Origin: Spirosoma aerolatum
Lineage (GTDB): Bacteria; Bacteroidota; Bacteroidia; Cytophagales; Spirosomataceae
Direction of reading: 5' to 3'
DNA length: 64,000 bases
Assembly: GCF_002056795.1 (NCBI RefSeq)
Contig: NZ_CP020104.1
Location: 941,001 to 1,005,000 of the forward strand
Each line of letters begins with the position of its first letter. The first letter of the stretch is position 1. A model generated the notes under the pieces. That model had not been told where the DNA came from. It searched no databases and was given only the letters and a program-made list of their open reading frames with translations. The translations under genes and the position numbers were made by a program. This document shows positions 1-64,000 of this stretch, one piece after another.

Positions 1-2979
1 GACCGGGTTACGGCTGTTACGTATGACCAACGGGGCAATCTTTGGGCAAGCTCCATCAAAGGGTTAACGACGCTTTCTCCGAACCGGCAGCAATTTCGAC
101 GGTTTACGTCGGCCAACTCACCGCTAAAGGCCAATGATGTGAACCTGTTGTTTCGAACATCAACAGGCAACATACTGATCAGCACCTGGACGGCCGGGTT
201 TTCCCTGTATAATCCTGACCTGGATCGGTTTACCTCATTTTTATTGCCGGGTAAAAGTAAGTCGGTGAAGGCGTTTGCGGCTTCGCAGGATGGTCGTGTC
301 TGGATCGGGAGTCATGAGCGGGAGTTATATCTGTTCGACGAGAAATCGGGACGATTAGAAGCCGTCAGAACGAAGGAGTTAGTCCAACTCTTTCAAAAAT
401 TCGATCTCAACGTATTGTTTGACGACGCGTTGGGCAATTTGTGGATTGGCACCTACAATTCCGGCTTGCTACGCTGGAATCAGCGAACGGGTCAGATTCG
501 CTATTTCGCCAGTAGCGATAAACCAGGAGCCTTGGGAAGCAACAGTATTACTGCCTTATATGAAGACACGCAAAAACGGCTTTGGGTTGGTACCAGCGGC
601 AACGGACTTCAATTGTTTGATGCCCACACTGAAACGTTCCGTTCGTGGACAACCAAAGATGGGCTGGCAAACAACTTTATCGCAGGAATTATTGAAGACG
701 ACCAACATAATCTTTGGTTGTCCACAAACGGCGGCATTTCATGCTTCAATCCGACGACCCATTTGATCGAAAATTATGACCAGAGCGATGGGCTGATCGG
801 CAAAGAATTTCTACCTGACGCCTGTACACAGCTTCCCTCGGGTGAGTTGGCATTTGGCAATATGCAGGGGTTAGTTGTTTTTAAGCCAGAGCGTGTACGG
901 TCGAAAACAACACCTCCTGACGTTTACTTGTCTGATTTAAAGCTTTTTAACCGCCCCATTGATCTAGCCGACAGCGATGCGCCGACGCACCTGGATATGA
1001 CCGATGTGACGAAACTGGTTTTTCAACCTTTTCAATCCGTTTTTACCATCGACTTTACGGCATTATCCTTTCTGCCGCACCGCAATATCCGGTACGCGTA
1101 TCAACTCGTGGGCTTTGATGACGATTGGAACTATGTGGGTTCGCAGCGATCCGCTACCTACACGAATCTGCGCGAAGGTAATTATCAATTTTTAGTCAAA
1201 GCCGCCATTGGCAACAGCGCTTGGAGTCAACCCAAAGCCGTGCAGTTAACCGTGCTGCCTCCCTGGTATCGGACGTGGTGGGCTTATTTGCTGTACGGAC
1301 TGCTTTTAGTACTTGCACTCCTTACGTTCCGCCGAATTGTCAGGATTCGGGAGCAATTGAAAGCCGATATACGTATCAAGCAACTGGAAGCTGAATCGAT
1401 AAAAGCACTCGATGAAGCCAAAACCAGTTTCTTTACTAATATTTCGCACGAATTTCGAACACCGTTGACGCTGATTCTGACGCCTTTAGATAAACTCGTT
1501 TCAGAACCTTCCTTTGGTGATCGGCTTCAGCACCAGTTCCAGACCATCCAGCGAAACGCACAGCGGCTGCTACGCCTGATAAATCAGTTGCTCGACCTAT
1601 CGAAGCTGGAGAGCCAGAGCTTGGTGCCTGACATTAGCCGCAATGATATTGTTTCGTTTGTTGACCGAATCGTTCACTACTTCGATGAACTGGCTGAAAG
1701 CAAACGGATTATACTGTCGTTCCGAAGCAACTTCGATGCATTCGATGGTTTTTTTGATGCCGATATTGTCGAGAAGATCATTTATAACCTGCTCTCCAAT
1801 GCGTTCAAGTTTACGCCACCGAATGGCGAAGTTCGGGTAAATCTGATGTTGATACCAGACCAAAAAATGGTACGTATCACCGTTGCCGATACAGGTATTG
1901 GCATTTCCCCGGAAGCACAGGGGCATATTTTTGAACGGTTTTATCAGGTGGCCGAACAGCCTACGCAAAAGAAATCGGGTAGTGGCATTGGGTTGGCTCT
2001 CACCCGCGAACTGGTTGAACTGCACAAAGGAAGTATAACAGTCGAAAGCACTGAAAACGCAGGGGCTACCTTCACCGTTGCGTTGCCTCTCGATGCGCAG
2101 TACTTTCCTGCCGAATGGCTTACACAATCGCCGGAGCTACCGACGGGGGCTACTCTACCAGTATTGCCAATCATTATGCCCGAGCAGGCTACTACGCTAC
2201 CAGCCAAGTCGCTGCCAATTTTGCTAGTGGTTGAAGACAATGAGGAACTTCGTCAATATCTAAAGGAAAGCTTTTTGGGAACCTATCACGTCCTGACCGC
2301 AGCCAATGGCCAGCAAGCCGTTTCGCTGGCGCAAAAGCATATCCCAGACCTGATTCTCTCGGACTGGCTCATGCCGGTCCAGTCTGGACCAGAAATGGAT
2401 GGCACCGAACTTTGTCAGGTAATTCGGTCTAACGAAAAAACAAGCCATATTCCGTTTCTGTTGCTGACATCGAGGGCGGCTAATCAGAGTCAGATTACCG
2501 CTTTTGGCACTGGCATTGACGATTATATGACCAAACCCTTTAACCTGTCGATTCTGGAAACCAAAGTCAAAAGCCTGATTCGGAACCGACAGTTGCTACG
2601 TGAAAAATGGCAGAAAAAAGTATTGGCGTCCCCGTCTGATATCCAACTGCCACCGATGGAAGAACTGTTTATTCAGAAAGCCATATCCATTATTGAAGCC
2701 CACATCGATGATGCTCATTTTGATGTAGAGCAATTGGAAGAAGCCATGAATATGAGCCGTATGCAATTGTATCGAAAGTTAAAAAGTATCCTCAATTTGT
2801 CGGGTGCCGAATTTATCCGGCAAGTGAGGCTGAAGCGGGCTCTTCAATTGCTTGAAAGCGGCCACTTTAACGTATCGGAAGTAGCCTGGAAAGTAGGGTT
2901 CAACGACCCAGCCTATTTCAGTCGCTGTTTTAAAAAAGAATTTGGTAAAGCTCCGCAGGAATTTCTGGCGAAGGCCTAA
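1..2979 (+). CDS. Hybrid two-component system regulator (HTCS), 5' truncated by window edge
   Basis: The reading frame is open from base 1, so the true start lies outside the window. The periplasmic part has Reg_prop/beta-propeller repeats (NLWIGTYNSGLLRW, RLWVGTSGNGLQLF, NLWLSTNGGISCF) and then a Y_Y_Y domain (IRYAYQLVGFDDDW) near 1,090-1,250. One membrane segment (WWAYLLYGLLLVLALLTF) lies near 1,276-1,330. Next come a HisKA box (FFTNISHEFRTPLTLI, with the phospho-acceptor His) near 1,430, a HATPase (DTGIGISPEAQGHIFERF) near 1,890, a receiver (VVEDNEELRQYL, acceptor Asp in ILSDWLMP, Lys in MTKPFN) at 2,227-2,580, and an AraC-type HTH at 2,690-2,970. Proteins with this order sense glycans and switch on polysaccharide-use genes in Bacteroidota. 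The secreted hydrolases at 6.8-11.8 kb are plausible targets, but that is inference. Confidence 0.93.
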   Translation, partial: DRVTAVTYDQRGNLWASSIKGLTTLSPNRQQFRRFTSANSPLKANDVNLLFRTSTGNILISTWTAGFSLYNPDLDRFTSFLLPGKSKSVKAFAASQDGRVWIGSHERELYLFDEKSGRLEAVRTKELVQLFQKFDLNVLFDDALGNLWIGTYNSGLLRWNQRTGQIRYFASSDKPGALGSNSITALYEDTQKRLWVGTSGNGLQLFDAHTETFRSWTTKDGLANNFIAGIIEDDQHNLWLSTNGGISCFNPTTHLIENYDQSDGLIGKEFLPDACTQLPSGELAFGNMQGLVVFKPERVRSKTTPPDVYLSDLKLFNRPIDLADSDAPTHLDMTDVTKLVFQPFQSVFTIDFTALSFLPHRNIRYAYQLVGFDDDWNYVGSQRSATYTNLREGNYQFLVKAAIGNSAWSQPKAVQLTVLPPWYRTWWAYLLYGLLLVLALLTFRRIVRIREQLKADIRIKQLEAESIKALDEAKTSFFTNISHEFRTPLTLILTPLDKLVSEPSFGDRLQHQFQTIQRNAQRLLRLINQLLDLSKLESQSLVPDISRNDIVSFVDRIVHYFDELAESKRIILSFRSNFDAFDGFFDADIVEKIIYNLLSNAFKFTPPNGEVRVNLMLIPDQKMVRITVADTGIGISPEAQGHIFERFYQVAEQPTQKKSGSGIGLALTRELVELHKGSITVESTENAGATFTVALPLDAQYFPAEWLTQSPELPTGATLPVLPIIMPEQATTLPAKSLPILLVVEDNEELRQYLKESFLGTYHVLTAANGQQAVSLAQKHIPDLILSDWLMPVQSGPEMDGTELCQVIRSNEKTSHIPFLLLTSRAANQSQITAFGTGIDDYMTKPFNLSILETKVKSLIRNRQLLREKWQKKVLASPSDIQLPPMEELFIQKAISIIEAHIDDAHFDVEQLEEAMNMSRMQLYRKLKSILNLSGAEFIRQVRLKRALQLLESGHFNVSEVAWKVGFNDPAYFSRCFKKEFGKAPQEFLAKA

Positions 2980-2996
2980 GACGACAGTTGATATGA

Positions 2997-3404
2997 CTAA
3001 AATTGTTGCAAAAAATCGGTGGCTTTCAGGATAAGAATCGTCTGGAAGGGATGCAAAATTAACAAATCCTCATCTCCACTAATAATACACGAAGCCTGAG
3101 CAGATAAGGCGAGGGCTAGATACTTGTCATCTTTAGGGTCACGACAAGCTACCACGGTTTCAGTTACCTGTACTTCATGAAAACGACTTAAAAATCGATC
3201 AGCAATTTCTTCCCGTACGCTCAAACTGAAATACTTATCGAATTTACTTCTGAACAGGACATCAAGAAATTCTAGACAGGTTTCATTGGAATAGACAATT
3301 GTACCAATTGAATCAGCCTTTTTCAGCGCATGGGCATTCGTAGGTAGTCGAGATAAAGCCGCACTAATGAGTGCATTAGCGTCAAAGACAAACCTATCTT
3401 TCAT
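2997..3404 (-). CDS. PIN-domain toxin of a type II toxin-antitoxin pair
   Basis: This is a PIN-family protein of 135 residues. The N-terminal acidic motif is VFDANALISAAL, and later acidic motifs are DPKDDKYLALAL and SGDEDLLIL, matching the metal-binding pattern of PIN ribonucleases. I chose the ATG at 3,404: the frame stays open further upstream but only inside the partner gene. The start overlaps the 3' end of the upstream gene by 11 bases, as is usual for antitoxin-toxin operons. Such toxins cut RNA, and the substrate cannot be read from sequence. The pair sits between the 3' end of the HTCS gene and a remnant of a second HTCS 3' end, so it may have arrived by recombination. Confidence 0.8.
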   Translation of the reverse strand: MKDRFVFDANALISAALSRLPTNAHALKKADSIGTIVYSNETCLEFLDVLFRSKFDKYFSLSVREEIADRFLSRFHEVQVTETVVACRDPKDDKYLALALSAQASCIISGDEDLLILHPFQTILILKATDFLQQF

Positions 3405-3597
3405 CCAGAATTTGCGCCAATAGCTCGTCAGTAAATCCTTTTTCTTCAGCTTCAGCCCGCACTTTTTCCAGAAAAGGCCACAGGTCATCTTCCTGTTTAT
3501 CTAATAAATCATTCAGTATGAGGTCGAACTTTTCGGAGATACGTTGCCGAATTTGTGGATTACTATGACGCCATTTGCGTGCTGTATTGTTAGCCAC
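3394..3597 (-). CDS. Putative antitoxin partner of the PIN toxin
   Basis: A 67-residue charged, helical protein lies directly upstream of the PIN gene and overlaps it by 11 bases (stop TAG at 3,394-3,396). The N-terminus is basic (NTARKWRHSNPQIRQRI). The C-terminal half is acidic and helical (EKVRAEAEEKGFTDELLAQIL), as in antitoxins that wrap a PIN toxin. I recognise no specific antitoxin family. The assignment rests on size, operon order and overlap. Autoregulation is common in such pairs but no operator was identified. Confidence 0.6.
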   Translation of the reverse strand: MANNTARKWRHSNPQIRQRISEKFDLILNDLLDKQEDDLWPFLEKVRAEAEEKGFTDELLAQILDER

Positions 3598-3712
3598 TTC
3601 AAGAAATAATCCGGTCCATTACCGTAGTAGTTGATACAAATCAAAAATACGACTAATTGTAGAGAGTACGTACGAAAATTCAAGGTAATACGTTAACAAG
3701 GGCCTTCCAAAC

Positions 3713-3745
3713 AAAGCTCCGCAGGAATTTCTGACCAAGGCATGA
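3713..3745 (+). pseudogene. 3' remnant of a second HTCS gene (last 10 codons)
   Basis: The stretch encodes KAPQEFLTKA and a stop. The live regulator ends KAPQEFLAKA. The first 21 bases (3,713-3,733) are identical to 2,947-2,967, and similarity continues past the stop. Nothing upstream of 3,713 continues the HTCS frame. This looks like the end of a deleted paralogue or one arm of a duplication that now brackets the PIN toxin-antitoxin pair. Confidence 0.6.
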
Positions 3746-3769
3746 GACGTTTTTGAGTCAATGAGTTAA

Positions 3770-6739
3770 TTACCTCAGCGTTGTTAGATAAGCGACCAGA
3801 TCGACCAGTTCCTGTTTGGAGAGCGCTTCGCCAAAAGAAGGCATCATTGACTGGGGGGCTTTTGTTTTTGACTGGATATCGGCTTTCCGTAGCGTTTGTT
3901 TAACCCCTCCCGGCAATTTAAGGATTACTTCATCGCTCGATTCACTGTCCAGAAGTCCCGTTAACTGACTACCATCGCGGGTATGAATTTGATAGGTCTC
4001 GTACCCGTAATTGATGCCTTCATCGGGATAGAGAATAGCCCGAAAGAGCCCCTCTTTGGAGAGCTTTGCACCAATTTTCGACAGTTCGGGGCCGAATAAA
4101 GCCCCTGACTGCTGCACACGATGACAGGGCTGGCAATTCTGTGCAAAAATTGTTTTTCCTCGGCTCGCCAGACCGCTTTCGTACACAAGCAAATAGACTG
4201 GTGGCAATGGTTCACCGTTTTTTCCGGCAGGTTTGGGCAGATAGTCAGCCGCTTCGCGTTTGATCTCGTTCCGAAAAGCACCGAATAAGACGCTACTGGC
4301 CGTGGGTTTCAGTACATCAGGAAAGGCTTTTTTCTTGACCTCATCCAGCAAGGCCCGCTCACCCACCCAACTACTACCCAGTAAGCGAGTAGCTGTTTTT
4401 CGCAGTTCGACCGGGCGCGAATCATCGAGCATAACCTCACTGAGCAGCACCAGTGCATCGGGGCTTCCGTTGCCTTTGAGTGCCGTCATGATCGCTTCAG
4501 CGGTTTTATCGTCGTGCAGTTGTTGTCGCACAAACTCTTTCTCTCCGAATCGCCAGAGTAGCTGCATTGCTTCAATGCCGACCTGTCGGGTGGCACAGCA
4601 GCGTACCAGATTAAGCAATTGTTCTCGTTTATCCGTCAGGCGAAACTTTTCGACCAGATGAACATAACTTTCCGTTTGGCCCGCTGTGGTCAGGGCTGTT
4701 TCGAGGGCCCGGTTCAACGGTTCGTTTCGTACCAGGCTGCTACCGTCCATGTGCTCCAGAGCCAACCGCTGAATATCAGGACGCGGATCGTTTAACAAGG
4801 AAACCAGTACGTCGTTTTTACCAGCCGACGGATGAAAATCAAAGGCTCGAAAATACCGTAGCGTAGCATTCACTTCGGGCGTTTGCCGGATCAGTTGGCC
4901 AAGTAGGGGCAGGGCTTTGGCCGAACGAATTCGCCAGACAATATCGCGCCCGGCTGGTGTGTTCCAGTTGACGCCTACTTTTTGTTGCCAGGCATCGAAA
5001 CAGGCGTCGGCATGGAGATCGGAGCCGATACCAAGCGCTTCCAGGTACCAGCGATCCTTACCTGTATGCTGTACGGCCAAGGTTGCCCATGACTCAGCGG
5101 CTTCGGGTGTTTTAAGGAAACGGAGCGCGATGGCCCACTCCCGACGGACTTCAGGACTAGGGTCGTTGGCTAACGGAGTACACAGCGCAAATGGAAAAGT
5201 TGGCTGTTGCCGAGCTGCCCGTAAAGCAGTGATACGCAGGTCAGGATTCGGGTCATGTAGCGCTTGTTTCAGGTAAGATGTGCCTGTAGAGGGCAGTTTG
5301 GCAAGCAACCATAACGCCCGTGCTCGCCAGACCGGATTGGTCGACTGATATACTTTCAGCAACTTATCCTCGGCTTTGCTACCCATTTTTTGCAGACTAG
5401 CCCAGGCTTTCCGGCGAGTGGCCCAGTTCGGGTTTTTCAACGCTTCCGTAGCGGCTTCGGGTGTATCGAAGCGAGAAACGGGTACATGATACGCAGCCTT
5501 ACCCCCGTAGCTTACCCGATAAATCCGGCCTTTGTTCGCATCGGCAGCCGTTCCACCACCAATACCCGGATCGTACCAGTCAGCCACCATGACCGAGCCA
5601 TCGGGAGCCACGCTGACGTCGACCGGGCGAAACCACTGCTGACTGCTTTTCAATACATTGTGAATACTGGCTTTGTAGCCAGCGCCCTGCTTTTGTGTTG
5701 CGTAGGATCGCACGACGTTGTATAACGCTTCGGCATGAAGGAGTTGATTTTGATAGAGAGCCGGAAACTGGTGACCTTCGTATACGCACAAACCCGCTGG
5801 CGAACCTGCACCCGTAATGAGCATTGTCGGAATAACGCCGGGGTCGTTCTGATGCCAGTGCCGTTCAGGAATCGTTTTTTCCAGATTAGTACGTGAGGCA
5901 GTCCAGGCCGCTCCGGTCATTTCGTCGGCAAAGCCGTAATTGCCGTATTCCATTACATAGTCGATCCGGACGGATTCGTTGCCATCGTCATCATTGTCGG
6001 ATACCCAAAGAGTACCGAACGAATCCAGCGCGGGTTCATAGTGATTTCGGAAGTTATGGGCAATGGTTTCCAGGTGGCTACCATCGGGATTGCACCGTAG
6101 GATCAGGCCGTTACGGTAGGGGTTCCCTTTGCCATTAACGAGGTTGCTGGCTACGTCGTGTATTGGCTTCCCGAATCGGTCACGCACCTCGCCACCGTTG
6201 TTGCCCATCGAGAAATAGAGCTTGCCGTCGGGGCCCCAGAAAGGCGCGTGAATACCATGATCACGGGTTCCAAACCCTGAAAACAAGGTATCGATACGGT
6301 CGGCATGGTCGTCGTGATTGGTATCGAAGAGAACCAGCAAATTTGGTCCCTGCGCCAGATAGATTCGGTCTTCAGCCAGAGCCAGGCCCATTGGCGCTTT
6401 CATGCCCGGATGTTCGAAGAAAACGGTACGTTTATCGGCTTTGCCATCGCCGTTTACGTCGTCCAGAATAATAACCTTGTCACCTTTTTTGTCAAATTCG
6501 GCAGGTGCCACGTCGTAGTTATGGGATTCAGTCACCCAGACACGTCCGCGCTCATCCACGTCCATATTGGTTGGATTCGTCACCATGGGTTCGGCGGCAA
6601 ATTGCTGAACCATAAATCCTTTGGGCACCTGCATCGTGGCCAGCGCGGCTCGTGGGTCGTGTGGGTCAGGCAGTATGCTGATAAACCCACTAGCCATGAG
6701 GATCGCTACCACAACACTCGTCAATAGTCTTCGTTTCAT
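3770..6739 (-). CDS. PVC-type heme-binding protein: propeller dehydrogenase, HEAT repeats, C-terminal cytochrome c
   Basis: A secreted protein of 989 residues. It starts with a signal peptide (MKRRLLTSVVVAILMASGF). Residues of about 35-420 form a beta-propeller of the membrane-bound dehydrogenase type (GFMVQQFAAEPMVTNPTNMD, VADWYDPGIGGG). The middle, about 430-830, is HEAT-like helices (ATRRKAWASLQKMG, NPDLRITALRAARQ). The C-terminus is a class I cytochrome c with heme motif CQPCH and a distal Met region (SMMPSFGEALSKQELVDLVAYL). Family members (TIGR02604-like) probably oxidise sugars or alcohols in the periplasm and pass electrons through the heme; the substrate is unknown. It lies upstream of, and on the opposite strand to, the HTCS gene. 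Confidence 0.88.
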   Translation of the reverse strand: MKRRLLTSVVVAILMASGFISILPDPHDPRAALATMQVPKGFMVQQFAAEPMVTNPTNMDVDERGRVWVTESHNYDVAPAEFDKKGDKVIILDDVNGDGKADKRTVFFEHPGMKAPMGLALAEDRIYLAQGPNLLVLFDTNHDDHADRIDTLFSGFGTRDHGIHAPFWGPDGKLYFSMGNNGGEVRDRFGKPIHDVASNLVNGKGNPYRNGLILRCNPDGSHLETIAHNFRNHYEPALDSFGTLWVSDNDDDGNESVRIDYVMEYGNYGFADEMTGAAWTASRTNLEKTIPERHWHQNDPGVIPTMLITGAGSPAGLCVYEGHQFPALYQNQLLHAEALYNVVRSYATQKQGAGYKASIHNVLKSSQQWFRPVDVSVAPDGSVMVADWYDPGIGGGTAADANKGRIYRVSYGGKAAYHVPVSRFDTPEAATEALKNPNWATRRKAWASLQKMGSKAEDKLLKVYQSTNPVWRARALWLLAKLPSTGTSYLKQALHDPNPDLRITALRAARQQPTFPFALCTPLANDPSPEVRREWAIALRFLKTPEAAESWATLAVQHTGKDRWYLEALGIGSDLHADACFDAWQQKVGVNWNTPAGRDIVWRIRSAKALPLLGQLIRQTPEVNATLRYFRAFDFHPSAGKNDVLVSLLNDPRPDIQRLALEHMDGSSLVRNEPLNRALETALTTAGQTESYVHLVEKFRLTDKREQLLNLVRCCATRQVGIEAMQLLWRFGEKEFVRQQLHDDKTAEAIMTALKGNGSPDALVLLSEVMLDDSRPVELRKTATRLLGSSWVGERALLDEVKKKAFPDVLKPTASSVLFGAFRNEIKREAADYLPKPAGKNGEPLPPVYLLVYESGLASRGKTIFAQNCQPCHRVQQSGALFGPELSKIGAKLSKEGLFRAILYPDEGINYGYETYQIHTRDGSQLTGLLDSESSDEVILKLPGGVKQTLRKADIQSKTKAPQSMMPSFGEALSKQELVDLVAYLTTLR

Positions 6740-6794
6740 ACCCCTTCTTTTGTCGGCCTGCTACTTCGTTCCTCAGTCTGACAAAACTGTTTCT

Positions 6795-9002
6795 TTATTT
6801 CAATACTACTTCACCCGTTTGAGCATCTAAAAGTAAGGTTGATCCGTGTTCCAGCGGAATGGTCACCAATTTACCACTTCTGAGCCGAAGCGTTCGTGTG
6901 CCACCATCCTTGGTATGCAGCAGGAGCAACCCGGAATTGGCGTACGTGAAATCGTTCTGTTCATTATAAATGTGGCAACCCGCCTGCCGGAAAATTTCGC
7001 GAAATCCGTCGGTTCCGTTAAGGGGGAGACCGCAGAAAAGCGACGTAAACGCTTTGGTTTTCTTACGGGCTATTATGACCTGTTTACTCCCCTGCAACTC
7101 AGCCAGCGATTCGGCCGTTTTATCGTTTACGACCACCAGTGGCTCTACGGAGCCGCTGAAATTATAGTCATAAGCAGGTTTAAGGAACGCAACACCTGGG
7201 GTCTGCTTCCCGTCGATACGTTCCAGATTCATGCCCGTCAGCGATTTGACAAAGGATAAATTCAACTGTTCGCCATTCGTATAACCCGTCAGGTAATTCC
7301 AGACGACGGTCCGGCCATCTTTGGCGACGTTTTTCAGAATAAACGTTCGTTGAGCATCCGTCAGCTTATAGACATTCATGAAAACCACCGCTTTGTACTG
7401 GGCCAGGTTGACCCGGTTCAGGTCGAAATCATAGACATGGTCGCCGACTGCACCCGAGCGCATAGCCTGCTCGATGGAATGATCCAGTACGTTGACCGTG
7501 ATGGGCAATGGTGCCGATTTCAGGTAATAGAACACATCCTGACTCCAGACATACAGCACGTCCGCTTCGGAATGATAGGGTACAGTCAGGCGCTTTTCGA
7601 ACAGTTCTTTTTCAGCCTTCATGGCTGCCAGATACGTCGGATCATCCCACCAGCCAAAGCCTTTCTGCGGGCCAAAATCATAGAACCAGAAACCGATACC
7701 CCGCATCAGGGGCAATAGCGCACACCGTTTCATGATGTTCGCATACGTAGTGTCGTAACGAGACGTATAGCGGATATTTTCAAAATCGTTTTTAAACAGA
7801 TAGCCGTTATCGATTTCGTCGAACCAGAGTTTACCATGGAGCAAAGTCGATTCGATGATCCCGCGTGAATTGCCGGAGCCACCCGCTTTACGGCTGTCGG
7901 GCCAATACGTCTGGGGAGCCGACAGATAATCGATGTACGGACTATCGAGAACCTGCTGAATAAACAGGTGACCGCCAACGGTTTGTCGATTGAATGTCAT
8001 GTGCAGGTAGCCATAGAAAATACCCGTAACCAGCGGTCGGGGCCAGTTTTCCTTCGCTAATCGGCAGAAGTAAATTGCATCGTCGGCCACGACCTGCTGC
8101 TGGGCGGTGAAATAATCGATGGTGCGTTGGTCCTGAACCGGGTCTTTGAAAAAACCGTCCTGCGTTTTGAGCCGCTCCGTTACGTTCGGTACGGTCGCAT
8201 TCTCAAATGTAACGCTTGTGGATTGCCAGGCTTTCTGAAACGCTGATGTCGTTTTGTACTTGGTTCGGAGCCAGTTGCGGAAGTAGCCCGTCATGGCCGG
8301 GCCAGTATCCGGGTCGTGTTCGATAAAGCCCCAATAATGCCATTCGCCATAAATGCCGCCCGCTATATGCATACCAATCAGGACGTTACCTTCTGGCGTT
8401 TTCGAAAGTTTCTGGCATAACTCAACTAGTTTCTGGCCCGATTCCTGCCGCCAGCGTGTGGATGCCAGACTGGCCCGTAAAGCCGCATGGATGTCGTGTT
8501 CTTCATTATGGTACGGAGGGCCAGCCCGCAAGGAGGTATCCACGGGTGTATCGGCATACTGAGTGCATTCTTCCGGGTGTGCTTTATTCCACCAAAAGGG
8601 CGCGTTGACGTGAATGCGTAGCACGACACCCGCATCGGGGCATTGGTCGAGTACCCCCCGAATTTGCCGCTGCGCCTTTCGAATATCGAGCGTATCGCTG
8701 TTTTTAGCCCAGATGTCTTCGAGCCACAAATCGACCTGAAACAGCCGAAATCCAATCTGACAAAAATTATGCAGGTTTCGGGCGGGCACCTCCTCCCACG
8801 ACCAGCGTCCGCCATAGGCATGGGTGAGCGCGTAAAACGTTGGCGTTTGCGGGTTCCCATTTACAAACAAGGTGGGTCGACCATTAAACGGCTTTATCTC
8901 CGCCGATTTGGGCGATTGGGCCAGCAGTGATTGACAGCAAAAAAGTAAACTAAGGATATAAATGCCCTTTACGCGCCATTGTCGACCTCTGTAGATTGTC
9001 AT
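6795..9002 (-). CDS. Secreted glycoside hydrolase, beta-galactosidase-like (GH42-like fold)
   Basis: About 735 residues from the ATG at 9,002, which overlaps the stop of the upstream esterase gene (ATGA). I prefer it to an upstream in-frame start because it is followed by a signal peptide (GIYILSLLFCCQSLLAQ). The central region looks like a clan-A TIM barrel. A Glu in GGIYGEWHYW could be the acid/base and a Glu in LWFDEIDNG the nucleophile. The following domain (YKAVVFMNVYKLTDAQ, GRTVVWNYLTGY) resembles the GATase-like trimerisation domain of GH42. The exact family and substrate cannot be set by eye. Coupling to an esterase suggests joint breakdown of a decorated glycan. Confidence 0.7.
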   Translation of the reverse strand: MTIYRGRQWRVKGIYILSLLFCCQSLLAQSPKSAEIKPFNGRPTLFVNGNPQTPTFYALTHAYGGRWSWEEVPARNLHNFCQIGFRLFQVDLWLEDIWAKNSDTLDIRKAQRQIRGVLDQCPDAGVVLRIHVNAPFWWNKAHPEECTQYADTPVDTSLRAGPPYHNEEHDIHAALRASLASTRWRQESGQKLVELCQKLSKTPEGNVLIGMHIAGGIYGEWHYWGFIEHDPDTGPAMTGYFRNWLRTKYKTTSAFQKAWQSTSVTFENATVPNVTERLKTQDGFFKDPVQDQRTIDYFTAQQQVVADDAIYFCRLAKENWPRPLVTGIFYGYLHMTFNRQTVGGHLFIQQVLDSPYIDYLSAPQTYWPDSRKAGGSGNSRGIIESTLLHGKLWFDEIDNGYLFKNDFENIRYTSRYDTTYANIMKRCALLPLMRGIGFWFYDFGPQKGFGWWDDPTYLAAMKAEKELFEKRLTVPYHSEADVLYVWSQDVFYYLKSAPLPITVNVLDHSIEQAMRSGAVGDHVYDFDLNRVNLAQYKAVVFMNVYKLTDAQRTFILKNVAKDGRTVVWNYLTGYTNGEQLNLSFVKSLTGMNLERIDGKQTPGVAFLKPAYDYNFSGSVEPLVVVNDKTAESLAELQGSKQVIIARKKTKAFTSLFCGLPLNGTDGFREIFRQAGCHIYNEQNDFTYANSGLLLLHTKDGGTRTLRLRSGKLVTIPLEHGSTLLLDAQTGEVVLK

Positions 9003-10009
9003 TTCGTTTTGGTTTTGAGCCAATCCATCAATTGCTCCTGATACTCGCCGAGGTAACTGTGTTCGACTCCCTCGATTTCTTTCCACCATAGGTTTACGCC
9101 AGCCTTCAAAAAATCATCTTTGAGTTTACGGTTCTCGGTGTTCAGCCACTCTTTTTCGCCCCAAACCATCCATACCGGCATGCCTTTAAATTTGGCGGCT
9201 TCCTCATAGGTCACGTTTTTGCCCAGCGCTGCCGAATACAGCCCAACGGCCGCCCAGCGGGACATCGTTTTTTGAGCAAGGCGGAACGTACCACCGCCCC
9301 CCATCGAGAAACCATACAGGTATTGCCGTTTTGGATCGGTTTTGAACTGAGCATCGAAATCCTGTAGGCACTCAAAAATATCGGTCTCAGCTATATCGCG
9401 ATAACCTTTGTCGCCCCTGCCCCAGGGAAGAATCATAAAGCCTTCCCGGCGGCTCATCTGGGCGGTAGCCCCCGCTGGTTTGGGTTGTAAATAATCGTAG
9501 AGCATGTGCCAGGGCGGATTGTTCGTACCGCCACCACTTCCATGCAGTTCTACATAAAAAGGGAATTTCGTTTTCGGACGGGTATAGCCATTTGGCAGAA
9601 ACAACCAGTAATAGCTGTTTTTTTTGTCAGTTTTCGATTTGAAAGCCATGATGAGGGGGCGGGTGCCTTGTAAGTACGTTTCCCACTTTGCCCCCTCTGA
9701 TTGAAAAAAGGCCAGTGTCCCTATAGCTGCCTTGATGTGTTTGTCATCAGGACGCAGCCCGTGCGTTGAATCCAGACTCATCTGTATAACCGACTCGAAA
9801 TGCCGTTTCAATAGTGGATTTTTCTCACTTGCGGCCAGTGTCCGAAGGTAAGCAACCAATTGCTGTATGTCGGCCCGATCACTTGCCAGCGGTAGTTTAG
9901 GCATTTCGCTACTGCCTGTAGCGACCGATTGGGCATGTCCAGCGAGGTAAATAGCCGCCATAAAGAGCAGCAGCGCGTATTTTTTGACAGCAAAAGCGAA
10001 CGTATTCAT
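8999..10009 (-). CDS. Secreted alpha/beta-hydrolase (esterase-like)
   Basis: 336 residues with an N-terminal signal peptide (YALLLFMAAIYLAGHAQS). The nucleophile elbow is GFSMGG in LYGFSMGGGGTFRLAQ. An oxyanion region precedes it (FYVELHGSGGG), and a late His (IEGVEHSYLGEY) completes a catalytic triad. This is the layout of PHB-depolymerase/feruloyl-esterase-like hydrolases that remove acyl groups from plant glycans or polyesters. It is the first gene of a two-gene unit, and its TGA overlaps the ATG of the downstream glycosidase. The opposite-strand glycosidase gene starts 145 bases away, so that gap probably holds divergent promoters. Confidence 0.75.
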   Translation of the reverse strand: MNTFAFAVKKYALLLFMAAIYLAGHAQSVATGSSEMPKLPLASDRADIQQLVAYLRTLAASEKNPLLKRHFESVIQMSLDSTHGLRPDDKHIKAAIGTLAFFQSEGAKWETYLQGTRPLIMAFKSKTDKKNSYYWLFLPNGYTRPKTKFPFYVELHGSGGGTNNPPWHMLYDYLQPKPAGATAQMSRREGFMILPWGRGDKGYRDIAETDIFECLQDFDAQFKTDPKRQYLYGFSMGGGGTFRLAQKTMSRWAAVGLYSAALGKNVTYEEAAKFKGMPVWMVWGEKEWLNTENRKLKDDFLKAGVNLWWKEIEGVEHSYLGEYQEQLMDWLKTKTK

Positions 10010-10154
10010 TCGGTGTATAAGATTCCGGTTGCAAACAACGCGTCTTGCAAGGTTTGTTTATCCTGCCTTATCCTGACAGTCGACAAAGCAGGACAATGCC
10101 TTGACGGGAATTTACGTTCTTGCCCACCATTCGTTTATCGTCCTGTCAAGAATT

Positions 10155-11840
10155 ATGAAATCGCTTTCTAAAGTCCTTCTACTTACTGCCTTCTGTGTTC
10201 ATAGCGTGTCCATAAGTTTTAGCCAGCCACAAACCCAGTTTGGGGAAGGTACGGGTGAGTATGGCCAATTTTTTACCAGCCTTAAAACGCAGTTAATCAA
10301 TACGGAATATCGAAAAACGGTTCATTTTGGCGGCAAGGAACGCAAGCAGTTTGTGCAATGGATACGCGACAATGTACACGTCATGAAGGCGATGAAATAC
10401 CTGGAACCGGACATTAGCAGTTTCTGGCAATTCTTTATGGAAAACCAGACACGCGAAGGCCTGTATTACGACTACTATTACCCCATGGTGGCCCGCGAAA
10501 GTCACCGTATGAATCTATTCGACAAACGATACTGGAAGATCATAGCGCGAGATACCATTCAAATGCACCGCCTGCCGGTGGAAGCAGATCTGGAATACCT
10601 GATGGTTGAAGGCGGACATTATATCTGGCAGGCTACTGGCGATACGGCTTACATACGCCAATGGATTGGCAAGCTGGAAAAAGGTCTGATGTATGACATG
10701 ACCGATCCACTGCGCTGGTCGAAGAAGTACCAGTTGATAAAACGCGGCTATACGCTCGATACCTGGGATTTTATGCAACTTCCCACCACTCGGGCCGACT
10801 ATGTTCGGCAGGGGCATGATGTACAGACCGGTATTTTTGACATCGACGAGAAAACGCCCATGGGAATCATGCATGGGGATAACAGCGGTCTGTATGCCGC
10901 CTGTCGGCAACTGGCGCAACTGTATGCCGTTTTGGGCAACGCTGCCAAAGCCTCCCACTGGAATGAACAGGCGGACGGGATTCGGAAACGGACGAATGAG
11001 CTTTGCTGGAATGGTCGTTTTTATGCCCATTTCGTTCCTGATGATCCAACGCCATCCTACCTCAATATGGATCAAAAGAACACCCTGAGCCTATCGAATC
11101 CATACGATATAAATCGAGGTTTACCAACCGAATCCATGGCCGAGTCGATCATTCAGACTTACCTCAGTTTGAAGGGTAAAAATGTAGAAAATTCCTTTGC
11201 CGAATGGTTTGGCGTTTATCCACCTGTTGAACCAAGTTACGCCGATTATCTGCCCGGATCGTATATGAATGGCGGGGTGAATACCATTGTGGGAGGAGAG
11301 TTGGCGAAAGCTGCGTTTCAGCACGGCTACGAAACGTACGGGGTGGATATTTTGAATCGAATGATACAGCTTAACGAAAAACATGGTGGCAAACTACCCG
11401 TTTCCTACAAGCCCGATGGCACTGTAGATGCTGGCATTCCGGACAACTGGGGCCAGGCCGCTGTGATGAGTGCGATGGTAGAAGGCCTGGCTGGTGTAGT
11501 GGATAAGGGAGCTTTGTTCGGACAAGTTGAATTGACTCCCCGATGGCTGGCTGCGGGAAAGAATGACGCATCTGTTACCATCGCCTATGGCCCCTCCGGC
11601 AAATCTGTCAGTTATGTTTACCACCATAATTCCAAAGCGAAGACCATTGCGCTTTCGATCAAGGGTGACCCTAAGCAGTACACCGTCCGACAGCTTTTAC
11701 CGGCTGGCAAGCAGGTTAAGGGCCTTACTGTTGACGGCAAACGGATGACGGCTACGGTTGAAAAAGTGTTAACCAGTCAGTATGTAGTTGTTCCGACCAT
11801 ATCTGGTGGCGACCATCGGATTGAACTAACGTATCGATAG
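10155..11840 (+). CDS. Secreted six-hairpin glycosidase (MGH1/GH63-like)
   Basis: 561 residues from the ATG at 10,155. I chose this start because a clean signal peptide follows (MKSLSKVLLLTAFCVHS). The body is rich in aromatic, helical hairpin motifs (PDISSFWQFFMENQTREGLYYDYYYP, IWQATGDTAYIRQWIGKLEKG, NGRFYAHFVPDD, YMNGGVNTIVGGELAKAAF), typical of (alpha/alpha)6 glycosidases. The C-terminal 120 residues look like a beta domain. It is divergent from the esterase/GH pair, so the three may form one glycan-use locus. Exact GH family and substrate are unresolved. Confidence 0.7.
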   Translation: MKSLSKVLLLTAFCVHSVSISFSQPQTQFGEGTGEYGQFFTSLKTQLINTEYRKTVHFGGKERKQFVQWIRDNVHVMKAMKYLEPDISSFWQFFMENQTREGLYYDYYYPMVARESHRMNLFDKRYWKIIARDTIQMHRLPVEADLEYLMVEGGHYIWQATGDTAYIRQWIGKLEKGLMYDMTDPLRWSKKYQLIKRGYTLDTWDFMQLPTTRADYVRQGHDVQTGIFDIDEKTPMGIMHGDNSGLYAACRQLAQLYAVLGNAAKASHWNEQADGIRKRTNELCWNGRFYAHFVPDDPTPSYLNMDQKNTLSLSNPYDINRGLPTESMAESIIQTYLSLKGKNVENSFAEWFGVYPPVEPSYADYLPGSYMNGGVNTIVGGELAKAAFQHGYETYGVDILNRMIQLNEKHGGKLPVSYKPDGTVDAGIPDNWGQAAVMSAMVEGLAGVVDKGALFGQVELTPRWLAAGKNDASVTIAYGPSGKSVSYVYHHNSKAKTIALSIKGDPKQYTVRQLLPAGKQVKGLTVDGKRMTATVEKVLTSQYVVVPTISGGDHRIELTYR

Positions 11841-11959
11841 GTCGCTGACTCTGGAACTAGAGGTTTTCCTGAATGTTGACTGGGTAGTAGAGGTGGTTGC
11901 AAACGACCATTCAGGTTGTAGAAGAACGATCGGCAGAAGTTCCAAAAGGGCCTTCTCAG

Positions 11960-12241
11960 CTATCTAAAGGGTTTACCATCTCCATAGTCGGCCTGTTTCC
12001 CAAGGTCAAAATTTGCATACCTAGTCTGTAATTCCTGAACACTAGCATAGTCATGCATCCTGCCCCATCCATGTGTCTCTTGGCCTACAAATAGGATTTT
12101 CTTCTCCATCCGAACGTAACTCTCAAATACATTCATCAGTAACGGTGCAGATATGGATAAGTCTTTCGGCCAATTTTGGCTATCCAGTTGATCAATATGG
12201 GTCTGATAAACCTCCTGAAACTGGTGGTTAAAATGATTCAT
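11960..12241 (-). CDS. Short orphan ORF, possibly truncated uracil-DNA-glycosylase-like protein
   Basis: A 93-residue product. The stretch KKILFVGQETHGWG resembles the first strand and loop of the uracil-DNA-glycosylase-like fold, but the rest of such a domain is absent, so it is either a fragment or something else. No continuation was found downstream on the same strand. It is the last chromosomal gene before the mobile element. Confidence 0.4.
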   Translation of the reverse strand: MNHFNHQFQEVYQTHIDQLDSQNWPKDLSISAPLLMNVFESYVRMEKKILFVGQETHGWGRMHDYASVQELQTRYANFDLGKQADYGDGKPFR

Positions 12242-12544
12242 GTTGACAATAGACGCGTAGATGAGTTTGTAACCTTTGGATACAACATTGGGGGGATCAA
12301 AAAGGGTTAAAAGGTTTCCACTTTTATTTAAAAGCCTTAAGCCTGTATAGGCTCCTATGAATTCCAGCTCTTAGTCTGATACCTGCTACAGCCTGCTTTT
12401 GAAAACTATAGTGTCATCTCTCGAACTTAAATTCAATTGTAACTTTTTGCTCTGTGTGAAAGGTTGATGTAACGTAGATGATATTTTAGGTAGATGACGA
12501 TGTGAATTACCTACCCAGTAGGTTTGTGGTATCCCTTGCGGTGC
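12242..12544. other. Gene-free stretch before the element
   Basis: About 300 bases between the orphan ORF and the tRNA-Asn terminator. I see no convincing ORF, RNA or repeat here. It is probably chromosomal DNA that once lay downstream of the original tRNA-Asn terminator. Confidence 0.4.
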
Positions 12545-12599
12545 CCTTAAATAAAAAAACCACTTAGCGAAATTCGCTAAGTGGTTTTTTTATTTAAGG
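12545..12599 (-). terminator. Terminator palindrome, original tRNA-Asn terminator
   Basis: A nearly perfect palindrome: stem core CCACTTAGCG with CGCTAAGTGG, loop AAATT, flanked by A and T runs, giving about 25 paired bases. Its right end overlaps the first three bases of the left attachment repeat, where the end of tRNA-Asn lay before insertion. It would therefore have ended tRNA-Asn on the minus strand, and it works on both strands by symmetry. Confidence 0.75.
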
Positions 12600-12645
12600 C
12601 TCCCGAAGCTGGGCTCGAACCAGCGACCCTCTGATTAACAGTCAG
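12597..12645 (+). repeat. attL: 49-bp direct repeat of tRNA-Asn 3' half
   Basis: Identical to 51,598-51,646. It holds the tRNA-Asn 3' end from the anticodon stem through the acceptor end plus three downstream bases. Beyond it the two junctions diverge. Confidence 0.92.
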
Positions 12646-12745
12646 CAGATTATTGGTTTAATATGGTTCAATATGATTTATAATATACTGATTATTAGAT
12701 GTTTATAAGATATACAATTTCGAAATAAACCGTATAAATACGGAT

Positions 12746-12769
12746 TTCTTGTGCAAATCTTGTGCAAAT
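12746..12769 (+). repeat. Left arm-type site of the tRNA-Asn integrase (24-bp repeat)
   Basis: Contains two tandem CTTGTGCAAAT units. The same 24 bases occur at 51,531-51,554 near the other end. It lies 100 bases inside attL and 18 bases before the integrase ATG, the expected place for integrase arm sites, and it may also let the integrase repress its own gene. Confidence 0.7.
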
Positions 12770-12787
12770 TTTTCGTATCTTTAATTC

Positions 12788-14002
12788 ATGAACACAAACG
12801 TCGTGATTTCCTTAGATACACGCCGTGCCAAAAAGGACGGCACCTATCCGGTCATTATGCGGCTAGGCCATAATGCACAAACAACCTCTATCCCCATTGG
12901 AATAAGCGTTGCTGTAGCGGATTGGGATGAGAAAAAACGGGCTATTAAAAAAAGCTACAAGGGCGTTAGTTCCGTTACCCGACTGAACAATCAGATTGAG
13001 AAGGAGAAGACCGATGCGATGGACATCATTCTTAAACTCCATGAATTAGGCACGCTTCAAACCTTGTCGATCACATCCTTAAAAGACCGGATCACACAAA
13101 AGGAAGCGAAGGATTCGTTTCTGCAATTTGCCAGTCAATGCGTGGATGAACTGATTAAAGCGCATCGGGTTGGTACGGCCAGATCGTATAAGGGCTTAAT
13201 CAGCGTTTTGAAAGAATACCGCAAGGGGAAAGATTTATTGTTCAAAGAGATTACCTATGATTTCCTTGCCAGATTTGAGACCAATCATAAAAGCAAAGGG
13301 AATGGCGCTAATGGTTTAGCTGTCTATATGCGGACAATTCGGGCCATCTATAACAAGGCCATTAAGTCTGGGGTGGCCGATAAAGAATTGTATCCCTTCG
13401 ATGACTATAAGATTAAGACTGCTCCTACCGAAAAACGGGCTTTGGACGCAGAGTTTCTCAAAACGATTATTCAATTGGACATTCCCGCTACACACCTATG
13501 CTTTAATACGCGCAATTATTTCGTTGCCAGCTATATGATGTACGGAATGAACTTTGCGGATATGGCTTACTTGGAAAAAAGCTCTGTGGAAAACGGGCGC
13601 GTCCGGTATCGCCGAAGAAAAACGGGTAAGTTATACGATATTAAGGTTACCCCGCAGCTTGAAAGCATATTGGTTCACTATATGCAACAAACTCCTGATT
13701 CCAGATTCGTCTTTCCGATTCTGAAACGGGACTCGCCAACCCTTCGTGAAAAGGACATCCAATGGGCCAGAAAACGGTACAATAAAAAGCTAAAGATTTT
13801 GGCTTCGCTATGCGGGATTGACTCAAATCTGACAAGCTATGTGAGCCGACATTCATTTGCGACCCAGGCGATGCTGCATGATATTCCGCTCACGGCTATC
13901 AGCACAATGCTTGGTCATTCCAGCGTAAAAACTACTGAAATTTATCTCAAAGGTTTGCCAGTCAATATCCTAGACAATTACAATGAACGAATTTTAGGAT
14001 AA
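12788..14002 (+). CDS. Tyrosine recombinase/integrase, Bacteroidetes type
   Basis: 404 residues. The order is an Arm-DNA-binding domain (about 1-95), a SAM-like core-binding domain (about 105-200) and a catalytic domain (about 215-400). Catalytic features are a Lys in RRRKTGK, box II SRHSFATQ, LGHSSVKTT and the nucleophile Tyr in EIYLKG. At the usual place of the first catalytic Arg the sequence reads MYGMNFADMAYL, with no Arg. The Bacteroides integrase IntDOT is also known to lack this Arg. The gene sits just inside attL, reading inward, and should integrate and excise the element at tRNA-Asn. Confidence 0.92.
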   Translation: MNTNVVISLDTRRAKKDGTYPVIMRLGHNAQTTSIPIGISVAVADWDEKKRAIKKSYKGVSSVTRLNNQIEKEKTDAMDIILKLHELGTLQTLSITSLKDRITQKEAKDSFLQFASQCVDELIKAHRVGTARSYKGLISVLKEYRKGKDLLFKEITYDFLARFETNHKSKGNGANGLAVYMRTIRAIYNKAIKSGVADKELYPFDDYKIKTAPTEKRALDAEFLKTIIQLDIPATHLCFNTRNYFVASYMMYGMNFADMAYLEKSSVENGRVRYRRRKTGKLYDIKVTPQLESILVHYMQQTPDSRFVFPILKRDSPTLREKDIQWARKRYNKKLKILASLCGIDSNLTSYVSRHSFATQAMLHDIPLTAISTMLGHSSVKTTEIYLKGLPVNILDNYNERILG

Positions 14003-14133
14003 GTTGAGTAAATGACGTAAGCAACCAATTGGCTATTAGTCCGTTAAATAAAACGGGCATGAATAAAAGTCAGTATTTAGGCAGTTCGTATAGCTTTTAC
14101 CGGTAGACTATCTATTTTGGTCAAAAAAGCACA

Positions 14134-14409
14134 ATGGAAGTTATCTGTCTGCACGATGACGCTTTTTACGCCTTGATCGACAAGGTTCTTGAACGGGTTC
14201 AGCAACAGCAAGCGACCAAGGAAGACAAATGGATTTCAGGCAGCGAAGCCATGAAGAAGTTGCGTATCCAAAGTAAAACAACTTTGCAGAAGCTTCGTGA
14301 TGAAGGCAGCATTCGGTTTTCGCAGCCTGAGAGAAAGATCATCTTATACGACAGCGATTCCATCAACGACTATTTATCTCGCCACACTAAAGAAACCTTT
14401 TACCCATGA
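14134..14409 (+). CDS. Helix-turn-helix protein, candidate excisionase
   Basis: 91 residues. The second half is a MerR/HTH_17-like winged helix (WISGSEAMKKLRIQSKTTLQKLRDEG, then a wing IRFSQPERKIILYDSDSINDYL). Small proteins of this kind next to Bacteroidetes integrases act as excision factors or regulators. Its TGA overlaps the ATG of the next gene, so the two are co-translated. Confidence 0.7.
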   Translation: MEVICLHDDAFYALIDKVLERVQQQQATKEDKWISGSEAMKKLRIQSKTTLQKLRDEGSIRFSQPERKIILYDSDSINDYLSRHTKETFYP

Positions 14410-14648
14410 CAGAAGATGAAGAAGAGCCATCTCCAGAGTTCGTTAAGGGCTATAATCATGGCTACCAACTCGCCAAGTATGAACCGGAGCTATTGGACAA
14501 AATCTTGAAGTCCCAAAGTGACAACGCTCCCAACGATTACAGCAGAGCTATGGTGCATGGGAAAACCCAGTGTGAGCAAGAAAAGCTTGTTGCTGAGATG
14601 AAAGCCATTCGTGAACGTCAAAAGCAGACAATTAGAAGGAAACGATAA
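14406..14648 (+). CDS. Small hydrophilic protein coupled to the HTH gene
   Basis: 80 residues, highly charged with a basic tail (RERQKQTIRRKR). It starts inside the stop codon of the HTH gene (ATGA overlap). I do not recognise a family. Translational coupling suggests a partner in excision or regulation. Confidence 0.55.
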   Translation: MTEDEEEPSPEFVKGYNHGYQLAKYEPELLDKILKSQSDNAPNDYSRAMVHGKTQCEQEKLVAEMKAIRERQKQTIRRKR

Positions 14649-14747
14649 GCGACAAGTATTGCTGACCGATTAATAAATTATTAAGATTAATATTCACTAA
14701 AAAAATTAAAATTCACACCCATTCCCTTTCAATTCCACTTTAACCTG

Positions 14748-15800
14748 ATGTTCAAGCCTAATAAAGTTGTTATTCACGAGTTGCAAAAAAGCCCTGACCA
14801 TGCAGGAATTACTTGGTTTTTGTCTGATAAATTAGCAGGGGTTAAACCATCAGACTACATATCCCTTGAGAAAATGATTAGGGGGTTTGATAGAGAAGGT
14901 GTATTTCATGGTTATTTCGGAGAGCCAGAGATAAACCCCTTTGCTGCTTCTTTTAAATCATATTTTACTTCGCAAAAAGAAGATGAGCAGTTTGTTGCTT
15001 TTACTAAAGAGGTAGTACCGCAATTAAATCATTTACTGGATAAGAAACATTTTGCACGCGGTGGCTATTACGTTTTCTGTGAGTATGAATTTGAAAACAA
15101 TAAAGGCCTTGGTATATTTTTAGTTCGTGATACAGAAGGTACACTATTTAAAGTCGATGATAAATCTCATAGCTTCCAACTTGATAAAATCAAGTATATG
15201 GAAACCGATAAAATGGCTATGGGCTGCCAAATTGACTATATAAAATATAGATCAGAAGGTCAAAAATGTTTAGCATTTACACACAATCGTCAGAAAGAAG
15301 TATCTGACTACTTTGTCGAATGGATAGGATGCCAAAATCGGAAAAGCGGTAAGGAATCAACAGAAGATTTATACAAGCTTATTGATGCTATTAGAGACGA
15401 ACTACCAATAAATCCTAATACTAATGAGAAAGTTACAGCAGAAAAACTGAAAGAAGATATTTTTAATTTAGTTGAATCTGAGCAAACAAAGACTCTTGAT
15501 TTGCAAACCATCGGGAAGCATTTATTCAATGATAATATGTTTTTCTTAAATAAAGCCAGAGCACACAAAATAGAAATTGATTCTTCTTTTAAGCTTCATA
15601 AATCTACCTTTGCCAAATATAACTTATTTGATGTTAAAGACGATGATTTAGGGATAAAATTGAAATTTCCTAAACATCGATTTGGTGATAGGCGTACTAT
15701 TAAAATAAAAAATGAAGGAGCCGATAGGAAATTAATCATAGAATCTCCTTCACTTATTGACCAAATTTTACGCCGTTTAGAACAAATGGGCAATGAATAG
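14748..15800 (+). CDS. NdpA-like nucleoid-associated protein (NA37 family)
   Basis: 350 residues with features of the 37-kDa nucleoid-associated family: N-terminal NKVVIHELQKSP, then LDKKHFARGGYYVFCEYEF and a basic middle ending VSDYFVEWIGCQ. E. coli YejK is the named relative. The coding region is visibly A+T-rich compared with the integrase module. The stop overlaps the start of the following membrane-protein gene by 8 bases, so the two are a unit. On mobile elements such pairs often prove to be defence or host-takeover genes, which is inference here. Confidence 0.7.
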   Translation: MFKPNKVVIHELQKSPDHAGITWFLSDKLAGVKPSDYISLEKMIRGFDREGVFHGYFGEPEINPFAASFKSYFTSQKEDEQFVAFTKEVVPQLNHLLDKKHFARGGYYVFCEYEFENNKGLGIFLVRDTEGTLFKVDDKSHSFQLDKIKYMETDKMAMGCQIDYIKYRSEGQKCLAFTHNRQKEVSDYFVEWIGCQNRKSGKESTEDLYKLIDAIRDELPINPNTNEKVTAEKLKEDIFNLVESEQTKTLDLQTIGKHLFNDNMFFLNKARAHKIEIDSSFKLHKSTFAKYNLFDVKDDDLGIKLKFPKHRFGDRRTIKIKNEGADRKLIIESPSLIDQILRRLEQMGNE

Positions 15801-17115
15801 TCGCATGCAAAACATAGTAGCATTTTGCAATTTGATAATTCCTGCTGCCCCAGAATATAACCAGCAAGATGGTACTATTGAATTTGTTGCTGACCAACCT
15901 GAGTTAATTGTTGAAACCTTACAAGATTTGCAGATAAAACAAGTAGACAGTATTGGAAAAAATATTCAAATTTTGCTTGACCAAAATGATTTAATAATAT
16001 TTTTTAATGAAAACGACTTTTTTGATCGTATAGCACCAAATAATTTTGAATGTGATTTACTGATTATATATACATCCAAAGGAGTTCCCTACTTTTTTGA
16101 CCATACTAGCGGGGAAACATACATAAACTTTAGTTTTGAGGAGAGAGATTATTTATTTTCAAATGTTCAAATTTATTTTAACTATATACAATTTTTAAGA
16201 ACCCAAGACCATCAAGAAGATAAGCCATTTTATTTTGTTGATCATTTCAATGATACCTCAGACCAAATAATTTTTACCTCTTCAAAAAAGGAGGGGAAAT
16301 TAAGTATCCCGTTTGGAAAAACTAGGCCAGATTTCAATCGAGATAAATCATTAAAAAGTACATTTGAACAATTTAAATTGGCTTTTGATGATCAAAATAG
16401 ACATCTGCCTAAATTTATAAAATACGAATTATTTAATTTTTTACCGAAAATTGATAGAGATGAGCGTATGAAGGCTTTCATTGAAAAAATGCCTGAGATG
16501 CTTCATAATGCTCAACAAAACTTCGAGATATATCTTAATGATCTATCACTTGACAAATTAAAATCAGAGTATAGAGATAGCCAAGAACAATATTTTACTA
16601 AGCTACGTGAGCTACTTGGCAAGGTGATTAACCAGACAATAGCTTTTCCGCTTTCTATAACTGTTACGGCATTTGCTACATTTAAGGTCACTGATTCAAG
16701 CCAGCCTTTAACGACAGTATTTCTGCTATTATTAATAGTTGCCGCTTTTTTAGTGTTCACATTTTATACAACATTTCTTCTAGGAATACAGCAAGACGAT
16801 GTTAGAGAACTGAAAAGCAATTTTGAGGATGATTTTGCGAAGCTTGCTAGAAATAAATTTTTTGAAAAAGAAAGTAATATAGAAGATAGCAAGCATTTTA
16901 AAGAAGCGAAACAAAAAGTATTAAAACAATTCTCTAAATTTAATTTAGCTGTAAAAATTTATTTTATCATTCAAGTGTTTTTTAATACACTCTTCATTTG
17001 CTTTATTCTATTTCAGGTTGGAATGAGTATAAAGTGGCTTGTTCCTCTTGGAATTTTATTGGTCACGGCTTTATATTTTGTATTTAATTACTATATTACT
17101 CATAATACTAAGTAA
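15793..17115 (+). CDS. Membrane protein with about four C-terminal TM segments, partner of the NdpA-like protein
   Basis: 440 residues. The first 270 look soluble and charged. Hydrophobic segments follow (INQTIAFPLSITVTAFATF, TTVFLLLLIVAAFLVFTFYT, FFNTLFICFILFQVGMSI, WLVPLGILLVTALYFVFN), separated by a charged helix. I recognise no family. Overlap with the NdpA-like gene implies joint action: a DNA- or nucleoid-binding sensor with a membrane effector is a reasonable but untested model. The A+T-rich composition matches its partner. Confidence 0.6.
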   Translation: MNSRMQNIVAFCNLIIPAAPEYNQQDGTIEFVADQPELIVETLQDLQIKQVDSIGKNIQILLDQNDLIIFFNENDFFDRIAPNNFECDLLIIYTSKGVPYFFDHTSGETYINFSFEERDYLFSNVQIYFNYIQFLRTQDHQEDKPFYFVDHFNDTSDQIIFTSSKKEGKLSIPFGKTRPDFNRDKSLKSTFEQFKLAFDDQNRHLPKFIKYELFNFLPKIDRDERMKAFIEKMPEMLHNAQQNFEIYLNDLSLDKLKSEYRDSQEQYFTKLRELLGKVINQTIAFPLSITVTAFATFKVTDSSQPLTTVFLLLLIVAAFLVFTFYTTFLLGIQQDDVRELKSNFEDDFAKLARNKFFEKESNIEDSKHFKEAKQKVLKQFSKFNLAVKIYFIIQVFFNTLFICFILFQVGMSIKWLVPLGILLVTALYFVFNYYITHNTK

Positions 17116-17148
17116 TGTTATTATATAATGGGTATTTATTTGGGTTAC

Positions 17149-17928
17149 TCATAAGCTAGCCTGTTTTATAATATCAAGAAACAAAATCACTTTATTTCGA
17201 TCAGCTTTGTAAAACAAGAATGGCTCGACGTCTTTTGCCATGTCATCCATATCCAGCGTTGCACAGTGTGCTATGAGTCTTTCTTTTAAGGCATTGGCTG
17301 TATCGATCCCAATCTTCTGGTTGAGGTAGGCATAGTTTGGCTTGATCTGACGCCCCAGTAGAAAAACGACATCAAAGAAATCACGTCCTTTATTACGGGG
17401 ACGGTTGAGTATGGCATAAAACTTTTGCGCTAGAATAACATCAATCGGTGTCACAAAGATACGTGCAATCGTATCGAAGCGATTGAGCAGCACAGTTTCT
17501 GGCTTGAAAACGAAGTTCTGTGGCTCTGTATCCAGTTGAATTAATATTTTCTCCTCTTTATAACCGGACAAGCCGTGCTCAAATAGCATATTGGGGAACC
17601 TAATATAACAGTGGTACGCCCCTTTATTGACCGTTTTGAATTCAACCGTATAGCCCTGTAATTCGAGCCCTTCGGCAATCACAGTAGAAACCTGATCAAA
17701 TTCTTCTGTGGATATATTGAAGTTGTCAAAATCCAAATCTTCCGAAAAACGCTGATTATCGTGTACGAGCCGTAAGCATGTACCGCCTAAAAAAGCAAAC
17801 TGATTTCGGAAATCACTGTTGAACAAAATTTCCAGGATTCGACATTGAAGGTACTCGCGCAGCATGAACCGACGGGCTTGTTGCACATGCTGGGGGAAAA
17901 ATGCCTGAATGGATTGTAGGTTAATCAT
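17149..17928 (-). CDS. abiEii: AbiEii-type nucleotidyltransferase toxin
   Basis: 259 residues from the ATG at 17,928, chosen because it overlaps the antitoxin stop by 8 bases; the frame is open a little further upstream. It has the nucleotidyltransferase core of AbiEii/AbiGii toxins: GGTCLRLVHDNQRFSEDLDFD with the metal-binding Asp pair, and later the Lys-containing helix DVILAQKFYAILNRPRNKGRDFFDVVFLL. AbiEii toxins stop growth after phage entry; related toxins modify tRNA acceptor ends. It is the toxin of a type IV (non-contact) system with the gene upstream. Confidence 0.85.
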   Translation of the reverse strand: MINLQSIQAFFPQHVQQARRFMLREYLQCRILEILFNSDFRNQFAFLGGTCLRLVHDNQRFSEDLDFDNFNISTEEFDQVSTVIAEGLELQGYTVEFKTVNKGAYHCYIRFPNMLFEHGLSGYKEEKILIQLDTEPQNFVFKPETVLLNRFDTIARIFVTPIDVILAQKFYAILNRPRNKGRDFFDVVFLLGRQIKPNYAYLNQKIGIDTANALKERLIAHCATLDMDDMAKDVEPFLFYKADRNKVILFLDIIKQASL

Positions 17929-18538
17929 CGGACATCCGTTGAATGAGGTAGTGGGCAAGTTCGGTTATACGCTGATTACAATAGAATTCAGCATATTCCC
18001 GAATAATATTGGGTTGAGCGATTTCAGCTAAAATTGCCCAGTTGATCCGCAAGGCATCGATGTCGGTGGTATTATGCCACTGAGTATTAAGATAAATCGT
18101 ATCGAGAAGTGCTTTTTCGGGCTCTGCAATCAGGAGTGGTTTATTATTCCAACGTTCGATCCGGTAGCCGAAAAAGAGGGTTGGCTTGATGTGTTTATAA
18201 ACCCATTCACCAATAGGCGTTGAGAAAGACTTGGTTTTATGGGTTGATACCGAATAGGTTTGGTAGACCCCTTCGGGAATTAAGCCATAATAGCTGAGGG
18301 CTGACCAGAGCGAGATATAGGAGTCGCGGTAAATCCGGTTGGCTGTATAAAACGCCAACTGCTCGGTTAACGGCTGGTCTGTCCAGCGATAAAACCGATT
18401 GATGATTTTTTGAATGTAGTTTTTGGCTTGCCAGTCGGATAAACGTCGTGCATGGAAGTCAGGAAACTCTTTTTGCACTTCATGGAGTTCAATAACGCCG
18501 CTTTCCTGAAAGGCTCGCTGGAAGGTAACGAAGTCCAT
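17921..18538 (-). CDS. abiEi: AbiEi-type antitoxin/transcription factor
   Basis: 205 residues: an N-terminal winged-helix part (GVIELHEVQKEFPDFHARRLSDWQAKNYIQKI, then RFYRW) followed by the typical AbiEi region (SLWSALSYYGLIPEGVYQTYSVSTHKTKSF and PEKALLDTIYL). AbiEi proteins repress their own operon and neutralise AbiEii. The gene is upstream of, and overlaps, the toxin gene, as in known abiE operons. Confidence 0.83.
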   Translation of the reverse strand: MDFVTFQRAFQESGVIELHEVQKEFPDFHARRLSDWQAKNYIQKIINRFYRWTDQPLTEQLAFYTANRIYRDSYISLWSALSYYGLIPEGVYQTYSVSTHKTKSFSTPIGEWVYKHIKPTLFFGYRIERWNNKPLLIAEPEKALLDTIYLNTQWHNTTDIDALRINWAILAEIAQPNIIREYAEFYCNQRITELAHYLIQRMSDD

Positions 18539-18691
18539 CTATTTCCTTTTTTTGCTAAAAATAGTAAAAAAAGGAAATACTATCTTTCATGCTCGTTGTC
18601 AAGAGAAGTGATACACTCTCATTATTAAAGTGTTTATAGCCTAAATTGTTAATTTTCATAATTATGACATATAAACTAGACGGGTTGCTAC

Positions 18692-19171
18692 TTATCGTCT
18701 GAAACCACGCCGATGCTGTTGTTGCTGCTTTTGCTCACGTTTTTCACGCGCCTGTTGCGCTAATTTTTTGACTTCAACTTCATCGACTGGTTGCCCTTTT
18801 GCGGGCTGAGAACACTTGATTTCTTGACCACCTTCCGTGCCTTGTTGATCCCCGATTTGGGTTGAGGTTTGTTGCTGTCGGTAAGCCTTTATCATGTCAG
18901 TCGCTTTGTCCTGGCTTTGAGAAATATCGGGGGAGGGTTCCGGCGGTGTCGGCTCTCCTAAGTACTCCCGTTGTTCTTGAGCAAAACGTGTTTGTACATC
19001 TTTGACCTTCTTTTCATGGAGTGTTTTGAGCCGATCTAATTGGCCATCATACTTGGCCTTATCGTAATGATCGTTTTGCAGTTGCCGGATAGTGGCCTGA
19101 TCTGCAAAATATTCCTGATTGAGCCGTTCAAGTTCCTTGTCTTGCTGAGCTAAAAGATCGCTGTATGCCAT
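18692..19171 (-). CDS. Coiled-coil, Gln/Lys-rich hypothetical protein
   Basis: 159 residues. The first half is a predicted coiled coil (DKELERLNQEYFADQATIRQ). A Pro-rich joint (PTPPEPSPD) follows, then a low-complexity Gln/Lys tail ending in RRGFRR. No family recognised. The neighbouring gene on the same strand also ends in an Arg-rich tail, so they may share a targeting signal or partner. Confidence 0.5.
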   Translation of the reverse strand: MAYSDLLAQQDKELERLNQEYFADQATIRQLQNDHYDKAKYDGQLDRLKTLHEKKVKDVQTRFAQEQREYLGEPTPPEPSPDISQSQDKATDMIKAYRQQQTSTQIGDQQGTEGGQEIKCSQPAKGQPVDEVEVKKLAQQAREKREQKQQQQHRRGFRR

Positions 19172-19241
19172 AGGTATTATAAGGGTAACAATAAATTACC
19201 TAATCTATTGCAGTGATAATACGTCACAGGTATTGTGACCA

Positions 19242-19808
19242 CTAACGTCGACGACCACCTCGCCGAAGCTGATTAGTTTGTCGTCGTTTTTTAGTCTCCT
19301 CCATCAGTCTGGCGATCTCGTCTGCCTTCGCTAAGCTTTCGGTGATCTCATCTCCAGACGGCACCAACCTTTGCTCGATTGGCTCTTCTTGACGAATTGG
19401 CGGGAGTTCAGAAAACAGCTTGTACAACTTCTCCGCAGGGAGGTCAGTGTCTTGGCTATTATGACGTCTGGTTTCTTCATCAAATCCGTCTAGTTCGAAT
19501 GAGCAGCTTTGACGAACCCAGAATGCAACCTTTGGATCAGTGCCAGTCGTCTCTTTGGAGACCGTCTCTAAGATTTCCCGCCGATAAGCCGCTCGTTTGT
19601 CTTCCAAATAAGAAAGAACACGGGCTCGTCTATCATTTCGTTCAAGATCTTCTGCCGACCGTGACCATGAAAAAGGCACTTCTTTCATCGTATCCGATAC
19701 GTGGTAAATGACCTTATCCATTTTCTTGAGCTGAACATTCGCTCTCGCGGCAAAGTCCCCTAAATAAGCGTATTCATCGGGATATAACTTATCAAATTTA
19801 AAGTCCAT
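19242..19808 (-). CDS. Hypothetical hydrophilic protein with Arg-rich tail
   Basis: 188 residues, soluble, charged, no membrane segment or known motif. The C-terminus is strongly basic (KKRRQTNQLRRGGRRR), recalling the tail of the downstream gene at 18,692-19,171. The two probably form a small operon. Function unknown. Confidence 0.5.
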   Translation of the reverse strand: MDFKFDKLYPDEYAYLGDFAARANVQLKKMDKVIYHVSDTMKEVPFSWSRSAEDLERNDRRARVLSYLEDKRAAYRREILETVSKETTGTDPKVAFWVRQSCSFELDGFDEETRRHNSQDTDLPAEKLYKLFSELPPIRQEEPIEQRLVPSGDEITESLAKADEIARLMEETKKRRQTNQLRRGGRRR

Positions 19809-20042
19809 AGGCTTGGCGGCTGGATAGAGTAATAAGGCGTTTTGCTAATTTCTTTTTCAAAAATTTGTTCGATAGTAAACGATCATTAACCCCCGTACAC
19901 AGATTCCTCTTTTTCAATGTTTCTTCATCGGTAATCCCTTGTCTATCAAGGCCTAGTCACGTAAAAATAATCGATTTTTTATCCAAATCTGTTCAAAGGT
20001 AATCCATCGTTTACATCTGAACAAGATCGAGGCCAACTCCCT

Positions 20043-20903
20043 ATGAAACAGGCGATTGCTTACTACCGCGTGTCCACACATCGACAGGGACGAAGTGGAT
20101 TAGGCCTGGAAGCGCAACAAGAGGTGGTCGCTACTTATTGTCGGCAGAATGCGTATGATCTGATTGACGAAGTCATAGAAGTCAAATCCACTCGCAAACA
20201 ACAGTACAGGCTTTTACAAGCACTGGATACATGTAAACATCGGAAGGCCACGTTGATGGTCGCTAGGCTGGACAGGTTAGGCCGGGATGTTGAGAAAATT
20301 GCCAGGTTGGTCAAGTCCGATGTGGAGATTGTGGTGACCGATAACCCGCATGCCAATCGGTTCACGATCCATATTCTGGCCGCAGTCGCCGAAGAGCAAC
20401 GTCAGCGGATTAGTGAAACAACAAAAGCCGCTTTGGATGCGGCCCGAAAACGAGGAGTGGTCTTGGGAAAGCATGGCAAGACATTGGCTTGGCGAAATAA
20501 AAAAGCGGCCGATGAATTTGCCAACCAGCTTGCGCCGATCCTCAAGTCTTTAAAAAAACGAGGTGTTATCACTGTGCGGGCGATTGCTCAGGAGCTCAAC
20601 CGGCAAGGTGTACCAACCTTTCGGGGCGATAGTCAGTGGCACCCCAGTACCGTTTGTGTAGTACAAAAGCGATTGAAACAAAAACAACCAATAACCATGA
20701 AAACACGACCCCTTATAACTCCGTCGAATAAAAACAACCTGCTCTTTGATGATCGTTCGCTGCTAGAAATGGCATTCGGTGAGAAGGCATTGGCGCTTGC
20801 CTCGATCAATACCAATTGCGATTGCGATGGCTATTACCCCAATCCCAACGATGAAGAACGCGATACCCACCAAATCCCCGCATCTGCTGCTGCGATCTGT
20901 TGA
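20043..20903 (+). CDS. Small serine recombinase with a C-terminal extension reading as a RiPP precursor
   Basis: 286 residues. Residues 1-140 are a resolvase domain with the nucleophile motif AYYRVSTHRQG and LMVARLDRLGRD, AAVAEEQRQRISE. Residues of about 150-217 form a DNA-binding tail (TVRAIAQELNRQGVPTFRG). From residue 219 (Met, base 20,697) the protein changes character: no stop separates the recombinase from a 68-residue acidic, Cys-containing segment. That segment has its own ATG and lies just before a radical SAM maturase gene. Either the fusion protein is made, or the last 68 codons are also translated alone. Confidence 0.75.
   Translation: MKQAIAYYRVSTHRQGRSGLGLEAQQEVVATYCRQNAYDLIDEVIEVKSTRKQQYRLLQALDTCKHRKATLMVARLDRLGRDVEKIARLVKSDVEIVVTDNPHANRFTIHILAAVAEEQRQRISETTKAALDAARKRGVVLGKHGKTLAWRNKKAADEFANQLAPILKSLKKRGVITVRAIAQELNRQGVPTFRGDSQWHPSTVCVVQKRLKQKQPITMKTRPLITPSNKNNLLFDDRSLLEMAFGEKALALASINTNCDCDGYYPNPNDEERDTHQIPASAAAIC
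20697..20903 (+). CDS. Candidate RiPP precursor peptide (68 residues), in frame inside the recombinase ORF
   Basis: From the internal ATG at 20,697 the product has a leader-like part (FDDRSLLEMAFGEKALALAS), then a core-like part with NTNCDCDGYYPNP and an acidic stretch, ending AAAIC. An A-rich region precedes the ATG, as is common for Bacteroidota start sites. The 3' end overlaps the start of the radical SAM gene by about 50 bases in another frame. Small acidic peptides with a Cys/Asp/Tyr cluster next to an SPASM enzyme are typical substrates of peptide-modifying radical SAM enzymes. No family match is claimed. Confidence 0.5.
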   Translation: MKTRPLITPSNKNNLLFDDRSLLEMAFGEKALALASINTNCDCDGYYPNPNDEERDTHQIPASAAAIC

Positions 20904-22185
20904 CGCGCAGTATTCTTATGTTGTCAATTGTGCCTATCCGCAGTCACTTCGCCTGTTGACGAAGCCACAAGCTGATATTTTAGCGGCTATGGACGGGCAG
21001 TCTACGATTTCTATGTTGAGTGAGCGGCTTGCTATTCCACCAACTGTACTAGAGGAATTTTCAAATCTGCTCGTTCAGACGGAGATCATTCGCTTTGACG
21101 ATCAGTTCACCAAGCTTCAGAAACCAGCCATTCCCCAATCACTCAACTTCTGGATTCACACCACCAATCGCTGTAATCTGGCCTGTAGCTATTGTTATAT
21201 TTCGACCTTGAATACTACCCAAGGGATGCTTGATGAGACCAAACAGCAATTGCTGGAGAAGGTGGTCGAAACGGCTAGCAAGCGAAAGCTCAAACAGATT
21301 AAATTCCGATTGGCGGGTGGCGAACCCTTAACACAGTTCAAATCCTGGAAAGTCTTCATCCCTCAAATCCGTCAGCGATTGCAGGAAGTTGGGTGCCGTT
21401 TTGAAGCCTCCTTTATTACCAATTTGACCATACTTACTGATGAGATCATCACTTATTGCAAGGCACAGGGTATTGGCTTTGGTATTTCGCTGGACGGCTT
21501 GGAATATGACCATGATGCCAGCAGGCCTTTTAAACAGGGAGCCGGCACATTCAAGTACATTGATCGAAATTTGCGAAAATTACTAGCTCACCAGATCCCA
21601 GTCACAGTCAACACCGTTCTCAGCAATCAAAATTTGCGAGGCTTACCCGCATTGACTCGCTATCTGATTGAGCTGGATGTCCCGTTTCGGTATTCGATTG
21701 TCAAAGGTGAAGTGCTTGATGCCGAGCTTTTAGAAAGCAGTTTGCTGGAATCGTATGCGATTATGGAGGAGGCTATCCAAAAGGGATGGCAATTCTCGCG
21801 TCGGCACCAGTTTTGCGATCTGAAACCCCAGGAACTAGGCTTTCAGACCTGTGCGTCGGGTTTTTCCGGTGGTGCTATCTATGTCGATGGCACCCTCAAT
21901 TATTGCCATGTCCATTTTGGCGATGACGCTCAATTATCCCATTCCATCTTCGACCCTGAACTGGATCTAGTGGATATGATCCAGCAGGGTAGCCATGAAG
22001 AAGACAACCGGTCGGCTGATTGCAAGGCTTGTCGATACAGTGCCGTTTGTACCAGTGGTTGTCCGGTCTACCGGGTGAATGGCAAAGATCCCCAATGCAG
22101 CCTGTATCATCGGATCATTCCGTTACTATATGAACTACAAGCTAAGGAACGCTTAAAAGCGTTACGGGATTTTAAAATCCTTTAA
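20851..22185 (+). CDS. Radical SAM/SPASM peptide-maturase-like enzyme
   Basis: 444 residues from the ATG at 20,851; a GTG at 20,779 would add 24 Pro/Ile-rich residues of no family character. The N-terminal 90 residues resemble a PqqD-like recognition element (HLLLRSVDAQYSYVVN to LVQTEIIRFDD). The radical SAM CX3CX2C motif is CNLACSYCY, with a GGEP-type motif (RLAGGEPLTQF). The C-terminus has an SPASM set of Cys (QTCASGF, LNYCHVH, CKACRYSAVCTSGCP, PQCSLY) for auxiliary Fe-S clusters. Such enzymes cross-link or otherwise modify peptides, and the Cys-bearing peptide encoded just upstream is the obvious substrate. A small membrane-anchored protein gene follows. Confidence 0.85.
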   Translation: MKNAIPTKSPHLLLRSVDAQYSYVVNCAYPQSLRLLTKPQADILAAMDGQSTISMLSERLAIPPTVLEEFSNLLVQTEIIRFDDQFTKLQKPAIPQSLNFWIHTTNRCNLACSYCYISTLNTTQGMLDETKQQLLEKVVETASKRKLKQIKFRLAGGEPLTQFKSWKVFIPQIRQRLQEVGCRFEASFITNLTILTDEIITYCKAQGIGFGISLDGLEYDHDASRPFKQGAGTFKYIDRNLRKLLAHQIPVTVNTVLSNQNLRGLPALTRYLIELDVPFRYSIVKGEVLDAELLESSLLESYAIMEEAIQKGWQFSRRHQFCDLKPQELGFQTCASGFSGGAIYVDGTLNYCHVHFGDDAQLSHSIFDPELDLVDMIQQGSHEEDNRSADCKACRYSAVCTSGCPVYRVNGKDPQCSLYHRIIPLLYELQAKERLKALRDFKIL

Positions 22186-22232
22186 CTTCTGCTGGGTATC
22201 CTGCTGTTAAATAGGGAAAGTGGAGGTTACCA

Positions 22233-22757
22233 ATGACATGGGACGTAACGGTTTTGATTTCGTGGTTGGCTTGGTTTGTTCTGTTGTATCAAGTTTATCT
22301 CCAACGAACCCATAACGAAAAATCGCTCAAGCCGTTGGGTCAGATTGATTTCAGAGATCGGCCAGATCAACTCTACATTCGTGTCAGCAATAATGGAGTA
22401 GGACCAATGATTGTCGATCGGTTGTGTTTTATCAAAAACGGCAAACGCTATGCGGCCATTGAAGACTGTCTGGAACTAGACAAACGTTCTTATGGGCGGC
22501 TTGATGGCAGCGAGTCCGTGCAAAAAGTTATTTTTCCCAATTCGTCATTGACGATTTTTGAAGCCTCTCTTTCTCCTCAAGAGAACGAGACAGCCTTTAA
22601 CCGCGTCCGCGATCAGCTAAGTTCAATCACCTTGATCGTGGAGTTTCACGACATCTACGACAACAAGATGACTATCGAGCGTGATTTTGGCTGGTTTGCC
22701 AGACATATGCTGAAGGAGGACAATAACGATAAAATAGGTTTTTATTGTGATATCTAG
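22233..22757 (+). CDS. Single-TM anchored hypothetical protein
   Basis: 174 residues: an N-terminal membrane segment (VTVLISWLAWFVLLYQVYLQ), then a soluble beta-rich domain (LYIRVSNNGVGPMIVDRLCFIKNGKRY). A good ribosome-binding site (TGGAGGT) lies about 8 bases before the ATG. It follows the radical SAM gene by 47 bases on the same strand, so it may serve the same system, for instance as immunity or export partner. That is inference. Confidence 0.55.
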   Translation: MTWDVTVLISWLAWFVLLYQVYLQRTHNEKSLKPLGQIDFRDRPDQLYIRVSNNGVGPMIVDRLCFIKNGKRYAAIEDCLELDKRSYGRLDGSESVQKVIFPNSSLTIFEASLSPQENETAFNRVRDQLSSITLIVEFHDIYDNKMTIERDFGWFARHMLKEDNNDKIGFYCDI

Positions 22758-23282
22758 TCAGAATAAACCAAGTTTTGTATAAGCTTAAAAGACCGAGCGG
22801 ATCCTATAAGCGGTTCTATACTTAAACCAATTATCCTTGTAAACCTAATATGTCGTTTTATAATTGCAAGGATGATAGTATGTAAGGCTACTCGATTTCC
22901 AAAATGTCATGACAATCACTTTAATTGATGTAATGCAGTAAATTCGCAATTTTAAGTCAGTAACGTTTTTCGTTGGCTATCTACTTACTTCGGACAATTT
23001 GAGCGCCTGATTCCGCCACTGTCAAATCAGTTGATTTTATTCGTAATTATATGTGGTAGGTGTCTGATAATTAGTGAGTTAATGTAGCTTATCTAGGATA
23101 TAAATCGCCAATATAAGATCAAATCCTATTTTCCAAAATTTAAGCTTTGGGCTCTTTGACTAGCTTTACGAAAACTCAAAGCTTGGCCATAATGTGCTTT
23201 TTTATAATTTTATGAAAATAAAATTAGACGTATCTAATAGAGTTAGGCAAACGGATCATTTATTAAAATTCAAACCTATTAA
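22758..23282. other. A+T-rich intergenic stretch upstream of the R-M gene
   Basis: About 525 bases without a long ORF. It holds the 24-codon ORF at 23,212-23,286 and an inverted pair AGCTTTG/CAAAGCT near 23,143-23,184 that could form a leader structure. Composition shifts to A+T-rich here, marking the border of the restriction-modification island. Confidence 0.4.
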
Positions 23283-23286
23283 ATGA
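23212..23286 (+). CDS. 24-residue upstream ORF coupled to the R-M gene
   Basis: Begins MKIKLDVSNRVRQ and ends with KFKPIK and TGA. The TGA overlaps the ATG of the type IIG gene at 23,283 (ATGA), so ribosomes finishing it could restart on the large gene. It is basic and has no recognised domain. It may be a regulatory leader peptide or chance. Confidence 0.35.
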   Translation: MKIKLDVSNRVRQTDHLLKFKPIK

Positions 23287-26200
23287 GTTTTACACCACTA
23301 AGACCCCGCCAAGTAATTAATAAGGCTTTTCTAAAAGTTAAACCTAACAGGCTTGATATCGAAAAATTCAAAAAGAATTTAATTACGGTATTAGACCAAA
23401 TACACGAATTAGAATCTGAAGAATTTCATAAAAATATTGTTTCACGTTTTCTAGAAACTACATATTACTCTCCAAATCATTACATTAATACAAAAGGGCG
23501 TAATGATCTAGTGATTCACAACGGGAATACCACTTATACTTCTGTTGGGGTAATTCTAGAAATAAAAAAGCCAGCGAATAAAGTAGAAATGCTAAAGTTG
23601 GGACAGCTTAATACCAAAGCTTTCCAAGAATTACTATTGTATTACTTGAGAGAAAGGATTACTAATAAAAACTTAGAAATCAAACATATTATTGCTTCAA
23701 ACCTTTACGAGTGGTTCATATTTGATGGTGCTATTTTCGAACGAGTTTTTGCCCAGAATAAAAAACTAGTTCAAAGATTTATTGATTTTGAAGAAGGAAG
23801 GTTAGGAGACCGTAAAACAGAATATTTCTATAAAGAAATTGCTGAACCGGCCATTTCTGCTATTCAGATTACAGTTCCTTTCACTCATTTTGATATTCGC
23901 GATTATGATAAGATTCTGCGTAATCACGACAAACAGGATGATCATAAGCTTATTGCTTTATACAAACTTTTATCTCCTGAGCATTTACTAAAGCTTCCTT
24001 TTAGTAATGACAGTAATTCACTTGATAAAGGATTTTATAGTGAGTTACTTCATATTATAGGGCTGACTGAAACCAAAGATGGTGGAAAAAAGATTATCGA
24101 GCGTAAAGTAGCTGTAGAGCGTAATAAGGGTTCGTTGCTTGAAAATGCTATTAATCAGATCGAGAGTTTGGACAAAATGTCTCGTTTGGAAAAACCAAGT
24201 CAATTTGGTTCAACATACGAAGAATGCCTTTTTAATATTACTCTTGAACTAGTCATCACGTGGGTAAACCGTATATTATTTCTTAAACTTCTAGAGGCTC
24301 AATTAATTAAATACAATTCACGATCTACTCATACAAAAAAAGGTGATTCTAGCTACTCATTTCTAAATATAGGTAAAATTAAAAATTTTGATGCCTTAAA
24401 CAGTCTATTCTTTGAAGTACTAGCAAGGAAGCCAGAAAGCAGAGACAAAGAGTATAGTAATATCTTTATAACAGTTCCTTATCTCAATAGTTCTCTTTTT
24501 GAACCAACTGATATTGAGCACGTTACTATTTTTGTGAGTAATCTAAGAGATGATTATACCTTGCCCATTTTGCCATCGACAATACTAAAGACCAAAGAGG
24601 GTAAAAAGCGAGCTGGTGAAATTAATGCCTTAGAATACTTTTTTGAATTTTTAAATGCTTATGAATTCAGTGGCGAAGGTTCAGAAGAAATTCAGGAGGA
24701 CAATAAGACGTTGATTAATGCATCGGTATTAGGCCTAATTTTTGAAAAAATTAATGGCTATAAAGACGGATCATTTTTTACACCTGGCTTTATAACTATG
24801 TATATGTGTCGGGAAACGATTAGACGAGCAGTTGTACATAAATTTAATGAGCTTAAAGGATGGAATTGTTCAGATTTAGATCAACTTTACGATAAAATTG
24901 AGGATAAAGTTGAAGCGAACCAAATTATCAATAGTTTGAGAATATGTGATCCTGCTGTTGGTTCAGGCCACTTTCTAGTATCTGCTTTAAATGAAATTAT
25001 TAGTATTAAGAACGATCTAAAGATTCTTTTTGATCGAACTGGTAAAAGGCGACTTCGCGATTATCATATTGAGGTTCTGAATGACGAGCTTATTATAACT
25101 GACGAAGATGGCTCGCTTTTTGAATATAATTTCAATAACCTCGAGAGCCAACGAGTTCAGGAGGCTATTTTTCATGAAAAACAAACGATAATTGAAAACT
25201 GCCTCTTCGGTGTTGATTTAAACCCGAATTCGGTAAAAATTTGTCGATTAAGATTGTGGATTGAATTATTAAAAAACTCTTATTATACCCCTTTAGGTAA
25301 TACAGTTCTTCAAGAACGAGCTTTAGAAACACTTCCTAATATTGATATCAATATCAAGTGGGGTAACTCTCTTATCAGCCGATATACATTGGATGCTGAT
25401 TTAAGCCAAGCCTTAAAAAAGAACAAATTATCGATTGAAGATTATAAAGCTGCTGTTCAGACCTATCGAAATGCAGAAAATAAAGAGCAAAAACGTGAAA
25501 TGGAACGATTGATCAATAGGATCAAAAGTGATTTTCGTACAGAAATAAGTAATAATGATCCTAAGAAGAAAAAGCTATCTAAGCTAACTGGTGAGTTTTT
25601 TAACATTACTCAAAGTCAATTATTTGCACCAAGTAAAACAGAAGCAAAGCTGAATAAGCAGAAGCAAGAAAAGCTTAAAAAGGAAATTACTCAACTCACT
25701 ACATATATCGAAGAAGTGAAAAACAATAAAATGTTTGAAACTGCATTCGAGTGGCGGTTTGAATTTCCAGAAATATTGAATGATGATGGTGACTTCGTTG
25801 GTTTTGATGTTCTTCTAGGCAACCCACCCTATATTCAGCTACAAAAATTGGGGCAAGAGAGTGAAAATCTGCAAAAGGTTGGCTATCAGACATTTGAGTC
25901 GATGGGGGATATTTATTCTTTGTTTTATGAGAATGGTTGGAATGTACTTAAAGAGAAAGGAATCCTCTGCTTCATCACATCAAATAAATGGATGAGAGCT
26001 GGGTATGGGGTATCAACAAGAGGTTTCTTTGGTGAAAAGACAAGCCCGCTTCTACTTATTGATTTTGCAGGGCAAAAAATATTTGAGTCTGCAACTGTTG
26101 AAACAAATATCCTGATGTTTTCTAAGGAGAAAAATCAAGGAAAAACGATTGCATGTATAGTGAAGGAAAATGTGTTAAATAATATGAGCGATTACGTTCG

Positions 26201-27089
26201 ACAACACGCCACGACTACCTCCTTTTCCGGGAGCGAAAGCTGGGTAGTGCTGAGCGAAATTGAGCAGCGGATTAAGGCTAAGATTGAGGCCGTAGGAACA
26301 CCCCTCAAAGATTGGGATATCGCCATCAACTACGGTATAAAAACTGGTTTCAATGACGCCTTTATCATTGATGGTGCTAAACGGGCAGAACTATTAAATG
26401 AAGATCCAAAATCCGCCGAAGTTATTCGACCGATACTTAGAGGGCGTGATATTAAGCGGTACTCTTATGAATTTGCTGACTTATATCTTATAGCTACTTT
26501 TCCAAGTTTAAAACTGGATATTGAGCAGCAATATCCAGCTATAAAAGGGCATTTATTAAGTTTTGGTAGAGCCAGATTGGAACAATCTGGAGGATCAGGA
26601 GCCCGTAAAAAGACTAATAATAAATGGTTTGAAACACAAGATAGTATAAGCTATTGGGAGGATTTTAATAGACAGAAAATTGTTTGGGGAGAAATATCTG
26701 ATAAAACCAAGTTTGCTATAGACTTAGAAGGTAAGTATATGAATGAAGCAACAACTTTTTTAATGGTTGGCGAATCACTTATTTATCTAGTTGGATACCT
26801 AAACTCAAAACTATCAGAATACCTTTTTTCAAAGATTGGGACTACTACAGGGGTTGGAACGATCCGATGGAAAAAATATACTATTGAACAAATGCTCATC
26901 CCTAGACTAGAGCCATCCAAGGAAAACGAATATCAAAAGAGAGTGTTAGGGGCTTTAAATTGCATTACTCTTGGAAAAGACTACAGCTTACTAACTAGTG
27001 AACTCGATAAGCTAATTTATGAACATTTAGAACTTACACCAGAAGAAATAGAGTTTATTGAATCTGGGAATGCTGAGACTGCTCAATAA
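23283..27089 (+). CDS. Type IIG restriction-modification enzyme (Eco57I-like), with switchable C-terminal recognition domain
   Basis: 1,268 residues combining cleavage and methylation. The N-terminus has a PD-(D/E)xK-like nuclease pattern (GRNDLVIHNG then GVILEIKKP) near residues 75-97. The N6-adenine methyltransferase has motif I DPAVGSGHFLVSAL near residue 557 and motif IV GNPPYIQL near 846. The C-terminal third is the target recognition domain (TRD). From base 26,186 the coding sequence enters a 249-bp repeat that recurs inverted at 27,695-27,943, so the TRD downstream of 26,434 can be exchanged by inversion. The exchanged form would also be in frame (3,152 + 640 bases = 1,264 codons including stop). 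An Mpi-like invertase gene follows. The coding region is A+T-rich. Confidence 0.9.
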   Translation: MSFTPLRPRQVINKAFLKVKPNRLDIEKFKKNLITVLDQIHELESEEFHKNIVSRFLETTYYSPNHYINTKGRNDLVIHNGNTTYTSVGVILEIKKPANKVEMLKLGQLNTKAFQELLLYYLRERITNKNLEIKHIIASNLYEWFIFDGAIFERVFAQNKKLVQRFIDFEEGRLGDRKTEYFYKEIAEPAISAIQITVPFTHFDIRDYDKILRNHDKQDDHKLIALYKLLSPEHLLKLPFSNDSNSLDKGFYSELLHIIGLTETKDGGKKIIERKVAVERNKGSLLENAINQIESLDKMSRLEKPSQFGSTYEECLFNITLELVITWVNRILFLKLLEAQLIKYNSRSTHTKKGDSSYSFLNIGKIKNFDALNSLFFEVLARKPESRDKEYSNIFITVPYLNSSLFEPTDIEHVTIFVSNLRDDYTLPILPSTILKTKEGKKRAGEINALEYFFEFLNAYEFSGEGSEEIQEDNKTLINASVLGLIFEKINGYKDGSFFTPGFITMYMCRETIRRAVVHKFNELKGWNCSDLDQLYDKIEDKVEANQIINSLRICDPAVGSGHFLVSALNEIISIKNDLKILFDRTGKRRLRDYHIEVLNDELIITDEDGSLFEYNFNNLESQRVQEAIFHEKQTIIENCLFGVDLNPNSVKICRLRLWIELLKNSYYTPLGNTVLQERALETLPNIDINIKWGNSLISRYTLDADLSQALKKNKLSIEDYKAAVQTYRNAENKEQKREMERLINRIKSDFRTEISNNDPKKKKLSKLTGEFFNITQSQLFAPSKTEAKLNKQKQEKLKKEITQLTTYIEEVKNNKMFETAFEWRFEFPEILNDDGDFVGFDVLLGNPPYIQLQKLGQESENLQKVGYQTFESMGDIYSLFYENGWNVLKEKGILCFITSNKWMRAGYGVSTRGFFGEKTSPLLLIDFAGQKIFESATVETNILMFSKEKNQGKTIACIVKENVLNNMSDYVRQHATTTSFSGSESWVVLSEIEQRIKAKIEAVGTPLKDWDIAINYGIKTGFNDAFIIDGAKRAELLNEDPKSAEVIRPILRGRDIKRYSYEFADLYLIATFPSLKLDIEQQYPAIKGHLLSFGRARLEQSGGSGARKKTNNKWFETQDSISYWEDFNRQKIVWGEISDKTKFAIDLEGKYMNEATTFLMVGESLIYLVGYLNSKLSEYLFSKIGTTTGVGTIRWKKYTIEQMLIPRLEPSKENEYQKRVLGALNCITLGKDYSLLTSELDKLIYEHLELTPEEIEFIESGNAETAQ
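26186..26434 (+). repeat. Left 249-bp inverted repeat of the TRD-switch cassette
   Basis: Reverse-complement identical, as read by eye, to 27,695-27,943. It encodes the start of the TRD (motifs VVLSEIEQRIKAKIEAVG and INYGIKTGFNDAFIID). Because it is coding and in the same phase on both arms, crossover anywhere within it keeps the frame. Confidence 0.93.
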
Positions 27090-27105
27090 ACTCTATTTCT
27101 TCTGG
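27039..27105. repeat. Tail-to-tail inverted repeat at the two C-terminal ends
   Basis: Two 23-bp arms (27,039-27,061 and 27,083-27,105) around a 21-base spacer. Both cassettes encode TPEEIEFIE at their C-termini, and the two coding regions overlap tail to tail at 27,055-27,089. The structure could form a hairpin terminator for both directions. Confidence 0.75.
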
Positions 27106-27943
27106 AGTTAAAGAATATAATTGAAATATCATTTCATTTAACAACTGCTGTTCCTGCTTAACAGACTCGCCTTTACCTACTTTTTCAATCAGTCTTTCTG
27201 CTTGATCAAGAATGCCTTGTTGAAGAGGGGCTGCAATAAGAGGGACTGGGAGTTGCTCAATAAACATAGGCTTGTACTCAAAATATCCTCCATTCCTTGT
27301 AACTCCTAGCTTTCTTATATAGTAATCAGCAACTTCGGAATTCAATATTGCCAGTAAGTATTTGCTTGCTGGTACTATCATAGGACAAGGAGCATTAACA
27401 AATAAACCTTCTTCAGCTATAGCATACGAGGCACTCAAATTAAGATTACCCCAAACAATTTTCTGTCTATTAAAATCCTCGATATAAGCACAGTTGCGAA
27501 GATTGTATGGGGTTAAGCCTTTGTCAAGCCGTTTTTCCAACTCTGGCCAGAACTTATCTAAATGTCTTTTTATAGCTGGGTAGTCACTGATAATGATCGG
27601 CCTTATACCTTTCTCCTTTATCCCATTATGGATGTTTATCAGCCATAAATCAGCAAAATCATACCCATATCGTTTTATATCTCTGCCACGTAAAATCGGT
27701 CGAATAACTTCGGCGGATTTTGGATCTTCATTTAATAGTTCTGCCCGTTTAGCACCATCAATGATAAAGGCGTCATTGAAACCAGTTTTTATACCGTAGT
27801 TGATGGCGATATCCCAATCTTTGAGGGGTGTTCCTACGGCCTCAATCTTAGCCTTAATCCGCTGCTCAATTTCGCTCAGCACTACCCAGCTTTCGCTCCC
27901 GGAAAAGGAGGTAGTCGTGGCGTGTTGTCGAACGTAATCGCTC
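27055..27943 (-). pseudogene. Silent alternative TRD cassette of the type IIG gene
   Basis: On the minus strand the frame opens at the right repeat and reads the same TRD start as the live gene (VLSEIEQRIKAKIEAVG), then a different TRD (RYGYDFADLWLINIHNGI, VWGNLNLSASYAIAEEGL, GGYFEYKPMFIEQLPVP), ending TPEEIEFIEQSQHSQIQ. An in-frame TAA lies only a few bases outside the repeat and there is no methyltransferase part, so in this orientation it is a store of sequence rather than a working gene. An internal GTG could still give a free TRD of about 275 residues. Inversion would fuse it to the live gene. Confidence 0.88.
27695..27943 (-). repeat. Right 249-bp inverted repeat of the TRD-switch cassette
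   Basis: Mate of 26,186-26,434. It ends 89 bases before the invertase gene. The enclosed segment between outer edges is 1,758 bp. Confidence 0.93.
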
Positions 27944-27980
27944 CTTTATTGTATAAAAATATGGTTTGCTTTTTTATAGA

Positions 27981-27988
27981 TAATTTTG
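27981..27988 (+). promoter_or_regulatory. Possible Bacteroidota -7 element for the invertase gene
   Basis: TAATTTTG fits the Bacteroidota -7 consensus TAnnTTTG, 45 bases before the invertase ATG. A TTTG lies upstream but its spacing is shorter than usual, so the match is partial. Confidence 0.3.
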
Positions 27989-28032
27989 GTTTAAATCAAA
28001 CACCCAATTTTCACTATATAATCCAATAACCA

Positions 28033-28635
28033 ATGATTTACGGATACATCCGCGTTAGTACCGATAAGCAAACAGTCGAAAACCAACGCTACGAGTTAAA
28101 CCAGTTTTGTGAGAAGAGTGTACTAGTAATTGATAAATGGATTGAAGAAACTATCTCCGGCTCGAAGAATCTGCAAGACCGAAAACTTGGGAAGCTCTTA
28201 AAAAAAATGAAAAAAGGAGATGTTCTTATTTGTTCCGAACTATCAAGACTTGGACGTAACCTATTGATGATCATGGGGATTTTAAATGAATGTATGAACC
28301 GAGATATCCAAGTTTGGACAATTAAAGACAATTATCGCCTTGGTAGCGATATTAACTCTAAAGTGTTAGCATTCGCTTTTGGGCTTTCTGCCGAAATAGA
28401 GCGAAATCTTATTTCACAGCGTACGAAAGAAGCATTGGCTCGAAAAAAAGCGGAAGGAGTAATCTTAGGTCGCCCAGTAGGGAGTAAATCTTCTAAAACC
28501 AAACTTACTGGTCATGACAAAAAAATCAAAGACTTACTGGACAAGCGTGTTTCCTACAGCGCCATTGCACGAATACTTGGTGTACACAGATTAACTGTGG
28601 CTAGTTATGCTACACAACATGGACTGAAGAACTAA
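28033..28635 (+). CDS. Serine DNA invertase, Mpi-like
   Basis: 200 residues: resolvase/invertase catalytic domain (IYGYIRVSTDKQTVENQRYEL with the nucleophile Ser; LICSELSRLGRN; AFAFGLSAEIERNLISQRTKEAL) and a C-terminal HTH (VSYSAIARILGVHRLTVASYAT). It resembles the Bacteroides Mpi invertases that flip promoters or shufflon genes. It lies 89 bases from the right arm of the R-M cassette and is the likely enzyme for that inversion. Homologous recombination over 249 bp could also act. Confidence 0.9.
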   Translation: MIYGYIRVSTDKQTVENQRYELNQFCEKSVLVIDKWIEETISGSKNLQDRKLGKLLKKMKKGDVLICSELSRLGRNLLMIMGILNECMNRDIQVWTIKDNYRLGSDINSKVLAFAFGLSAEIERNLISQRTKEALARKKAEGVILGRPVGSKSSKTKLTGHDKKIKDLLDKRVSYSAIARILGVHRLTVASYATQHGLKN

Positions 28636-28656
28636 TAATCTAATAATGTATTTTCG

Positions 28657-28688
28657 GCAAGCAATTATTTCAATTGCTTGCTTTTTTT
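28657..28688 (+). terminator. Rho-independent terminator after the invertase gene
   Basis: Stem GCAAGCAATT/AATTGCTTGC with loop ATTTC followed by a run of T. Confidence 0.85.
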
Positions 28689-28773
28689 CTTCATTGAGGC
28701 CCGCCAAACCATCGATTACTGTGCTTTTAGGCCTAGGACATTATGATCGTTTACTGATTAAAGGAGCCCAATA

Positions 28774-28839
28774 ATGAAATATCTCTTTCGCAGACCTATA
28801 AGAGGTAGTGGCGATAAAAAGTACCTGCAAAGAGAGTAA
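28774..28839 (+). CDS. Possible 21-residue peptide
   Basis: An ATG preceded by AAAGGAG at a good distance opens a 21-codon basic ORF (starts MKYLFRRPIRG, ends TAA). There is no similarity I recognise. The strong Shine-Dalgarno-like motif is its only support. Confidence 0.25.
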   Translation: MKYLFRRPIRGSGDKKYLQRE

Positions 28840-28857
28840 TGGGGATTTATTAACCGA

Positions 28858-29127
28858 TTAATGGAACCAGTCCAAGGGTATATGTGGCCTTGTATGTTGG
28901 TATGGCCGACTTGCGGTCCAAGATTCTATAATTGTAAATGGGCCGGATTTTCCTTTCAACGTTTTGACAAAATCAACCGCTTCATCTTTGGTATCAAATG
29001 AAGGTACCCAAGGATATCGACCGTTCTGTGGATCATTTACCCAAAAAGGCATTAATTCGTAGTGAACATCATTACCAAAACTGCCACCATTGTTTAAAAT
29101 TCTGTAAACTTGGTATATTGAGATCAT
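28858..29127 (-). CDS. Small hypothetical protein
   Basis: 89 residues, aromatic-rich (FGNDVHYELMPFWVNDPQNG, FDTKDEAVDFVKTLKGKSG), probably a compact alpha/beta fold. It is divergent from the TIR-like gene, with the two starts 39 bases apart, so they may be co-regulated. No family recognised. Confidence 0.45.
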   Translation of the reverse strand: MISIYQVYRILNNGGSFGNDVHYELMPFWVNDPQNGRYPWVPSFDTKDEAVDFVKTLKGKSGPFTIIESWTASRPYQHTRPHIPLDWFH

Positions 29128-29166
29128 GTTTGTAATAGTGGATTAATACTCTAATTTAATGAAATA

Positions 29167-29973
29167 ATGCATCTAGACAAAACGAAGCTTCTTCCACTCA
29201 TTGAAAAAACCAAGACTTTAAACACAAAGTCTCAGTACAATTTTGCAGTCCCTTCTAAATCTAATGTATCTAAACATACTGCTGAGGATCAGCTTCGTAC
29301 GCTGCTTTCTGGATTGTCGGGATGGTTAAATAAACATCCAAATCTTGTTAACGGATCAACTTACGGCCGGAAATTAGCGGAATTGAAGAGTAGGCTTCCT
29401 GACAAAAAAACTTACCATTACGGCTCGGGCCTTTCCGATAGTGATACGGAAGCAATAAGGTCTGAATTACTGACCCTCTTAAAAGCAATCGATCGTGAGA
29501 ATAAATCCATTTTTATTGTTCATGGGCGTGATCATGATATGCGTGAGAAGGTGCAAAGTGCCTTGCGGGGTTTAGGCCTTGCTACTGTTGTGCTCGACAG
29601 AGAAGACGATTTAGGGCAAACGGTTATTGAAAAATTCATTAAAGAATCAGCACGATGTGAATATGCTGTTGTCCTCTGCTCGGCCGACGATGAAGGGCGA
29701 TTGCGCACTAAAGCGCGTTCTTCTAAAGATGCTCCCTCACCACGCCCACGTGCTCGGCAAAATGTAGTATTAGAGTTAGGGTATTTTTTGGCTAAAGTGG
29801 GACGTGAAAATCTGTTCGTTCTACATCCAGAAGAATCCATAGAACAACCGAGCGATTTTCTGGGTGTTATCTATGAGAAGTATGATAAAGCTGGGCAATG
29901 GAAAGACAAATTGGTGCGAGCTTTAAGAGGTTCGGGGTTTAAGATTCCCCAAAAGCTTGCTGAGCGCATCTAA
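29167..29973 (+). CDS. TIR-like nucleotide-binding protein (PF10137/CAP12 type), candidate defence effector
   Basis: 268 residues. The first about 115 are helical and may act as a sensor or oligomerisation part. The C-terminal domain begins SIFIVHGRDHDMREKVQSAL and continues with ATVVLDREDDLGQTVIEKF, CEYAVVLCSADDEG, ARQNVVLELGYFLAKVG and NLFVLHPE. That is the predicted TIR-like nucleotide-binding domain with the catalytic Glu in VVLELGYF. Such domains cleave NAD in anti-phage systems. It stands alone, with no cyclase next to it, so its trigger is unknown. Confidence 0.8.
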   Translation: MHLDKTKLLPLIEKTKTLNTKSQYNFAVPSKSNVSKHTAEDQLRTLLSGLSGWLNKHPNLVNGSTYGRKLAELKSRLPDKKTYHYGSGLSDSDTEAIRSELLTLLKAIDRENKSIFIVHGRDHDMREKVQSALRGLGLATVVLDREDDLGQTVIEKFIKESARCEYAVVLCSADDEGRLRTKARSSKDAPSPRPRARQNVVLELGYFLAKVGRENLFVLHPEESIEQPSDFLGVIYEKYDKAGQWKDKLVRALRGSGFKIPQKLAERI

Positions 29974-30068
29974 ATAAATTGCTTTTCCATCTGGCAAAGG
30001 ACCGAATTCCTTTGATCTACATCTCAGTACAGTTTGAGGCTACGGATAGGTTCGAAAACCACTTTGGG

Positions 30069-30089
30069 TGTAACCCCTGTGTAACCCCA
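30069..30089 (+). repeat. Left arm-type site of the second integrase
   Basis: Two GTAACCCC units spaced 10 bases apart. A near copy (19 of 21 bases) lies at 30,300-30,320 on the other side of the tRNA-like core. The arrangement copies that of the tRNA-Asn integrase sites. Confidence 0.65.
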
Positions 30090-30136
30090 CGATATAACCT
30101 CCAATCATTATCAGCTAATTAACTAGTTGATTAAAA

Positions 30137-30186
30137 TGGTGGGCCCGGCCAGACTTGAACTGGCGACCAGACCGTTATGAGCGGCC
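30137..30186 (-). repeat. attP-like core: 3' half of a CAT-anticodon tRNA
   Basis: On the minus strand it reads anticodon stem-loop CTCATAA, T-arm GCCAGTTCAAGTCTGGC, acceptor strand CGGGCCC, discriminator A and CCA. The D-arm and 5' acceptor strand are absent, so this is not a working tRNA. The 3' half most resembles tRNA-Ile2 or Met. It lies between two arm-type repeats and just before the second integrase gene. Confidence 0.8.
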
Positions 30187-30299
30187 CTGTTGGACTTTAT
30201 CACAATTTTATACCGATTGCTAGTTGTTTTATAATCAGATATTTATTCAATGTTTCTCCAAATCGAGTTTGCTTGAAGTTCATCCAAATTGACCTATAC

Positions 30300-30320
30300 T
30301 GTAACCCCGGCGTAACCCCA
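30300..30320 (+). repeat. Right arm-type site of the second integrase
   Basis: Paired GTAACCCC units, near copy of 30,069-30,089, ending 20 bases before the integrase ATG, the same spacing as at the first integrase. Confidence 0.65.
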
Positions 30321-30340
30321 TATATCTAGTGGAGGAATGG

Positions 30341-31549
30341 ATGGGCCAAAAGGTGAATTTTACAAAGGCTGCCATCGAAGCGGCCAATGCTCCCAAAAAG
30401 ACCCGTCTTGTATTACTGGATACAAAAGTTGTTGGCCTGCAATGCCGAGTAAGTCCAACCGGTGTGAAAACCTTCAGCGTGTTTCGACGAATAAAAGGCG
30501 GAGCCCCTGAACGAGTGACGCTGGGTCGGTATCCCGATCTTTCAATTGAGAATGCGCGTAAGATGGCACTCGCGGTAAATGCTGAAATTGCTTCAGGGGC
30601 AAATCCCGCCCAAGTGAAACGAGTACATAAAGCGGAACTAACCTTTAAAGAGCTTTTTGATCGTTATCTGGATGGCCATGCCAAGTATAAAAGCCGAACC
30701 TGGAAAAAAGATGAGGGCAGATATCAATGCTACTTGGACAAGCCACTAGGTCATAAGCGTCATTCGGAAATAACAAAAGCGGATATTGCTACCATCCATG
30801 CCCGAATTACGAAACAGCCAGCCAAAGGCAAAAAAGATGGAGAGGGCAAACCTAAACTAAAAAGCGGTGCAACGGCCAATCGGATTTTAGATTTGGTATC
30901 GGCTGTTTTTAATTGGGGAATAAGCGTTGGCCTCTGTGAGGAGAATCCGGCAAAAGGTGTAAAACGGAATGCTGTCCGTAGCCGAGATCGTTTTTTACAA
31001 ACCGATGAACTCCCTCGATTTTTTGAAGCGCTCTATCAAGAGCCAAATTCAACCATCCGTGACTATGTTTTACTTTCTCTTTTGACAGGAGCCAGACAAG
31101 CAAACGTATTAGCCATGCGCTGGGATGAACTTTCATTTGCGCGAAAAGAGTGGAGGATTCCTCGGACTAAAAATGGCGATCCGCAAACCGTAATGTTAAT
31201 TGATGAAGTGATTCGAATATTAGACGCACGTAATGATAAGGGTTCTCTATTTGTCTTCCCTGGTACTGGTAAAAAGGGCCACTTGGTTGAGCCGAAGAAA
31301 GGGTGGAGCCGAATACTGAAACGGGCTGGTATTGATAACCTGCGGCTGCATGATTTAAGACGCACGTTGGGAAGCTGGCAAGCAAAAACAGGGGCATCCC
31401 TAATTATTATTGGAAAATCGCTCAATCACAAATCGTTGGCGGCAACTCAGGTCTATTCCCGCCTGGATAGTGATCCCGTGCGACAGTCTGTCGAGAGAGC
31501 AACCGATGCGATCCTGGAGGCTGGAGGAATAAAAAGTAAGCCAGCATGA
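30341..31549 (+). CDS. Tyrosine integrase of the P4 type (DUF4102 N-terminal domain)
   Basis: 402 residues from the ATG at 30,341, chosen because GGAGGA lies just before it; a GTG 12 bases upstream is in frame but overlaps this site. The N-terminal DUF4102 arm-binding domain reads VGLQCRVSPTGVKTFSVFRRI and VTLGRYPDLSIENARKMA. The core-binding domain is at about 90-190. The catalytic domain has Arg I in LLTGARQANVLAMRW, HDLRRTLGSW, LNHKSLAATQVYSRL. P4-type integrases use tRNA 3' ends, and a CAT-anticodon tRNA half lies directly upstream. This is a second integration module inside the element, of a different family from the first. Confidence 0.9.
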   Translation: MGQKVNFTKAAIEAANAPKKTRLVLLDTKVVGLQCRVSPTGVKTFSVFRRIKGGAPERVTLGRYPDLSIENARKMALAVNAEIASGANPAQVKRVHKAELTFKELFDRYLDGHAKYKSRTWKKDEGRYQCYLDKPLGHKRHSEITKADIATIHARITKQPAKGKKDGEGKPKLKSGATANRILDLVSAVFNWGISVGLCEENPAKGVKRNAVRSRDRFLQTDELPRFFEALYQEPNSTIRDYVLLSLLTGARQANVLAMRWDELSFARKEWRIPRTKNGDPQTVMLIDEVIRILDARNDKGSLFVFPGTGKKGHLVEPKKGWSRILKRAGIDNLRLHDLRRTLGSWQAKTGASLIIIGKSLNHKSLAATQVYSRLDSDPVRQSVERATDAILEAGGIKSKPA

Positions 31550-31689
31550 AACCTTGGCTTTTAACCCAGCTTATCGGTTCTTGTTTGTTATTGATCAATC
31601 CCGTTTTTGATTGACGTTAGGTATTTATTCCTTCTATCATGACTATATTCCTACTTCATGTAGATTGATATTTTCAGATAGGGGAAGCC

Positions 31690-31878
31690 ATGCCGACGAC
31701 AAATGAAACACTGTTAGACCGCAAAGAAGCCGCTAAATACCTCCGTATTTCTCCAAACACGTTAGCCGTGTGGGATTGCACAAAACGCTATGATTTGAAA
31801 CCGCTCAAAGTGGGCCGTGCTGTCCGCTATCGCCGGTCGGAGTTGGACAAGTTCATTGAACGCCAACTTCAGCAGTAA
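31690..31878 (+). CDS. Excisionase-like HTH protein (HTH_17/AlpA-like)
   Basis: 62 residues, a single winged helix: LLDRKEAAKYLRISPNTLAVW and VGRAVRYRRSELDKFIERQL. A GGGGAA ribosome-binding site precedes the ATG. Proteins of this size beside P4-type integrases act as excision factors or transcription switches. Confidence 0.8.
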   Translation: MPTTNETLLDRKEAAKYLRISPNTLAVWDCTKRYDLKPLKVGRAVRYRRSELDKFIERQLQQ

Positions 31879-31920
31879 ATAACTCCCCATTCATTCCCAT
31901 CATTTTTTAGGAGATCGCCC

Positions 31921-32832
31921 GTGAACATTGATCAGGCGAAAGCGGTAGCTATTGTCGAAATTTTAGCCCGATTGGGCATTCACCCCAAACGAACAACGAC
32001 GGGGAAAGTACTTTACCTATCCCCCGTGCGGAATGAAAAAACACCCAGTTTTTGGGTCGATACCAAAACAAATCGTTGGCACGATTACGGCGATGGGCGA
32101 GGAGGAGACGTTGTTGATTTAGCCACAGCCTATCTGCAATTCACGCGGGAAGCGCATACCGTTTCGGATGCCTTGCGCTGGATTGGCAACATGGGCGTTG
32201 CTGCGTATGCGATTACCCCCATTTATCGGCCTGACGAGCACCAGCATCATGATGCATCATTGGTTCTGAAATCAAAACGATCTATTCAGCATGTAGGGCT
32301 GATGCATTATCTGGATAAGCGTGGTATTCCACTTTCTGTTGCCCATCGCCATCTCAAGGAACTTCGCATTCAGAATACGCGGACGAATAAGTACTTTACC
32401 GCGCTTGGTTTTCCCAATGAAGACGGTGGCTTTGAACTCCGCAATCCCTTCTTTAAAGGCTGTTTACGCCCGAAAGCGATCAGTTTTATACGGGGAAAAG
32501 TACCCAAACCGGAAGGTATTCATCTCTTTGAAGGCTTCATGGATTATCTGTCAGCCATCAGCCAGTTGCAGGGCAGCAGCTTTGCCGACGATGCCATCAT
32601 TCTCAATTCGCTTTCCTGTCTAAAACAAGCCATTCCCTATATGCAGAATTACGGTTACCGCATCGCGTATAGCTGGATAGACAACGACGAGGCTGGAATG
32701 AAAGCGACCAACGTTATCACTGAATTCTGTCAGACGCAGATCGATCTGCGGCATATGCCAATGAACAAGGTCTATGCTCCGCACAAGGATGTCAACGCGT
32801 GGCATATGCACAAACTCAACTTGACGCTGTAA
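31921..32832 (+). CDS. Toprim-domain primase-like protein
   Basis: 303 residues with a GTG start, supported by TTAGGAG about 9 bases upstream. The N-terminus resembles a CHC2 primase domain without clear zinc Cys (YLSPVRNEKTPSFWVDTKTNRWHDYGDGRGGDVVDL). The C-terminus is a Toprim fold with the Glu in HLFEGFMDYLSAI and the DxD in SWIDNDEAG. Such proteins are widespread on Bacteroidota mobile elements and probably prime replication of the transferred strand. Confidence 0.82.
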   Translation: MNIDQAKAVAIVEILARLGIHPKRTTTGKVLYLSPVRNEKTPSFWVDTKTNRWHDYGDGRGGDVVDLATAYLQFTREAHTVSDALRWIGNMGVAAYAITPIYRPDEHQHHDASLVLKSKRSIQHVGLMHYLDKRGIPLSVAHRHLKELRIQNTRTNKYFTALGFPNEDGGFELRNPFFKGCLRPKAISFIRGKVPKPEGIHLFEGFMDYLSAISQLQGSSFADDAIILNSLSCLKQAIPYMQNYGYRIAYSWIDNDEAGMKATNVITEFCQTQIDLRHMPMNKVYAPHKDVNAWHMHKLNLTL

Positions 32833-32844
32833 AGAGAGGTAAGA

Positions 32845-33318
32845 ATGTCACAACTGGCCATTCAATCGCTGTTTACGGTCAACGAAGTTGAGATCAGCTA
32901 CCGTAACAAAACACCGTATCAGGATCGGATTCAGATTACCCGGTCCGCAACGGCTTATGAAGTCCTACGCACGGCTTGGGACGAAAATAAACTCGAACTG
33001 CTGGAACAGTTCAAGATTCTGTTGCTAGATCGGAAGAATAATTGCTTAGCAATCTCCGACATCGCCACGGGCGGTATGACCGCTTGCATTGTCGATCCCA
33101 AAGTGATTTTTGTGACAGCCCTCAAAGCCAATGCTTGCAGTATTATTTTGGCGCACAACCACCCTTCGCAAAACCTTCAGCCGAGTCCACAGGATTTAGC
33201 CTTGACGCGAAAACTATCTGAATGCGGCAAGCTGTTGGACATTGCCGTTCTCGACCACTTGATTGTCACATCGCATAATTATTATTCCTTTGCCGATGAG
33301 GGCTGTATGCCACGCTAA
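32845..33318 (+). CDS. radC: RadC-like JAB/MPN domain protein
   Basis: 157 residues. The metal-binding JAMM motif is AHNHPSQNLQPSPQD, followed by AVLDHLIVTSHNYYSFADEG. The N-terminal HhH part of long RadC is missing, which is the usual form on mobile elements. It lies 12 bases after the primase gene with a clear GAGAGG ribosome-binding site, so it is in the same operon. The exact biochemical role of the family is unsettled. Confidence 0.9.
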   Translation: MSQLAIQSLFTVNEVEISYRNKTPYQDRIQITRSATAYEVLRTAWDENKLELLEQFKILLLDRKNNCLAISDIATGGMTACIVDPKVIFVTALKANACSIILAHNHPSQNLQPSPQDLALTRKLSECGKLLDIAVLDHLIVTSHNYYSFADEGCMPR

Positions 33319-33513
33319 CAGTCACCGGTTCAATTTTCATTCTGCCAAAAGCCAGAGTTACTTGTGGGTCTATACCCGACGCCACTCATTCCACCAACCA
33401 CAATTTTCGCCAAGCCTTCGGCTTTCCCCGCCCGACCAAAATTCTGGTTGGTTCTCTCGCTAAGCCGCCGTGTTCTTTCATTCCCTGTAACCCCAACCAT
33501 TGGAGCATGATAC

Positions 33514-34443
33514 ATGACCAAACCGATTACCCGCAAAACCTCATCAAGCCCTGCCGAACAGCCTCAACAAGATATTTACGCTCGTGTTACGGCTAAAATC
33601 CTAACCGATCTGGAACAAGGTAATCTCTCGTGGCGCAAGCCTTGGCACTCCGAACACATGACTGGTCAGGTCATGCGTCCTCTGCGCTGGAATGATATTC
33701 CTTATACCGGCATCAATACGCTCATTCTCTGGAATGCTGCCAGTGAGCAAGGCTTTACCTCTCCCTATTGGATGACTTTCAAGCAGGCCACCGACATGAA
33801 AGCCGCTGTCTGTAAAGGTGAGAAGGGCACCCAAATTGTCTATGCCGATAAATTCACCAAAGCAGAGGAAGATAGTAATGGCGAAATTAAATCTAGCCAG
33901 ATTCCCTTTCTCAAATGCTACACCGTCTTCAATGCGTCTCAGATCGAAGGCTTGTCCGATGGTTTCTATAAAGCACCTGAACCCGTTGTTAAAAATCAGC
34001 AAGCGCGTCATCAGGAACTTGAACAGTTCTTTGCGCAGACGAAAGCCGACATTTATACCGGTTCCAAAGCGTGTTACACGCAGAGCACCGACCGCATCCA
34101 AATGCCGCCATTCGAAAGCTTTGAAACAGCCATGCGTTATTATGCTGTTTTAGCCCATGAACTCACCCATTGGACAAAAGCGCCTACGCGGTTGAACCGA
34201 GACCTTGGCAAAAAGCACTATGGTGATGAAGGGTACGCTAAAGAAGAATTGGTGGCCGAACTAGGAGCCTGCTTCTTGGCGGCTGATCTTGGCTTTGAAC
34301 CGCAACCGGAAGAACATCATGCGGCTTATATCCAGTCCTGGCTACACGTGCTCAAGGATGACAAACGCTTTGTCTTTCAGGCCGCATCCCACGCGCAAAA
34401 GGCGGTTGAATACATTCATGCCCTGCAATGCCCTCGCCCTTGA
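33514..34443 (+). CDS. ArdC-like antirestriction protein with zincin metallopeptidase domain
   Basis: 309 residues. The N-terminal ArdC ssDNA-binding domain reads VTAKILTDLEQGNLSWRKPW, NDIPYTGINTLILW and GEKGTQIVYADKF. The C-terminal zincin domain has HELTHW (HExxH-like) with ELVAELGACFL downstream. ArdC proteins coat incoming single strands and counter restriction during conjugation. That suits an element that carries its own R-M gene and must enter restricting hosts. Confidence 0.87.
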   Translation: MTKPITRKTSSSPAEQPQQDIYARVTAKILTDLEQGNLSWRKPWHSEHMTGQVMRPLRWNDIPYTGINTLILWNAASEQGFTSPYWMTFKQATDMKAAVCKGEKGTQIVYADKFTKAEEDSNGEIKSSQIPFLKCYTVFNASQIEGLSDGFYKAPEPVVKNQQARHQELEQFFAQTKADIYTGSKACYTQSTDRIQMPPFESFETAMRYYAVLAHELTHWTKAPTRLNRDLGKKHYGDEGYAKEELVAELGACFLAADLGFEPQPEEHHAAYIQSWLHVLKDDKRFVFQAASHAQKAVEYIHALQCPRP

Positions 34444-34706
34444 GTTTCGAGGGCACAAACGATGTGTTGGTTCACGGACGATTTGACAGTTTCTTCAACT
34501 GTACCTTTCTTGGGTCGGTTGATAGAGCATGTCAGCTTAGCCCAATTGTCCGTCATGGCGCTTATCCCTCCTTTTTACGAGGTAAAAACGATCTACGACT
34601 GCGGCCCAAAATAGACATTGCACATCAATTTATGGCCTTGGAGAGCTGATACGGCCCCTTGCGCTTTGTTCGCTTCCATCATCAACAACACAAGAAAGGA
34701 GATTTG

Positions 34707-34913
34707 ATGATGACTAACCAAACCGAAACCCGTTCGACCAAGCCAACCCACACGGTTTATGTTCTCAAACCGCAAGCCGATACTGAGCAAGCTGACTGGA
34801 TCAGAGTAGGGGCTGCTTGGGAACACGGCGATAAAGATGGCTTGAACCTGTCCTTGAACATCCTCGGCCAGAAAATTCCGGTTGTTGTTCGTAAGAACAA
34901 ACCGAAAGCCTAA
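34707..34913 (+). CDS. Small conserved-looking protein
   Basis: 68 residues from the first of two ATGs, placed by an AAGGAG motif just upstream. The sequence (HTVYVLKPQADTEQADW, IRVGAAWEHGDKDGL, LNLSLNILGQKI) looks like a small beta domain of the kind found behind ArdC genes. A terminator follows. Function unknown. Confidence 0.65.
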   Translation: MMTNQTETRSTKPTHTVYVLKPQADTEQADWIRVGAAWEHGDKDGLNLSLNILGQKIPVVVRKNKPKA

Positions 34914-34920
34914 TTGCAGC

Positions 34921-34953
34921 AAAGCCGGAGAGAGATTCTTTCTCTCCGGCTTT
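34921..34953. terminator. Hairpin terminator after the ArdC module
   Basis: Stem AAAGCCGGAGAGA/TCTCTCCGGCTTT with a 7-base loop. It lies between the plus-strand module and the convergent nuclease gene and may serve both. Confidence 0.75.
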
Positions 34954-35016
34954 GATTTTGCCGAAAAATGAGTATTAAGCACGTATCAATTATCAATACA
35001 ATCATGCTTGACAATA

Positions 35017-38000
35017 TTACTCTTTCGTCATTAATTGCTTATGAGTCACATCATCCACTTGAAAGTTAAATCGTTTTATTAGGAAGCTCAGAATCGCAGT
35101 GGCATGTGGTGTGCGTGCTTCGTTTTCTAAGCCGTATGATTCTAACACCCATACAGGTACCTGACTTACCCAGAATCGGAATTCATCTGAAAAGATTAGT
35201 TCGATGGGTACGGCAATATTATTGTCAGATTCGTTTTCTAGGCGGATGGTATTAAATATGCCATTAAATACATCTTCATACTCTTTCCTTGAGGCAAATG
35301 GCCCTCGTTGTCTGACTATATAATTTGTCTTGTAATTGAAAATTACATGCTTCATAGCCAGTAAAATGTGCCAATCTAAATATCCTTCATTCCTTAATTC
35401 AGTTACTATTTCTTGCCCCCTTTTATCTGCCATCCAACTCCTTATGGTCATTGATATTACCTTGTCAAAATTGTCGTAGCGATTCTTTATATAGGTAAGT
35501 GTCTGCTCTTGATTATATAAGGGACTTATTGAATCCTTCCATTGTAATTCTGCTATTTCATTCAGGCTAAAATCATTGTACAGAATTGGTTTAGCAAAAA
35601 CTGCGCGTTGCGTTTCCTCGAAGGTAGCTTGGCTAAAGAGTTGACGGTATAGCTTTTCGTAAGGCTGGACGATTAGCGTTTTTTCGGGTAATCCACCGTT
35701 TTTCAGCTTATCTTCGAATATTTGTTCTTTTGCCTTTATAGGTAACAGGCTTATATTCCGTATTAAGAAATAAGCCATGGTGACGATCTGAACTTGTAGC
35801 CACTTTACTTCTTCTGGATCTTTATCGTTAATTGAAGTTAATGTGGGTACAACAACCGTCCAATGTGTACGATTGTTGGATTCGGTTAATTCAAAGTCAA
35901 CATTTTTGCCTTCATTTTTAACGGAAAGATCAATCTCAATCTTGGTTTTAATCAAATGGAGATCTTCTGGAATCAATTCAACTTGTAAAATCTGGAGACT
36001 AGCAACCACTTGCTCAGCGACTGGGGTAGTGTGCCAATCATTGTCAAATCTAATTTGCCATTCACTTCCTTCGGCAAACCAACGGATGGTACGGGTTGGT
36101 CCTAAATCACTGAAAGGTTCATCATCCAATTTATTTCTGTGAAAGTGCTCTAATAACTTTGTATCCGAAAAATCATCAAACTGTTTATTTAGTACAGCTC
36201 TCATTTCATCTACTGGTACGAACGGATCAAGAGCTGAATTGCATCGCAGTTTGTGGGAAATTAAGTACTGTAATTGGGGAGCGAAGCGCAGCGTTATATA
36301 CTCAATGGACAAACTATCAGCGAGTGCCTTACCTATTCTAGAAAACTTTCCATGATCGGACTCGAATGCATTAGGGTCAAACTCAATCGAGGCATACACA
36401 AACGTGCTGTAACAATCTAAGAAACTAACCCATGCCCCTTGTTTATAATCCGAATGAGCAGCTAGGAAAAAAGCATGACCATAACGCTTCATTAATGCTG
36501 GATCATTTGTGTTTGCAGCAAACCAACCAGCCGCTAATGCATACTGTTTAGCCGCTAAGTGCATCCCTAACGCGTCGTATACTTGAGCTATATTAAGACA
36601 AGCCAGGATGAAGCCATCGGCTGATTCCTTTTTTGACCAAAGATTTTTGGCCTTATGAAAGTTTTGAAGTGTTCGGATCAACTTATTTGATTCCAGAAAG
36701 CTGACCCCTTGCTCAACGTTGCTTTTAGCTCGCTTAAAATCACCTTCTCGCTCACCTACGAACTTACTGAGCCGCTCTGATAGATCAACCAGGATGTCCA
36801 GTAGTTTGTCTGGGATTCGGTCCGTAAGCAGACGAACTTGCAAATTCAGCCGATCTTGTAGTTGATATGCCGAATAGAATGGAGCATCGGGCAATAGCTC
36901 TATAATTTTGTTGATATATTCAATGACTCGATAACAAGTCCCATCGATATCTTTAATCAAATCACTCGTAAAAGCTAAATTGGCTTTACACTCCAATAAG
37001 CCGCATCGGTAATTAGGGTTATGGGTTTTTAATTGCTTATCCAGTAAGGCATTCAGCCGATCAATCCAGTCCTGCCAGTTTTCTTCTAAAAGAGACGTTC
37101 CCGAAACGTGTAGCTCCCAAAAAACAACAGCTAATAAAGAAATGGCATCTTCAATATCGCGGATGCTGGTATAAGCTTCTACATCCTCAAAGTAATCGTA
37201 TAGATAAGCAACACGGTCGCCTAACGAAGCAGTTGGAGTATATCCTTGCGCTACGGAATCAGGTTTTATAATGAGCATGCAGATTTCGTAAGCTGCTTTT
37301 CGTTGGGCAAAACGAGGTATCTCATTGAGAGAATAATAATGCTCTAAAATATCAACCCAAAACTCGGTGTCATTATATAAATACAACTTACTGCGGCAGT
37401 GATGACTAATATTGACGACTTCATAAAATTCAGCAACTAAAAAATAATCCACCGATGCCTGTAGCCACTGCTCCCTTATGTCAGCATACCATTTATCGTC
37501 ATTCTCATTCCGAGTTAGTATAATGGTTTCTAAGTGAGGGAATGTTAGCAGTCGATCCGATGGTGCTTCTTCGGTAGATGCTTGAGAGACAAACCAGTGC
37601 AGTCGAGCAATCAATGCATCCGTTTCACTAGCTAAAATGCCGTAAGGAAGTTGTAAAAGTTGGTTATGGATCTGTTCGATTATAGCTAAAATGGCCTGTT
37701 CGGAGGGAGTGGATAAGAATTCCCAGCGAATGCTTTTTACGAAATTAGTTTTTACATTATTATCAAGCTCTTGATAACTGTCAGCGATAAGAACTCGGTT
37801 CTTTATCTGCCATTCCAATTGTTCAATAGCGGATTGATATGTAGCTTTTTGGATTTCAGTTGTAGCTTCGTCGTATTTCTTTTGCTGGGTTTGAATTTTA
37901 CGGGATGTTCGTTCAGTGAACGACTTCGTTTCCTGATCTATATAATCAACTAATATGGCGTTAACCGCATCTCGGCAACGTTCCAAAACCTCTTCGACAA

Positions 38001-38403
38001 GATTGTTCTGATGCGTTATCCAGTCTTGTAAAAGTGCCTCAGAAGGAGTAATGGATGAATTTGTTTCGAAGGTAAACCGAACCTGCTGATCGGCATAAGC
38101 CGGATTGCAGTATAACATAAAAAAATTAGCAATTGCTTTTTTGACTTCCGGGCTATTTAGAGAAAAGGTTGATGAATACAACTTGATCTGGCGGAAGGTC
38201 ACAACCTCCTCCGCTGGATTTACCTGCATAATATCATCCTCATACTCGCAGTAAATCTGAGCCTCGGGTTGATGCCAGCTATCAATCCAAGAGGCTAAGG
38301 TTTTGAGTTTCTGGTATTCAAAACCGCGAATACCAGATGGGGCATCTGTATTTTTACTAAAGATGTGAAGTTGATGGAGGGGATTAGGTAGATTCTCACT
38401 CAT
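35017..38403 (-). CDS. Large Cap4/DUF4297-like nuclease protein with helical repeat body
   Basis: 1,128 residues from the ATG at 38,403, preferred over one seven codons upstream because the family region starts soon after it. The N-terminus has the dsDNA-nuclease pattern of DUF4297/Cap4: GIRGFEYQKLKTLASW, then IYCEYEDDIMQ and VTFRQIKLYSS (E...DD...QxK). The remaining about 900 residues are mostly helical, TPR-like in the middle (AAKQYALAAGWFAA). In CBASS, Cap4 cuts DNA when bound to a cyclic oligonucleotide. Here there is no cyclase next to it and no clear SAVED domain was seen, so it may be a self-contained defence protein. The gene is convergent with the ArdC module. Confidence 0.6.
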   Translation of the reverse strand: MSENLPNPLHQLHIFSKNTDAPSGIRGFEYQKLKTLASWIDSWHQPEAQIYCEYEDDIMQVNPAEEVVTFRQIKLYSSTFSLNSPEVKKAIANFFMLYCNPAYADQQVRFTFETNSSITPSEALLQDWITHQNNLVEEVLERCRDAVNAILVDYIDQETKSFTERTSRKIQTQQKKYDEATTEIQKATYQSAIEQLEWQIKNRVLIADSYQELDNNVKTNFVKSIRWEFLSTPSEQAILAIIEQIHNQLLQLPYGILASETDALIARLHWFVSQASTEEAPSDRLLTFPHLETIILTRNENDDKWYADIREQWLQASVDYFLVAEFYEVVNISHHCRSKLYLYNDTEFWVDILEHYYSLNEIPRFAQRKAAYEICMLIIKPDSVAQGYTPTASLGDRVAYLYDYFEDVEAYTSIRDIEDAISLLAVVFWELHVSGTSLLEENWQDWIDRLNALLDKQLKTHNPNYRCGLLECKANLAFTSDLIKDIDGTCYRVIEYINKIIELLPDAPFYSAYQLQDRLNLQVRLLTDRIPDKLLDILVDLSERLSKFVGEREGDFKRAKSNVEQGVSFLESNKLIRTLQNFHKAKNLWSKKESADGFILACLNIAQVYDALGMHLAAKQYALAAGWFAANTNDPALMKRYGHAFFLAAHSDYKQGAWVSFLDCYSTFVYASIEFDPNAFESDHGKFSRIGKALADSLSIEYITLRFAPQLQYLISHKLRCNSALDPFVPVDEMRAVLNKQFDDFSDTKLLEHFHRNKLDDEPFSDLGPTRTIRWFAEGSEWQIRFDNDWHTTPVAEQVVASLQILQVELIPEDLHLIKTKIEIDLSVKNEGKNVDFELTESNNRTHWTVVVPTLTSINDKDPEEVKWLQVQIVTMAYFLIRNISLLPIKAKEQIFEDKLKNGGLPEKTLIVQPYEKLYRQLFSQATFEETQRAVFAKPILYNDFSLNEIAELQWKDSISPLYNQEQTLTYIKNRYDNFDKVISMTIRSWMADKRGQEIVTELRNEGYLDWHILLAMKHVIFNYKTNYIVRQRGPFASRKEYEDVFNGIFNTIRLENESDNNIAVPIELIFSDEFRFWVSQVPVWVLESYGLENEARTPHATAILSFLIKRFNFQVDDVTHKQLMTKE

Positions 38404-38545
38404 ATTGGATATTGTACAGTACAAAGAGACTGTTTCACCCTAAAAACATATTCTTTTTTGTACAGGTTTCACTTCTTCGATGTGCAACCGATGTGTAGCG
38501 AGAAAATCAAAATTCTTGGTCAAAAACCTATAAAATTAGGAACTA

Positions 38546-38671
38546 ATGAAAAAATGCTTCCTTGACGTTTTGGCAAAGTCATTACTGCTAAGTTTAGTAG
38601 GCTCTTTTTTATTTTTCGGGCTGGCTGTAAATACCATGTCCACTTATTCACCGAAAATATGCCTAGAATAA
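38546..38671 (+). CDS. Small single-TM peptide (41 residues)
   Basis: Reads MKKCFLDVLAKSLLLSLVG, then a hydrophobic run (SFLFFGLAVNTM), ending KICLE and TAA. A Lys-rich start plus one hydrophobic helix matches small membrane peptides or toxins. It is divergent from the nuclease giant, with starts about 140 bases apart. No RNA antitoxin was identified. Confidence 0.35.
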   Translation: MKKCFLDVLAKSLLLSLVGSFLFFGLAVNTMSTYSPKICLE

Positions 38672-38698
38672 AGGCAAAAATCTACGCATAGTATTATA

Positions 38699-39097
38699 TC
38701 ACTCGCTTTTGAGTAAGATTTCAGTCACAAGACTAATCTGTGTTTGCCCATCAACCTTATAGCGTGGGTTACTGACTCTAATCATTTTGAGGCTATGATC
38801 GAACAATAAATCGAACAAGGGGCTTAGCTGATACCCTTTCAACGTGACGATATGACCACTGAAATAAAGTAGTATTTCATTCAAATTGTCAGCGATTACC
38901 AAGTCAACCGATACCAGATAGGCGTAATTGAAAAATGCCCGTCGTCCGTTTTCCCATACGAAGCAGAGATTCCGTACAGTACTGTCTATATCATGCAACT
39001 CTGTGCTACCAACCGTGTAATCCGTAAGATTATCGCTGGTTGTATCCACTACCTCATCTTGCGAGAAATTCGCCCTAAAGTTTTGGACTTGGTGCAT
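38699..39097 (-). CDS. Hypothetical protein coupled to the TrwC relaxase
   Basis: 132 residues, overlapping the end of the relaxase gene by 23 bases. Mixed alpha/beta, soluble (LVSVDLVIADNLNEILLYFSG). No family recognised. The overlap suggests a transfer-related role. Confidence 0.5.
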   Translation of the reverse strand: MHQVQNFRANFSQDEVVDTTSDNLTDYTVGSTELHDIDSTVRNLCFVWENGRRAFFNYAYLVSVDLVIADNLNEILLYFSGHIVTLKGYQLSPLFDLLFDHSLKMIRVSNPRYKVDGQTQISLVTEILLKSE

Positions 39098-41840
39098 GAC
39101 CGTTTGGCTTTCGCTGCATAGGCTTTGGCTTGCTTGGGGTATTAATACGCTTGATTGATGGTTTCACCTTCGGTGGTGCAGGCCGTGTTGTTCTGATGAT
39201 ATGCTCGACAGCATTTCGTTTGGTATTGTTTCGGTTCACCAGTTCTAATGCTGACAATCGCTCTCCTGCTTCTGATGCATGAGCCAGCAAAGCGGCTTTA
39301 TCATCGGTATAGATATGCACACCATCCCGCGCCCGTGACACCGACACATAGAATTGGTTAAGATTGGTAGCCGAAAAGCTGCTAGCCGGTTGCGCAATAA
39401 AGACCTCATCGACGGTCTTTCCTTGTGCGGCATGAGAAGTCAGGCAGTAGCCGTGAGCAATATGGCCGAAATTGGCTGGAACCGTATAGGTGGCTTTGCT
39501 TGCCTTGTTGTGTAGGCGCAAAGCCCCGTTCGGCTCAAGGGCGATAACGTCCAGCATTTGTCCATTCGTTAGTCGTTTTTTATTAGCGTCATATCCATTA
39601 CGAGTAATGCGTACTTTATCGCCTTTAGATAGCGCGATTTTGTTGGGTCGGTACACGTCAAACAGATCCATGCGATCCAGGGGAAGAGAGGTTTGCTGGC
39701 CGCTAGTATCCTGAATGTGGACTATGCTATCAACCACAGAATGAACCTTCCACCGTGAACCACGCTCAATGCCTGCTATATTCTGGCTGAACTGGATGAT
39801 CTGACCGTTGCGATAATTCCGATGATCGCTTTTTTCGGCCAACGTCAAATTAGTATTGGCCAGTTGCGTCAAGGTTGTTTCCCCGCTAGCAATACGTCCG
39901 GTCTGGCGCAATGTCTCGCGAATGGCTTTGGTGACCTGTTCGCCTTCCTTATGTGTCGGTGAAATCACCAGAGCCGTTTTCCCTTTTTTCAAGGCAGCTA
40001 GATAATCGTTAGCTAAGGCGGTAAAGGAATTGGCGGGATCAAGAGTCTTGATCGCTCCCATGCCATCTAGCACCGAAAACGCTTCACTAATTTTGTTATC
40101 AGCCAAGGCTTGTACGGCTTTGCGATAATCCAGATTGCGTTGCCGATAGATACGACTTACTTCAGCGGATCGGATACCCGCTACCGTATTCAAAATGCGC
40201 AAAGCATCCCCGCGAATGACACTGCTATGTTGTTTGGTATCTCCGCTTAAAATCAGGCGAGCATTTTTCTGAATGGCCAGTTCCAGTAGGGCGGTCATAT
40301 CCTTGGTATTCAACAGTCCGGCTTCATCCACCCATAACACGCCATCCAATAGGCTGTTTTGCAGTTCGAGTGCGGACAATAGTTTGGCAACAGTTTCGGC
40401 TTCGCTAAAGCCTTCATCCCGCAATACGTCCCGTGCGGCTTGCGCCGTCGGTGCGACAACGGTGACTTTATGACCTGCTTCCTCAATCAGCCGGATGGCT
40501 TCTTTCATGAGTGTGGTTTTGCCGGTTCCGGCTCGGCCTCGGATGATCGACACGCGATTGGTAGTAGTCAGCACATGGACTACAGCCTCATGCTGTTCAC
40601 CTTCCAGTGCGATTACAGGGGCAACCGGATAAAGCGGGGGCAGATTGCCTTTGCCTTGTTGTGCTAAAGCCACCATGCGTTTCTCTTCACGCAACACCTC
40701 TTTGGTGGTGCAGAGCGTTTTGGCTCCATCCTTGACCCGAATAATCCGCTTATCGTCGGTAAAGTAGTCGGTAATCTGGTCAATAGTCAGCGTTGGATGG
40801 CCCAACCCCTGCCGATAGGCAACTTCCAGAATCCGCCGATCCTGCATGACCGAAACGCGCTCAAAGCGCATCGCCAACGCATGATCGACACATTGTTTAG
40901 GCGAGGGTGGTGTTATAGGTTTGATGGGGGTAAAACGGATTGGCTGCTCACCTTCATCTTTATCGCGTATTCCTAACCCGAATATTTGTTTGCGCCATTC
41001 AGCCTTCAGTTGGGTCATGGTTAAACCCTTTTGCTTTTTGGAGCGGGTTCGTGCTCCTAATTGATCCAGTTCGGCCGGATCGGTAATGCCAAGTTCTTTG
41101 GCAAGCTGGCCGATTTCGTTGGTGCGTTTGGAAAACAGGTCAATGATGTGTTCGGGGACACCAGCGACTTCAAAGGCTTTATCGGTACGTCGGATGCGAT
41201 AGCCCAACTCAACCAGCTTATCGGCCAGTCGTTTGTGAAACCGTGCCTGATAATACGGCATGTCCTGTTTGATCGACCGGAATTGTCCCGCCTTAAACTG
41301 CTGTTCAACCGCATCCCACGTCACATTGAATACAAACGAATGGCAGTGGAGGTGAGGGTCTGGCACTAATCCATCAACGGGTCTTGCCGTTTGGTGGATA
41401 AAATCGGCCCAGAGTAGTTCACCCGTTGGTCGGTCTTCATCCATGCCGTTTTTACGAACCCGTGTCTGAGCATCGGCTTCAATATCCAGCATGGTGGCAC
41501 GAACGCTTTCCTGAAACGCATCCAGAATGTGATTATCATCCGTCAACGCCTGAAGGATCGAAACCGACTTCGGACAGTGGAAATTGATGTCGTACCCGAC
41601 CGTGCGATTATCTTTTTTACGAGGTGTAAGGGCCTGGCCCGTGATTGGGTTAATGTTTTCGCAGAGGGCGTGAAAGGCGTTCTTCGTCGCTACCCCTGTA
41701 ATGCTAAAACGAGCGGCTATCCGTCCATAGAAACACCCAGGCTGTTCCTGATCATTTAGGTAATAGTCAGATTGGTGCAAAGAGTCGTTGAAATACTCTT
41801 TTGCCTGTCCAGCCGAGGTGCTTTGAATCATACGGATCAT
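39075..41840 (-). CDS. TrwC-type (MOBF) relaxase with RecD-like helicase
   Basis: 921 residues; the ATG at 41,831 is an alternative start. The relaxase domain has the Tyr region QSDYYLNDQEQPGCFYGRIAARF, NFHCPKSVSILQAL and the His triad DPHLHCHSFVFN. The helicase part has Walker A IIRGRAGTGKTTLMKEA, ILSGDTKQHSSVIRG and the C-terminal HAAQGKTVDEVFIAQP. Such enzymes nick oriT, stay linked to the 5' end and unwind the strand for transfer. It is a second relaxase beside MobA, of a different class, and fits the idea that two elements fused. Confidence 0.9.
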   Translation of the reverse strand: MIRMIQSTSAGQAKEYFNDSLHQSDYYLNDQEQPGCFYGRIAARFSITGVATKNAFHALCENINPITGQALTPRKKDNRTVGYDINFHCPKSVSILQALTDDNHILDAFQESVRATMLDIEADAQTRVRKNGMDEDRPTGELLWADFIHQTARPVDGLVPDPHLHCHSFVFNVTWDAVEQQFKAGQFRSIKQDMPYYQARFHKRLADKLVELGYRIRRTDKAFEVAGVPEHIIDLFSKRTNEIGQLAKELGITDPAELDQLGARTRSKKQKGLTMTQLKAEWRKQIFGLGIRDKDEGEQPIRFTPIKPITPPSPKQCVDHALAMRFERVSVMQDRRILEVAYRQGLGHPTLTIDQITDYFTDDKRIIRVKDGAKTLCTTKEVLREEKRMVALAQQGKGNLPPLYPVAPVIALEGEQHEAVVHVLTTTNRVSIIRGRAGTGKTTLMKEAIRLIEEAGHKVTVVAPTAQAARDVLRDEGFSEAETVAKLLSALELQNSLLDGVLWVDEAGLLNTKDMTALLELAIQKNARLILSGDTKQHSSVIRGDALRILNTVAGIRSAEVSRIYRQRNLDYRKAVQALADNKISEAFSVLDGMGAIKTLDPANSFTALANDYLAALKKGKTALVISPTHKEGEQVTKAIRETLRQTGRIASGETTLTQLANTNLTLAEKSDHRNYRNGQIIQFSQNIAGIERGSRWKVHSVVDSIVHIQDTSGQQTSLPLDRMDLFDVYRPNKIALSKGDKVRITRNGYDANKKRLTNGQMLDVIALEPNGALRLHNKASKATYTVPANFGHIAHGYCLTSHAAQGKTVDEVFIAQPASSFSATNLNQFYVSVSRARDGVHIYTDDKAALLAHASEAGERLSALELVNRNNTKRNAVEHIIRTTRPAPPKVKPSIKRINTPSKPKPMQRKPNGHAPSPKL

Positions 41841-42156
41841 GTATGATTCTATACATCGGAAATGCTCAGCGGCTGGGTAGATTGTTAGTTTGTTATAGGT
41901 GGTAACAGAGTGATAAAGGTATACCTAATTAATAGTGAGACTGTTAAATAAAATCCGTCAGACATCTTCCCTTAGATTAGCCTAAGGCTAGTGTTGAGGT
42001 TATAGTTTTATGGTCTTTAGATATTGATTGGTCATGCCTTATGGTAGGAGGCAAATTGCTTCATTAGATTGAACCATCCCAATCTAACTTAATTTCTAAA
42101 AAACATTCATCAATAAATCATATATTTAGAATGAAAAAGATTTTTAATTGAATGAT
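41841..42156. other. Divergent intergenic region between relaxase and trypsin-NACHT genes
   Basis: About 315 bases with no ORF. It must contain the promoters of both divergent genes. An oriT for the TrwC relaxase might also be expected here, but I saw no convincing inverted repeat. Composition drops to A+T-rich toward the right. Confidence 0.4.
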
Positions 42157-44814
42157 ATGAGGGACAATGAACTTACAGCCATACTAAAAGAATACACTGT
42201 AAGAATTGAGACAAAGACAAGTGGGGGAACAGGCTTTTTCATTGCTCCAAATATGATTATTACCTGTTTACATGTTATAGATATACCATATGAAGTCTAT
42301 TGGAAAGATAGAAAAATAAATACTACTATTGCCGTTTCTACTGAAAAATATATAGATTTATGTATTCTGAAGGTTGAAGAAGATATATATAATACATGCG
42401 TAATGATAGGGTCTCTAAATAGTATAGGAGATACTCTGTATAGTTACGGGTATCCAGAAGATTACAGGACAGGAGATTCTCTAAGCGTGGAGTATGAAGG
42501 TTATTCAAGCACAGGATACAAAAATTATCAGTTAATAAAATTGAAAAGAGGGCAAATAAAGCCTGGTTTTAGTGGTGCCCCCTTACTTAATTTAAGAACA
42601 GGTTTAGTTTGTGGTATGATTAAAACTACAAGAAACAAAGCAATAGATTTAGGTGGTAGAGCGATATGTTTAAATGAAATACAAGAAAATGTAAACGAAT
42701 TAGACTTTGTATTTCAAAAAAATAATGAATTTAATAAATACAATAGGAAATGGTATAATATGCTTACTGACAACCAGAAGAAGGAGATTGGCATATACAA
42801 AATATATATACAAGAAAAAGACATTTCTATAGAGAATTTAATAAGTAATTCAAAAGAAAGAATGGAGAGTATCTGTTCTAATTTTATCTCTGGCTCTAAC
42901 TTAGTTAGATTAGCGGATCTAATTAAAAGTGACTTTACTTTAAATTTTAAAACTGTAATAATTGAAAATAAGAAAAAAAAAGAAGTAGAATTTATAAATT
43001 ATTGTATTGAACGGATCACGGATGCAGCTTCATTGTCGAAAATTCAGCATCAGAAGTTTGTAATATTAGGTGATCCTGGCTTTGGAAAATCTACATTACT
43101 ATATAAACTATATTATGATTTATTACAGAAATTATATAATGAAGAAATAGGATTTATACCTATACATATTGATTTACATGATTATGCAGATGACCAAAGT
43201 TTTGGTACAAAGGAGTGGACTTATAAGTATCTAGACTCGATAACTGAGAATGAGAATGTTACTTGGTCTATAATGCCAAATAAAAAATCAATATACAATT
43301 TGACGTTATTTCCTTATTTTATTCTTGATTCTTTAGATGAATATTTGGCTGATTGTACTCCATCAGAAGTTAACTCTAGATTAGGCAAATATATTTTTGG
43401 GTTAGCCAACATCATTTCGTGCCGGACTAGATATTTCGATACTTATTTAGCTATGTCAAATTTTTCTTCCCAATTTGAAAAATGTTATTTATCAAATTGG
43501 GAAGAAAAATATACAATAGAGTATACAAAATGGTTCTTGGAGCGTATAGGATATGAGGTAATTTCAAATTTAAATGCTTATAACATATTTGAAATAATTC
43601 AAAAATCAGAAAATTTGAAGGAGATATGTAAAGTACCATTAAGATATAACATGACACTTGAAACTTTATCGAGTAGCTTTATGAATTTTGATTTAGTCGA
43701 AAGCTTAAATTCGCTATATGATAATTATATATATGGTTGGTTATCAAGAGAAGCTTCAAGGGTAGGTAATATATTGAGTATAGAAGATAAGATATATTCT
43801 CTTGAAATAATATCTTGGGAGTTCTACGAAGAAGGCCAGATAGGAAATGATATACAAAAAAATTCGTTTTCTCTACCTGAGATGCGTAGTTTTTTGGAGA
43901 ATGATAAATACCTAAAGAAAAAATATAATTACAGAAAAGATATTACTTCTGATTTAGCATTAAGGTCAATTTTATCTATACAAAGAATAGAATTAAATCA
44001 AATTCTGCTAAAATTTACTCATAAGTCTTTTCAAGAATTTTTTGTTGCTAAATATATATATAGCTTAATGCGTAATAGCTCGGCTAAGCTTGCTACTTGT
44101 TTAAGGCAACACATTTCGCAGGAAGTAGAACAGTTTTTGAAAGAATTTATTAGTAATATTAATACTAACATTAGATTTTTAACTTCAACTACAGAAATAT
44201 TTATTGAAGCATACAATATGAGTAGTGAAAAAAGAGGCGATTCTAATATTGAGAAAAGTAGAAAAAGATTGGCCAGAAGTCAATTAGCGTATAATATGGG
44301 TCACCTAAAAGGTAAGAACGCCTACGATTTCTTAGTTGAACAATTACTTTATAGAGAAAAAGATGAATTTATAAAAAGGAGTATCATTATTGGCCTAGCT
44401 TTTGGAGGTAATGATCAGTTCCTCAATGACTATGTTGATATGCTTAGAAATGAGACAAATTCAAGATTGAACGATATCAATGTAGGTAGCCAATTAACCT
44501 ATTTTGGTGACCAACCTTTTGAGGTACTGTATCCAGAGAAAGACCAAGGCCTTAGGAAATGTAGAGGAACAGTTTCGAAGCTCTTGCTACAACTTGATAA
44601 TAAAAAAAATAATGCAGCTAGTTGGCGACTAGATCTCTATACAATTATTTATATTGGAAAGTATAGAAGTCAATCTAGCGAGGACTTTTCAGAAGTTTTT
44701 AAAGAAAAGATTTATTTGTTCAATGCAATAATTGAGAAATTTAAAAGTGAACAGATTGAATGGCCAGAGATCTTTGATAGTGAAGAATTAATAAAGAAAT
44801 ATAAATTTATTTGA
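42157..44814 (+). CDS. Trypsin-NACHT STAND protein, candidate anti-phage sensor-effector
   Basis: 885 residues from the ATG at 42,157; a TTG nine bases upstream is less likely. Residues 1-180 are a trypsin-like protease: GGTGFFIAPNMIITCLHV (His), YIDLCIL (Asp) and PGFSGAPLL (Ser). A NACHT NTPase follows, with Walker A LGDPGFGKSTLL near residue 306 and Walker B FILDSLDEYL near 390, then a helical region to the end (LKFTHKSFQEFFVAKYIY is typical of NACHT C-terminal helices). Protease-STAND fusions are known or predicted conflict proteins, where sensing of an invader assembles the NTPase and frees the protease. A Trypco1 protein gene lies downstream in the same gene string. A+T-rich. Confidence 0.88.
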   Translation: MRDNELTAILKEYTVRIETKTSGGTGFFIAPNMIITCLHVIDIPYEVYWKDRKINTTIAVSTEKYIDLCILKVEEDIYNTCVMIGSLNSIGDTLYSYGYPEDYRTGDSLSVEYEGYSSTGYKNYQLIKLKRGQIKPGFSGAPLLNLRTGLVCGMIKTTRNKAIDLGGRAICLNEIQENVNELDFVFQKNNEFNKYNRKWYNMLTDNQKKEIGIYKIYIQEKDISIENLISNSKERMESICSNFISGSNLVRLADLIKSDFTLNFKTVIIENKKKKEVEFINYCIERITDAASLSKIQHQKFVILGDPGFGKSTLLYKLYYDLLQKLYNEEIGFIPIHIDLHDYADDQSFGTKEWTYKYLDSITENENVTWSIMPNKKSIYNLTLFPYFILDSLDEYLADCTPSEVNSRLGKYIFGLANIISCRTRYFDTYLAMSNFSSQFEKCYLSNWEEKYTIEYTKWFLERIGYEVISNLNAYNIFEIIQKSENLKEICKVPLRYNMTLETLSSSFMNFDLVESLNSLYDNYIYGWLSREASRVGNILSIEDKIYSLEIISWEFYEEGQIGNDIQKNSFSLPEMRSFLENDKYLKKKYNYRKDITSDLALRSILSIQRIELNQILLKFTHKSFQEFFVAKYIYSLMRNSSAKLATCLRQHISQEVEQFLKEFISNINTNIRFLTSTTEIFIEAYNMSSEKRGDSNIEKSRKRLARSQLAYNMGHLKGKNAYDFLVEQLLYREKDEFIKRSIIIGLAFGGNDQFLNDYVDMLRNETNSRLNDINVGSQLTYFGDQPFEVLYPEKDQGLRKCRGTVSKLLLQLDNKKNNAASWRLDLYTIIYIGKYRSQSSEDFSEVFKEKIYLFNAIIEKFKSEQIEWPEIFDSEELIKKYKFI

Positions 44815-44865
44815 CTTTCGAAATTTTAATATATATATTGAACTTCAAAAAATACATAAGTGCAT

Positions 44866-45612
44866 ATGGGTATGAATAATAAAGTTGCTCTCGTTACAGG
44901 CGCAAGCCGCGGTATTGGTAAAGCTATAGCTATTGAATTAGCCAAGAATGGTGCTAATGTGGTAATAAATTATTTAGAAGATGATCAAGCTGCTAATGAG
45001 GTTGTAAAAATAATAAAGTCATTTAATGTAGAAGCAATATCAGTTAGAGCCGATGTTGGCGATCCTGATCAAGTTGAGGCTATGGCAAAAGTTATAGAAG
45101 AAAAGTTTGAATATGTTGATATACTAGTAAATAATGCGGGAGTTATTAAGCGACCAGGCGAATGGGACTTAATTGCATTTAGCGATATAGATGAAACTAT
45201 TAATACAAATTTAAAAGGTCCTATATTTTGTATGCGCCAGTTTGTTCCTAAAATGATTCTGAACAAGTTTGGTAGAATAATTAATATCACATCTACATAT
45301 GGTATCACTGGAGCGGCTGGAGTATTAGTATACACAGCTGCTAAAGCTGGTGTGGTTAATATAACTCACTCTATGGCAAGAGAGCTGGGCAAATATAATA
45401 TCACAGTAAACGCCATAGCGCCTGGAAATATTGATACAAGAATGACATCTTCTGCTGGTGAAGATTTCAAAAAATGGGTCGAAAATACTTCTCCTATCCC
45501 ACGTTTGGGCACTCCTCAAGAAGTAGCAGAAGCAGCTATGTATTTAATTAATTCTCAATATGTTTCTGGCCATGTGTTAACAGTTGACGGCGGTCATATT
45601 CTAAACATGTAA
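44866..45612 (+). CDS. SDR-family oxidoreductase (FabG-like)
   Basis: About 248 residues; ATG at 44,866 or 44,872, while a GTG at 44,860 is less likely. Classical SDR: NAD(P) motif TGASRGIGKAIA, NNAG, catalytic Ser (INITSTYG) and YTAAK, and the C-terminal VSGHVLTVDGG. It would reduce or oxidise a small carbonyl or alcohol; the substrate is unknown. It lies 51 bases after the trypsin-NACHT gene and 6 bases before the cupin-like gene, so it is in the same operon, and shares their A+T-rich composition. Confidence 0.9.
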   Translation: MGMNNKVALVTGASRGIGKAIAIELAKNGANVVINYLEDDQAANEVVKIIKSFNVEAISVRADVGDPDQVEAMAKVIEEKFEYVDILVNNAGVIKRPGEWDLIAFSDIDETINTNLKGPIFCMRQFVPKMILNKFGRIINITSTYGITGAAGVLVYTAAKAGVVNITHSMARELGKYNITVNAIAPGNIDTRMTSSAGEDFKKWVENTSPIPRLGTPQEVAEAAMYLINSQYVSGHVLTVDGGHILNM

Positions 45613-45618
45613 TAACTG

Positions 45619-46326
45619 ATGGACAAAATAAAATTGATATTGGATAATCATGTAAATTTACGTCAGGACTCATTATTACTTAGGAGAATTTTACAGGAAA
45701 TTGTAGAAACAGTTGATTTAAAAGAATATATTTCTTGCTTACTTAGTGATAAGCATATCTTAGCTCAGATTTCTAAATTATCTTATAAACATGCGAATGG
45801 TTTTTTTAAGATAGTTCTGCATGCGTCTGAAAATTACAAGTTAAGATTGCATATATGGAGAAAAGATGAAAAAGCTTATCATGAGGACATACATAATCAC
45901 CGTTGGAATTTCGCTTCATATGTACTAATTGGAGGCTATAGAAATGAAATCTATGAAGAAGCAAATAGCGGTATATTAAAATATAAATATTTTTATTATC
46001 CAAGACTAAGTAAGACAAACTTCATCTTAGAATATAAGGGAGTTAAGCATCTAGAGCTTGTAGAAAGAATCGTTTTTAGTGCTGATAGTTACTTAGTGTT
46101 AGATTGCCATGTTCTACACAAAGTAAACTTAGTTGAGTCTGATTATACTGCGACTCTGTTCTTGGCAGGCTCGGCACTGGACGACCATACGCAGATTTAT
46201 AGTGATGACTTAATTATAGATTCAAATGAAATTGATTCGCCAAATATTTCTATATTTGACTTAGAAAATATTTTTATCGAACTAATTAGTAAATGTAAAA
46301 ATGGAAACACAAAATATACCTCTTAA
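45619..46326 (+). CDS. Cupin-like protein (RmlC/cysteine-dioxygenase-like fold)
   Basis: 235 residues. The central part YHEDIHNHRWNFASYVLIGGYRNEIYE has the HxH metal ligands of a cupin, with a later His in LDCHVLHKVNL. Flanking regions are helical. It could bind a metal and act on a small molecule or simply be structural. It is tightly packed with the SDR gene upstream and overlaps the Trypco1 gene by 26 bases. Confidence 0.65.
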   Translation: MDKIKLILDNHVNLRQDSLLLRRILQEIVETVDLKEYISCLLSDKHILAQISKLSYKHANGFFKIVLHASENYKLRLHIWRKDEKAYHEDIHNHRWNFASYVLIGGYRNEIYEEANSGILKYKYFYYPRLSKTNFILEYKGVKHLELVERIVFSADSYLVLDCHVLHKVNLVESDYTATLFLAGSALDDHTQIYSDDLIIDSNEIDSPNISIFDLENIFIELISKCKNGNTKYTS

Positions 46327-46606
46327 ATTAGACAATGGTACGCTGATTTATGTAGAGGTTGAATCGCAAAATATTGAAGAAAACGTAGGTTTGGTAACTG
46401 ATTACAAATTCTCAGATATTACAGATAAGATAGAAGGCATTGCAAAGGCAATTGTTGGTTCGTTTGAGAAAGTTCGACCACAAAAAGCAACCGTTGAATT
46501 TGGAATTAACATAAGTTTAGAGGCTTCAGGTATAACTACTTTAATAGCAAAAGGTAATGCTAATTCTACTATTAGGGTTATCTTCGAGTGGAACAACTCT
46601 AAGTAA
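46301..46606 (+). CDS. Trypco1 (trypsin-co-occurring domain 1) protein
   Basis: 101 residues matching the Trypco1 pattern: IPLKLDNGTLIYVEVE at the start, a middle helix (ITDKIEGIAKAIVGSFEKV), then ATVEFGINISLEASG and a final strand ending RVIFEW. Proteins of this family are known to be encoded beside trypsin-like proteases in predicted conflict systems. This one lies in the string headed by the trypsin-NACHT gene, separated from it by the SDR and cupin genes. A likely role is adaptor or regulator of the protease. Confidence 0.78.
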   Translation: METQNIPLKLDNGTLIYVEVESQNIEENVGLVTDYKFSDITDKIEGIAKAIVGSFEKVRPQKATVEFGINISLEASGITTLIAKGNANSTIRVIFEWNNSK

Positions 46607-46640
46607 AATAAATATTTATTTTGAAATTATTTATAATATT

Positions 46641-47066
46641 ATGGATAAATTCATAATTTATGCTGGATCTATATCTCTATATAATAACAAAATATTAATT
46701 ATTCAAAGAAGTGCCAACTCTTTATATCTACCCTCTATTTGGTCAATTCCTTGTGGGAAAGTAGAACTAAATGAAACTATTAAAGAGGCTTGCTTACGCG
46801 AACTTTATGAGGAGACCAATTTAACAGGGAATATTGTAAGAATTGTATCATATTCTAAATTTGATAATAGATTTTTATCTGAAAATCATATCAATTTACA
46901 AGTTAATTTTCTTGTTCATGTATATGATAATAAGGTGATATTGGAAGATTCATTTGATGACTATATGTGGATATCACCTAATGATTATGAATATAGCCCA
47001 TTAGATAACTACAATAAAAGTATTATAAAAAGTTATTGTTTAATTGAAAAATCTGACATAGCTTAA
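46641..47066 (+). CDS. NUDIX hydrolase
   Basis: 141 residues from the ATG at 46,641; the frame is open upstream without family sequence. The NUDIX box is GKVELNETIKEACLRELYEETNLTG, with all the expected Gly, Glu and Arg residues. It probably hydrolyses a nucleoside diphosphate derivative. It is the last gene of the trypsin-NACHT gene string and its stop overlaps the convergent cupin gene by 4 bases. Confidence 0.87.
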   Translation: MDKFIIYAGSISLYNNKILIIQRSANSLYLPSIWSIPCGKVELNETIKEACLRELYEETNLTGNIVRIVSYSKFDNRFLSENHINLQVNFLVHVYDNKVILEDSFDDYMWISPNDYEYSPLDNYNKSIIKSYCLIEKSDIA

Positions 47067-47416
47067 GCTATATTTTCATCCTTGTCATTAAAAGAAGGCC
47101 CACAGATTACTAGCATTTTACAAGCTTCACTAAACATTTCGTGCCATTTCTCAGATTTTATTAATATACTGTCGCCTTTTTTAATTGTATATTTAATCCC
47201 CTCTACTTCAATATCTAATTTACCCTCTAAAATATAATAGATTTTATCGCTAACATGATTGACTCTCCGAGAATGCTCACCGGTTAGCTCCAGAACCACA
47301 ACGCTAACTTTAGTAGAATGATCAGACGAAAAATAATTAAAAATCTTAGTATAGGGATCAACTAAGAAAGATTGAATTTCCTCCTCCTTTTTGATGACTG
47401 CATCTGTTGTGCTCAT
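47063..47416 (-). CDS. Small cupin-domain protein
   Basis: 117 residues from the ATG at 47,416; an open frame upstream adds 20 residues of no family character. Cupin_2 core: VLELTGEHSRRVNHVSDKIYYILEGKLDIEVEG and KGDSILIKSEKWHEMF. Some of the usual metal His are replaced, so metal binding is uncertain. It is convergent with the NUDIX gene. It may belong to the same small-molecule set or be unrelated. Confidence 0.75.
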   Translation of the reverse strand: MSTTDAVIKKEEEIQSFLVDPYTKIFNYFSSDHSTKVSVVVLELTGEHSRRVNHVSDKIYYILEGKLDIEVEGIKYTIKKGDSILIKSEKWHEMFSEACKMLVICGPSFNDKDENIA

Positions 47417-47531
47417 ATTATGATGTGCTCTTTTAGTTAGGCTCAAACTTAAGCAAAAATATACTGAAAATCGCAAATCTTTGCAAACAAATTGAGAGCA
47501 CCTTGGTGTCTACTTGAAAAATTTGGTAAAA

Positions 47532-49346
47532 TTAATTGCTGAGTGCTTGATAAGGGTTTATGTCACTCTTTTCTAATAAATTTGACATCCGATAATAGGG
47601 TTGCTTAGCAAATATAGTTGGCGGGTTGCCTCCCAAAAACGCGAATATATTTTCTGCTGACCCACGCCTTACCTCATCTGGTGTAACAAGCGGCCTTTGA
47701 TTGGCATTAGCATCCTGCACTCCGAACCAATTTCGGGTTGTAATTACATGCGACGTTTGGCCAATAGCCGCACTCACATAGTTCGCCGTAAAATTGTCGT
47801 TAATTGTAAAGAACTGTCGGATTGCTGTATTAGCTGTAAACGTTTCCCAGTTTTCGCCGTACAATCCTTGTAACTGAATGAGTGATTGCAAGACTGGCCA
47901 AACGGTAATCTCAAATCCGGCATACGTACTCAAAGCGGTTTCTATTTCCGGTAGGTAACCTAGAGCTGCAAACTCGTCCAGCAAGAATGTGACACGCTTA
48001 TTGGGATTTCTAACAACAGCACGTAAGGTCGTTGTTGCCATGAGCCGCAGCCACCGCGCGTGGCTTTGCAACTTGTCGGCTGGAATGATGATATAGAGGG
48101 CTGTATCGCCATCTGATAAGGTGGCTGGATCATAGCCAGATCGTAACGCCTTTTGCAGCGATGGACTTTTCAGAAAATCGGTTGCCTGTAAAACGGAGGA
48201 CAGAATACTGCCAAACGTTTCTTCGCCTGCTTCCATCAATTTGACGATTTCATTACCGGAATTGCGGATGATTTCGCCATTAACTGGATCGTTGTTGAGC
48301 CGCATACGAGCGATTAACTCATCCCAATCATCTCCGGCAAGCCGCGCCCAACGCCAGAGCGTTGTGAGTGTTCGATCATCACCTTCCTGTGTAGTGGCAA
48401 TCTGCATGATGAGGCCAGTAACGACGGAACGCGCTGTATCGGTAAAGAAGCGGTTCTTGTCGTCTCGCTCGACGGGCACCAGCATTTCCGCGATCATGTG
48501 TGCGTCATCGACTAGATGAATGCTGTTCGTGTCAGCTAGAATATCGAGTGGATTATAGGATTCAGCTTCACCAATGTGGTCTTCAAGTAATCCCCACGGA
48601 TTGAGAATGACAACCTGTCGTCCGCTTTCGCGTTGAAATCGTGCCGTGATTGCGGCATTCTCACCTTTGGGATCTATGACGACCCAGGAACCTGTATAGC
48701 CGCCAAGACCCAGCAAGTTCGGGATAATCAAATTCGTGCCTTTGCCACCCCGTGTACCGGCAACGGTTAGAATGTGGCCTTTATCTTTAAAGACGTACCC
48801 ACCGCCGATATAAATGCCTGGGCCCTGCCGATAGGGATTGAGTTCATCGGGTCTGGCAAACCGCGCCGTACCAAAACGATTGCCTTCGATCAGCTCGTTG
48901 TTAACACCAATCTGCCAACGTCGGAAAATGAAAAATACGACGAGTGAAAAGAAAAGATTGAAGCTCATGAAAACAAGAAACGCATAGCCCTGCATCCCCA
49001 TCAGGGATGCGACGAACCAGAGAACGAACAAAAGCCCAAACAGAACGAACCAGCCCAGTATCGCCCAGATAACCATCGCAAACTTAACGATGGGCCGCAG
49101 GGGATAGAGCAGGGGGTATTCTGCCAACGGCTTCATAAAGCGCAGGTAGGCTTGCGTATAGCCGAATAAGGCTCCTGCCAACGTGATAGGGGTTAGGAAG
49201 AGGCCGACCAGAAACAGAATAATTCTGTTCTGTAGCGAAGGATTGGGGGTGATGTTGAAAAGCTGATTGATTTCATCTGAGGTCACACCAAACCCGTTTG
49301 TGGCAGGTTGCGGTGCGCCAACCATTTGGGGTTCGGCGGGATTCAT
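47532..49346 (-). CDS. VirD4/TraG-type coupling protein
   Basis: 604 residues from the ATG at 49,346; the open frame upstream overlaps the presumed oriT region and lacks family features. Several N-terminal membrane segments (IILFLVGLFLTPITLAGALFG, VIWAILGWFVLFGLLFVLWFVASLMG, FLVFMSFNLFFSLVVFFIF) precede the ATPase. Walker A is VAGTRGGKGTNLIIPN, followed by VVIDPKGENAAIT, and Walker B is VTFLLDEFAALG. Coupling proteins bring the relaxase-DNA complex to a type IV channel. The element has this gene but no channel genes. Confidence 0.92.
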   Translation of the reverse strand: MNPAEPQMVGAPQPATNGFGVTSDEINQLFNITPNPSLQNRIILFLVGLFLTPITLAGALFGYTQAYLRFMKPLAEYPLLYPLRPIVKFAMVIWAILGWFVLFGLLFVLWFVASLMGMQGYAFLVFMSFNLFFSLVVFFIFRRWQIGVNNELIEGNRFGTARFARPDELNPYRQGPGIYIGGGYVFKDKGHILTVAGTRGGKGTNLIIPNLLGLGGYTGSWVVIDPKGENAAITARFQRESGRQVVILNPWGLLEDHIGEAESYNPLDILADTNSIHLVDDAHMIAEMLVPVERDDKNRFFTDTARSVVTGLIMQIATTQEGDDRTLTTLWRWARLAGDDWDELIARMRLNNDPVNGEIIRNSGNEIVKLMEAGEETFGSILSSVLQATDFLKSPSLQKALRSGYDPATLSDGDTALYIIIPADKLQSHARWLRLMATTTLRAVVRNPNKRVTFLLDEFAALGYLPEIETALSTYAGFEITVWPVLQSLIQLQGLYGENWETFTANTAIRQFFTINDNFTANYVSAAIGQTSHVITTRNWFGVQDANANQRPLVTPDEVRRGSAENIFAFLGGNPPTIFAKQPYYRMSNLLEKSDINPYQALSN

Positions 49347-49639
49347 TAACGAGTAGGTTAAGGAGCGTGGAAACGTTGCCCAAAAACGGAAAAAGAATAA
49401 CTCCCCGCAACGGGATTTTTCCCGTATTTGAAACGGGTGTTTTCTGCAATGAAAAAGCAATTGCCCAGAAAAAAGAAAAAGCAGTTTGCCCTGAAACCCA
49501 GTAGTTTCCTTACCTTCGTGGGTAAGTGTTGCAAGACGTGGTTTGTAGCTACAAAAACTCCGTAATTGTAGCTCTCAAACCGTTCTTGTAAGGGTGGGGA
49601 TTCTCCCTCCCTTAACCCTCCCTGTAAACGCTAGCGCGT
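49347..49639. promoter_or_regulatory. Candidate oriT and divergent promoter region
   Basis: The gap between the divergent coupling-protein and mobCA genes is the usual site of oriT. It holds an inverted repeat at 49,590-49,598 and 49,605-49,613 (AAGGGTGGG / CCCTCCCTT, one mismatch, 6-base loop) and the palindrome TTTGTAGCTACAAA just upstream. No nic consensus could be assigned. Confidence 0.5.
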
Positions 49640-50008
49640 ATGGCACGACCTCAAAAGGACGATGCGGACAAACGCGAATTCACCATTCGCGTTCGGGTCA
49701 CGGTATCTGAGAAACTCCGTATCTGGCAGATGGCAGCCGAAGCGGGCTTGACGCCTAGCGACTTCATGCGCTTACGGACGATGGCTGCCACGCAGCCCTT
49801 GCGGCATAAGCCGACACCCGAGCGTGAATTGCTGCTCAATGTCATGGCCGAGCTTGGCAAGATCGGCAGCAACGTCAATCAGATTGCACGTAGCCTCAAC
49901 AGCCGTGATGAGACGGGGCAGTTGGTGGGTATCAATACGAGTGAGATCAACCAGGCCATGCAAAGCTTGGATGATCTCACGGCTCAGGTTCTCAAACTCC
50001 TTAGCTAA
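49640..50008 (+). CDS. mobC: MobC-like relaxosome accessory protein
   Basis: 122 residues: an RHH-type N-terminus (KREFTIRVRVTVSEKLRIWQMAAEAGLTPSDFMRLR) and the MobC C-terminal motif ELLLNVMAELGKIGSNVNQIARSLN. It binds oriT and helps the relaxase. Its stop overlaps the start of the relaxase gene by one base. Confidence 0.88.
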   Translation: MARPQKDDADKREFTIRVRVTVSEKLRIWQMAAEAGLTPSDFMRLRTMAATQPLRHKPTPERELLLNVMAELGKIGSNVNQIARSLNSRDETGQLVGINTSEINQAMQSLDDLTAQVLKLLS

Positions 50009-51441
50009 TGGTCATCCGAGGAGCGATACGGGGCAATGGCAAGCAGCTAGCGCATTATCTTCTCTCTGGCGAAGCGAATGAACGTGTCCAGATTGTAGAC
50101 GTTGCCGGACGTGCAAACGCCACCGACGCTTATTTGCATCAGACCTTGCAAAGCATGTCACTAACCAGCGAACTGACCAAAAGTCAGAAAGGGCTCTACC
50201 ACGCTCAAATTAATCCAGCCTATAGCGAAGACCGAAAGATGAGCGAAAAGGACTGGCTCAAGGCGGCTGATATTTTGGGCGACGAGTTAGGGTTGCAGGA
50301 ACAACGGCGCGTGATTGTCCTACACACCAAAAAGGGACGGACACACGCACATGTGGTCTGGGAACGCTACGACCATCAGACGGGCAAAGTCATTGCCAAC
50401 AAGTTTAGCCGACTGGCTCAAGATCGCGCTCGTAAAGAAATGGAGCGAGTGTTTGAACAGCAGCCGACGCCCCACCGTAACCAGCATCGGCCTGAACTCA
50501 AAGAAGCACTGACCAATCTATGGAAGGAAACCAAAACAGGGAAAGAGTTTGTCAAAGCCGTTCACGATAATGGGTATCTGTTGGCGGAAGGCGTGCCGCG
50601 TCATCCATTTATGGTGGTAGATGAGAATGGACGATCGTTCGATCTAGTACGTCAGTTAAAAGGAGTACGGATCAAGGAGGTTCGCCAGCGTTTACGTCAT
50701 GAGAAGCTGATTCCTGAAAAAGAAGCCATCGAGTTGATGCGGCAAAAGCAGGAGGGCAGCAGTGACGCGAATAAGGCCGAACAACAGCGTGATTTAGATA
50801 AAGCGAAACGAACGGCTAGAGATTTCTGGGGTAATAAGCAGGACACAACACAGGAAAGCCCAGAGGCCCAGAGCCGCAGGCGAATGAAAGACTTGGCTGA
50901 CAGCTTTATCCAGTCAGGGCAGGAAATGACGGAAGCCACAGACCAAAGCGATAGCCTTGAAAAGAAAAAGAAACGGGCAGGAGAGTATTTTTTGAATTCG
51001 GATGAATTGACGGGAAAAGCTGAGGAAACGATAGCTGAAGAACGTGCAACACAATTAGCGGAAGATTACACAAAGACAAGTGAGGACATTACCACGAAGC
51101 CAAAGAGATTAGAGAGCCGACAGAGACAACAAAGGATCGCAGAGCAATTCGCGGCTAACGAAGAAGACACAAGTCAACTGAGTGCAAAGCCTGATAGTAA
51201 ACGGCATCAAGACATCCTGAAAGAGTTTATGCAGGCCGAGGACGAATTGGTTGATCAAAACGAACTATCACAGGAAGAAACCGTGCAGCGACAGCAGACA
51301 ACCGCACGGCAATTTTTGGAAAATGAAGAACTAACGACAGCCGAAGTCGCCAAGGCCGAAAACGAGCTTCAACGACTGATGCAGGAGCAGAGGGCGATCC
51401 GAGAGCGCAATCGGCAGAAGGCAAAAAAGCGGGTTCGCTAA
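50008..51441 (+). CDS. mobA: MobA-type relaxase (PF03432-like, MOBP)
   Basis: 477 residues. The relaxase domain occupies the first about 160: VIRGAIRGNGKQLAHYLLSG, then the metal motif VLHTKKGRTHAHVVWERYD. The rest is a long charged helical tail with repeated segments of the RDFWGNK/REYFLN/RQFLENEE type, ending in a basic stretch (RNRQKAKKRVR) that could be the export signal. It nicks DNA at the oriT presumed upstream. It is coupled to mobC. Confidence 0.9.
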   Translation: MVIRGAIRGNGKQLAHYLLSGEANERVQIVDVAGRANATDAYLHQTLQSMSLTSELTKSQKGLYHAQINPAYSEDRKMSEKDWLKAADILGDELGLQEQRRVIVLHTKKGRTHAHVVWERYDHQTGKVIANKFSRLAQDRARKEMERVFEQQPTPHRNQHRPELKEALTNLWKETKTGKEFVKAVHDNGYLLAEGVPRHPFMVVDENGRSFDLVRQLKGVRIKEVRQRLRHEKLIPEKEAIELMRQKQEGSSDANKAEQQRDLDKAKRTARDFWGNKQDTTQESPEAQSRRRMKDLADSFIQSGQEMTEATDQSDSLEKKKKRAGEYFLNSDELTGKAEETIAEERATQLAEDYTKTSEDITTKPKRLESRQRQQRIAEQFAANEEDTSQLSAKPDSKRHQDILKEFMQAEDELVDQNELSQEETVQRQQTTARQFLENEELTTAEVAKAENELQRLMQEQRAIRERNRQKAKKRVR

Positions 51442-51530
51442 AAATATTCGTGAAAAATTCGGTTACGGTGGTATAGATGAACCCCAATAGTGCATCTGTT
51501 GCACACTGCCTGTTCCGAGCCGCCCTAAAA

Positions 51531-51554
51531 TTCTTGTGCAAATCTTGTGCAAAT
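51531..51554 (+). repeat. Right arm-type site of the tRNA-Asn integrase
   Basis: Exact copy of 12,746-12,769 (two CTTGTGCAAAT units), 43 bases inside attR and in the same orientation. Confidence 0.7.
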
Positions 51555-51590
51555 AAAAAAGCACTTACAAGTTTTACCTCGTAAGTGCTT
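51551..51590 (-). terminator. Element-borne terminator for tRNA-Asn
   Basis: Stem AAGCACTTAC/GTAAGTGCTT followed, on the minus strand, by a T run. Insertion displaced the original terminator to 12,545, and this one replaces it. Confidence 0.8.
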
Positions 51591-51597
51591 GGTTTTC

Positions 51598-51646
51598 AGG
51601 CTCCCGAAGCTGGGCTCGAACCAGCGACCCTCTGATTAACAGTCAG
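51598..51646 (+). repeat. attR: 49-bp direct repeat within tRNA-Asn
   Basis: Identical to 12,597-12,645. It contains the 3' 46 bases of the intact tRNA-Asn gene. Confidence 0.92.
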
Positions 51647-51674
51647 ATGCTCTAACCGACTGAGCTATTCGGGA
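51601..51674 (-). tRNA. tRNA-Asn (GTT anticodon)
   Basis: 74 bases that fold as a full cloverleaf: acceptor TCCCGAA/TTCGGGA, D-arm GCTC/GAGC, anticodon stem TCTGA/TCAGA with loop CTGTTAA (anticodon GTT), T-arm GCTGG TTCGAGC CCAGC, discriminator G. CCA is not encoded. The 3' half comes from the element's att site and restores the gene exactly. Confidence 0.96.
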
Positions 51675-51795
51675 ATCGTGGTGCAAAACTAAGGGGTTTC
51701 GGGATACTACGCAAGCATTTGCCCCGAAAAAAAGTCTTTTTTTGAGCGACTTTCTGATAACCTAGTGGGAATCAAGCACCCTGCTGCACCTTTTT

Positions 51796-52101
51796 TTATC
51801 TGAACGCGTCGGGACGATGATTGGGTACGTTCTCTAAAATCAGTTCCTTGATGCGTCGGGCATCCCCTTTTGAGAAGTTTCGGATCACAATCTCCGGACG
51901 AGCGCGTGGAATGACCCGAATCGTGGCAAAAAATAATCCGTTGTCGATTTCAACGCCGGATATGTCCGAAAAGAAGACGAAGTTGTCGGTCCCGCCAATG
52001 AGCTTGCGCGACCGGAATGTAACGCCTTTGTCGTTGAATACCACCTCGTCGGGTGTAAGTGGATCTTTGAAGCTGCTGCTGCGGAATTTTTCGTTTGGCA
52101 T
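51796..52101 (-). CDS. Small PH-like domain protein
   Basis: 101 residues, mostly beta strands and a C-terminal helix (VVFNDKGVTFRSRKL, NFVFFSDISGVEI, FFATIRVIPRARPEIVIRNF, DARRIKELILENV), in the style of bacterial PH domains. Function unknown. It is on the strand of rsmG and tRNA-Asn. Confidence 0.6.
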   Translation of the reverse strand: MPNEKFRSSSFKDPLTPDEVVFNDKGVTFRSRKLIGGTDNFVFFSDISGVEIDNGLFFATIRVIPRARPEIVIRNFSKGDARRIKELILENVPNHRPDAFR

Positions 52102-52204
52102 ATGTGGGAGTCGTGGTAGTAGGAGTGAATGGTGAGGAGTAAGAATGCTGATGCACTAAAGTTATTGCGGATGGATTCGCGCTCCACACCGCCCACTCCT
52201 CCTA

Positions 52205-52834
52205 CTACTTTTTAGGTATATAAATCACTTTTTTGGTTTCAAAAAAAGGCTCCTCGAAATAGTCGGATAAGTCATAGACCCGGTATCGGTCCGGGATTTC
52301 AGCCAACTCTTCGGCCAAGTCGCCCCCTTTGAGGTACAAAACACCATTGGGCCGGTCGTTGTTGCCTGCTTTATGGATTTTATATCGTACCCAACCCAGA
52401 AAGGGCTTTAGCCGTGTAACAGCCCGACTCACAACAAAGTCGTAGGTGGTGTTCAGTTGCTCGACACGCGCTTGCTCCGCTTTTACATTTTGGAGCCCTA
52501 ACGCATCGGCCACTTCCTGTACTACTTTTATTTTCTTTCCGATGCTATCGACCAGGTGAAAATCGACCAGGGGATACAATATAGCCAGCGGGATACCCGG
52601 AAAGCCACCACCTGTACCTACATCCAGGATTTCGGTTCCCGGTTTAAAGTCCACAATTTTGGCAATGCCCAGTGAATGAAGCACATGCTTTTCGTAGAGC
52701 GCATCGATATCCTGCCGCGAAATTACGTTGATTTTCGCGTTCCAATCCCGGTAGAGTTCATCCAAGGCCGCAAATCGCTCTTTTTGTTCGGCGGTCAGGC
52801 CTGGGAAATAGTTTAGAATCAGGTCAATGTTCAT
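52205..52834 (-). CDS. rsmG: 16S rRNA (guanine-527-N7) methyltransferase
   Basis: 209 residues from the ATG at 52,834, preferred over an in-frame upstream start because family members begin close to it. It has RsmG features: WNAKINVISRQDIDALYEKHVLHSLGIAK, the SAM-binding motif ILDVGTGGGFPGIPLAILYP and VSRAVTRLKPFLGW. It methylates G527 of 16S rRNA with S-adenosylmethionine. Confidence 0.94.
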   Translation of the reverse strand: MNIDLILNYFPGLTAEQKERFAALDELYRDWNAKINVISRQDIDALYEKHVLHSLGIAKIVDFKPGTEILDVGTGGGFPGIPLAILYPLVDFHLVDSIGKKIKVVQEVADALGLQNVKAEQARVEQLNTTYDFVVSRAVTRLKPFLGWVRYKIHKAGNNDRPNGVLYLKGGDLAEELAEIPDRYRVYDLSDYFEEPFFETKKVIYIPKK

Positions 52835-52904
52835 AGTAAATGCTATAGCCTGAATCAGGAGTAGCGATTGGATACGCACCCATCGACTTCGATAGTTGAT
52901 TCAG

Positions 52905-54095
52905 TTATTTCCAGTAAAGTCGTTTTTTACGCCGTACGAATAGGGTTGTGAGTCCCGATACTCCGTAATAGACCGCTAACAAGATATCCATCAACGGCAT
53001 AACAGCCCAATGCACGGTATGCGCCAAACGATAACTGATTCGTCCGACAATACCCCAGAAGGCGATCAGCCGGAGTACAAAAATACCCGTTGCCGTTAGC
53101 AAAAATAACCATTCGTTGTTGGTAAACGAACGATGCTGCAATTCATGCATAAGAACAACCAGGCCAACGGCCATGGCCAGTACCCACGAAAGTACGTGCG
53201 AACCGAGGAGTAGCCCCAGACGTAGTTTATGCCCCTGCTTATAGTATTTGCCAGCGTTCAGATGCCGACGTTTCTGTTGACGCCATTCGGCCCAGGTTTC
53301 TTTGGGGAACGACCAGGTGAAGGCGTCGGGATGCAGGCAGACAGCCGTGTTTTTGCCGGTAGCTACTTCATTCACGAAGAGGTCATCGTCGCCACCAACA
53401 ATGTTCATGTGCGAATAAAACCCCCGATTGGCGAAAAACAGGCTGGTTCGGTAGGCCAGATTTCGGCCAACCCCCATATAGGGGCTACCCACCAGGGCTA
53501 AGGAAATATACTGGACAGCTGTGAACAAGGTTTCTGAGCGGATGAGCAGATTCAGCAAGCCCGGTTGAGTATAGTAAGGAGAGAAGCCCAGCGTAATGTC
53601 CTTTTGGTTCGTTACCAGTGGTGTTACCATGCCCGCCAGCCAGTCGGTTGATGCAGGGCGGCAGTCGGCATCCGTAAAAAGGGCTATCGGATAAGTTGCT
53701 TTTTTGAGGGCTATCGTAAGGGCATATTTTTTTGGGGTTACATGCTCATGCTCTTTATCGATGCGGATAAATCGTATCCGGTTGAGGTGGGCAATGTCAT
53801 TTTCCAGAAAAAGCAGTGTGCCATCTGTCGAACGATCGTCCATAACCAGCACTTCAAAATGGGGATAGACTTGCTCGTTCAGGAGTGGCAGCAGTTCCCG
53901 TAGATTGTTGAGTTCATTACGGGCGCACACAACTACTGTAACGCCCCCCGTAGATTCGTTCAAAAATTGCCGTTGCCCGTTAACATCACCTGGTTCAGAC
54001 TGTCGATAGAGAGCCGTTCTGGAGTAAACAAAGAAGATGTAAATAAGCTGAATGCCGACTATGACCAGCCAGGCTATCAGTAGTGCCGTAATCAC
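52905..54095 (-). CDS. Membrane-anchored family 2 glycosyltransferase
   Basis: About 396 residues from a GTG at 54,095. A TTG further upstream (54,185) is in frame, but a -7-like promoter element lies between, so the later start is preferred. A TM anchor (ITALLIAWLVIVGIQLIYIFFV), then the GT2 domain: VVVCARNELNNLRELLPLL, VLVMDDRSTDGT, LFTDADCRP (DxD) and a QxxRW-like KRRHLNAG. C-terminal TM segments follow (LGLLLGSHVLSWVLAMAVGLVVL and others). It transfers sugars from nucleotide sugars to a lipid or polysaccharide. Confidence 0.85.
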   Translation of the reverse strand: MITALLIAWLVIVGIQLIYIFFVYSRTALYRQSEPGDVNGQRQFLNESTGGVTVVVCARNELNNLRELLPLLNEQVYPHFEVLVMDDRSTDGTLLFLENDIAHLNRIRFIRIDKEHEHVTPKKYALTIALKKATYPIALFTDADCRPASTDWLAGMVTPLVTNQKDITLGFSPYYTQPGLLNLLIRSETLFTAVQYISLALVGSPYMGVGRNLAYRTSLFFANRGFYSHMNIVGGDDDLFVNEVATGKNTAVCLHPDAFTWSFPKETWAEWRQQKRRHLNAGKYYKQGHKLRLGLLLGSHVLSWVLAMAVGLVVLMHELQHRSFTNNEWLFLLTATGIFVLRLIAFWGIVGRISYRLAHTVHWAVMPLMDILLAVYYGVSGLTTLFVRRKKRLYWK

Positions 54096-54142
54096 CAGGA
54101 GTAAATGTTTATTCGTTAATGCGTTGATTTTGAATGAAGCCG

Positions 54143-54150
54143 CAAAGATA
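54143..54150 (-). promoter_or_regulatory. Possible -7 element for the GT2 gene
   Basis: On the minus strand it reads TATCTTTG, matching TAnnTTTG; a TTG lies 24 bases further upstream, slightly beyond the usual spacing. The same octamer occurs on the plus strand at 54,255-54,262 before tgt. Confidence 0.35.
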
Positions 54151-54266
54151 AGGGAAAAGAGAGTGCAGAACAGGCAAGACGGCAAAGCAGGCAGGAATTT
54201 ACGGTACTGTATCGCTCACCCGGCCGCTTAATGTCCCTTCCGCCTTTTCCTTTCTATCTTTGCAGT

Positions 54267-55397
54267 ATGACATTTTCTATTACTGCCCATGACCCCCAGT
54301 CGAAGGCGCGAACAGGTGCCTTAACCACGGATCATGGCCTTATTCAAACACCAATTTTTATGCCAGTCGGAACGGCTGGCACGGTGAAAGCGGTCCATCA
54401 GCGTGAACTGGAAACCGATATCAATGCCGAAATTATTCTCGGCAATACCTATCATCTATACCTGCGGCCGGGGCTCGATATTCTTCGTCAGGCGGGTGGG
54501 TTGCACGCGTTCAATGGCTGGCAGCGCCCCATTCTGACCGACTCAGGCGGTTATCAGGTTTACTCATTGTCGGGAACGCGTAAGATTAAGGAAGAAGGGG
54601 TTACGTTTAAATCGCATATCGACGGCTCGAAGCATACCTTCACCCCCGAAGGCGTTATGGACATTCAGCGGACCATTGGTGCGGATATTATTATGGCGTT
54701 CGATGAGTGTACACCCTATCCCTGTGAGTATGGATATGCCCGACAGTCGATGGACATGACGCACCGGTGGCTCGATCGTTGTATTGCCCGGTTTGATGGC
54801 GGTGAAGGGCTGTATGGGTATCGGCAAACCCTTTTTCCTATCGTTCAGGGGAGTACCTACGCCGATTTACGCCGACAGTCGGCCGAATATATTGCCAGCA
54901 AAGAACGGGAAGGAAATGCGATTGGTGGATTGGCAGTGGGTGAACCGGCCGAAGAAATGTATAAAACCATTGAATTGGTCAATAGCATATTGCCCACCGA
55001 TAAGCCTCGTTATCTGATGGGCGTTGGCACGCCTGCCAATATTCTGGAAGCGATTGCCCTGGGCGTCGATATGTTCGATTGTGTGATGCCGACCCGCAAT
55101 GCCCGTCATGGTATTCTGTTTACGACGGAGGGTATTATCAACATCAAAAATGAAAAATGGGGCCGCGACTTTAGTCCGATCGATCCGGCGCTGGGTGGAT
55201 ATGCCAGCACTTTTTACACGAAAGCGTATTTGCGTCATCTGTTTAAAGCTGAAGAACTGCTGAGTGGACAGATTGCCAGCCTGCATAACCTGACTTTTTA
55301 TTTGTGGCTTGTTCGGCAGGCACGAACGCATATCGAAGCCGGTGACTTCGTCGCCTGGAAAAATGAGATGGTCGTCAAATTTATGCGTCGATTATAG
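54267..55397 (+). CDS. tgt: Queuine tRNA-ribosyltransferase
   Basis: 376 residues from the ATG at 54,267, which begins family sequence (MTFSITAHDPQSKARTGAL). Features: IFMPVGTAGTVKAV, LTDSGGYQVYSLS (catalytic Asp), GLAVGEP, VGTPANILEAIALGVDMFDCVMPTRNARHG (nucleophile Asp). It exchanges G34 for a queuine precursor in GUN-anticodon tRNAs. The usual zinc motif CxCxxC is absent: the matching place reads DPALGGYASTFYTKAYLRHLF, though the later His in SLHNL is kept. A strong terminator follows. Confidence 0.93.
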   Translation: MTFSITAHDPQSKARTGALTTDHGLIQTPIFMPVGTAGTVKAVHQRELETDINAEIILGNTYHLYLRPGLDILRQAGGLHAFNGWQRPILTDSGGYQVYSLSGTRKIKEEGVTFKSHIDGSKHTFTPEGVMDIQRTIGADIIMAFDECTPYPCEYGYARQSMDMTHRWLDRCIARFDGGEGLYGYRQTLFPIVQGSTYADLRRQSAEYIASKEREGNAIGGLAVGEPAEEMYKTIELVNSILPTDKPRYLMGVGTPANILEAIALGVDMFDCVMPTRNARHGILFTTEGIINIKNEKWGRDFSPIDPALGGYASTFYTKAYLRHLFKAEELLSGQIASLHNLTFYLWLVRQARTHIEAGDFVAWKNEMVVKFMRRL

Positions 55398-55420
55398 AGC
55401 AGACAACCAATTAGTTAGCT

Positions 55421-55461
55421 AAAAAAAGTCTCCTAAGCGCCTTGTTTAGGAGACTTTTTTT
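55421..55461 (+). terminator. Rho-independent terminator after tgt
   Basis: Stem AAAAAAGTCTCCTAA.../TTAGGAGACTTTTTTT with a short loop. It separates tgt from the polysaccharide operon. Confidence 0.9.
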
Positions 55462-55513
55462 ATGATTTGTCGTCATAGAGTTTGATTAAGGCCACTTCGG
55501 GCTTTATAGAAGG

Positions 55514-56647
55514 ATGCAACTCCCGGACGACTTTGGTATGGTCACATCGACGAAGTTTGAGCCCTCCCTACAACCCGGTTGGTGGCTATTGTCCGCCGAC
55601 CAGGTGCTACGAACCGCGTGGAAAGCTCGGCACCGTGTCCTGCTATGTACACTTTTGTTTGCCATACTCGGTGTGGTAACGGCTTTTTTATTGCCTCAGG
55701 AGTTTCGGTCTGAGGCACGGATTATGCCCGAGATGAATACGAATGCGGGTAGTTTATTCAAGCGACTGTCGTCAGTAGCTGCATTTGCCGATCTTGATCT
55801 ATCCAGCACGGAAGGTATGGATGCCGTTCGGCCCGATTTATACCCCAATGTCGTACAAAGTACACCGTTTGCGTTGTACCTGATTGGCCAGACAGTTTAT
55901 CCGAGTGATGGACCCGCCACAACGGTTGGCCAGTTTTTACTACCTGATTCGACGGGCTGGTCACTCAGGAAATGGCTTTCATTCAAAAAAGCAGTCGCTA
56001 TACGACCTGTGTCGAACCGACTGAAGGGAACCGTACGCTTATCGGATCGGCAACAGGAACTGGTCGAGGAAATTGGCGAACGAGTAAGCGCCAAACTGGA
56101 TACGCGGTCGGGCATCATTACCATCGTGTCGCAAATGCCCGATGCCGAGGTAGCTGCCCAGGTAGCCCAGGCCGCCATGACGTATCTGACGCTTTATGTA
56201 ACAGACTACCGGACGGAAAAGGCACGGGCCGATTTCGCTTTTTATAGCCACCAATTGGCCGAAGCCCGTCAACGTTATCAGGATGCTCAGTTCAGGGTAT
56301 TCCAATACAATGATAATCACCGCAATGTAGTGCTTCAGACAGTAGCCATGGAGCGGTATCGACTAGATGCGGATGTGGCTACTACCGAGACGGTATTTAC
56401 CGAGTTATCGCGCCAGTACGAACAGGCAAAACTTAAGGTTCAGGAGCAGACCCCCATTTTCAAGGTACTCGAACCGCCCAAAGTACCGCATCAGCGGACT
56501 TCTCCCCAACGAACGATGATCCTGCTGGCTTTCATCCTGCTGGGGTTAATGGTGAGTGTATTGTCGGCTATTGCCGGACAATTTGGCTTAAAAGCGCGTG
56601 TCAGAGCGATTATAACCGATATAAAGCCGATGGAGGTATCGATATGA
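55514..56647 (+). CDS. Wzz-like chain-length/polysaccharide co-polymerase
   Basis: 377 residues with two membrane segments (VLLCTLLFAILGVVTAFLLP near 40 and MILLAFILLGLMVSVLSAIAG near the C-terminus) enclosing a periplasmic helical region with coiled coil (FYSHQLAEARQRYQDAQFRVF). A Pro-rich stretch (KVLEPPKVPHQRTSPQR) precedes the last TM, as in the Wzz family. No tyrosine-kinase domain is attached. First gene of the exopolysaccharide operon; its stop overlaps the next start (ATGA). Confidence 0.82.
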   Translation: MQLPDDFGMVTSTKFEPSLQPGWWLLSADQVLRTAWKARHRVLLCTLLFAILGVVTAFLLPQEFRSEARIMPEMNTNAGSLFKRLSSVAAFADLDLSSTEGMDAVRPDLYPNVVQSTPFALYLIGQTVYPSDGPATTVGQFLLPDSTGWSLRKWLSFKKAVAIRPVSNRLKGTVRLSDRQQELVEEIGERVSAKLDTRSGIITIVSQMPDAEVAAQVAQAAMTYLTLYVTDYRTEKARADFAFYSHQLAEARQRYQDAQFRVFQYNDNHRNVVLQTVAMERYRLDADVATTETVFTELSRQYEQAKLKVQEQTPIFKVLEPPKVPHQRTSPQRTMILLAFILLGLMVSVLSAIAGQFGLKARVRAIITDIKPMEVSI

Positions 56648-57681
56648 ATGTAGTTATTGTAGGAAGCAGCCTTGCCGATTCACTGGAGCAACACCTGTGC
56701 GATTCGTTTCGGGTGCTGGGCCACGATGCTTTTCTGATAGATACCGTCGCAATTGGGCCCATGGGGACAAGAGGTAATTATTGGCTTTCTCGTTTTGTGG
56801 GTTTATATGATCGACTGGTTGGCAGACAGCTAGCGGGTAAAATTGTAAACCATAAGCCCGATCTGGTGCTGGTAGTATATCGGTACATGAATCCGATACT
56901 GGTAGAGCAGGTGAAGGCTCAATTGCCTGATATACCCATTGTTCAGCTCAATCCGGATGCTCTGTCGAACCTGGAAAAGCAACAGATCATTGCTGCTGAT
57001 TTTGATTATTACTTTTCGAAAGAGCCTTATATCGTGGAAGTACTGCGCCACAAAGCCGGGCTAAATGCACATTATTTGCCGGAAGGATTTAACCCTAGGT
57101 TCCACCAGAAACCACCGATTGAAAAAGCGGTTGCCGAATGGCTCACCGATATTGATGTGTTGGTGTTTGGCAGTTTGTATGCCTATCGCGTTCGAATGAT
57201 CGAGCAACTGATTCGGGCTGGGGTCAAAGTGGCGGTGTATGGTACAAAAGGTCCGTATATGCGTCCTGATGTGCGTACTGTTTTTCAACGCCAACGCCTG
57301 ATCGGCCAGTCAAAAAACCGGCTTCTTTACGGAGCCAGAATCGTTTTCAATAACCTTCATTACGCCGAGGTGACGTCGGTCAATCAAAAATATTTTGAGA
57401 TCAACGGCATTGGCGGGTTCCAGCTCTGCGATTATAAACCGACGGTTGATTCCTATACCGGAGTTCCGGCCGACCTGGTCACCTACCGGACTATGGACGA
57501 TGCGATTGATAAGATCCGGTATTATCTGGCCCATCCGGCCCGGCGACACGAACTGGCGGCCAAACAGTACGCCCATTTTCAGGAACACCATACATTCGAC
57601 CGTCGCGTTTCACAGCTTTTACAAACCGTTGGCTTGATGCCTCCGATCGTTCAGGAACAAACCAGGCCCACAGACCGATGA
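56644..57681 (+). CDS. CgeB-like glycosyltransferase
   Basis: 345 residues, GT-B-like. The N-terminal part (LVVYRYMNPILVEQVKAQLPDIPIVQLNPDAL) and middle (DVLVFGSLYAYRVRMIEQLIRAGVKVAVYG) resemble CgeB/YkvP-type transferases. The C-terminal part has NGIGGFQLCDYKP and YRTMDDAIDKIRYYLAHPARR, typical of glycosyltransferase C-termini. The acceptor is unknown. Coupled by ATGA to the upstream and downstream genes. Confidence 0.75.
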   Translation: MNVVIVGSSLADSLEQHLCDSFRVLGHDAFLIDTVAIGPMGTRGNYWLSRFVGLYDRLVGRQLAGKIVNHKPDLVLVVYRYMNPILVEQVKAQLPDIPIVQLNPDALSNLEKQQIIAADFDYYFSKEPYIVEVLRHKAGLNAHYLPEGFNPRFHQKPPIEKAVAEWLTDIDVLVFGSLYAYRVRMIEQLIRAGVKVAVYGTKGPYMRPDVRTVFQRQRLIGQSKNRLLYGARIVFNNLHYAEVTSVNQKYFEINGIGGFQLCDYKPTVDSYTGVPADLVTYRTMDDAIDKIRYYLAHPARRHELAAKQYAHFQEHHTFDRRVSQLLQTVGLMPPIVQEQTRPTDR

Positions 57682-59003
57682 ATCGACTACTACTACCATC
57701 CGCTGTTTTTCTGGGAGCCCTCTGGCCTGTTTATGGTTCGTTTTATGAAGCGATAGCGGTGGGTTTTTCGGCATATACCTTTCAGACCTTCTTCAGTCAT
57801 TTTGGCCAGCGTATTGCTATTCCCGAATGCATAGGAGCTATTGCTGCGTTTGAAATTCTGTTTATTCCGGCGGTTACGTATTGGGTATTTGCGGCCTCTA
57901 TGCCTATCGAATCGGATGCCTATTTCAGCTATGCGGTTCCGGCTTGCGTACTGTTTTACATGGGTGTCAATGGATTAGCAAAGTCGGAGCCAGTGCATCA
58001 GACCATTATTGGGCGGGTATCCAATTCTGTTCAGCATCGGCAGGCGGTTGCTATTGTGCTGTTTTGCGTGGGTTTAGTTGGCTTCATGGTCAAACGATTT
58101 TGGACCGATGCGCCGTCGTTTATGGGGACATTACCCATGAATTGCCTGCTGACCAGCGCCTTGTACGCTCAATATACTAGAAGCTCATTTCGGCTGCCAA
58201 TGATTGGTCTGGTTATTACCGTCTGGCTAGTCAATATGGTTCAGACAGGAATGTTTGGGGAATTGTTCTTCTGGCTTTTATTATGGTTGCTGATTGGTTC
58301 GGTTGGTCTTGGCAAGCCACTGACTGGGCCTATCAAAATGGTTGCTTTGAGCCTGGCCTTAGGCACCTTGCTGCTAATTCAGTCCATTAAAGGGGAATAC
58401 CGCTCCAAAACCTGGGGCTATTGGCGTACCGAACGCTCGGCAGATGCCGGGTTGCTGATTGACTTAGTGGCAGATCGGCTGGCTCATCCAGACAAACTTC
58501 TGAATACCAGTCAGTTGTTTCGATCATCTGTTCGATTCAATCAGGGTATTCTCATTGGCAGCGCTATGGCTAAAGTACCTGCCTTTGAAGCGTATGCTCG
58601 TGGCGAAGTGCTACTGTCCTTTTTATATCCATTTGTTCCGCGCTTTCTATGGCCTGATAAACCACTTGCGGGTGGGTTCGCCAATATCAAACGGTTTACA
58701 TCCCTTCCACAACTGGAGAATACAAGTATGAACCTTTCGCCCATAGGCGAAGGGTATGTCAATTTCGGCTATGGAGGGGTGCTTTTCGCCTGGCTATACG
58801 GCGCCGTTTTGCGTAACTGCTTTCAGTTTGTATTCCAGGTAGCCGGGCGGGTGCCTTCTGCTGTGTTGTGGCTACCCATGTTGTTTGCCGGATGCATGAC
58901 CATGGAAACGGATGTGTTTTCGGCCTGGGGTAGCCTGCTAACCAGCGCTATGTTTATAACCATCCTGTACTGGATAATGAAGCCAATGGGAGTGAATTTA
59001 TAA
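57678..59003 (+). CDS. Wzy-like polysaccharide polymerase (multi-TM)
   Basis: 441 residues with about ten hydrophobic segments (LLLPSAVFLGALWPVYGSFYEAI, AVAIVLFCVGLVGFMV, LFFWLLLWLLIGSVGLG, MVALSLALGTLLLIQSI). A large loop precedes the final segments (FVPRFLWPDKPLAGGF, LSPIGEGYVNFGYGGVLFAWLYG), as in O-antigen polymerases. Sequence alone cannot separate polymerase from ligase; operon position favours polymerase. Confidence 0.75.
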   Translation: MNRLLLPSAVFLGALWPVYGSFYEAIAVGFSAYTFQTFFSHFGQRIAIPECIGAIAAFEILFIPAVTYWVFAASMPIESDAYFSYAVPACVLFYMGVNGLAKSEPVHQTIIGRVSNSVQHRQAVAIVLFCVGLVGFMVKRFWTDAPSFMGTLPMNCLLTSALYAQYTRSSFRLPMIGLVITVWLVNMVQTGMFGELFFWLLLWLLIGSVGLGKPLTGPIKMVALSLALGTLLLIQSIKGEYRSKTWGYWRTERSADAGLLIDLVADRLAHPDKLLNTSQLFRSSVRFNQGILIGSAMAKVPAFEAYARGEVLLSFLYPFVPRFLWPDKPLAGGFANIKRFTSLPQLENTSMNLSPIGEGYVNFGYGGVLFAWLYGAVLRNCFQFVFQVAGRVPSAVLWLPMLFAGCMTMETDVFSAWGSLLTSAMFITILYWIMKPMGVNL

Positions 59004-59067
59004 ATCGTAACTAAGTATGACGATGCTGCGAATCAATTCACCGCATCGATGAAACTGTTAATTGTCT

Positions 59068-60090
59068 ATGCAGATTACCTATTTATTTCGAAGCTCAGGT
59101 ACCGGTCACAGCATTGAAACTTTATTTGGGCATATTAAACAGACAATGAGTCTGGATAAAGGCGTTCATATACAAGCTATTAACGTGCCGCACATTAGTA
59201 AGAGTTTGTGGCACGTGTGGCAAAATCTACGCTTTGTACGACGGTTACAGGCTGATGTGTTTCACATTACAGGCGACATTCACTATACAGCCCTGGCGTT
59301 ACCTGCATCGCGTACAGTACTAACGATTCATGACTGCGGCCCCCTCAAAAAATTCAGAAATCGACCGTTGCGATACGTCGCGTTCTGGCTGTTCTGGTAT
59401 TACTTACCCGTACGTCGGGCGCGATACGTAACGGTTGTATCCGAGAAAACCCGCCAGGAGTTAATTCGATACCTAGGACAGATTGCCGAGAAAGCGGTAG
59501 TGGTTGCCAATGGACACGACCCCAGAATGACTTATACGCCTGCCCGATTTCGAACCGAACGTCCAGTCTTATTACAGATAGGTACGGCTTCAAACAAAAA
59601 TCTGATCAGGTTAATAACCGCTCTCTACGGTATCCCCTGCACGCTGGTAATCGTTGGCTCATTGACCGATGATATACTGGCCTATTTGGAGACGCACCAG
59701 ATCGACTATCGGAATTGCGTCAACTTGAGCCGGAATGCCCTTATTGACAGCTATATCGACTGCGATATGGTTACGTTTCTGTCTACCTACGAAGGGTTCG
59801 GTATGCCTGTACTGGAGGCCAATGCCATAGGCCGGGTAGTACTAACTTCGGCTATTGATCCAATGCGAACGATTGCCGCTGAAGCTGCTCATTTTGTTGA
59901 CCCAACAGATACGGCAGCTATCCGTCAGGGTATTTTGCAGTTGATTGATGAAGAAAACTATCGGACGAAGCTTATTGAAGCAGGGGTCGAAAATGCACAA
60001 CGGTATTCTATCGATAAAGCGACTGCCCAATATGTCGCTATTTATCAGAAAGCAACCCATCGACTCCCCGTGGCTGAAGCAATCGCATGA
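59068..60090 (+). CDS. Glycosyltransferase family 4/1
   Basis: 340 residues from the ATG at 59,068; a TTG two codons upstream is in frame but less likely. GT-B fold: DVFHITGDIHYTALALPASRTVLTIHDCGPL, VTVVSEKTRQELI, then the C-terminal NLSRNALIDSYIDCDMVTFLSTYEGFGMPVLEANAIGRVVL with the E-x7-E signature. Its stop overlaps the next start (ATGA). Confidence 0.88.
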   Translation: MQITYLFRSSGTGHSIETLFGHIKQTMSLDKGVHIQAINVPHISKSLWHVWQNLRFVRRLQADVFHITGDIHYTALALPASRTVLTIHDCGPLKKFRNRPLRYVAFWLFWYYLPVRRARYVTVVSEKTRQELIRYLGQIAEKAVVVANGHDPRMTYTPARFRTERPVLLQIGTASNKNLIRLITALYGIPCTLVIVGSLTDDILAYLETHQIDYRNCVNLSRNALIDSYIDCDMVTFLSTYEGFGMPVLEANAIGRVVLTSAIDPMRTIAAEAAHFVDPTDTAAIRQGILQLIDEENYRTKLIEAGVENAQRYSIDKATAQYVAIYQKATHRLPVAEAIA

Positions 60091-61211
60091 AGATCGTTCT
60101 GTCGGCCGATTATTTTTACCCTTCGCAGATGGGTGGTCCCAGCAATTCAATTTACTGGCTGGCAAAAGCATTGAAACAAGCTGGGCATGACGTAACGGTA
60201 GTGGCTACTTCACAGGCCTTGCAGTCGGTTCCCACCAATACTTGGGTTACGCTGGACTGCGGACGGGTAATCTATACCCAAAATCCTCACGCTTATCTGC
60301 CGATAAAACATATTTGGTACGGCTGGCAGGCGATCCAGAACGCCAACATTGTTCACGTCAATAGCTTCTTTTATCCCGCGTCTGTGGTTTGGGTGCTTAT
60401 GTGCCGAATCAGAAACAAACCCGTGATATGGACTCCACACGGTGAACTTAATCCTGCCGTTTTAGCCATTAAGCCCTTTCGTAAATGGCTGATATTGCTA
60501 CTTGTCAAGCTTGCCAGGCCAAAGTTTTGCTTTCATGCCGCCAGCGCTCCCGAAGCAGCTTACATCCGGCAGCATTTTGGGGCTGATGCAGTAGTCCATA
60601 TTATCCGAAATCGCCTGGAGATACCCGCCTTACTTATGCCTGAATCTGTCGATACGCCTTATCTGCTTTTTATCGGCCGATTGCATCCCGTTAAAGCCAT
60701 TGATCGATTGCTGAAAGCAGTCAGTACATCGCCTTTATTTCTGGAAGGCAACTTTCGGCTGTTGATTGCTGGGCCAGAAGCGCACAGGGCTTACGTGCGA
60801 ACCCTAAAACAATTAGTAGTAACCCTGGGGCTTTCGGCAAAGGTGTCGTTCATAGGGTTCGTTAGCGGGGCGCAAAAACAACAATTGTATGCCAGTGCTT
60901 TACTGACGATTCTGCCGTCGCACACGGAGAGCTTTGGCAATGTCGTGATTGAATCACTAGCTCAGGGAACGCCGGTCATCGCATCCATCAATACCCCCTG
61001 GCAATTGCTCGAAACCGAACGCGTGGGAGCCTGGATTAGCAATAACCCAGATCCATTACGACGCGCTATTGAGCGCTATCTGGTAATGTCGTCGGATGAA
61101 TACCAGGGTTACCGCAAACGGGCTGTCGAGATTGCGCAGCGGACGTTTTCAATTAGCGATTCCATAGACGAATGGTCGCAGGTTTACGACCAGCAAATCC
61201 ATTCTAACTAA
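60087..61211 (+). CDS. Glycosyltransferase family 4
   Basis: 374 residues: N-terminal Rossmann with glycine-rich start (YFYPSQMGGPSNSIYWLAKAL), KPVIWTPHGELNP, then LLFIGRLHPVKAIDRLLKAV and SALLTILPSHTESFGNVVIESLAQGTPVIAS, the GT4 nucleotide-sugar region. Adds a sugar to the growing repeat unit on the cytoplasmic side. Confidence 0.92.
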   Translation: MKIVLSADYFYPSQMGGPSNSIYWLAKALKQAGHDVTVVATSQALQSVPTNTWVTLDCGRVIYTQNPHAYLPIKHIWYGWQAIQNANIVHVNSFFYPASVVWVLMCRIRNKPVIWTPHGELNPAVLAIKPFRKWLILLLVKLARPKFCFHAASAPEAAYIRQHFGADAVVHIIRNRLEIPALLMPESVDTPYLLFIGRLHPVKAIDRLLKAVSTSPLFLEGNFRLLIAGPEAHRAYVRTLKQLVVTLGLSAKVSFIGFVSGAQKQQLYASALLTILPSHTESFGNVVIESLAQGTPVIASINTPWQLLETERVGAWISNNPDPLRRAIERYLVMSSDEYQGYRKRAVEIAQRTFSISDSIDEWSQVYDQQIHSN

Positions 61212-61223
61212 GGGCTATGTGGT

Positions 61224-62324
61224 ATGAAAATTATTAACGTTGTAGGTACCCGACCCAATTTCATTAAGCTTGCTCCACTGCAGCGGGCATTCTCTAGCGC
61301 ACCAGGAATATGTTCGAAGATTGTGCACACAGGCCAGCATACTAGCCTGGCAATGAGCGACGTATTTTTCCAACAACTTACCCTGCCAACCCCCGATTAT
61401 CGCCTACACATTAACGCTGAAAGCCCTACCCGACAGATGGCCGATATACTGGTTAAGTTTGAGCAGGTGCTGGCCAAAGAGCAGCCCGATTGGGTATTAG
61501 TAATTGGGGATGTAACCAGTACGCTGGCCTGTGCACTGGCAGCCGCTCAACAGGGTATTCGCGTTGCGCATGTCGAAGCGGGCCTGCGTTCGGGCGATTG
61601 CCAAATGCCAGAAGAACGCAACCGAATCCTGACCGATGCCTTGTCAGAACGTTTATTCGTGACTGAGCAGGCTGCCGTTCAGAATCTTCAACGAGAGGGA
61701 ATAGCTGCCCATAAAGTCCATTGGGTAGGTAATGTCCTGATCGATGCACTGGTTCAGTACCGCTCTCAGGCTTCGGAACTAAATACGGTAAGACGACTGG
61801 GCGTGTCGGACAAAAGTTATGTTTTAGTCACCATCCATCGGCCCTTTAACGTTGATACCGAAACCAGCCTGCGAAAAATTCTGGAATTAATCGAAACGGT
61901 AGCTTTACTCAAAACGGTGATCTTTCCTGTTCACCCACGTACCCGAGCTAATCTGTTGCAATTTGGACTGGAAGGCCAGCTTATGGATATTCCGAATGTT
62001 CGCATACTGGAACCACTCGGCTACCTCGAATTTCTGAATCTAATGGAAAGTGCGGCTGCAGTCATTACCGACTCGGGTGGTTTACAAGAAGAAACTACCT
62101 ACTTGCAGGTTCCCTGTTTAACCATTCGCCCTTCCACCGAACGGCCAGTAACGCTTTCTTTAGGCACTAATCGTCTCATTGATAAGCTGAGTAAAGATTC
62201 AGTCAGACAGTACATCGATGAACTGCCGGACCAAACAAGGCCCCAGACGGCTCCTCCATACTTATGGGATGGCAGAAGCGCAAATCGCATCGTCAACATA
62301 CTAATGGCCACTCAGTACGAATGA
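61224..62324 (+). CDS. wecB: UDP-N-acetylglucosamine 2-epimerase (non-hydrolysing)
   Basis: 366 residues. Typical motifs: VVGTRPNFIKLAPLQRAF, VIGDVTSTLACALAAAQQGIRVAHVEAGLRSGD, PEERNRILTDALSE, VTIHRP, SAAVITDSGGLQEETTYLQVPCLTIRPSTERPVTL. Converts UDP-GlcNAc to UDP-ManNAc for the polysaccharide. The stop overlaps the ATG of the following gene. Confidence 0.94.
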   Translation: MKIINVVGTRPNFIKLAPLQRAFSSAPGICSKIVHTGQHTSLAMSDVFFQQLTLPTPDYRLHINAESPTRQMADILVKFEQVLAKEQPDWVLVIGDVTSTLACALAAAQQGIRVAHVEAGLRSGDCQMPEERNRILTDALSERLFVTEQAAVQNLQREGIAAHKVHWVGNVLIDALVQYRSQASELNTVRRLGVSDKSYVLVTIHRPFNVDTETSLRKILELIETVALLKTVIFPVHPRTRANLLQFGLEGQLMDIPNVRILEPLGYLEFLNLMESAAAVITDSGGLQEETTYLQVPCLTIRPSTERPVTLSLGTNRLIDKLSKDSVRQYIDELPDQTRPQTAPPYLWDGRSANRIVNILMATQYE

Positions 62325-63970
62325 CGTCAATAAATCTACCTGTTTTGGAAGCTCTGGAGCCAGCCTTACCTGTTCATACAGTACATCGTATTGGGATAAT
62401 CTGGCGGACGATACGACACTTATCGGCCGGGCAGATTATACATCAGATACGGCATCGATTAAGAGGGCCAGCCAGATTAACGTTCTCCAGCCGGCTTTGC
62501 AAAGGCTATTTCCTGCATGTACCAGATGCCGATAAGCCTGTATTATGGCAGTCGGGATCATTTACATTTTTGAACCAATCCGTTTCGTTTCTACCGTGGA
62601 TAAACTGGAATTTTAACCAGTTAGGTAAACTTTGGACGTATCATCTCAACTACTTCGATTTTCTGAATCAGCCGCATATAAGCGAGAATGGCGGTCTGAG
62701 GATGATACGTGATTTTATAGCCCAGATACTCTGGCTAAAAGATGGGTTGGAGTCTTATCCAATGTCGATACGGATTGTAAACTGGATTTACTTTCTAAGC
62801 AGGCACCAGATTCAGGATGATACTATTAACAGACACTTGTTTGCGCAGGCGGCCCTACTTAATCGACGGTTAGAGTATCATCTGGGAGGCAATCATGTGA
62901 TCGAAAATGGGTTTGCCTTACTGACGGCGGGCTTATATTTTCGGCATACCCATTGGATTACGAAAGCGGAAAGGCTGCTCAGAAAGGAACTCTCCAGACA
63001 AATTTTGCCGGATGGCGGACACGACGAGCGCAGCCCTATTTACCATCAGCTATTGCTCAACCGATTACTCGACACGTTAACGGTTTTACAAGCAGATACC
63101 TGGTATAATAACCTCGGTCTCAGGCTGTTCCTAACGCAGATCGCATCCCAAATGCTGGCTTGGTTAAACGCTGTAACATTTCGTAATGGCGACGTTCCTA
63201 TGGTGAATGATAGTGCCGAAGATATGGCACCTTCAACACCACAACTGTATGCGAAAGCCAAAACGGTTCTACCTGGCTTTGTTCGGCAGGAAGCAGTACT
63301 CCGAGAGAGTGGCTATCGTATGTTTCGACAAAGCAGATACGAGCTTATTGCAAACGTAGGTGCCATTGGCGATGCCCATCGGTCGGGCCACGCCCATGCC
63401 GACACGTTCTCATGTATCTTATATGTCGACAATAAGCCTGTACTTATCGATGCGGGCACGTCGACCTATGAGGCTGGCGCCCAACGTTGCTGGGAGCGAA
63501 GTACGGTAGCCCATAATACGGTAACGATTAATGATCGAAATTCCTCCGAAGTGTGGGCAAGCTTTCGCGTTGGGCGCCGGGCGAGGGTGAGTCTGCAAGT
63601 CGATTCGGCCACTGAGTTGTCTGCCCGTCACGATGGCTATAAGATTATTAACGTACTTCATCAACGAACCTGGGCGCTGGCACCTGACCGGATTCTGATT
63701 ACGGATTCGTTACTGAACATACATACTCAAACTACAATCGAACAGCGAGGAGTTGCACGTTTCCATTTTCACCCGGCCATTGCCTTGCAACTGGCAGGAG
63801 ATACCATTCAGGCCGATTCGATAAAAATAAACGTAAAATCCGATACCAAACCGACGTATCGCGTCTCAACGTTTTCTAGTGCTGAAGGCTTCAATCGCCT
63901 TAGTCCGGGCCAGTGCCTTGAAATAAGCTTTACAGGCAGGCTGGAAACATCTTTTCTGCTCAGTGGATGA
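62321..63970 (+). CDS. Heparinase II/III-like polysaccharide lyase/modifier
   Basis: 549 residues from the ATG at 62,321 (ATGA overlap with wecB), preferred over an upstream start inside wecB. The N-terminal helical toroid (WINWNFNQLGKLWTYHLNYFDFL, NHVIENGFALLTAGLYF, PDGGHDERSPIYHQLLLNRLLDTL) is followed by the heparinase II/III beta domain (HRSGHAHADTFSCILYVDNKPVLIDAGTSTYEAG, STVAHNTVTINDRNSSEVW). Such proteins in EPS clusters trim or process the polymer. No signal peptide is clear. Confidence 0.88.
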   Translation: MTSINLPVLEALEPALPVHTVHRIGIIWRTIRHLSAGQIIHQIRHRLRGPARLTFSSRLCKGYFLHVPDADKPVLWQSGSFTFLNQSVSFLPWINWNFNQLGKLWTYHLNYFDFLNQPHISENGGLRMIRDFIAQILWLKDGLESYPMSIRIVNWIYFLSRHQIQDDTINRHLFAQAALLNRRLEYHLGGNHVIENGFALLTAGLYFRHTHWITKAERLLRKELSRQILPDGGHDERSPIYHQLLLNRLLDTLTVLQADTWYNNLGLRLFLTQIASQMLAWLNAVTFRNGDVPMVNDSAEDMAPSTPQLYAKAKTVLPGFVRQEAVLRESGYRMFRQSRYELIANVGAIGDAHRSGHAHADTFSCILYVDNKPVLIDAGTSTYEAGAQRCWERSTVAHNTVTINDRNSSEVWASFRVGRRARVSLQVDSATELSARHDGYKIINVLHQRTWALAPDRILITDSLLNIHTQTTIEQRGVARFHFHPAIALQLAGDTIQADSIKINVKSDTKPTYRVSTFSSAEGFNRLSPGQCLEISFTGRLETSFLLSG

Positions 63971-64000
63971 ACATACTTTATCTGACATTTTATTTTGAAC
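63967..64000 (+). CDS. Start of the next EPS gene, cut by the window edge
   Basis: An ATG overlaps the previous stop (ATGA) and opens MNILYLTFYFE, a start typical of GT4 glycosyltransferases. Only 11 codons are visible. Confidence 0.5.
   Translation, partial: MNILYLTFYFE

Follow-up and report, generated by a model that had tools for sequence, protein, structure and literature searches.

The type IIG restriction-modification gene of Spirosoma aerolatum described here is very probably part of a self-contained specificity switch, in which an Mpi-like invertase would invert DNA at a short site, S1, and two further elements, S2 and S3, very likely act as additional exchange points. Comparison of related loci lends good support to a switch between two cassettes by site-specific inversion. 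In the proposed mechanism, reading of the type IIG gene continues into an ON cassette, behind which a second cassette (OFF) lies silent and reversed. The Mpi-like serine invertase would recombine short matching sites of the two cassettes, so that the DNA between them is inverted and the other recognition end is joined in frame to the same nuclease-methyltransferase body. S1, at the outer end of each repeat arm, would be the primary site. S2, at the border of arm and TRDa, and S3, at the border of TRDa and TRDb, are similar in sequence and would allow segments to reassort; exchange at S3 would swap the distal half of the recognition domain alone. The sequences themselves show the anatomy, the reading frame, its conservation among loci, an inverted pair from nature and mosaic segments. 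We infer three of the steps, namely that this invertase is the agent, that it uses S2 and S3, and that specificity changes. Since one chain reads, marks and cuts, cleavage and marking should change specificity together.

The window, i.e. the whole analysed stretch of 64,000 nucleotides, contains the gene in its current ON form at 23283..27089 on the plus strand, an open reading frame (ORF) of 1268 aa. The Pfam domains of the protein are DUF7149 (residues 7-243), DUF7814 (244-478), Eco57I (774-934) and TaqI_C (1050-1204). It matched the PADLOC model REase_MTase_IIG over residues 1-1262 with an E-value of 4.4e-275, in agreement with the type IIG assignment of the first-pass annotation. An adenine methyltransferase domain with NPPY and a C-terminal recognition domain are both found in one chain; the N-terminal Pfam domains are DUFs, and a D...ExK-like stretch (NDLVI...LEIK) was read by eye. 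Two other identities were rejected. The best score for BREX PglX was 83.2 bits against a cut-off of 500, the other three models were also below their cut-offs, and the only PglZ-domain match of the genome is 3.9 Mb away from the locus. A type I hsdS identity was dismissed for the window, in which both the methyltransferase chain and the OFF cassette contain TaqI_C and no Methylase_S is present.

The first-pass annotation had reported perfect inverted repeats of 249 bp enclosing a 1,758-bp segment, and the coordinates proved exact when the repeats were compared again: the left arm is at 26186..26434 (plus strand; the "arm" segment, from S1 to S2), the right arm, which belongs to the OFF cassette, at 27695..27943 (minus strand), and the segment spans 26186-27943. 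Identity ends at once on the outward side of the 249 bp (307 bp are 93% identical). A perfect inverted repeat of this length is far beyond chance. In the ON cassette, the arm is followed on the plus strand by TRDa (26447..26657; cluster 6 in the segment clustering described below) and TRDb (26690..27086; cluster 11); the OFF cassette has its TRDa at 27481..27682 (cluster 5) and its TRDb at 27055..27448 (cluster 4; stop codon 27055-27057), both on the minus strand. A second recognition end on the minus strand had also been claimed and, indeed, a 275-aa ORF (27055-27882) starts there with GTG within the repeat and encodes a second TaqI_C domain (PF12950, E 1.1e-13). Past the repeat, the two recognition ends are 34% identical. 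Inversion in silico gave an ORF of 1263 aa that ends at 27074, as had been calculated against the present 1268 aa; the alternative frame, whose disruption had been named as grounds for discarding the idea, is thus open in the assembled genome. Another perfect inverted repeat, 32 bp long and shared by the two recognition domains (26658-26689 and 27449-27480), had been overlooked.

The invertase gene (28033..28635, plus strand, 200 aa) starts 89 bases past the end of the repeat at 27943, at the distance given in the first-pass annotation. Its assignment to the Mpi family is upheld by the NCBIfam model "master DNA invertase Mpi family" (NF009949; 344.2 bits, cut-off 272), and the resolvase N-terminal domain PF00239 is present. 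The mobile-element setting that had been proposed is likewise supported by conjugation genes in the window: two relaxases within ~12 kb (TrwC type, 39075-41840; MobA/VirD2 type, 50008-51441), a TraG-type coupling protein (47532-49460) and integrases. The two relaxases and the coupling protein possibly belong to two nested mobile elements. The same window that holds the restriction-modification system also encodes an ArdC-type anti-restriction protein (33514-34443). Downstream of the invertase, a TIR-domain protein (29167-29973; Pfam CAP12/Pycsar-type TIR, PADLOC PDC-S35) is likely a second defence gene. An AbiEii toxin gene and its upstream partner, which is without a Pfam match, probably form an AbiE-type toxin-antitoxin pair (17149-18538). 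At 42148-44814 a trypsin-like peptidase is fused to a STAND/NACHT-like NTPase, the STAND and NACHT matches being below the Pfam cut-off; this layout is known from defence proteins.

A search of the same taxonomic family for the type IIG protein (E 1e-20) found matches in 64 of 222 genomes. Stretches were taken from 20 of these loci; 17 have the same backbone with neither an invertase nor a reversed second end, one (L057) ends at a contig end, and two (L055 and L056) have the arrangement on a different methyltransferase backbone, the repeats measuring 211 and 256 bp and the invertases sharing 65% and 60% identity with that of S. aerolatum. A scan of named genomes by invertase alignment confirmed at least 526 relatives, of which the best 80, with 67-90% identity, were kept. 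An ON and OFF cassette pair was found in 25 of these 80 and a single cassette in 15, whereas another 25 have at least 1.5 kb upstream of the invertase and no recognised cassette, which counts against the switch reading; the remaining 15 have no cassette and a shorter upstream stretch. The backbones of the 25 pair loci are IIG in eight cases, with a helicase match in the same stretch in 12 and with neither in five; for the helicases of L056 and L059 the HKD+Snf2 model was the best match. Foldseek-based matches were considered among the best 50 listed. Together with the window, L055 and L056 there are 28 pair loci, of which 22 were dissected. L078 was excluded because of the weak similarity of its domains, and L072, L073, L074, L096 and L113 because their cassettes are cut by contig ends or have collapsed repeats. 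In the 21 loci besides the window the arrangement is kept and the alternative end is open.

Several loci outside this set should be mentioned. Collapse or deletion seems to have affected L068 and L133; in L133 (Mucilaginibacter flavus, ~3150-3204) a IIG ORF of 962 aa is directly followed by the invertase and a recognition end was not found there, a state that reflects either a deletion or a collapsed assembly. In L112, a close relative of the invertase is flanked by a 42-bp inverted repeat (3102-3143 / 4144-4185); since the repeat flanks the invertase gene itself, the gene may flip with its segment. Among viral contigs, cassette or methyltransferase matches were found in four of 67 loci taken; the IMG/VR contigs L170, L157, L158 and L199 have cassette pairs near the invertase, and in three the methyltransferase faces the invertase.

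We consider it hardly conceivable that the arrangement is an assembly artefact of collapsed or mis-joined repeats. Repeats do seem to break draft contigs, as 13 of the 15 one-cassette loci have less than 1.3 kb upstream of the invertase. The S. aerolatum genome, however, is one contig of 7,959,595 bases (7.96 Mb), in which a DNA search found the cassette at this locus only, and the same layout is found in plasmids recorded as complete and circular. A point against the switch reading is that this assembly contains a single orientation.

S1 was first spotted by eye and searched for afterwards. In the window, it reads AGCGATTACGTTCGACAA in the ON arm (26187..26204, plus strand), and its copy in the OFF arm (27925..27942, minus strand) has its outer end 90 bp before the start codon of the invertase. 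In 19 of the 22 dissected loci each arm carries the motif AGCG(A/T)TT (with GGCG in L106) at its outer end, and all 19 have it in frame 0 of the ON-side ORF. L105, L110 and L121 have no S1 pair; their pairing element is S2, which is in frame, too. The distance from S1 to the invertase is mostly 76-99 bp, with outliers from 28 to 136. At the aligned column, S1 was found in 19 of 22 switch loci but in none of 17 invertase-free relatives, several of which align poorly there. After inversion in silico the OFF cassette is open in 22 of 22 dissected loci; the ORFs of L106 and L135 are short now and become long by inversion, and those of L060 and L066 are shorter both before and after, because the reading frame starts late in these records. 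An S1-like sequence is also found with a different gene family: L098 (Capnocytophaga leadbetteri), which is without a cassette, has an hsdS pair, adjoined by an invertase of the same clade, with a 42-bp inverted repeat (6568-6609 / 7902-7943) that begins GGGCGTTTGTTTTTGACA.

How much the arms share around S1 bears on the role of the long repeat. Seven of the 19 loci share only 5-13 bp at S1, and 13 share only 5-26 bp; therefore, the long repeat was ruled out as the general recombination site. Across the loci compared, the common feature of the putative switch is the short S1 element rather than the long repeat. Of the earlier description, the repeat-bounded cassette stands and the long repeat as its essential feature does not, S1 being what 19 of 22 loci have in common. 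The same counts speak to an inversion by RecA across the 249-bp repeat, with the invertase as a bystander that acts elsewhere. Identity over 249 bp suffices for homologous recombination, and the identity of the two arms in the window, L056 and L093 points to gene conversion; yet frame and invertase are kept in the 13 loci with only 5-26 bp around S1, and the invertase clade repeatedly adjoins cassette pairs. We regard RecA-dependent inversion as quite improbable and retain inversion by the adjacent invertase at S1 as the probable route.

Two Lactococcus plasmids, pJM1F and pUCCL629A, have the same invertase accession and a helicase-linked backbone. Their flanks are collinear at 91.6% and 93.1%, and the S1-S3 block that is ON in pJM1F corresponds, starting from S1, to the reversed OFF block of pUCCL629A, with 99.2% identity over 496 bp. 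The reciprocal block also matches in reverse (85% over 535 bp). Outside S1 each side retains its own flank, and the ends (TRDb) differ past S3. Read at the level of sequence, this pair shows an inversion event seen in nature. That it consists of two plasmids rather than one population, has the helicase-linked backbone and differs in TRDb as well weakens it as evidence for the S. aerolatum locus. Two further plasmids, pUCCL635A and pLLUC147A, have the same methyltransferase accession, and within the stretch taken neither an OFF cassette nor an invertase was found. pUCCL635A is 95% identical to pUCCL629A through S3, then has another distal end, and carries a hybrid arm, as read by eye. In addition, when two Mucilaginibacter records with IIG backbone were compared, the domain that is ON in the first and the domain that is OFF in the second were 74% identical. 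That the OFF cassette is a dead duplicate, i.e. the silent remnant of a past duplication in a locus that has lost switching, is very improbable given the natural inverted pair, the perfect repeats and the open frame, which is intact in the window and in the 19 S1 loci.

S2 and S3 are likely used by the invertase as further exchange points, as their sequence and codon usage suggest, and homologous recombination could mimic this use. In the window, S2 reads ACCGATACTTAGAGGGCG in the ON cassette (26429..26446, plus strand) and ACCGATTTTACGTGGCAG in the OFF cassette (27683..27700, minus strand), and S3 is the 32-bp perfect inverted repeat noted above (ON copy on the plus, OFF copy on the minus strand). 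The three elements align with each other without gaps. When ~1,500-1,900 positions were scored with a matrix made from S1 only, S3 was in the top three for 22 of 34 cassettes and S2 for 18 of them; a coding motif near base 170 often outscored both. Synonymous codon constraint, determined for 32 cassettes against their own codon usage, is concentrated in three islands that coincide with S1, S2 and S3; the S1 island is biased because the cassettes were cut there. Four of the 36 cassettes had been dropped as duplicates, namely the OFF copies of the window, L056, L093 and L114, the arms of L114 being nearly, not fully, identical. In S2, Ile is encoded by ATA in 29 of 32 cases, Arg by CGA in 24 of 32 and Pro by CCG in 20 of 32; in S3, Glu is encoded by GAG in 14 of 15 and Gln by CAG in 18 of 24. 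A single constrained column outside the elements (Ser 18, AGT in 13 of 20) counts against this pattern. The invertase-free relatives searched for an S2 codon control had no matching motif and hence provided no control.

At S3, 13 of the 22 loci have 22-32 bp of perfect inverted identity, between domains that are only 24-55% identical within a locus. The rule applied had flagged 16 loci; L055, L056, L079 and L136, whose repeats are not at S3, were not counted, and L121, which the rule had missed, was added. Inversion at S3 in silico kept the frame in 11 of 11 judgeable loci of the 13; the other two are L106, whose ORF ends short of S3, and L093, where the partner of the OFF cassette in the S3 repeat is an extra piece. 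This piece (6689-7062), located directly downstream of the ON stop codon, is an open half-cassette with its start at S3 and a normal-looking end; as judged from this layout, it is a spare TRDb. In L135 (Ruminococcus bromii YE282, 6408-6437), the ON end consists of the left part of S1 joined out of frame to the right part of S2 and is perhaps a trapped off state from an S1 x S2 exchange, in one draft contig.

These data have to be weighed against a simple two-state switch, in which inversion takes place at S1 only or at any point of the long repeat. On that view, the conservation of S2 and S3 has other causes or they are ends of homology, and the mosaics are products of horizontal transfer and homologous recombination. 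On its S2 side, the long repeat does end where homology ends, and the consensus is loose across the genome, with five matches (two of them S3 of this locus) versus three for a reversed control; the three matches elsewhere look like chance, and the one inspected is in an unrelated stretch. The codon constraint at S2 and S3, the perfect S3 repeats between dissimilar domains, the three loci with S2 as sole pairing element and the spare half-cassette of L093, which begins at S3, argue against it. Homologous recombination also acts and could make S2/S3 mosaics, since the Lactococcus plasmid L218 has a hybrid arm (by eye), a point in favour of the two-state switch. Taken together, the two-state switch appears possible but rather doubtful.

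Reassortment of segments was analysed in 34 cassettes that were cut at S2 and S3 into arm, TRDa and TRDb (two of 36, L071_ON and L082_ON, in which the S3 motif was not clear, were left aside) and clustered by single linkage, with identity thresholds of 65% for TRDa and 50% for TRDb. The three large TRDa clusters (12, 9 and 6 members) are each found behind both arm types and are each paired with six or seven TRDb clusters; conversely, all seven TRDb clusters with more than one member are found with more than one TRDa cluster. In all 15 loci in which both cassettes could be cut, the two TRDa are in different clusters. Mosaic pairs combine a TRDa identity of 92% with a TRDb identity of 27%, or 39% with 62%. 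The change point is 1-12 residues past the Phe of S3 in 12 of 12 pairs, which were picked for contrast; among pairs sharing TRDb it is at S3 in none of eight, which counts against S3 exchange and favours the two-state switch. Placed on CamA, arm, TRDa and TRDb each touch different base pairs.

Returning to the multi-site switch, the in-silico states of the window comprise four different full-length proteins of 1268, 1263, 1266 and 1265 aa. The number is four because the arms are identical here, so that a flip at S2 yields the same protein as one at S1; loci with differing arms could produce eight enzymes. The S. aerolatum locus therefore probably has more than two states on the predicted proteins. 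The first-pass annotation had proposed a two-state specificity switch; its in-frame alternative end is retained, and two is probably too few, as S3 would lead to four proteins. We lean, if only slightly, towards a three-site serine-recombinase shufflon within single-chain restriction enzymes and related methyltransferases, with three exchangeable segments per cassette that each contact different base pairs, a mismatched S1 x S2 exchange as off state, and the module occurring in type IIG, helicase-linked, plasmid and virus-contig systems. In such a shufflon, S1 x S2 exchange would perhaps shift the frame; two cassettes, each of less than 1 kb, would encode up to eight recognition sequences, as the three segments contact different base pairs, and spare half-cassettes as in L093 can add more.

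If true, this would provide a natural combinatorial code for the CamA/BseCI-type recognition domain, in which exchange would take place in units of arm, TRDa and TRDb, each with contacts to different base pairs. Predicting and rearranging the specificity of restriction enzymes would become directly testable from natural mosaics and methylomes. Cells and mobile elements would gain a fast means of changing which DNA they reject and how their own genome is marked, by a route that is best known from type I systems. The literature searched, which fell short of most subscription papers, contained no account of this arrangement.

To our knowledge, the specificity of the methyltransferases CamA and M.BseCI is fixed. 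Pneumococcal SpnIII/SpnD39III are type I hsdS invertons. Milman, Yelin and Kishony (2023) reportedly predicted inversions in type II restriction-modification genes among new families of gene-altering programmed inversions. A type IIG enzyme of Campylobacter jejuni is reportedly phase-variable as well (Anjum et al. 2016). It is switched on and off by slippage of a repeat tract and, unlike in the S. aerolatum proposal, is not known to change its recognition domain by inversion. Mpi of Bacteroides fragilis and the S. aerolatum invertase belong to the same serine-recombinase family, as judged by the NCBIfam cut-off, but the latter adjoins a coding cassette. The B. fragilis shufflon BB produces eight HsdS combinations and has an adjacent tyrosine integrase (PMC3090145); inverting specificity cassettes in type I systems, including this eight-way HsdS shufflon, are well known. 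In Helicobacter pylori, the S subunits of type I and type IIG systems undergo domain movement, in which recognition domains change position by way of DNA repeats; this was seen between strains, and the authors are undecided between site-specific and homologous recombination (PMC3077401). As described there, the S subunit is separate, unlike in the single-chain S. aerolatum enzyme. The S. aerolatum locus resembles type I hsdS invertons and shufflons in its inverted silent specificity cassettes and several repeat sets and, if S2 and S3 are exchange points, in a combinatorial recognition. It differs in that the S subunit of type I systems is separate whereas the switch proposed here is within a single-chain enzyme, that a serine invertase adjoins, and that the recognition domain itself would be cut into segments.
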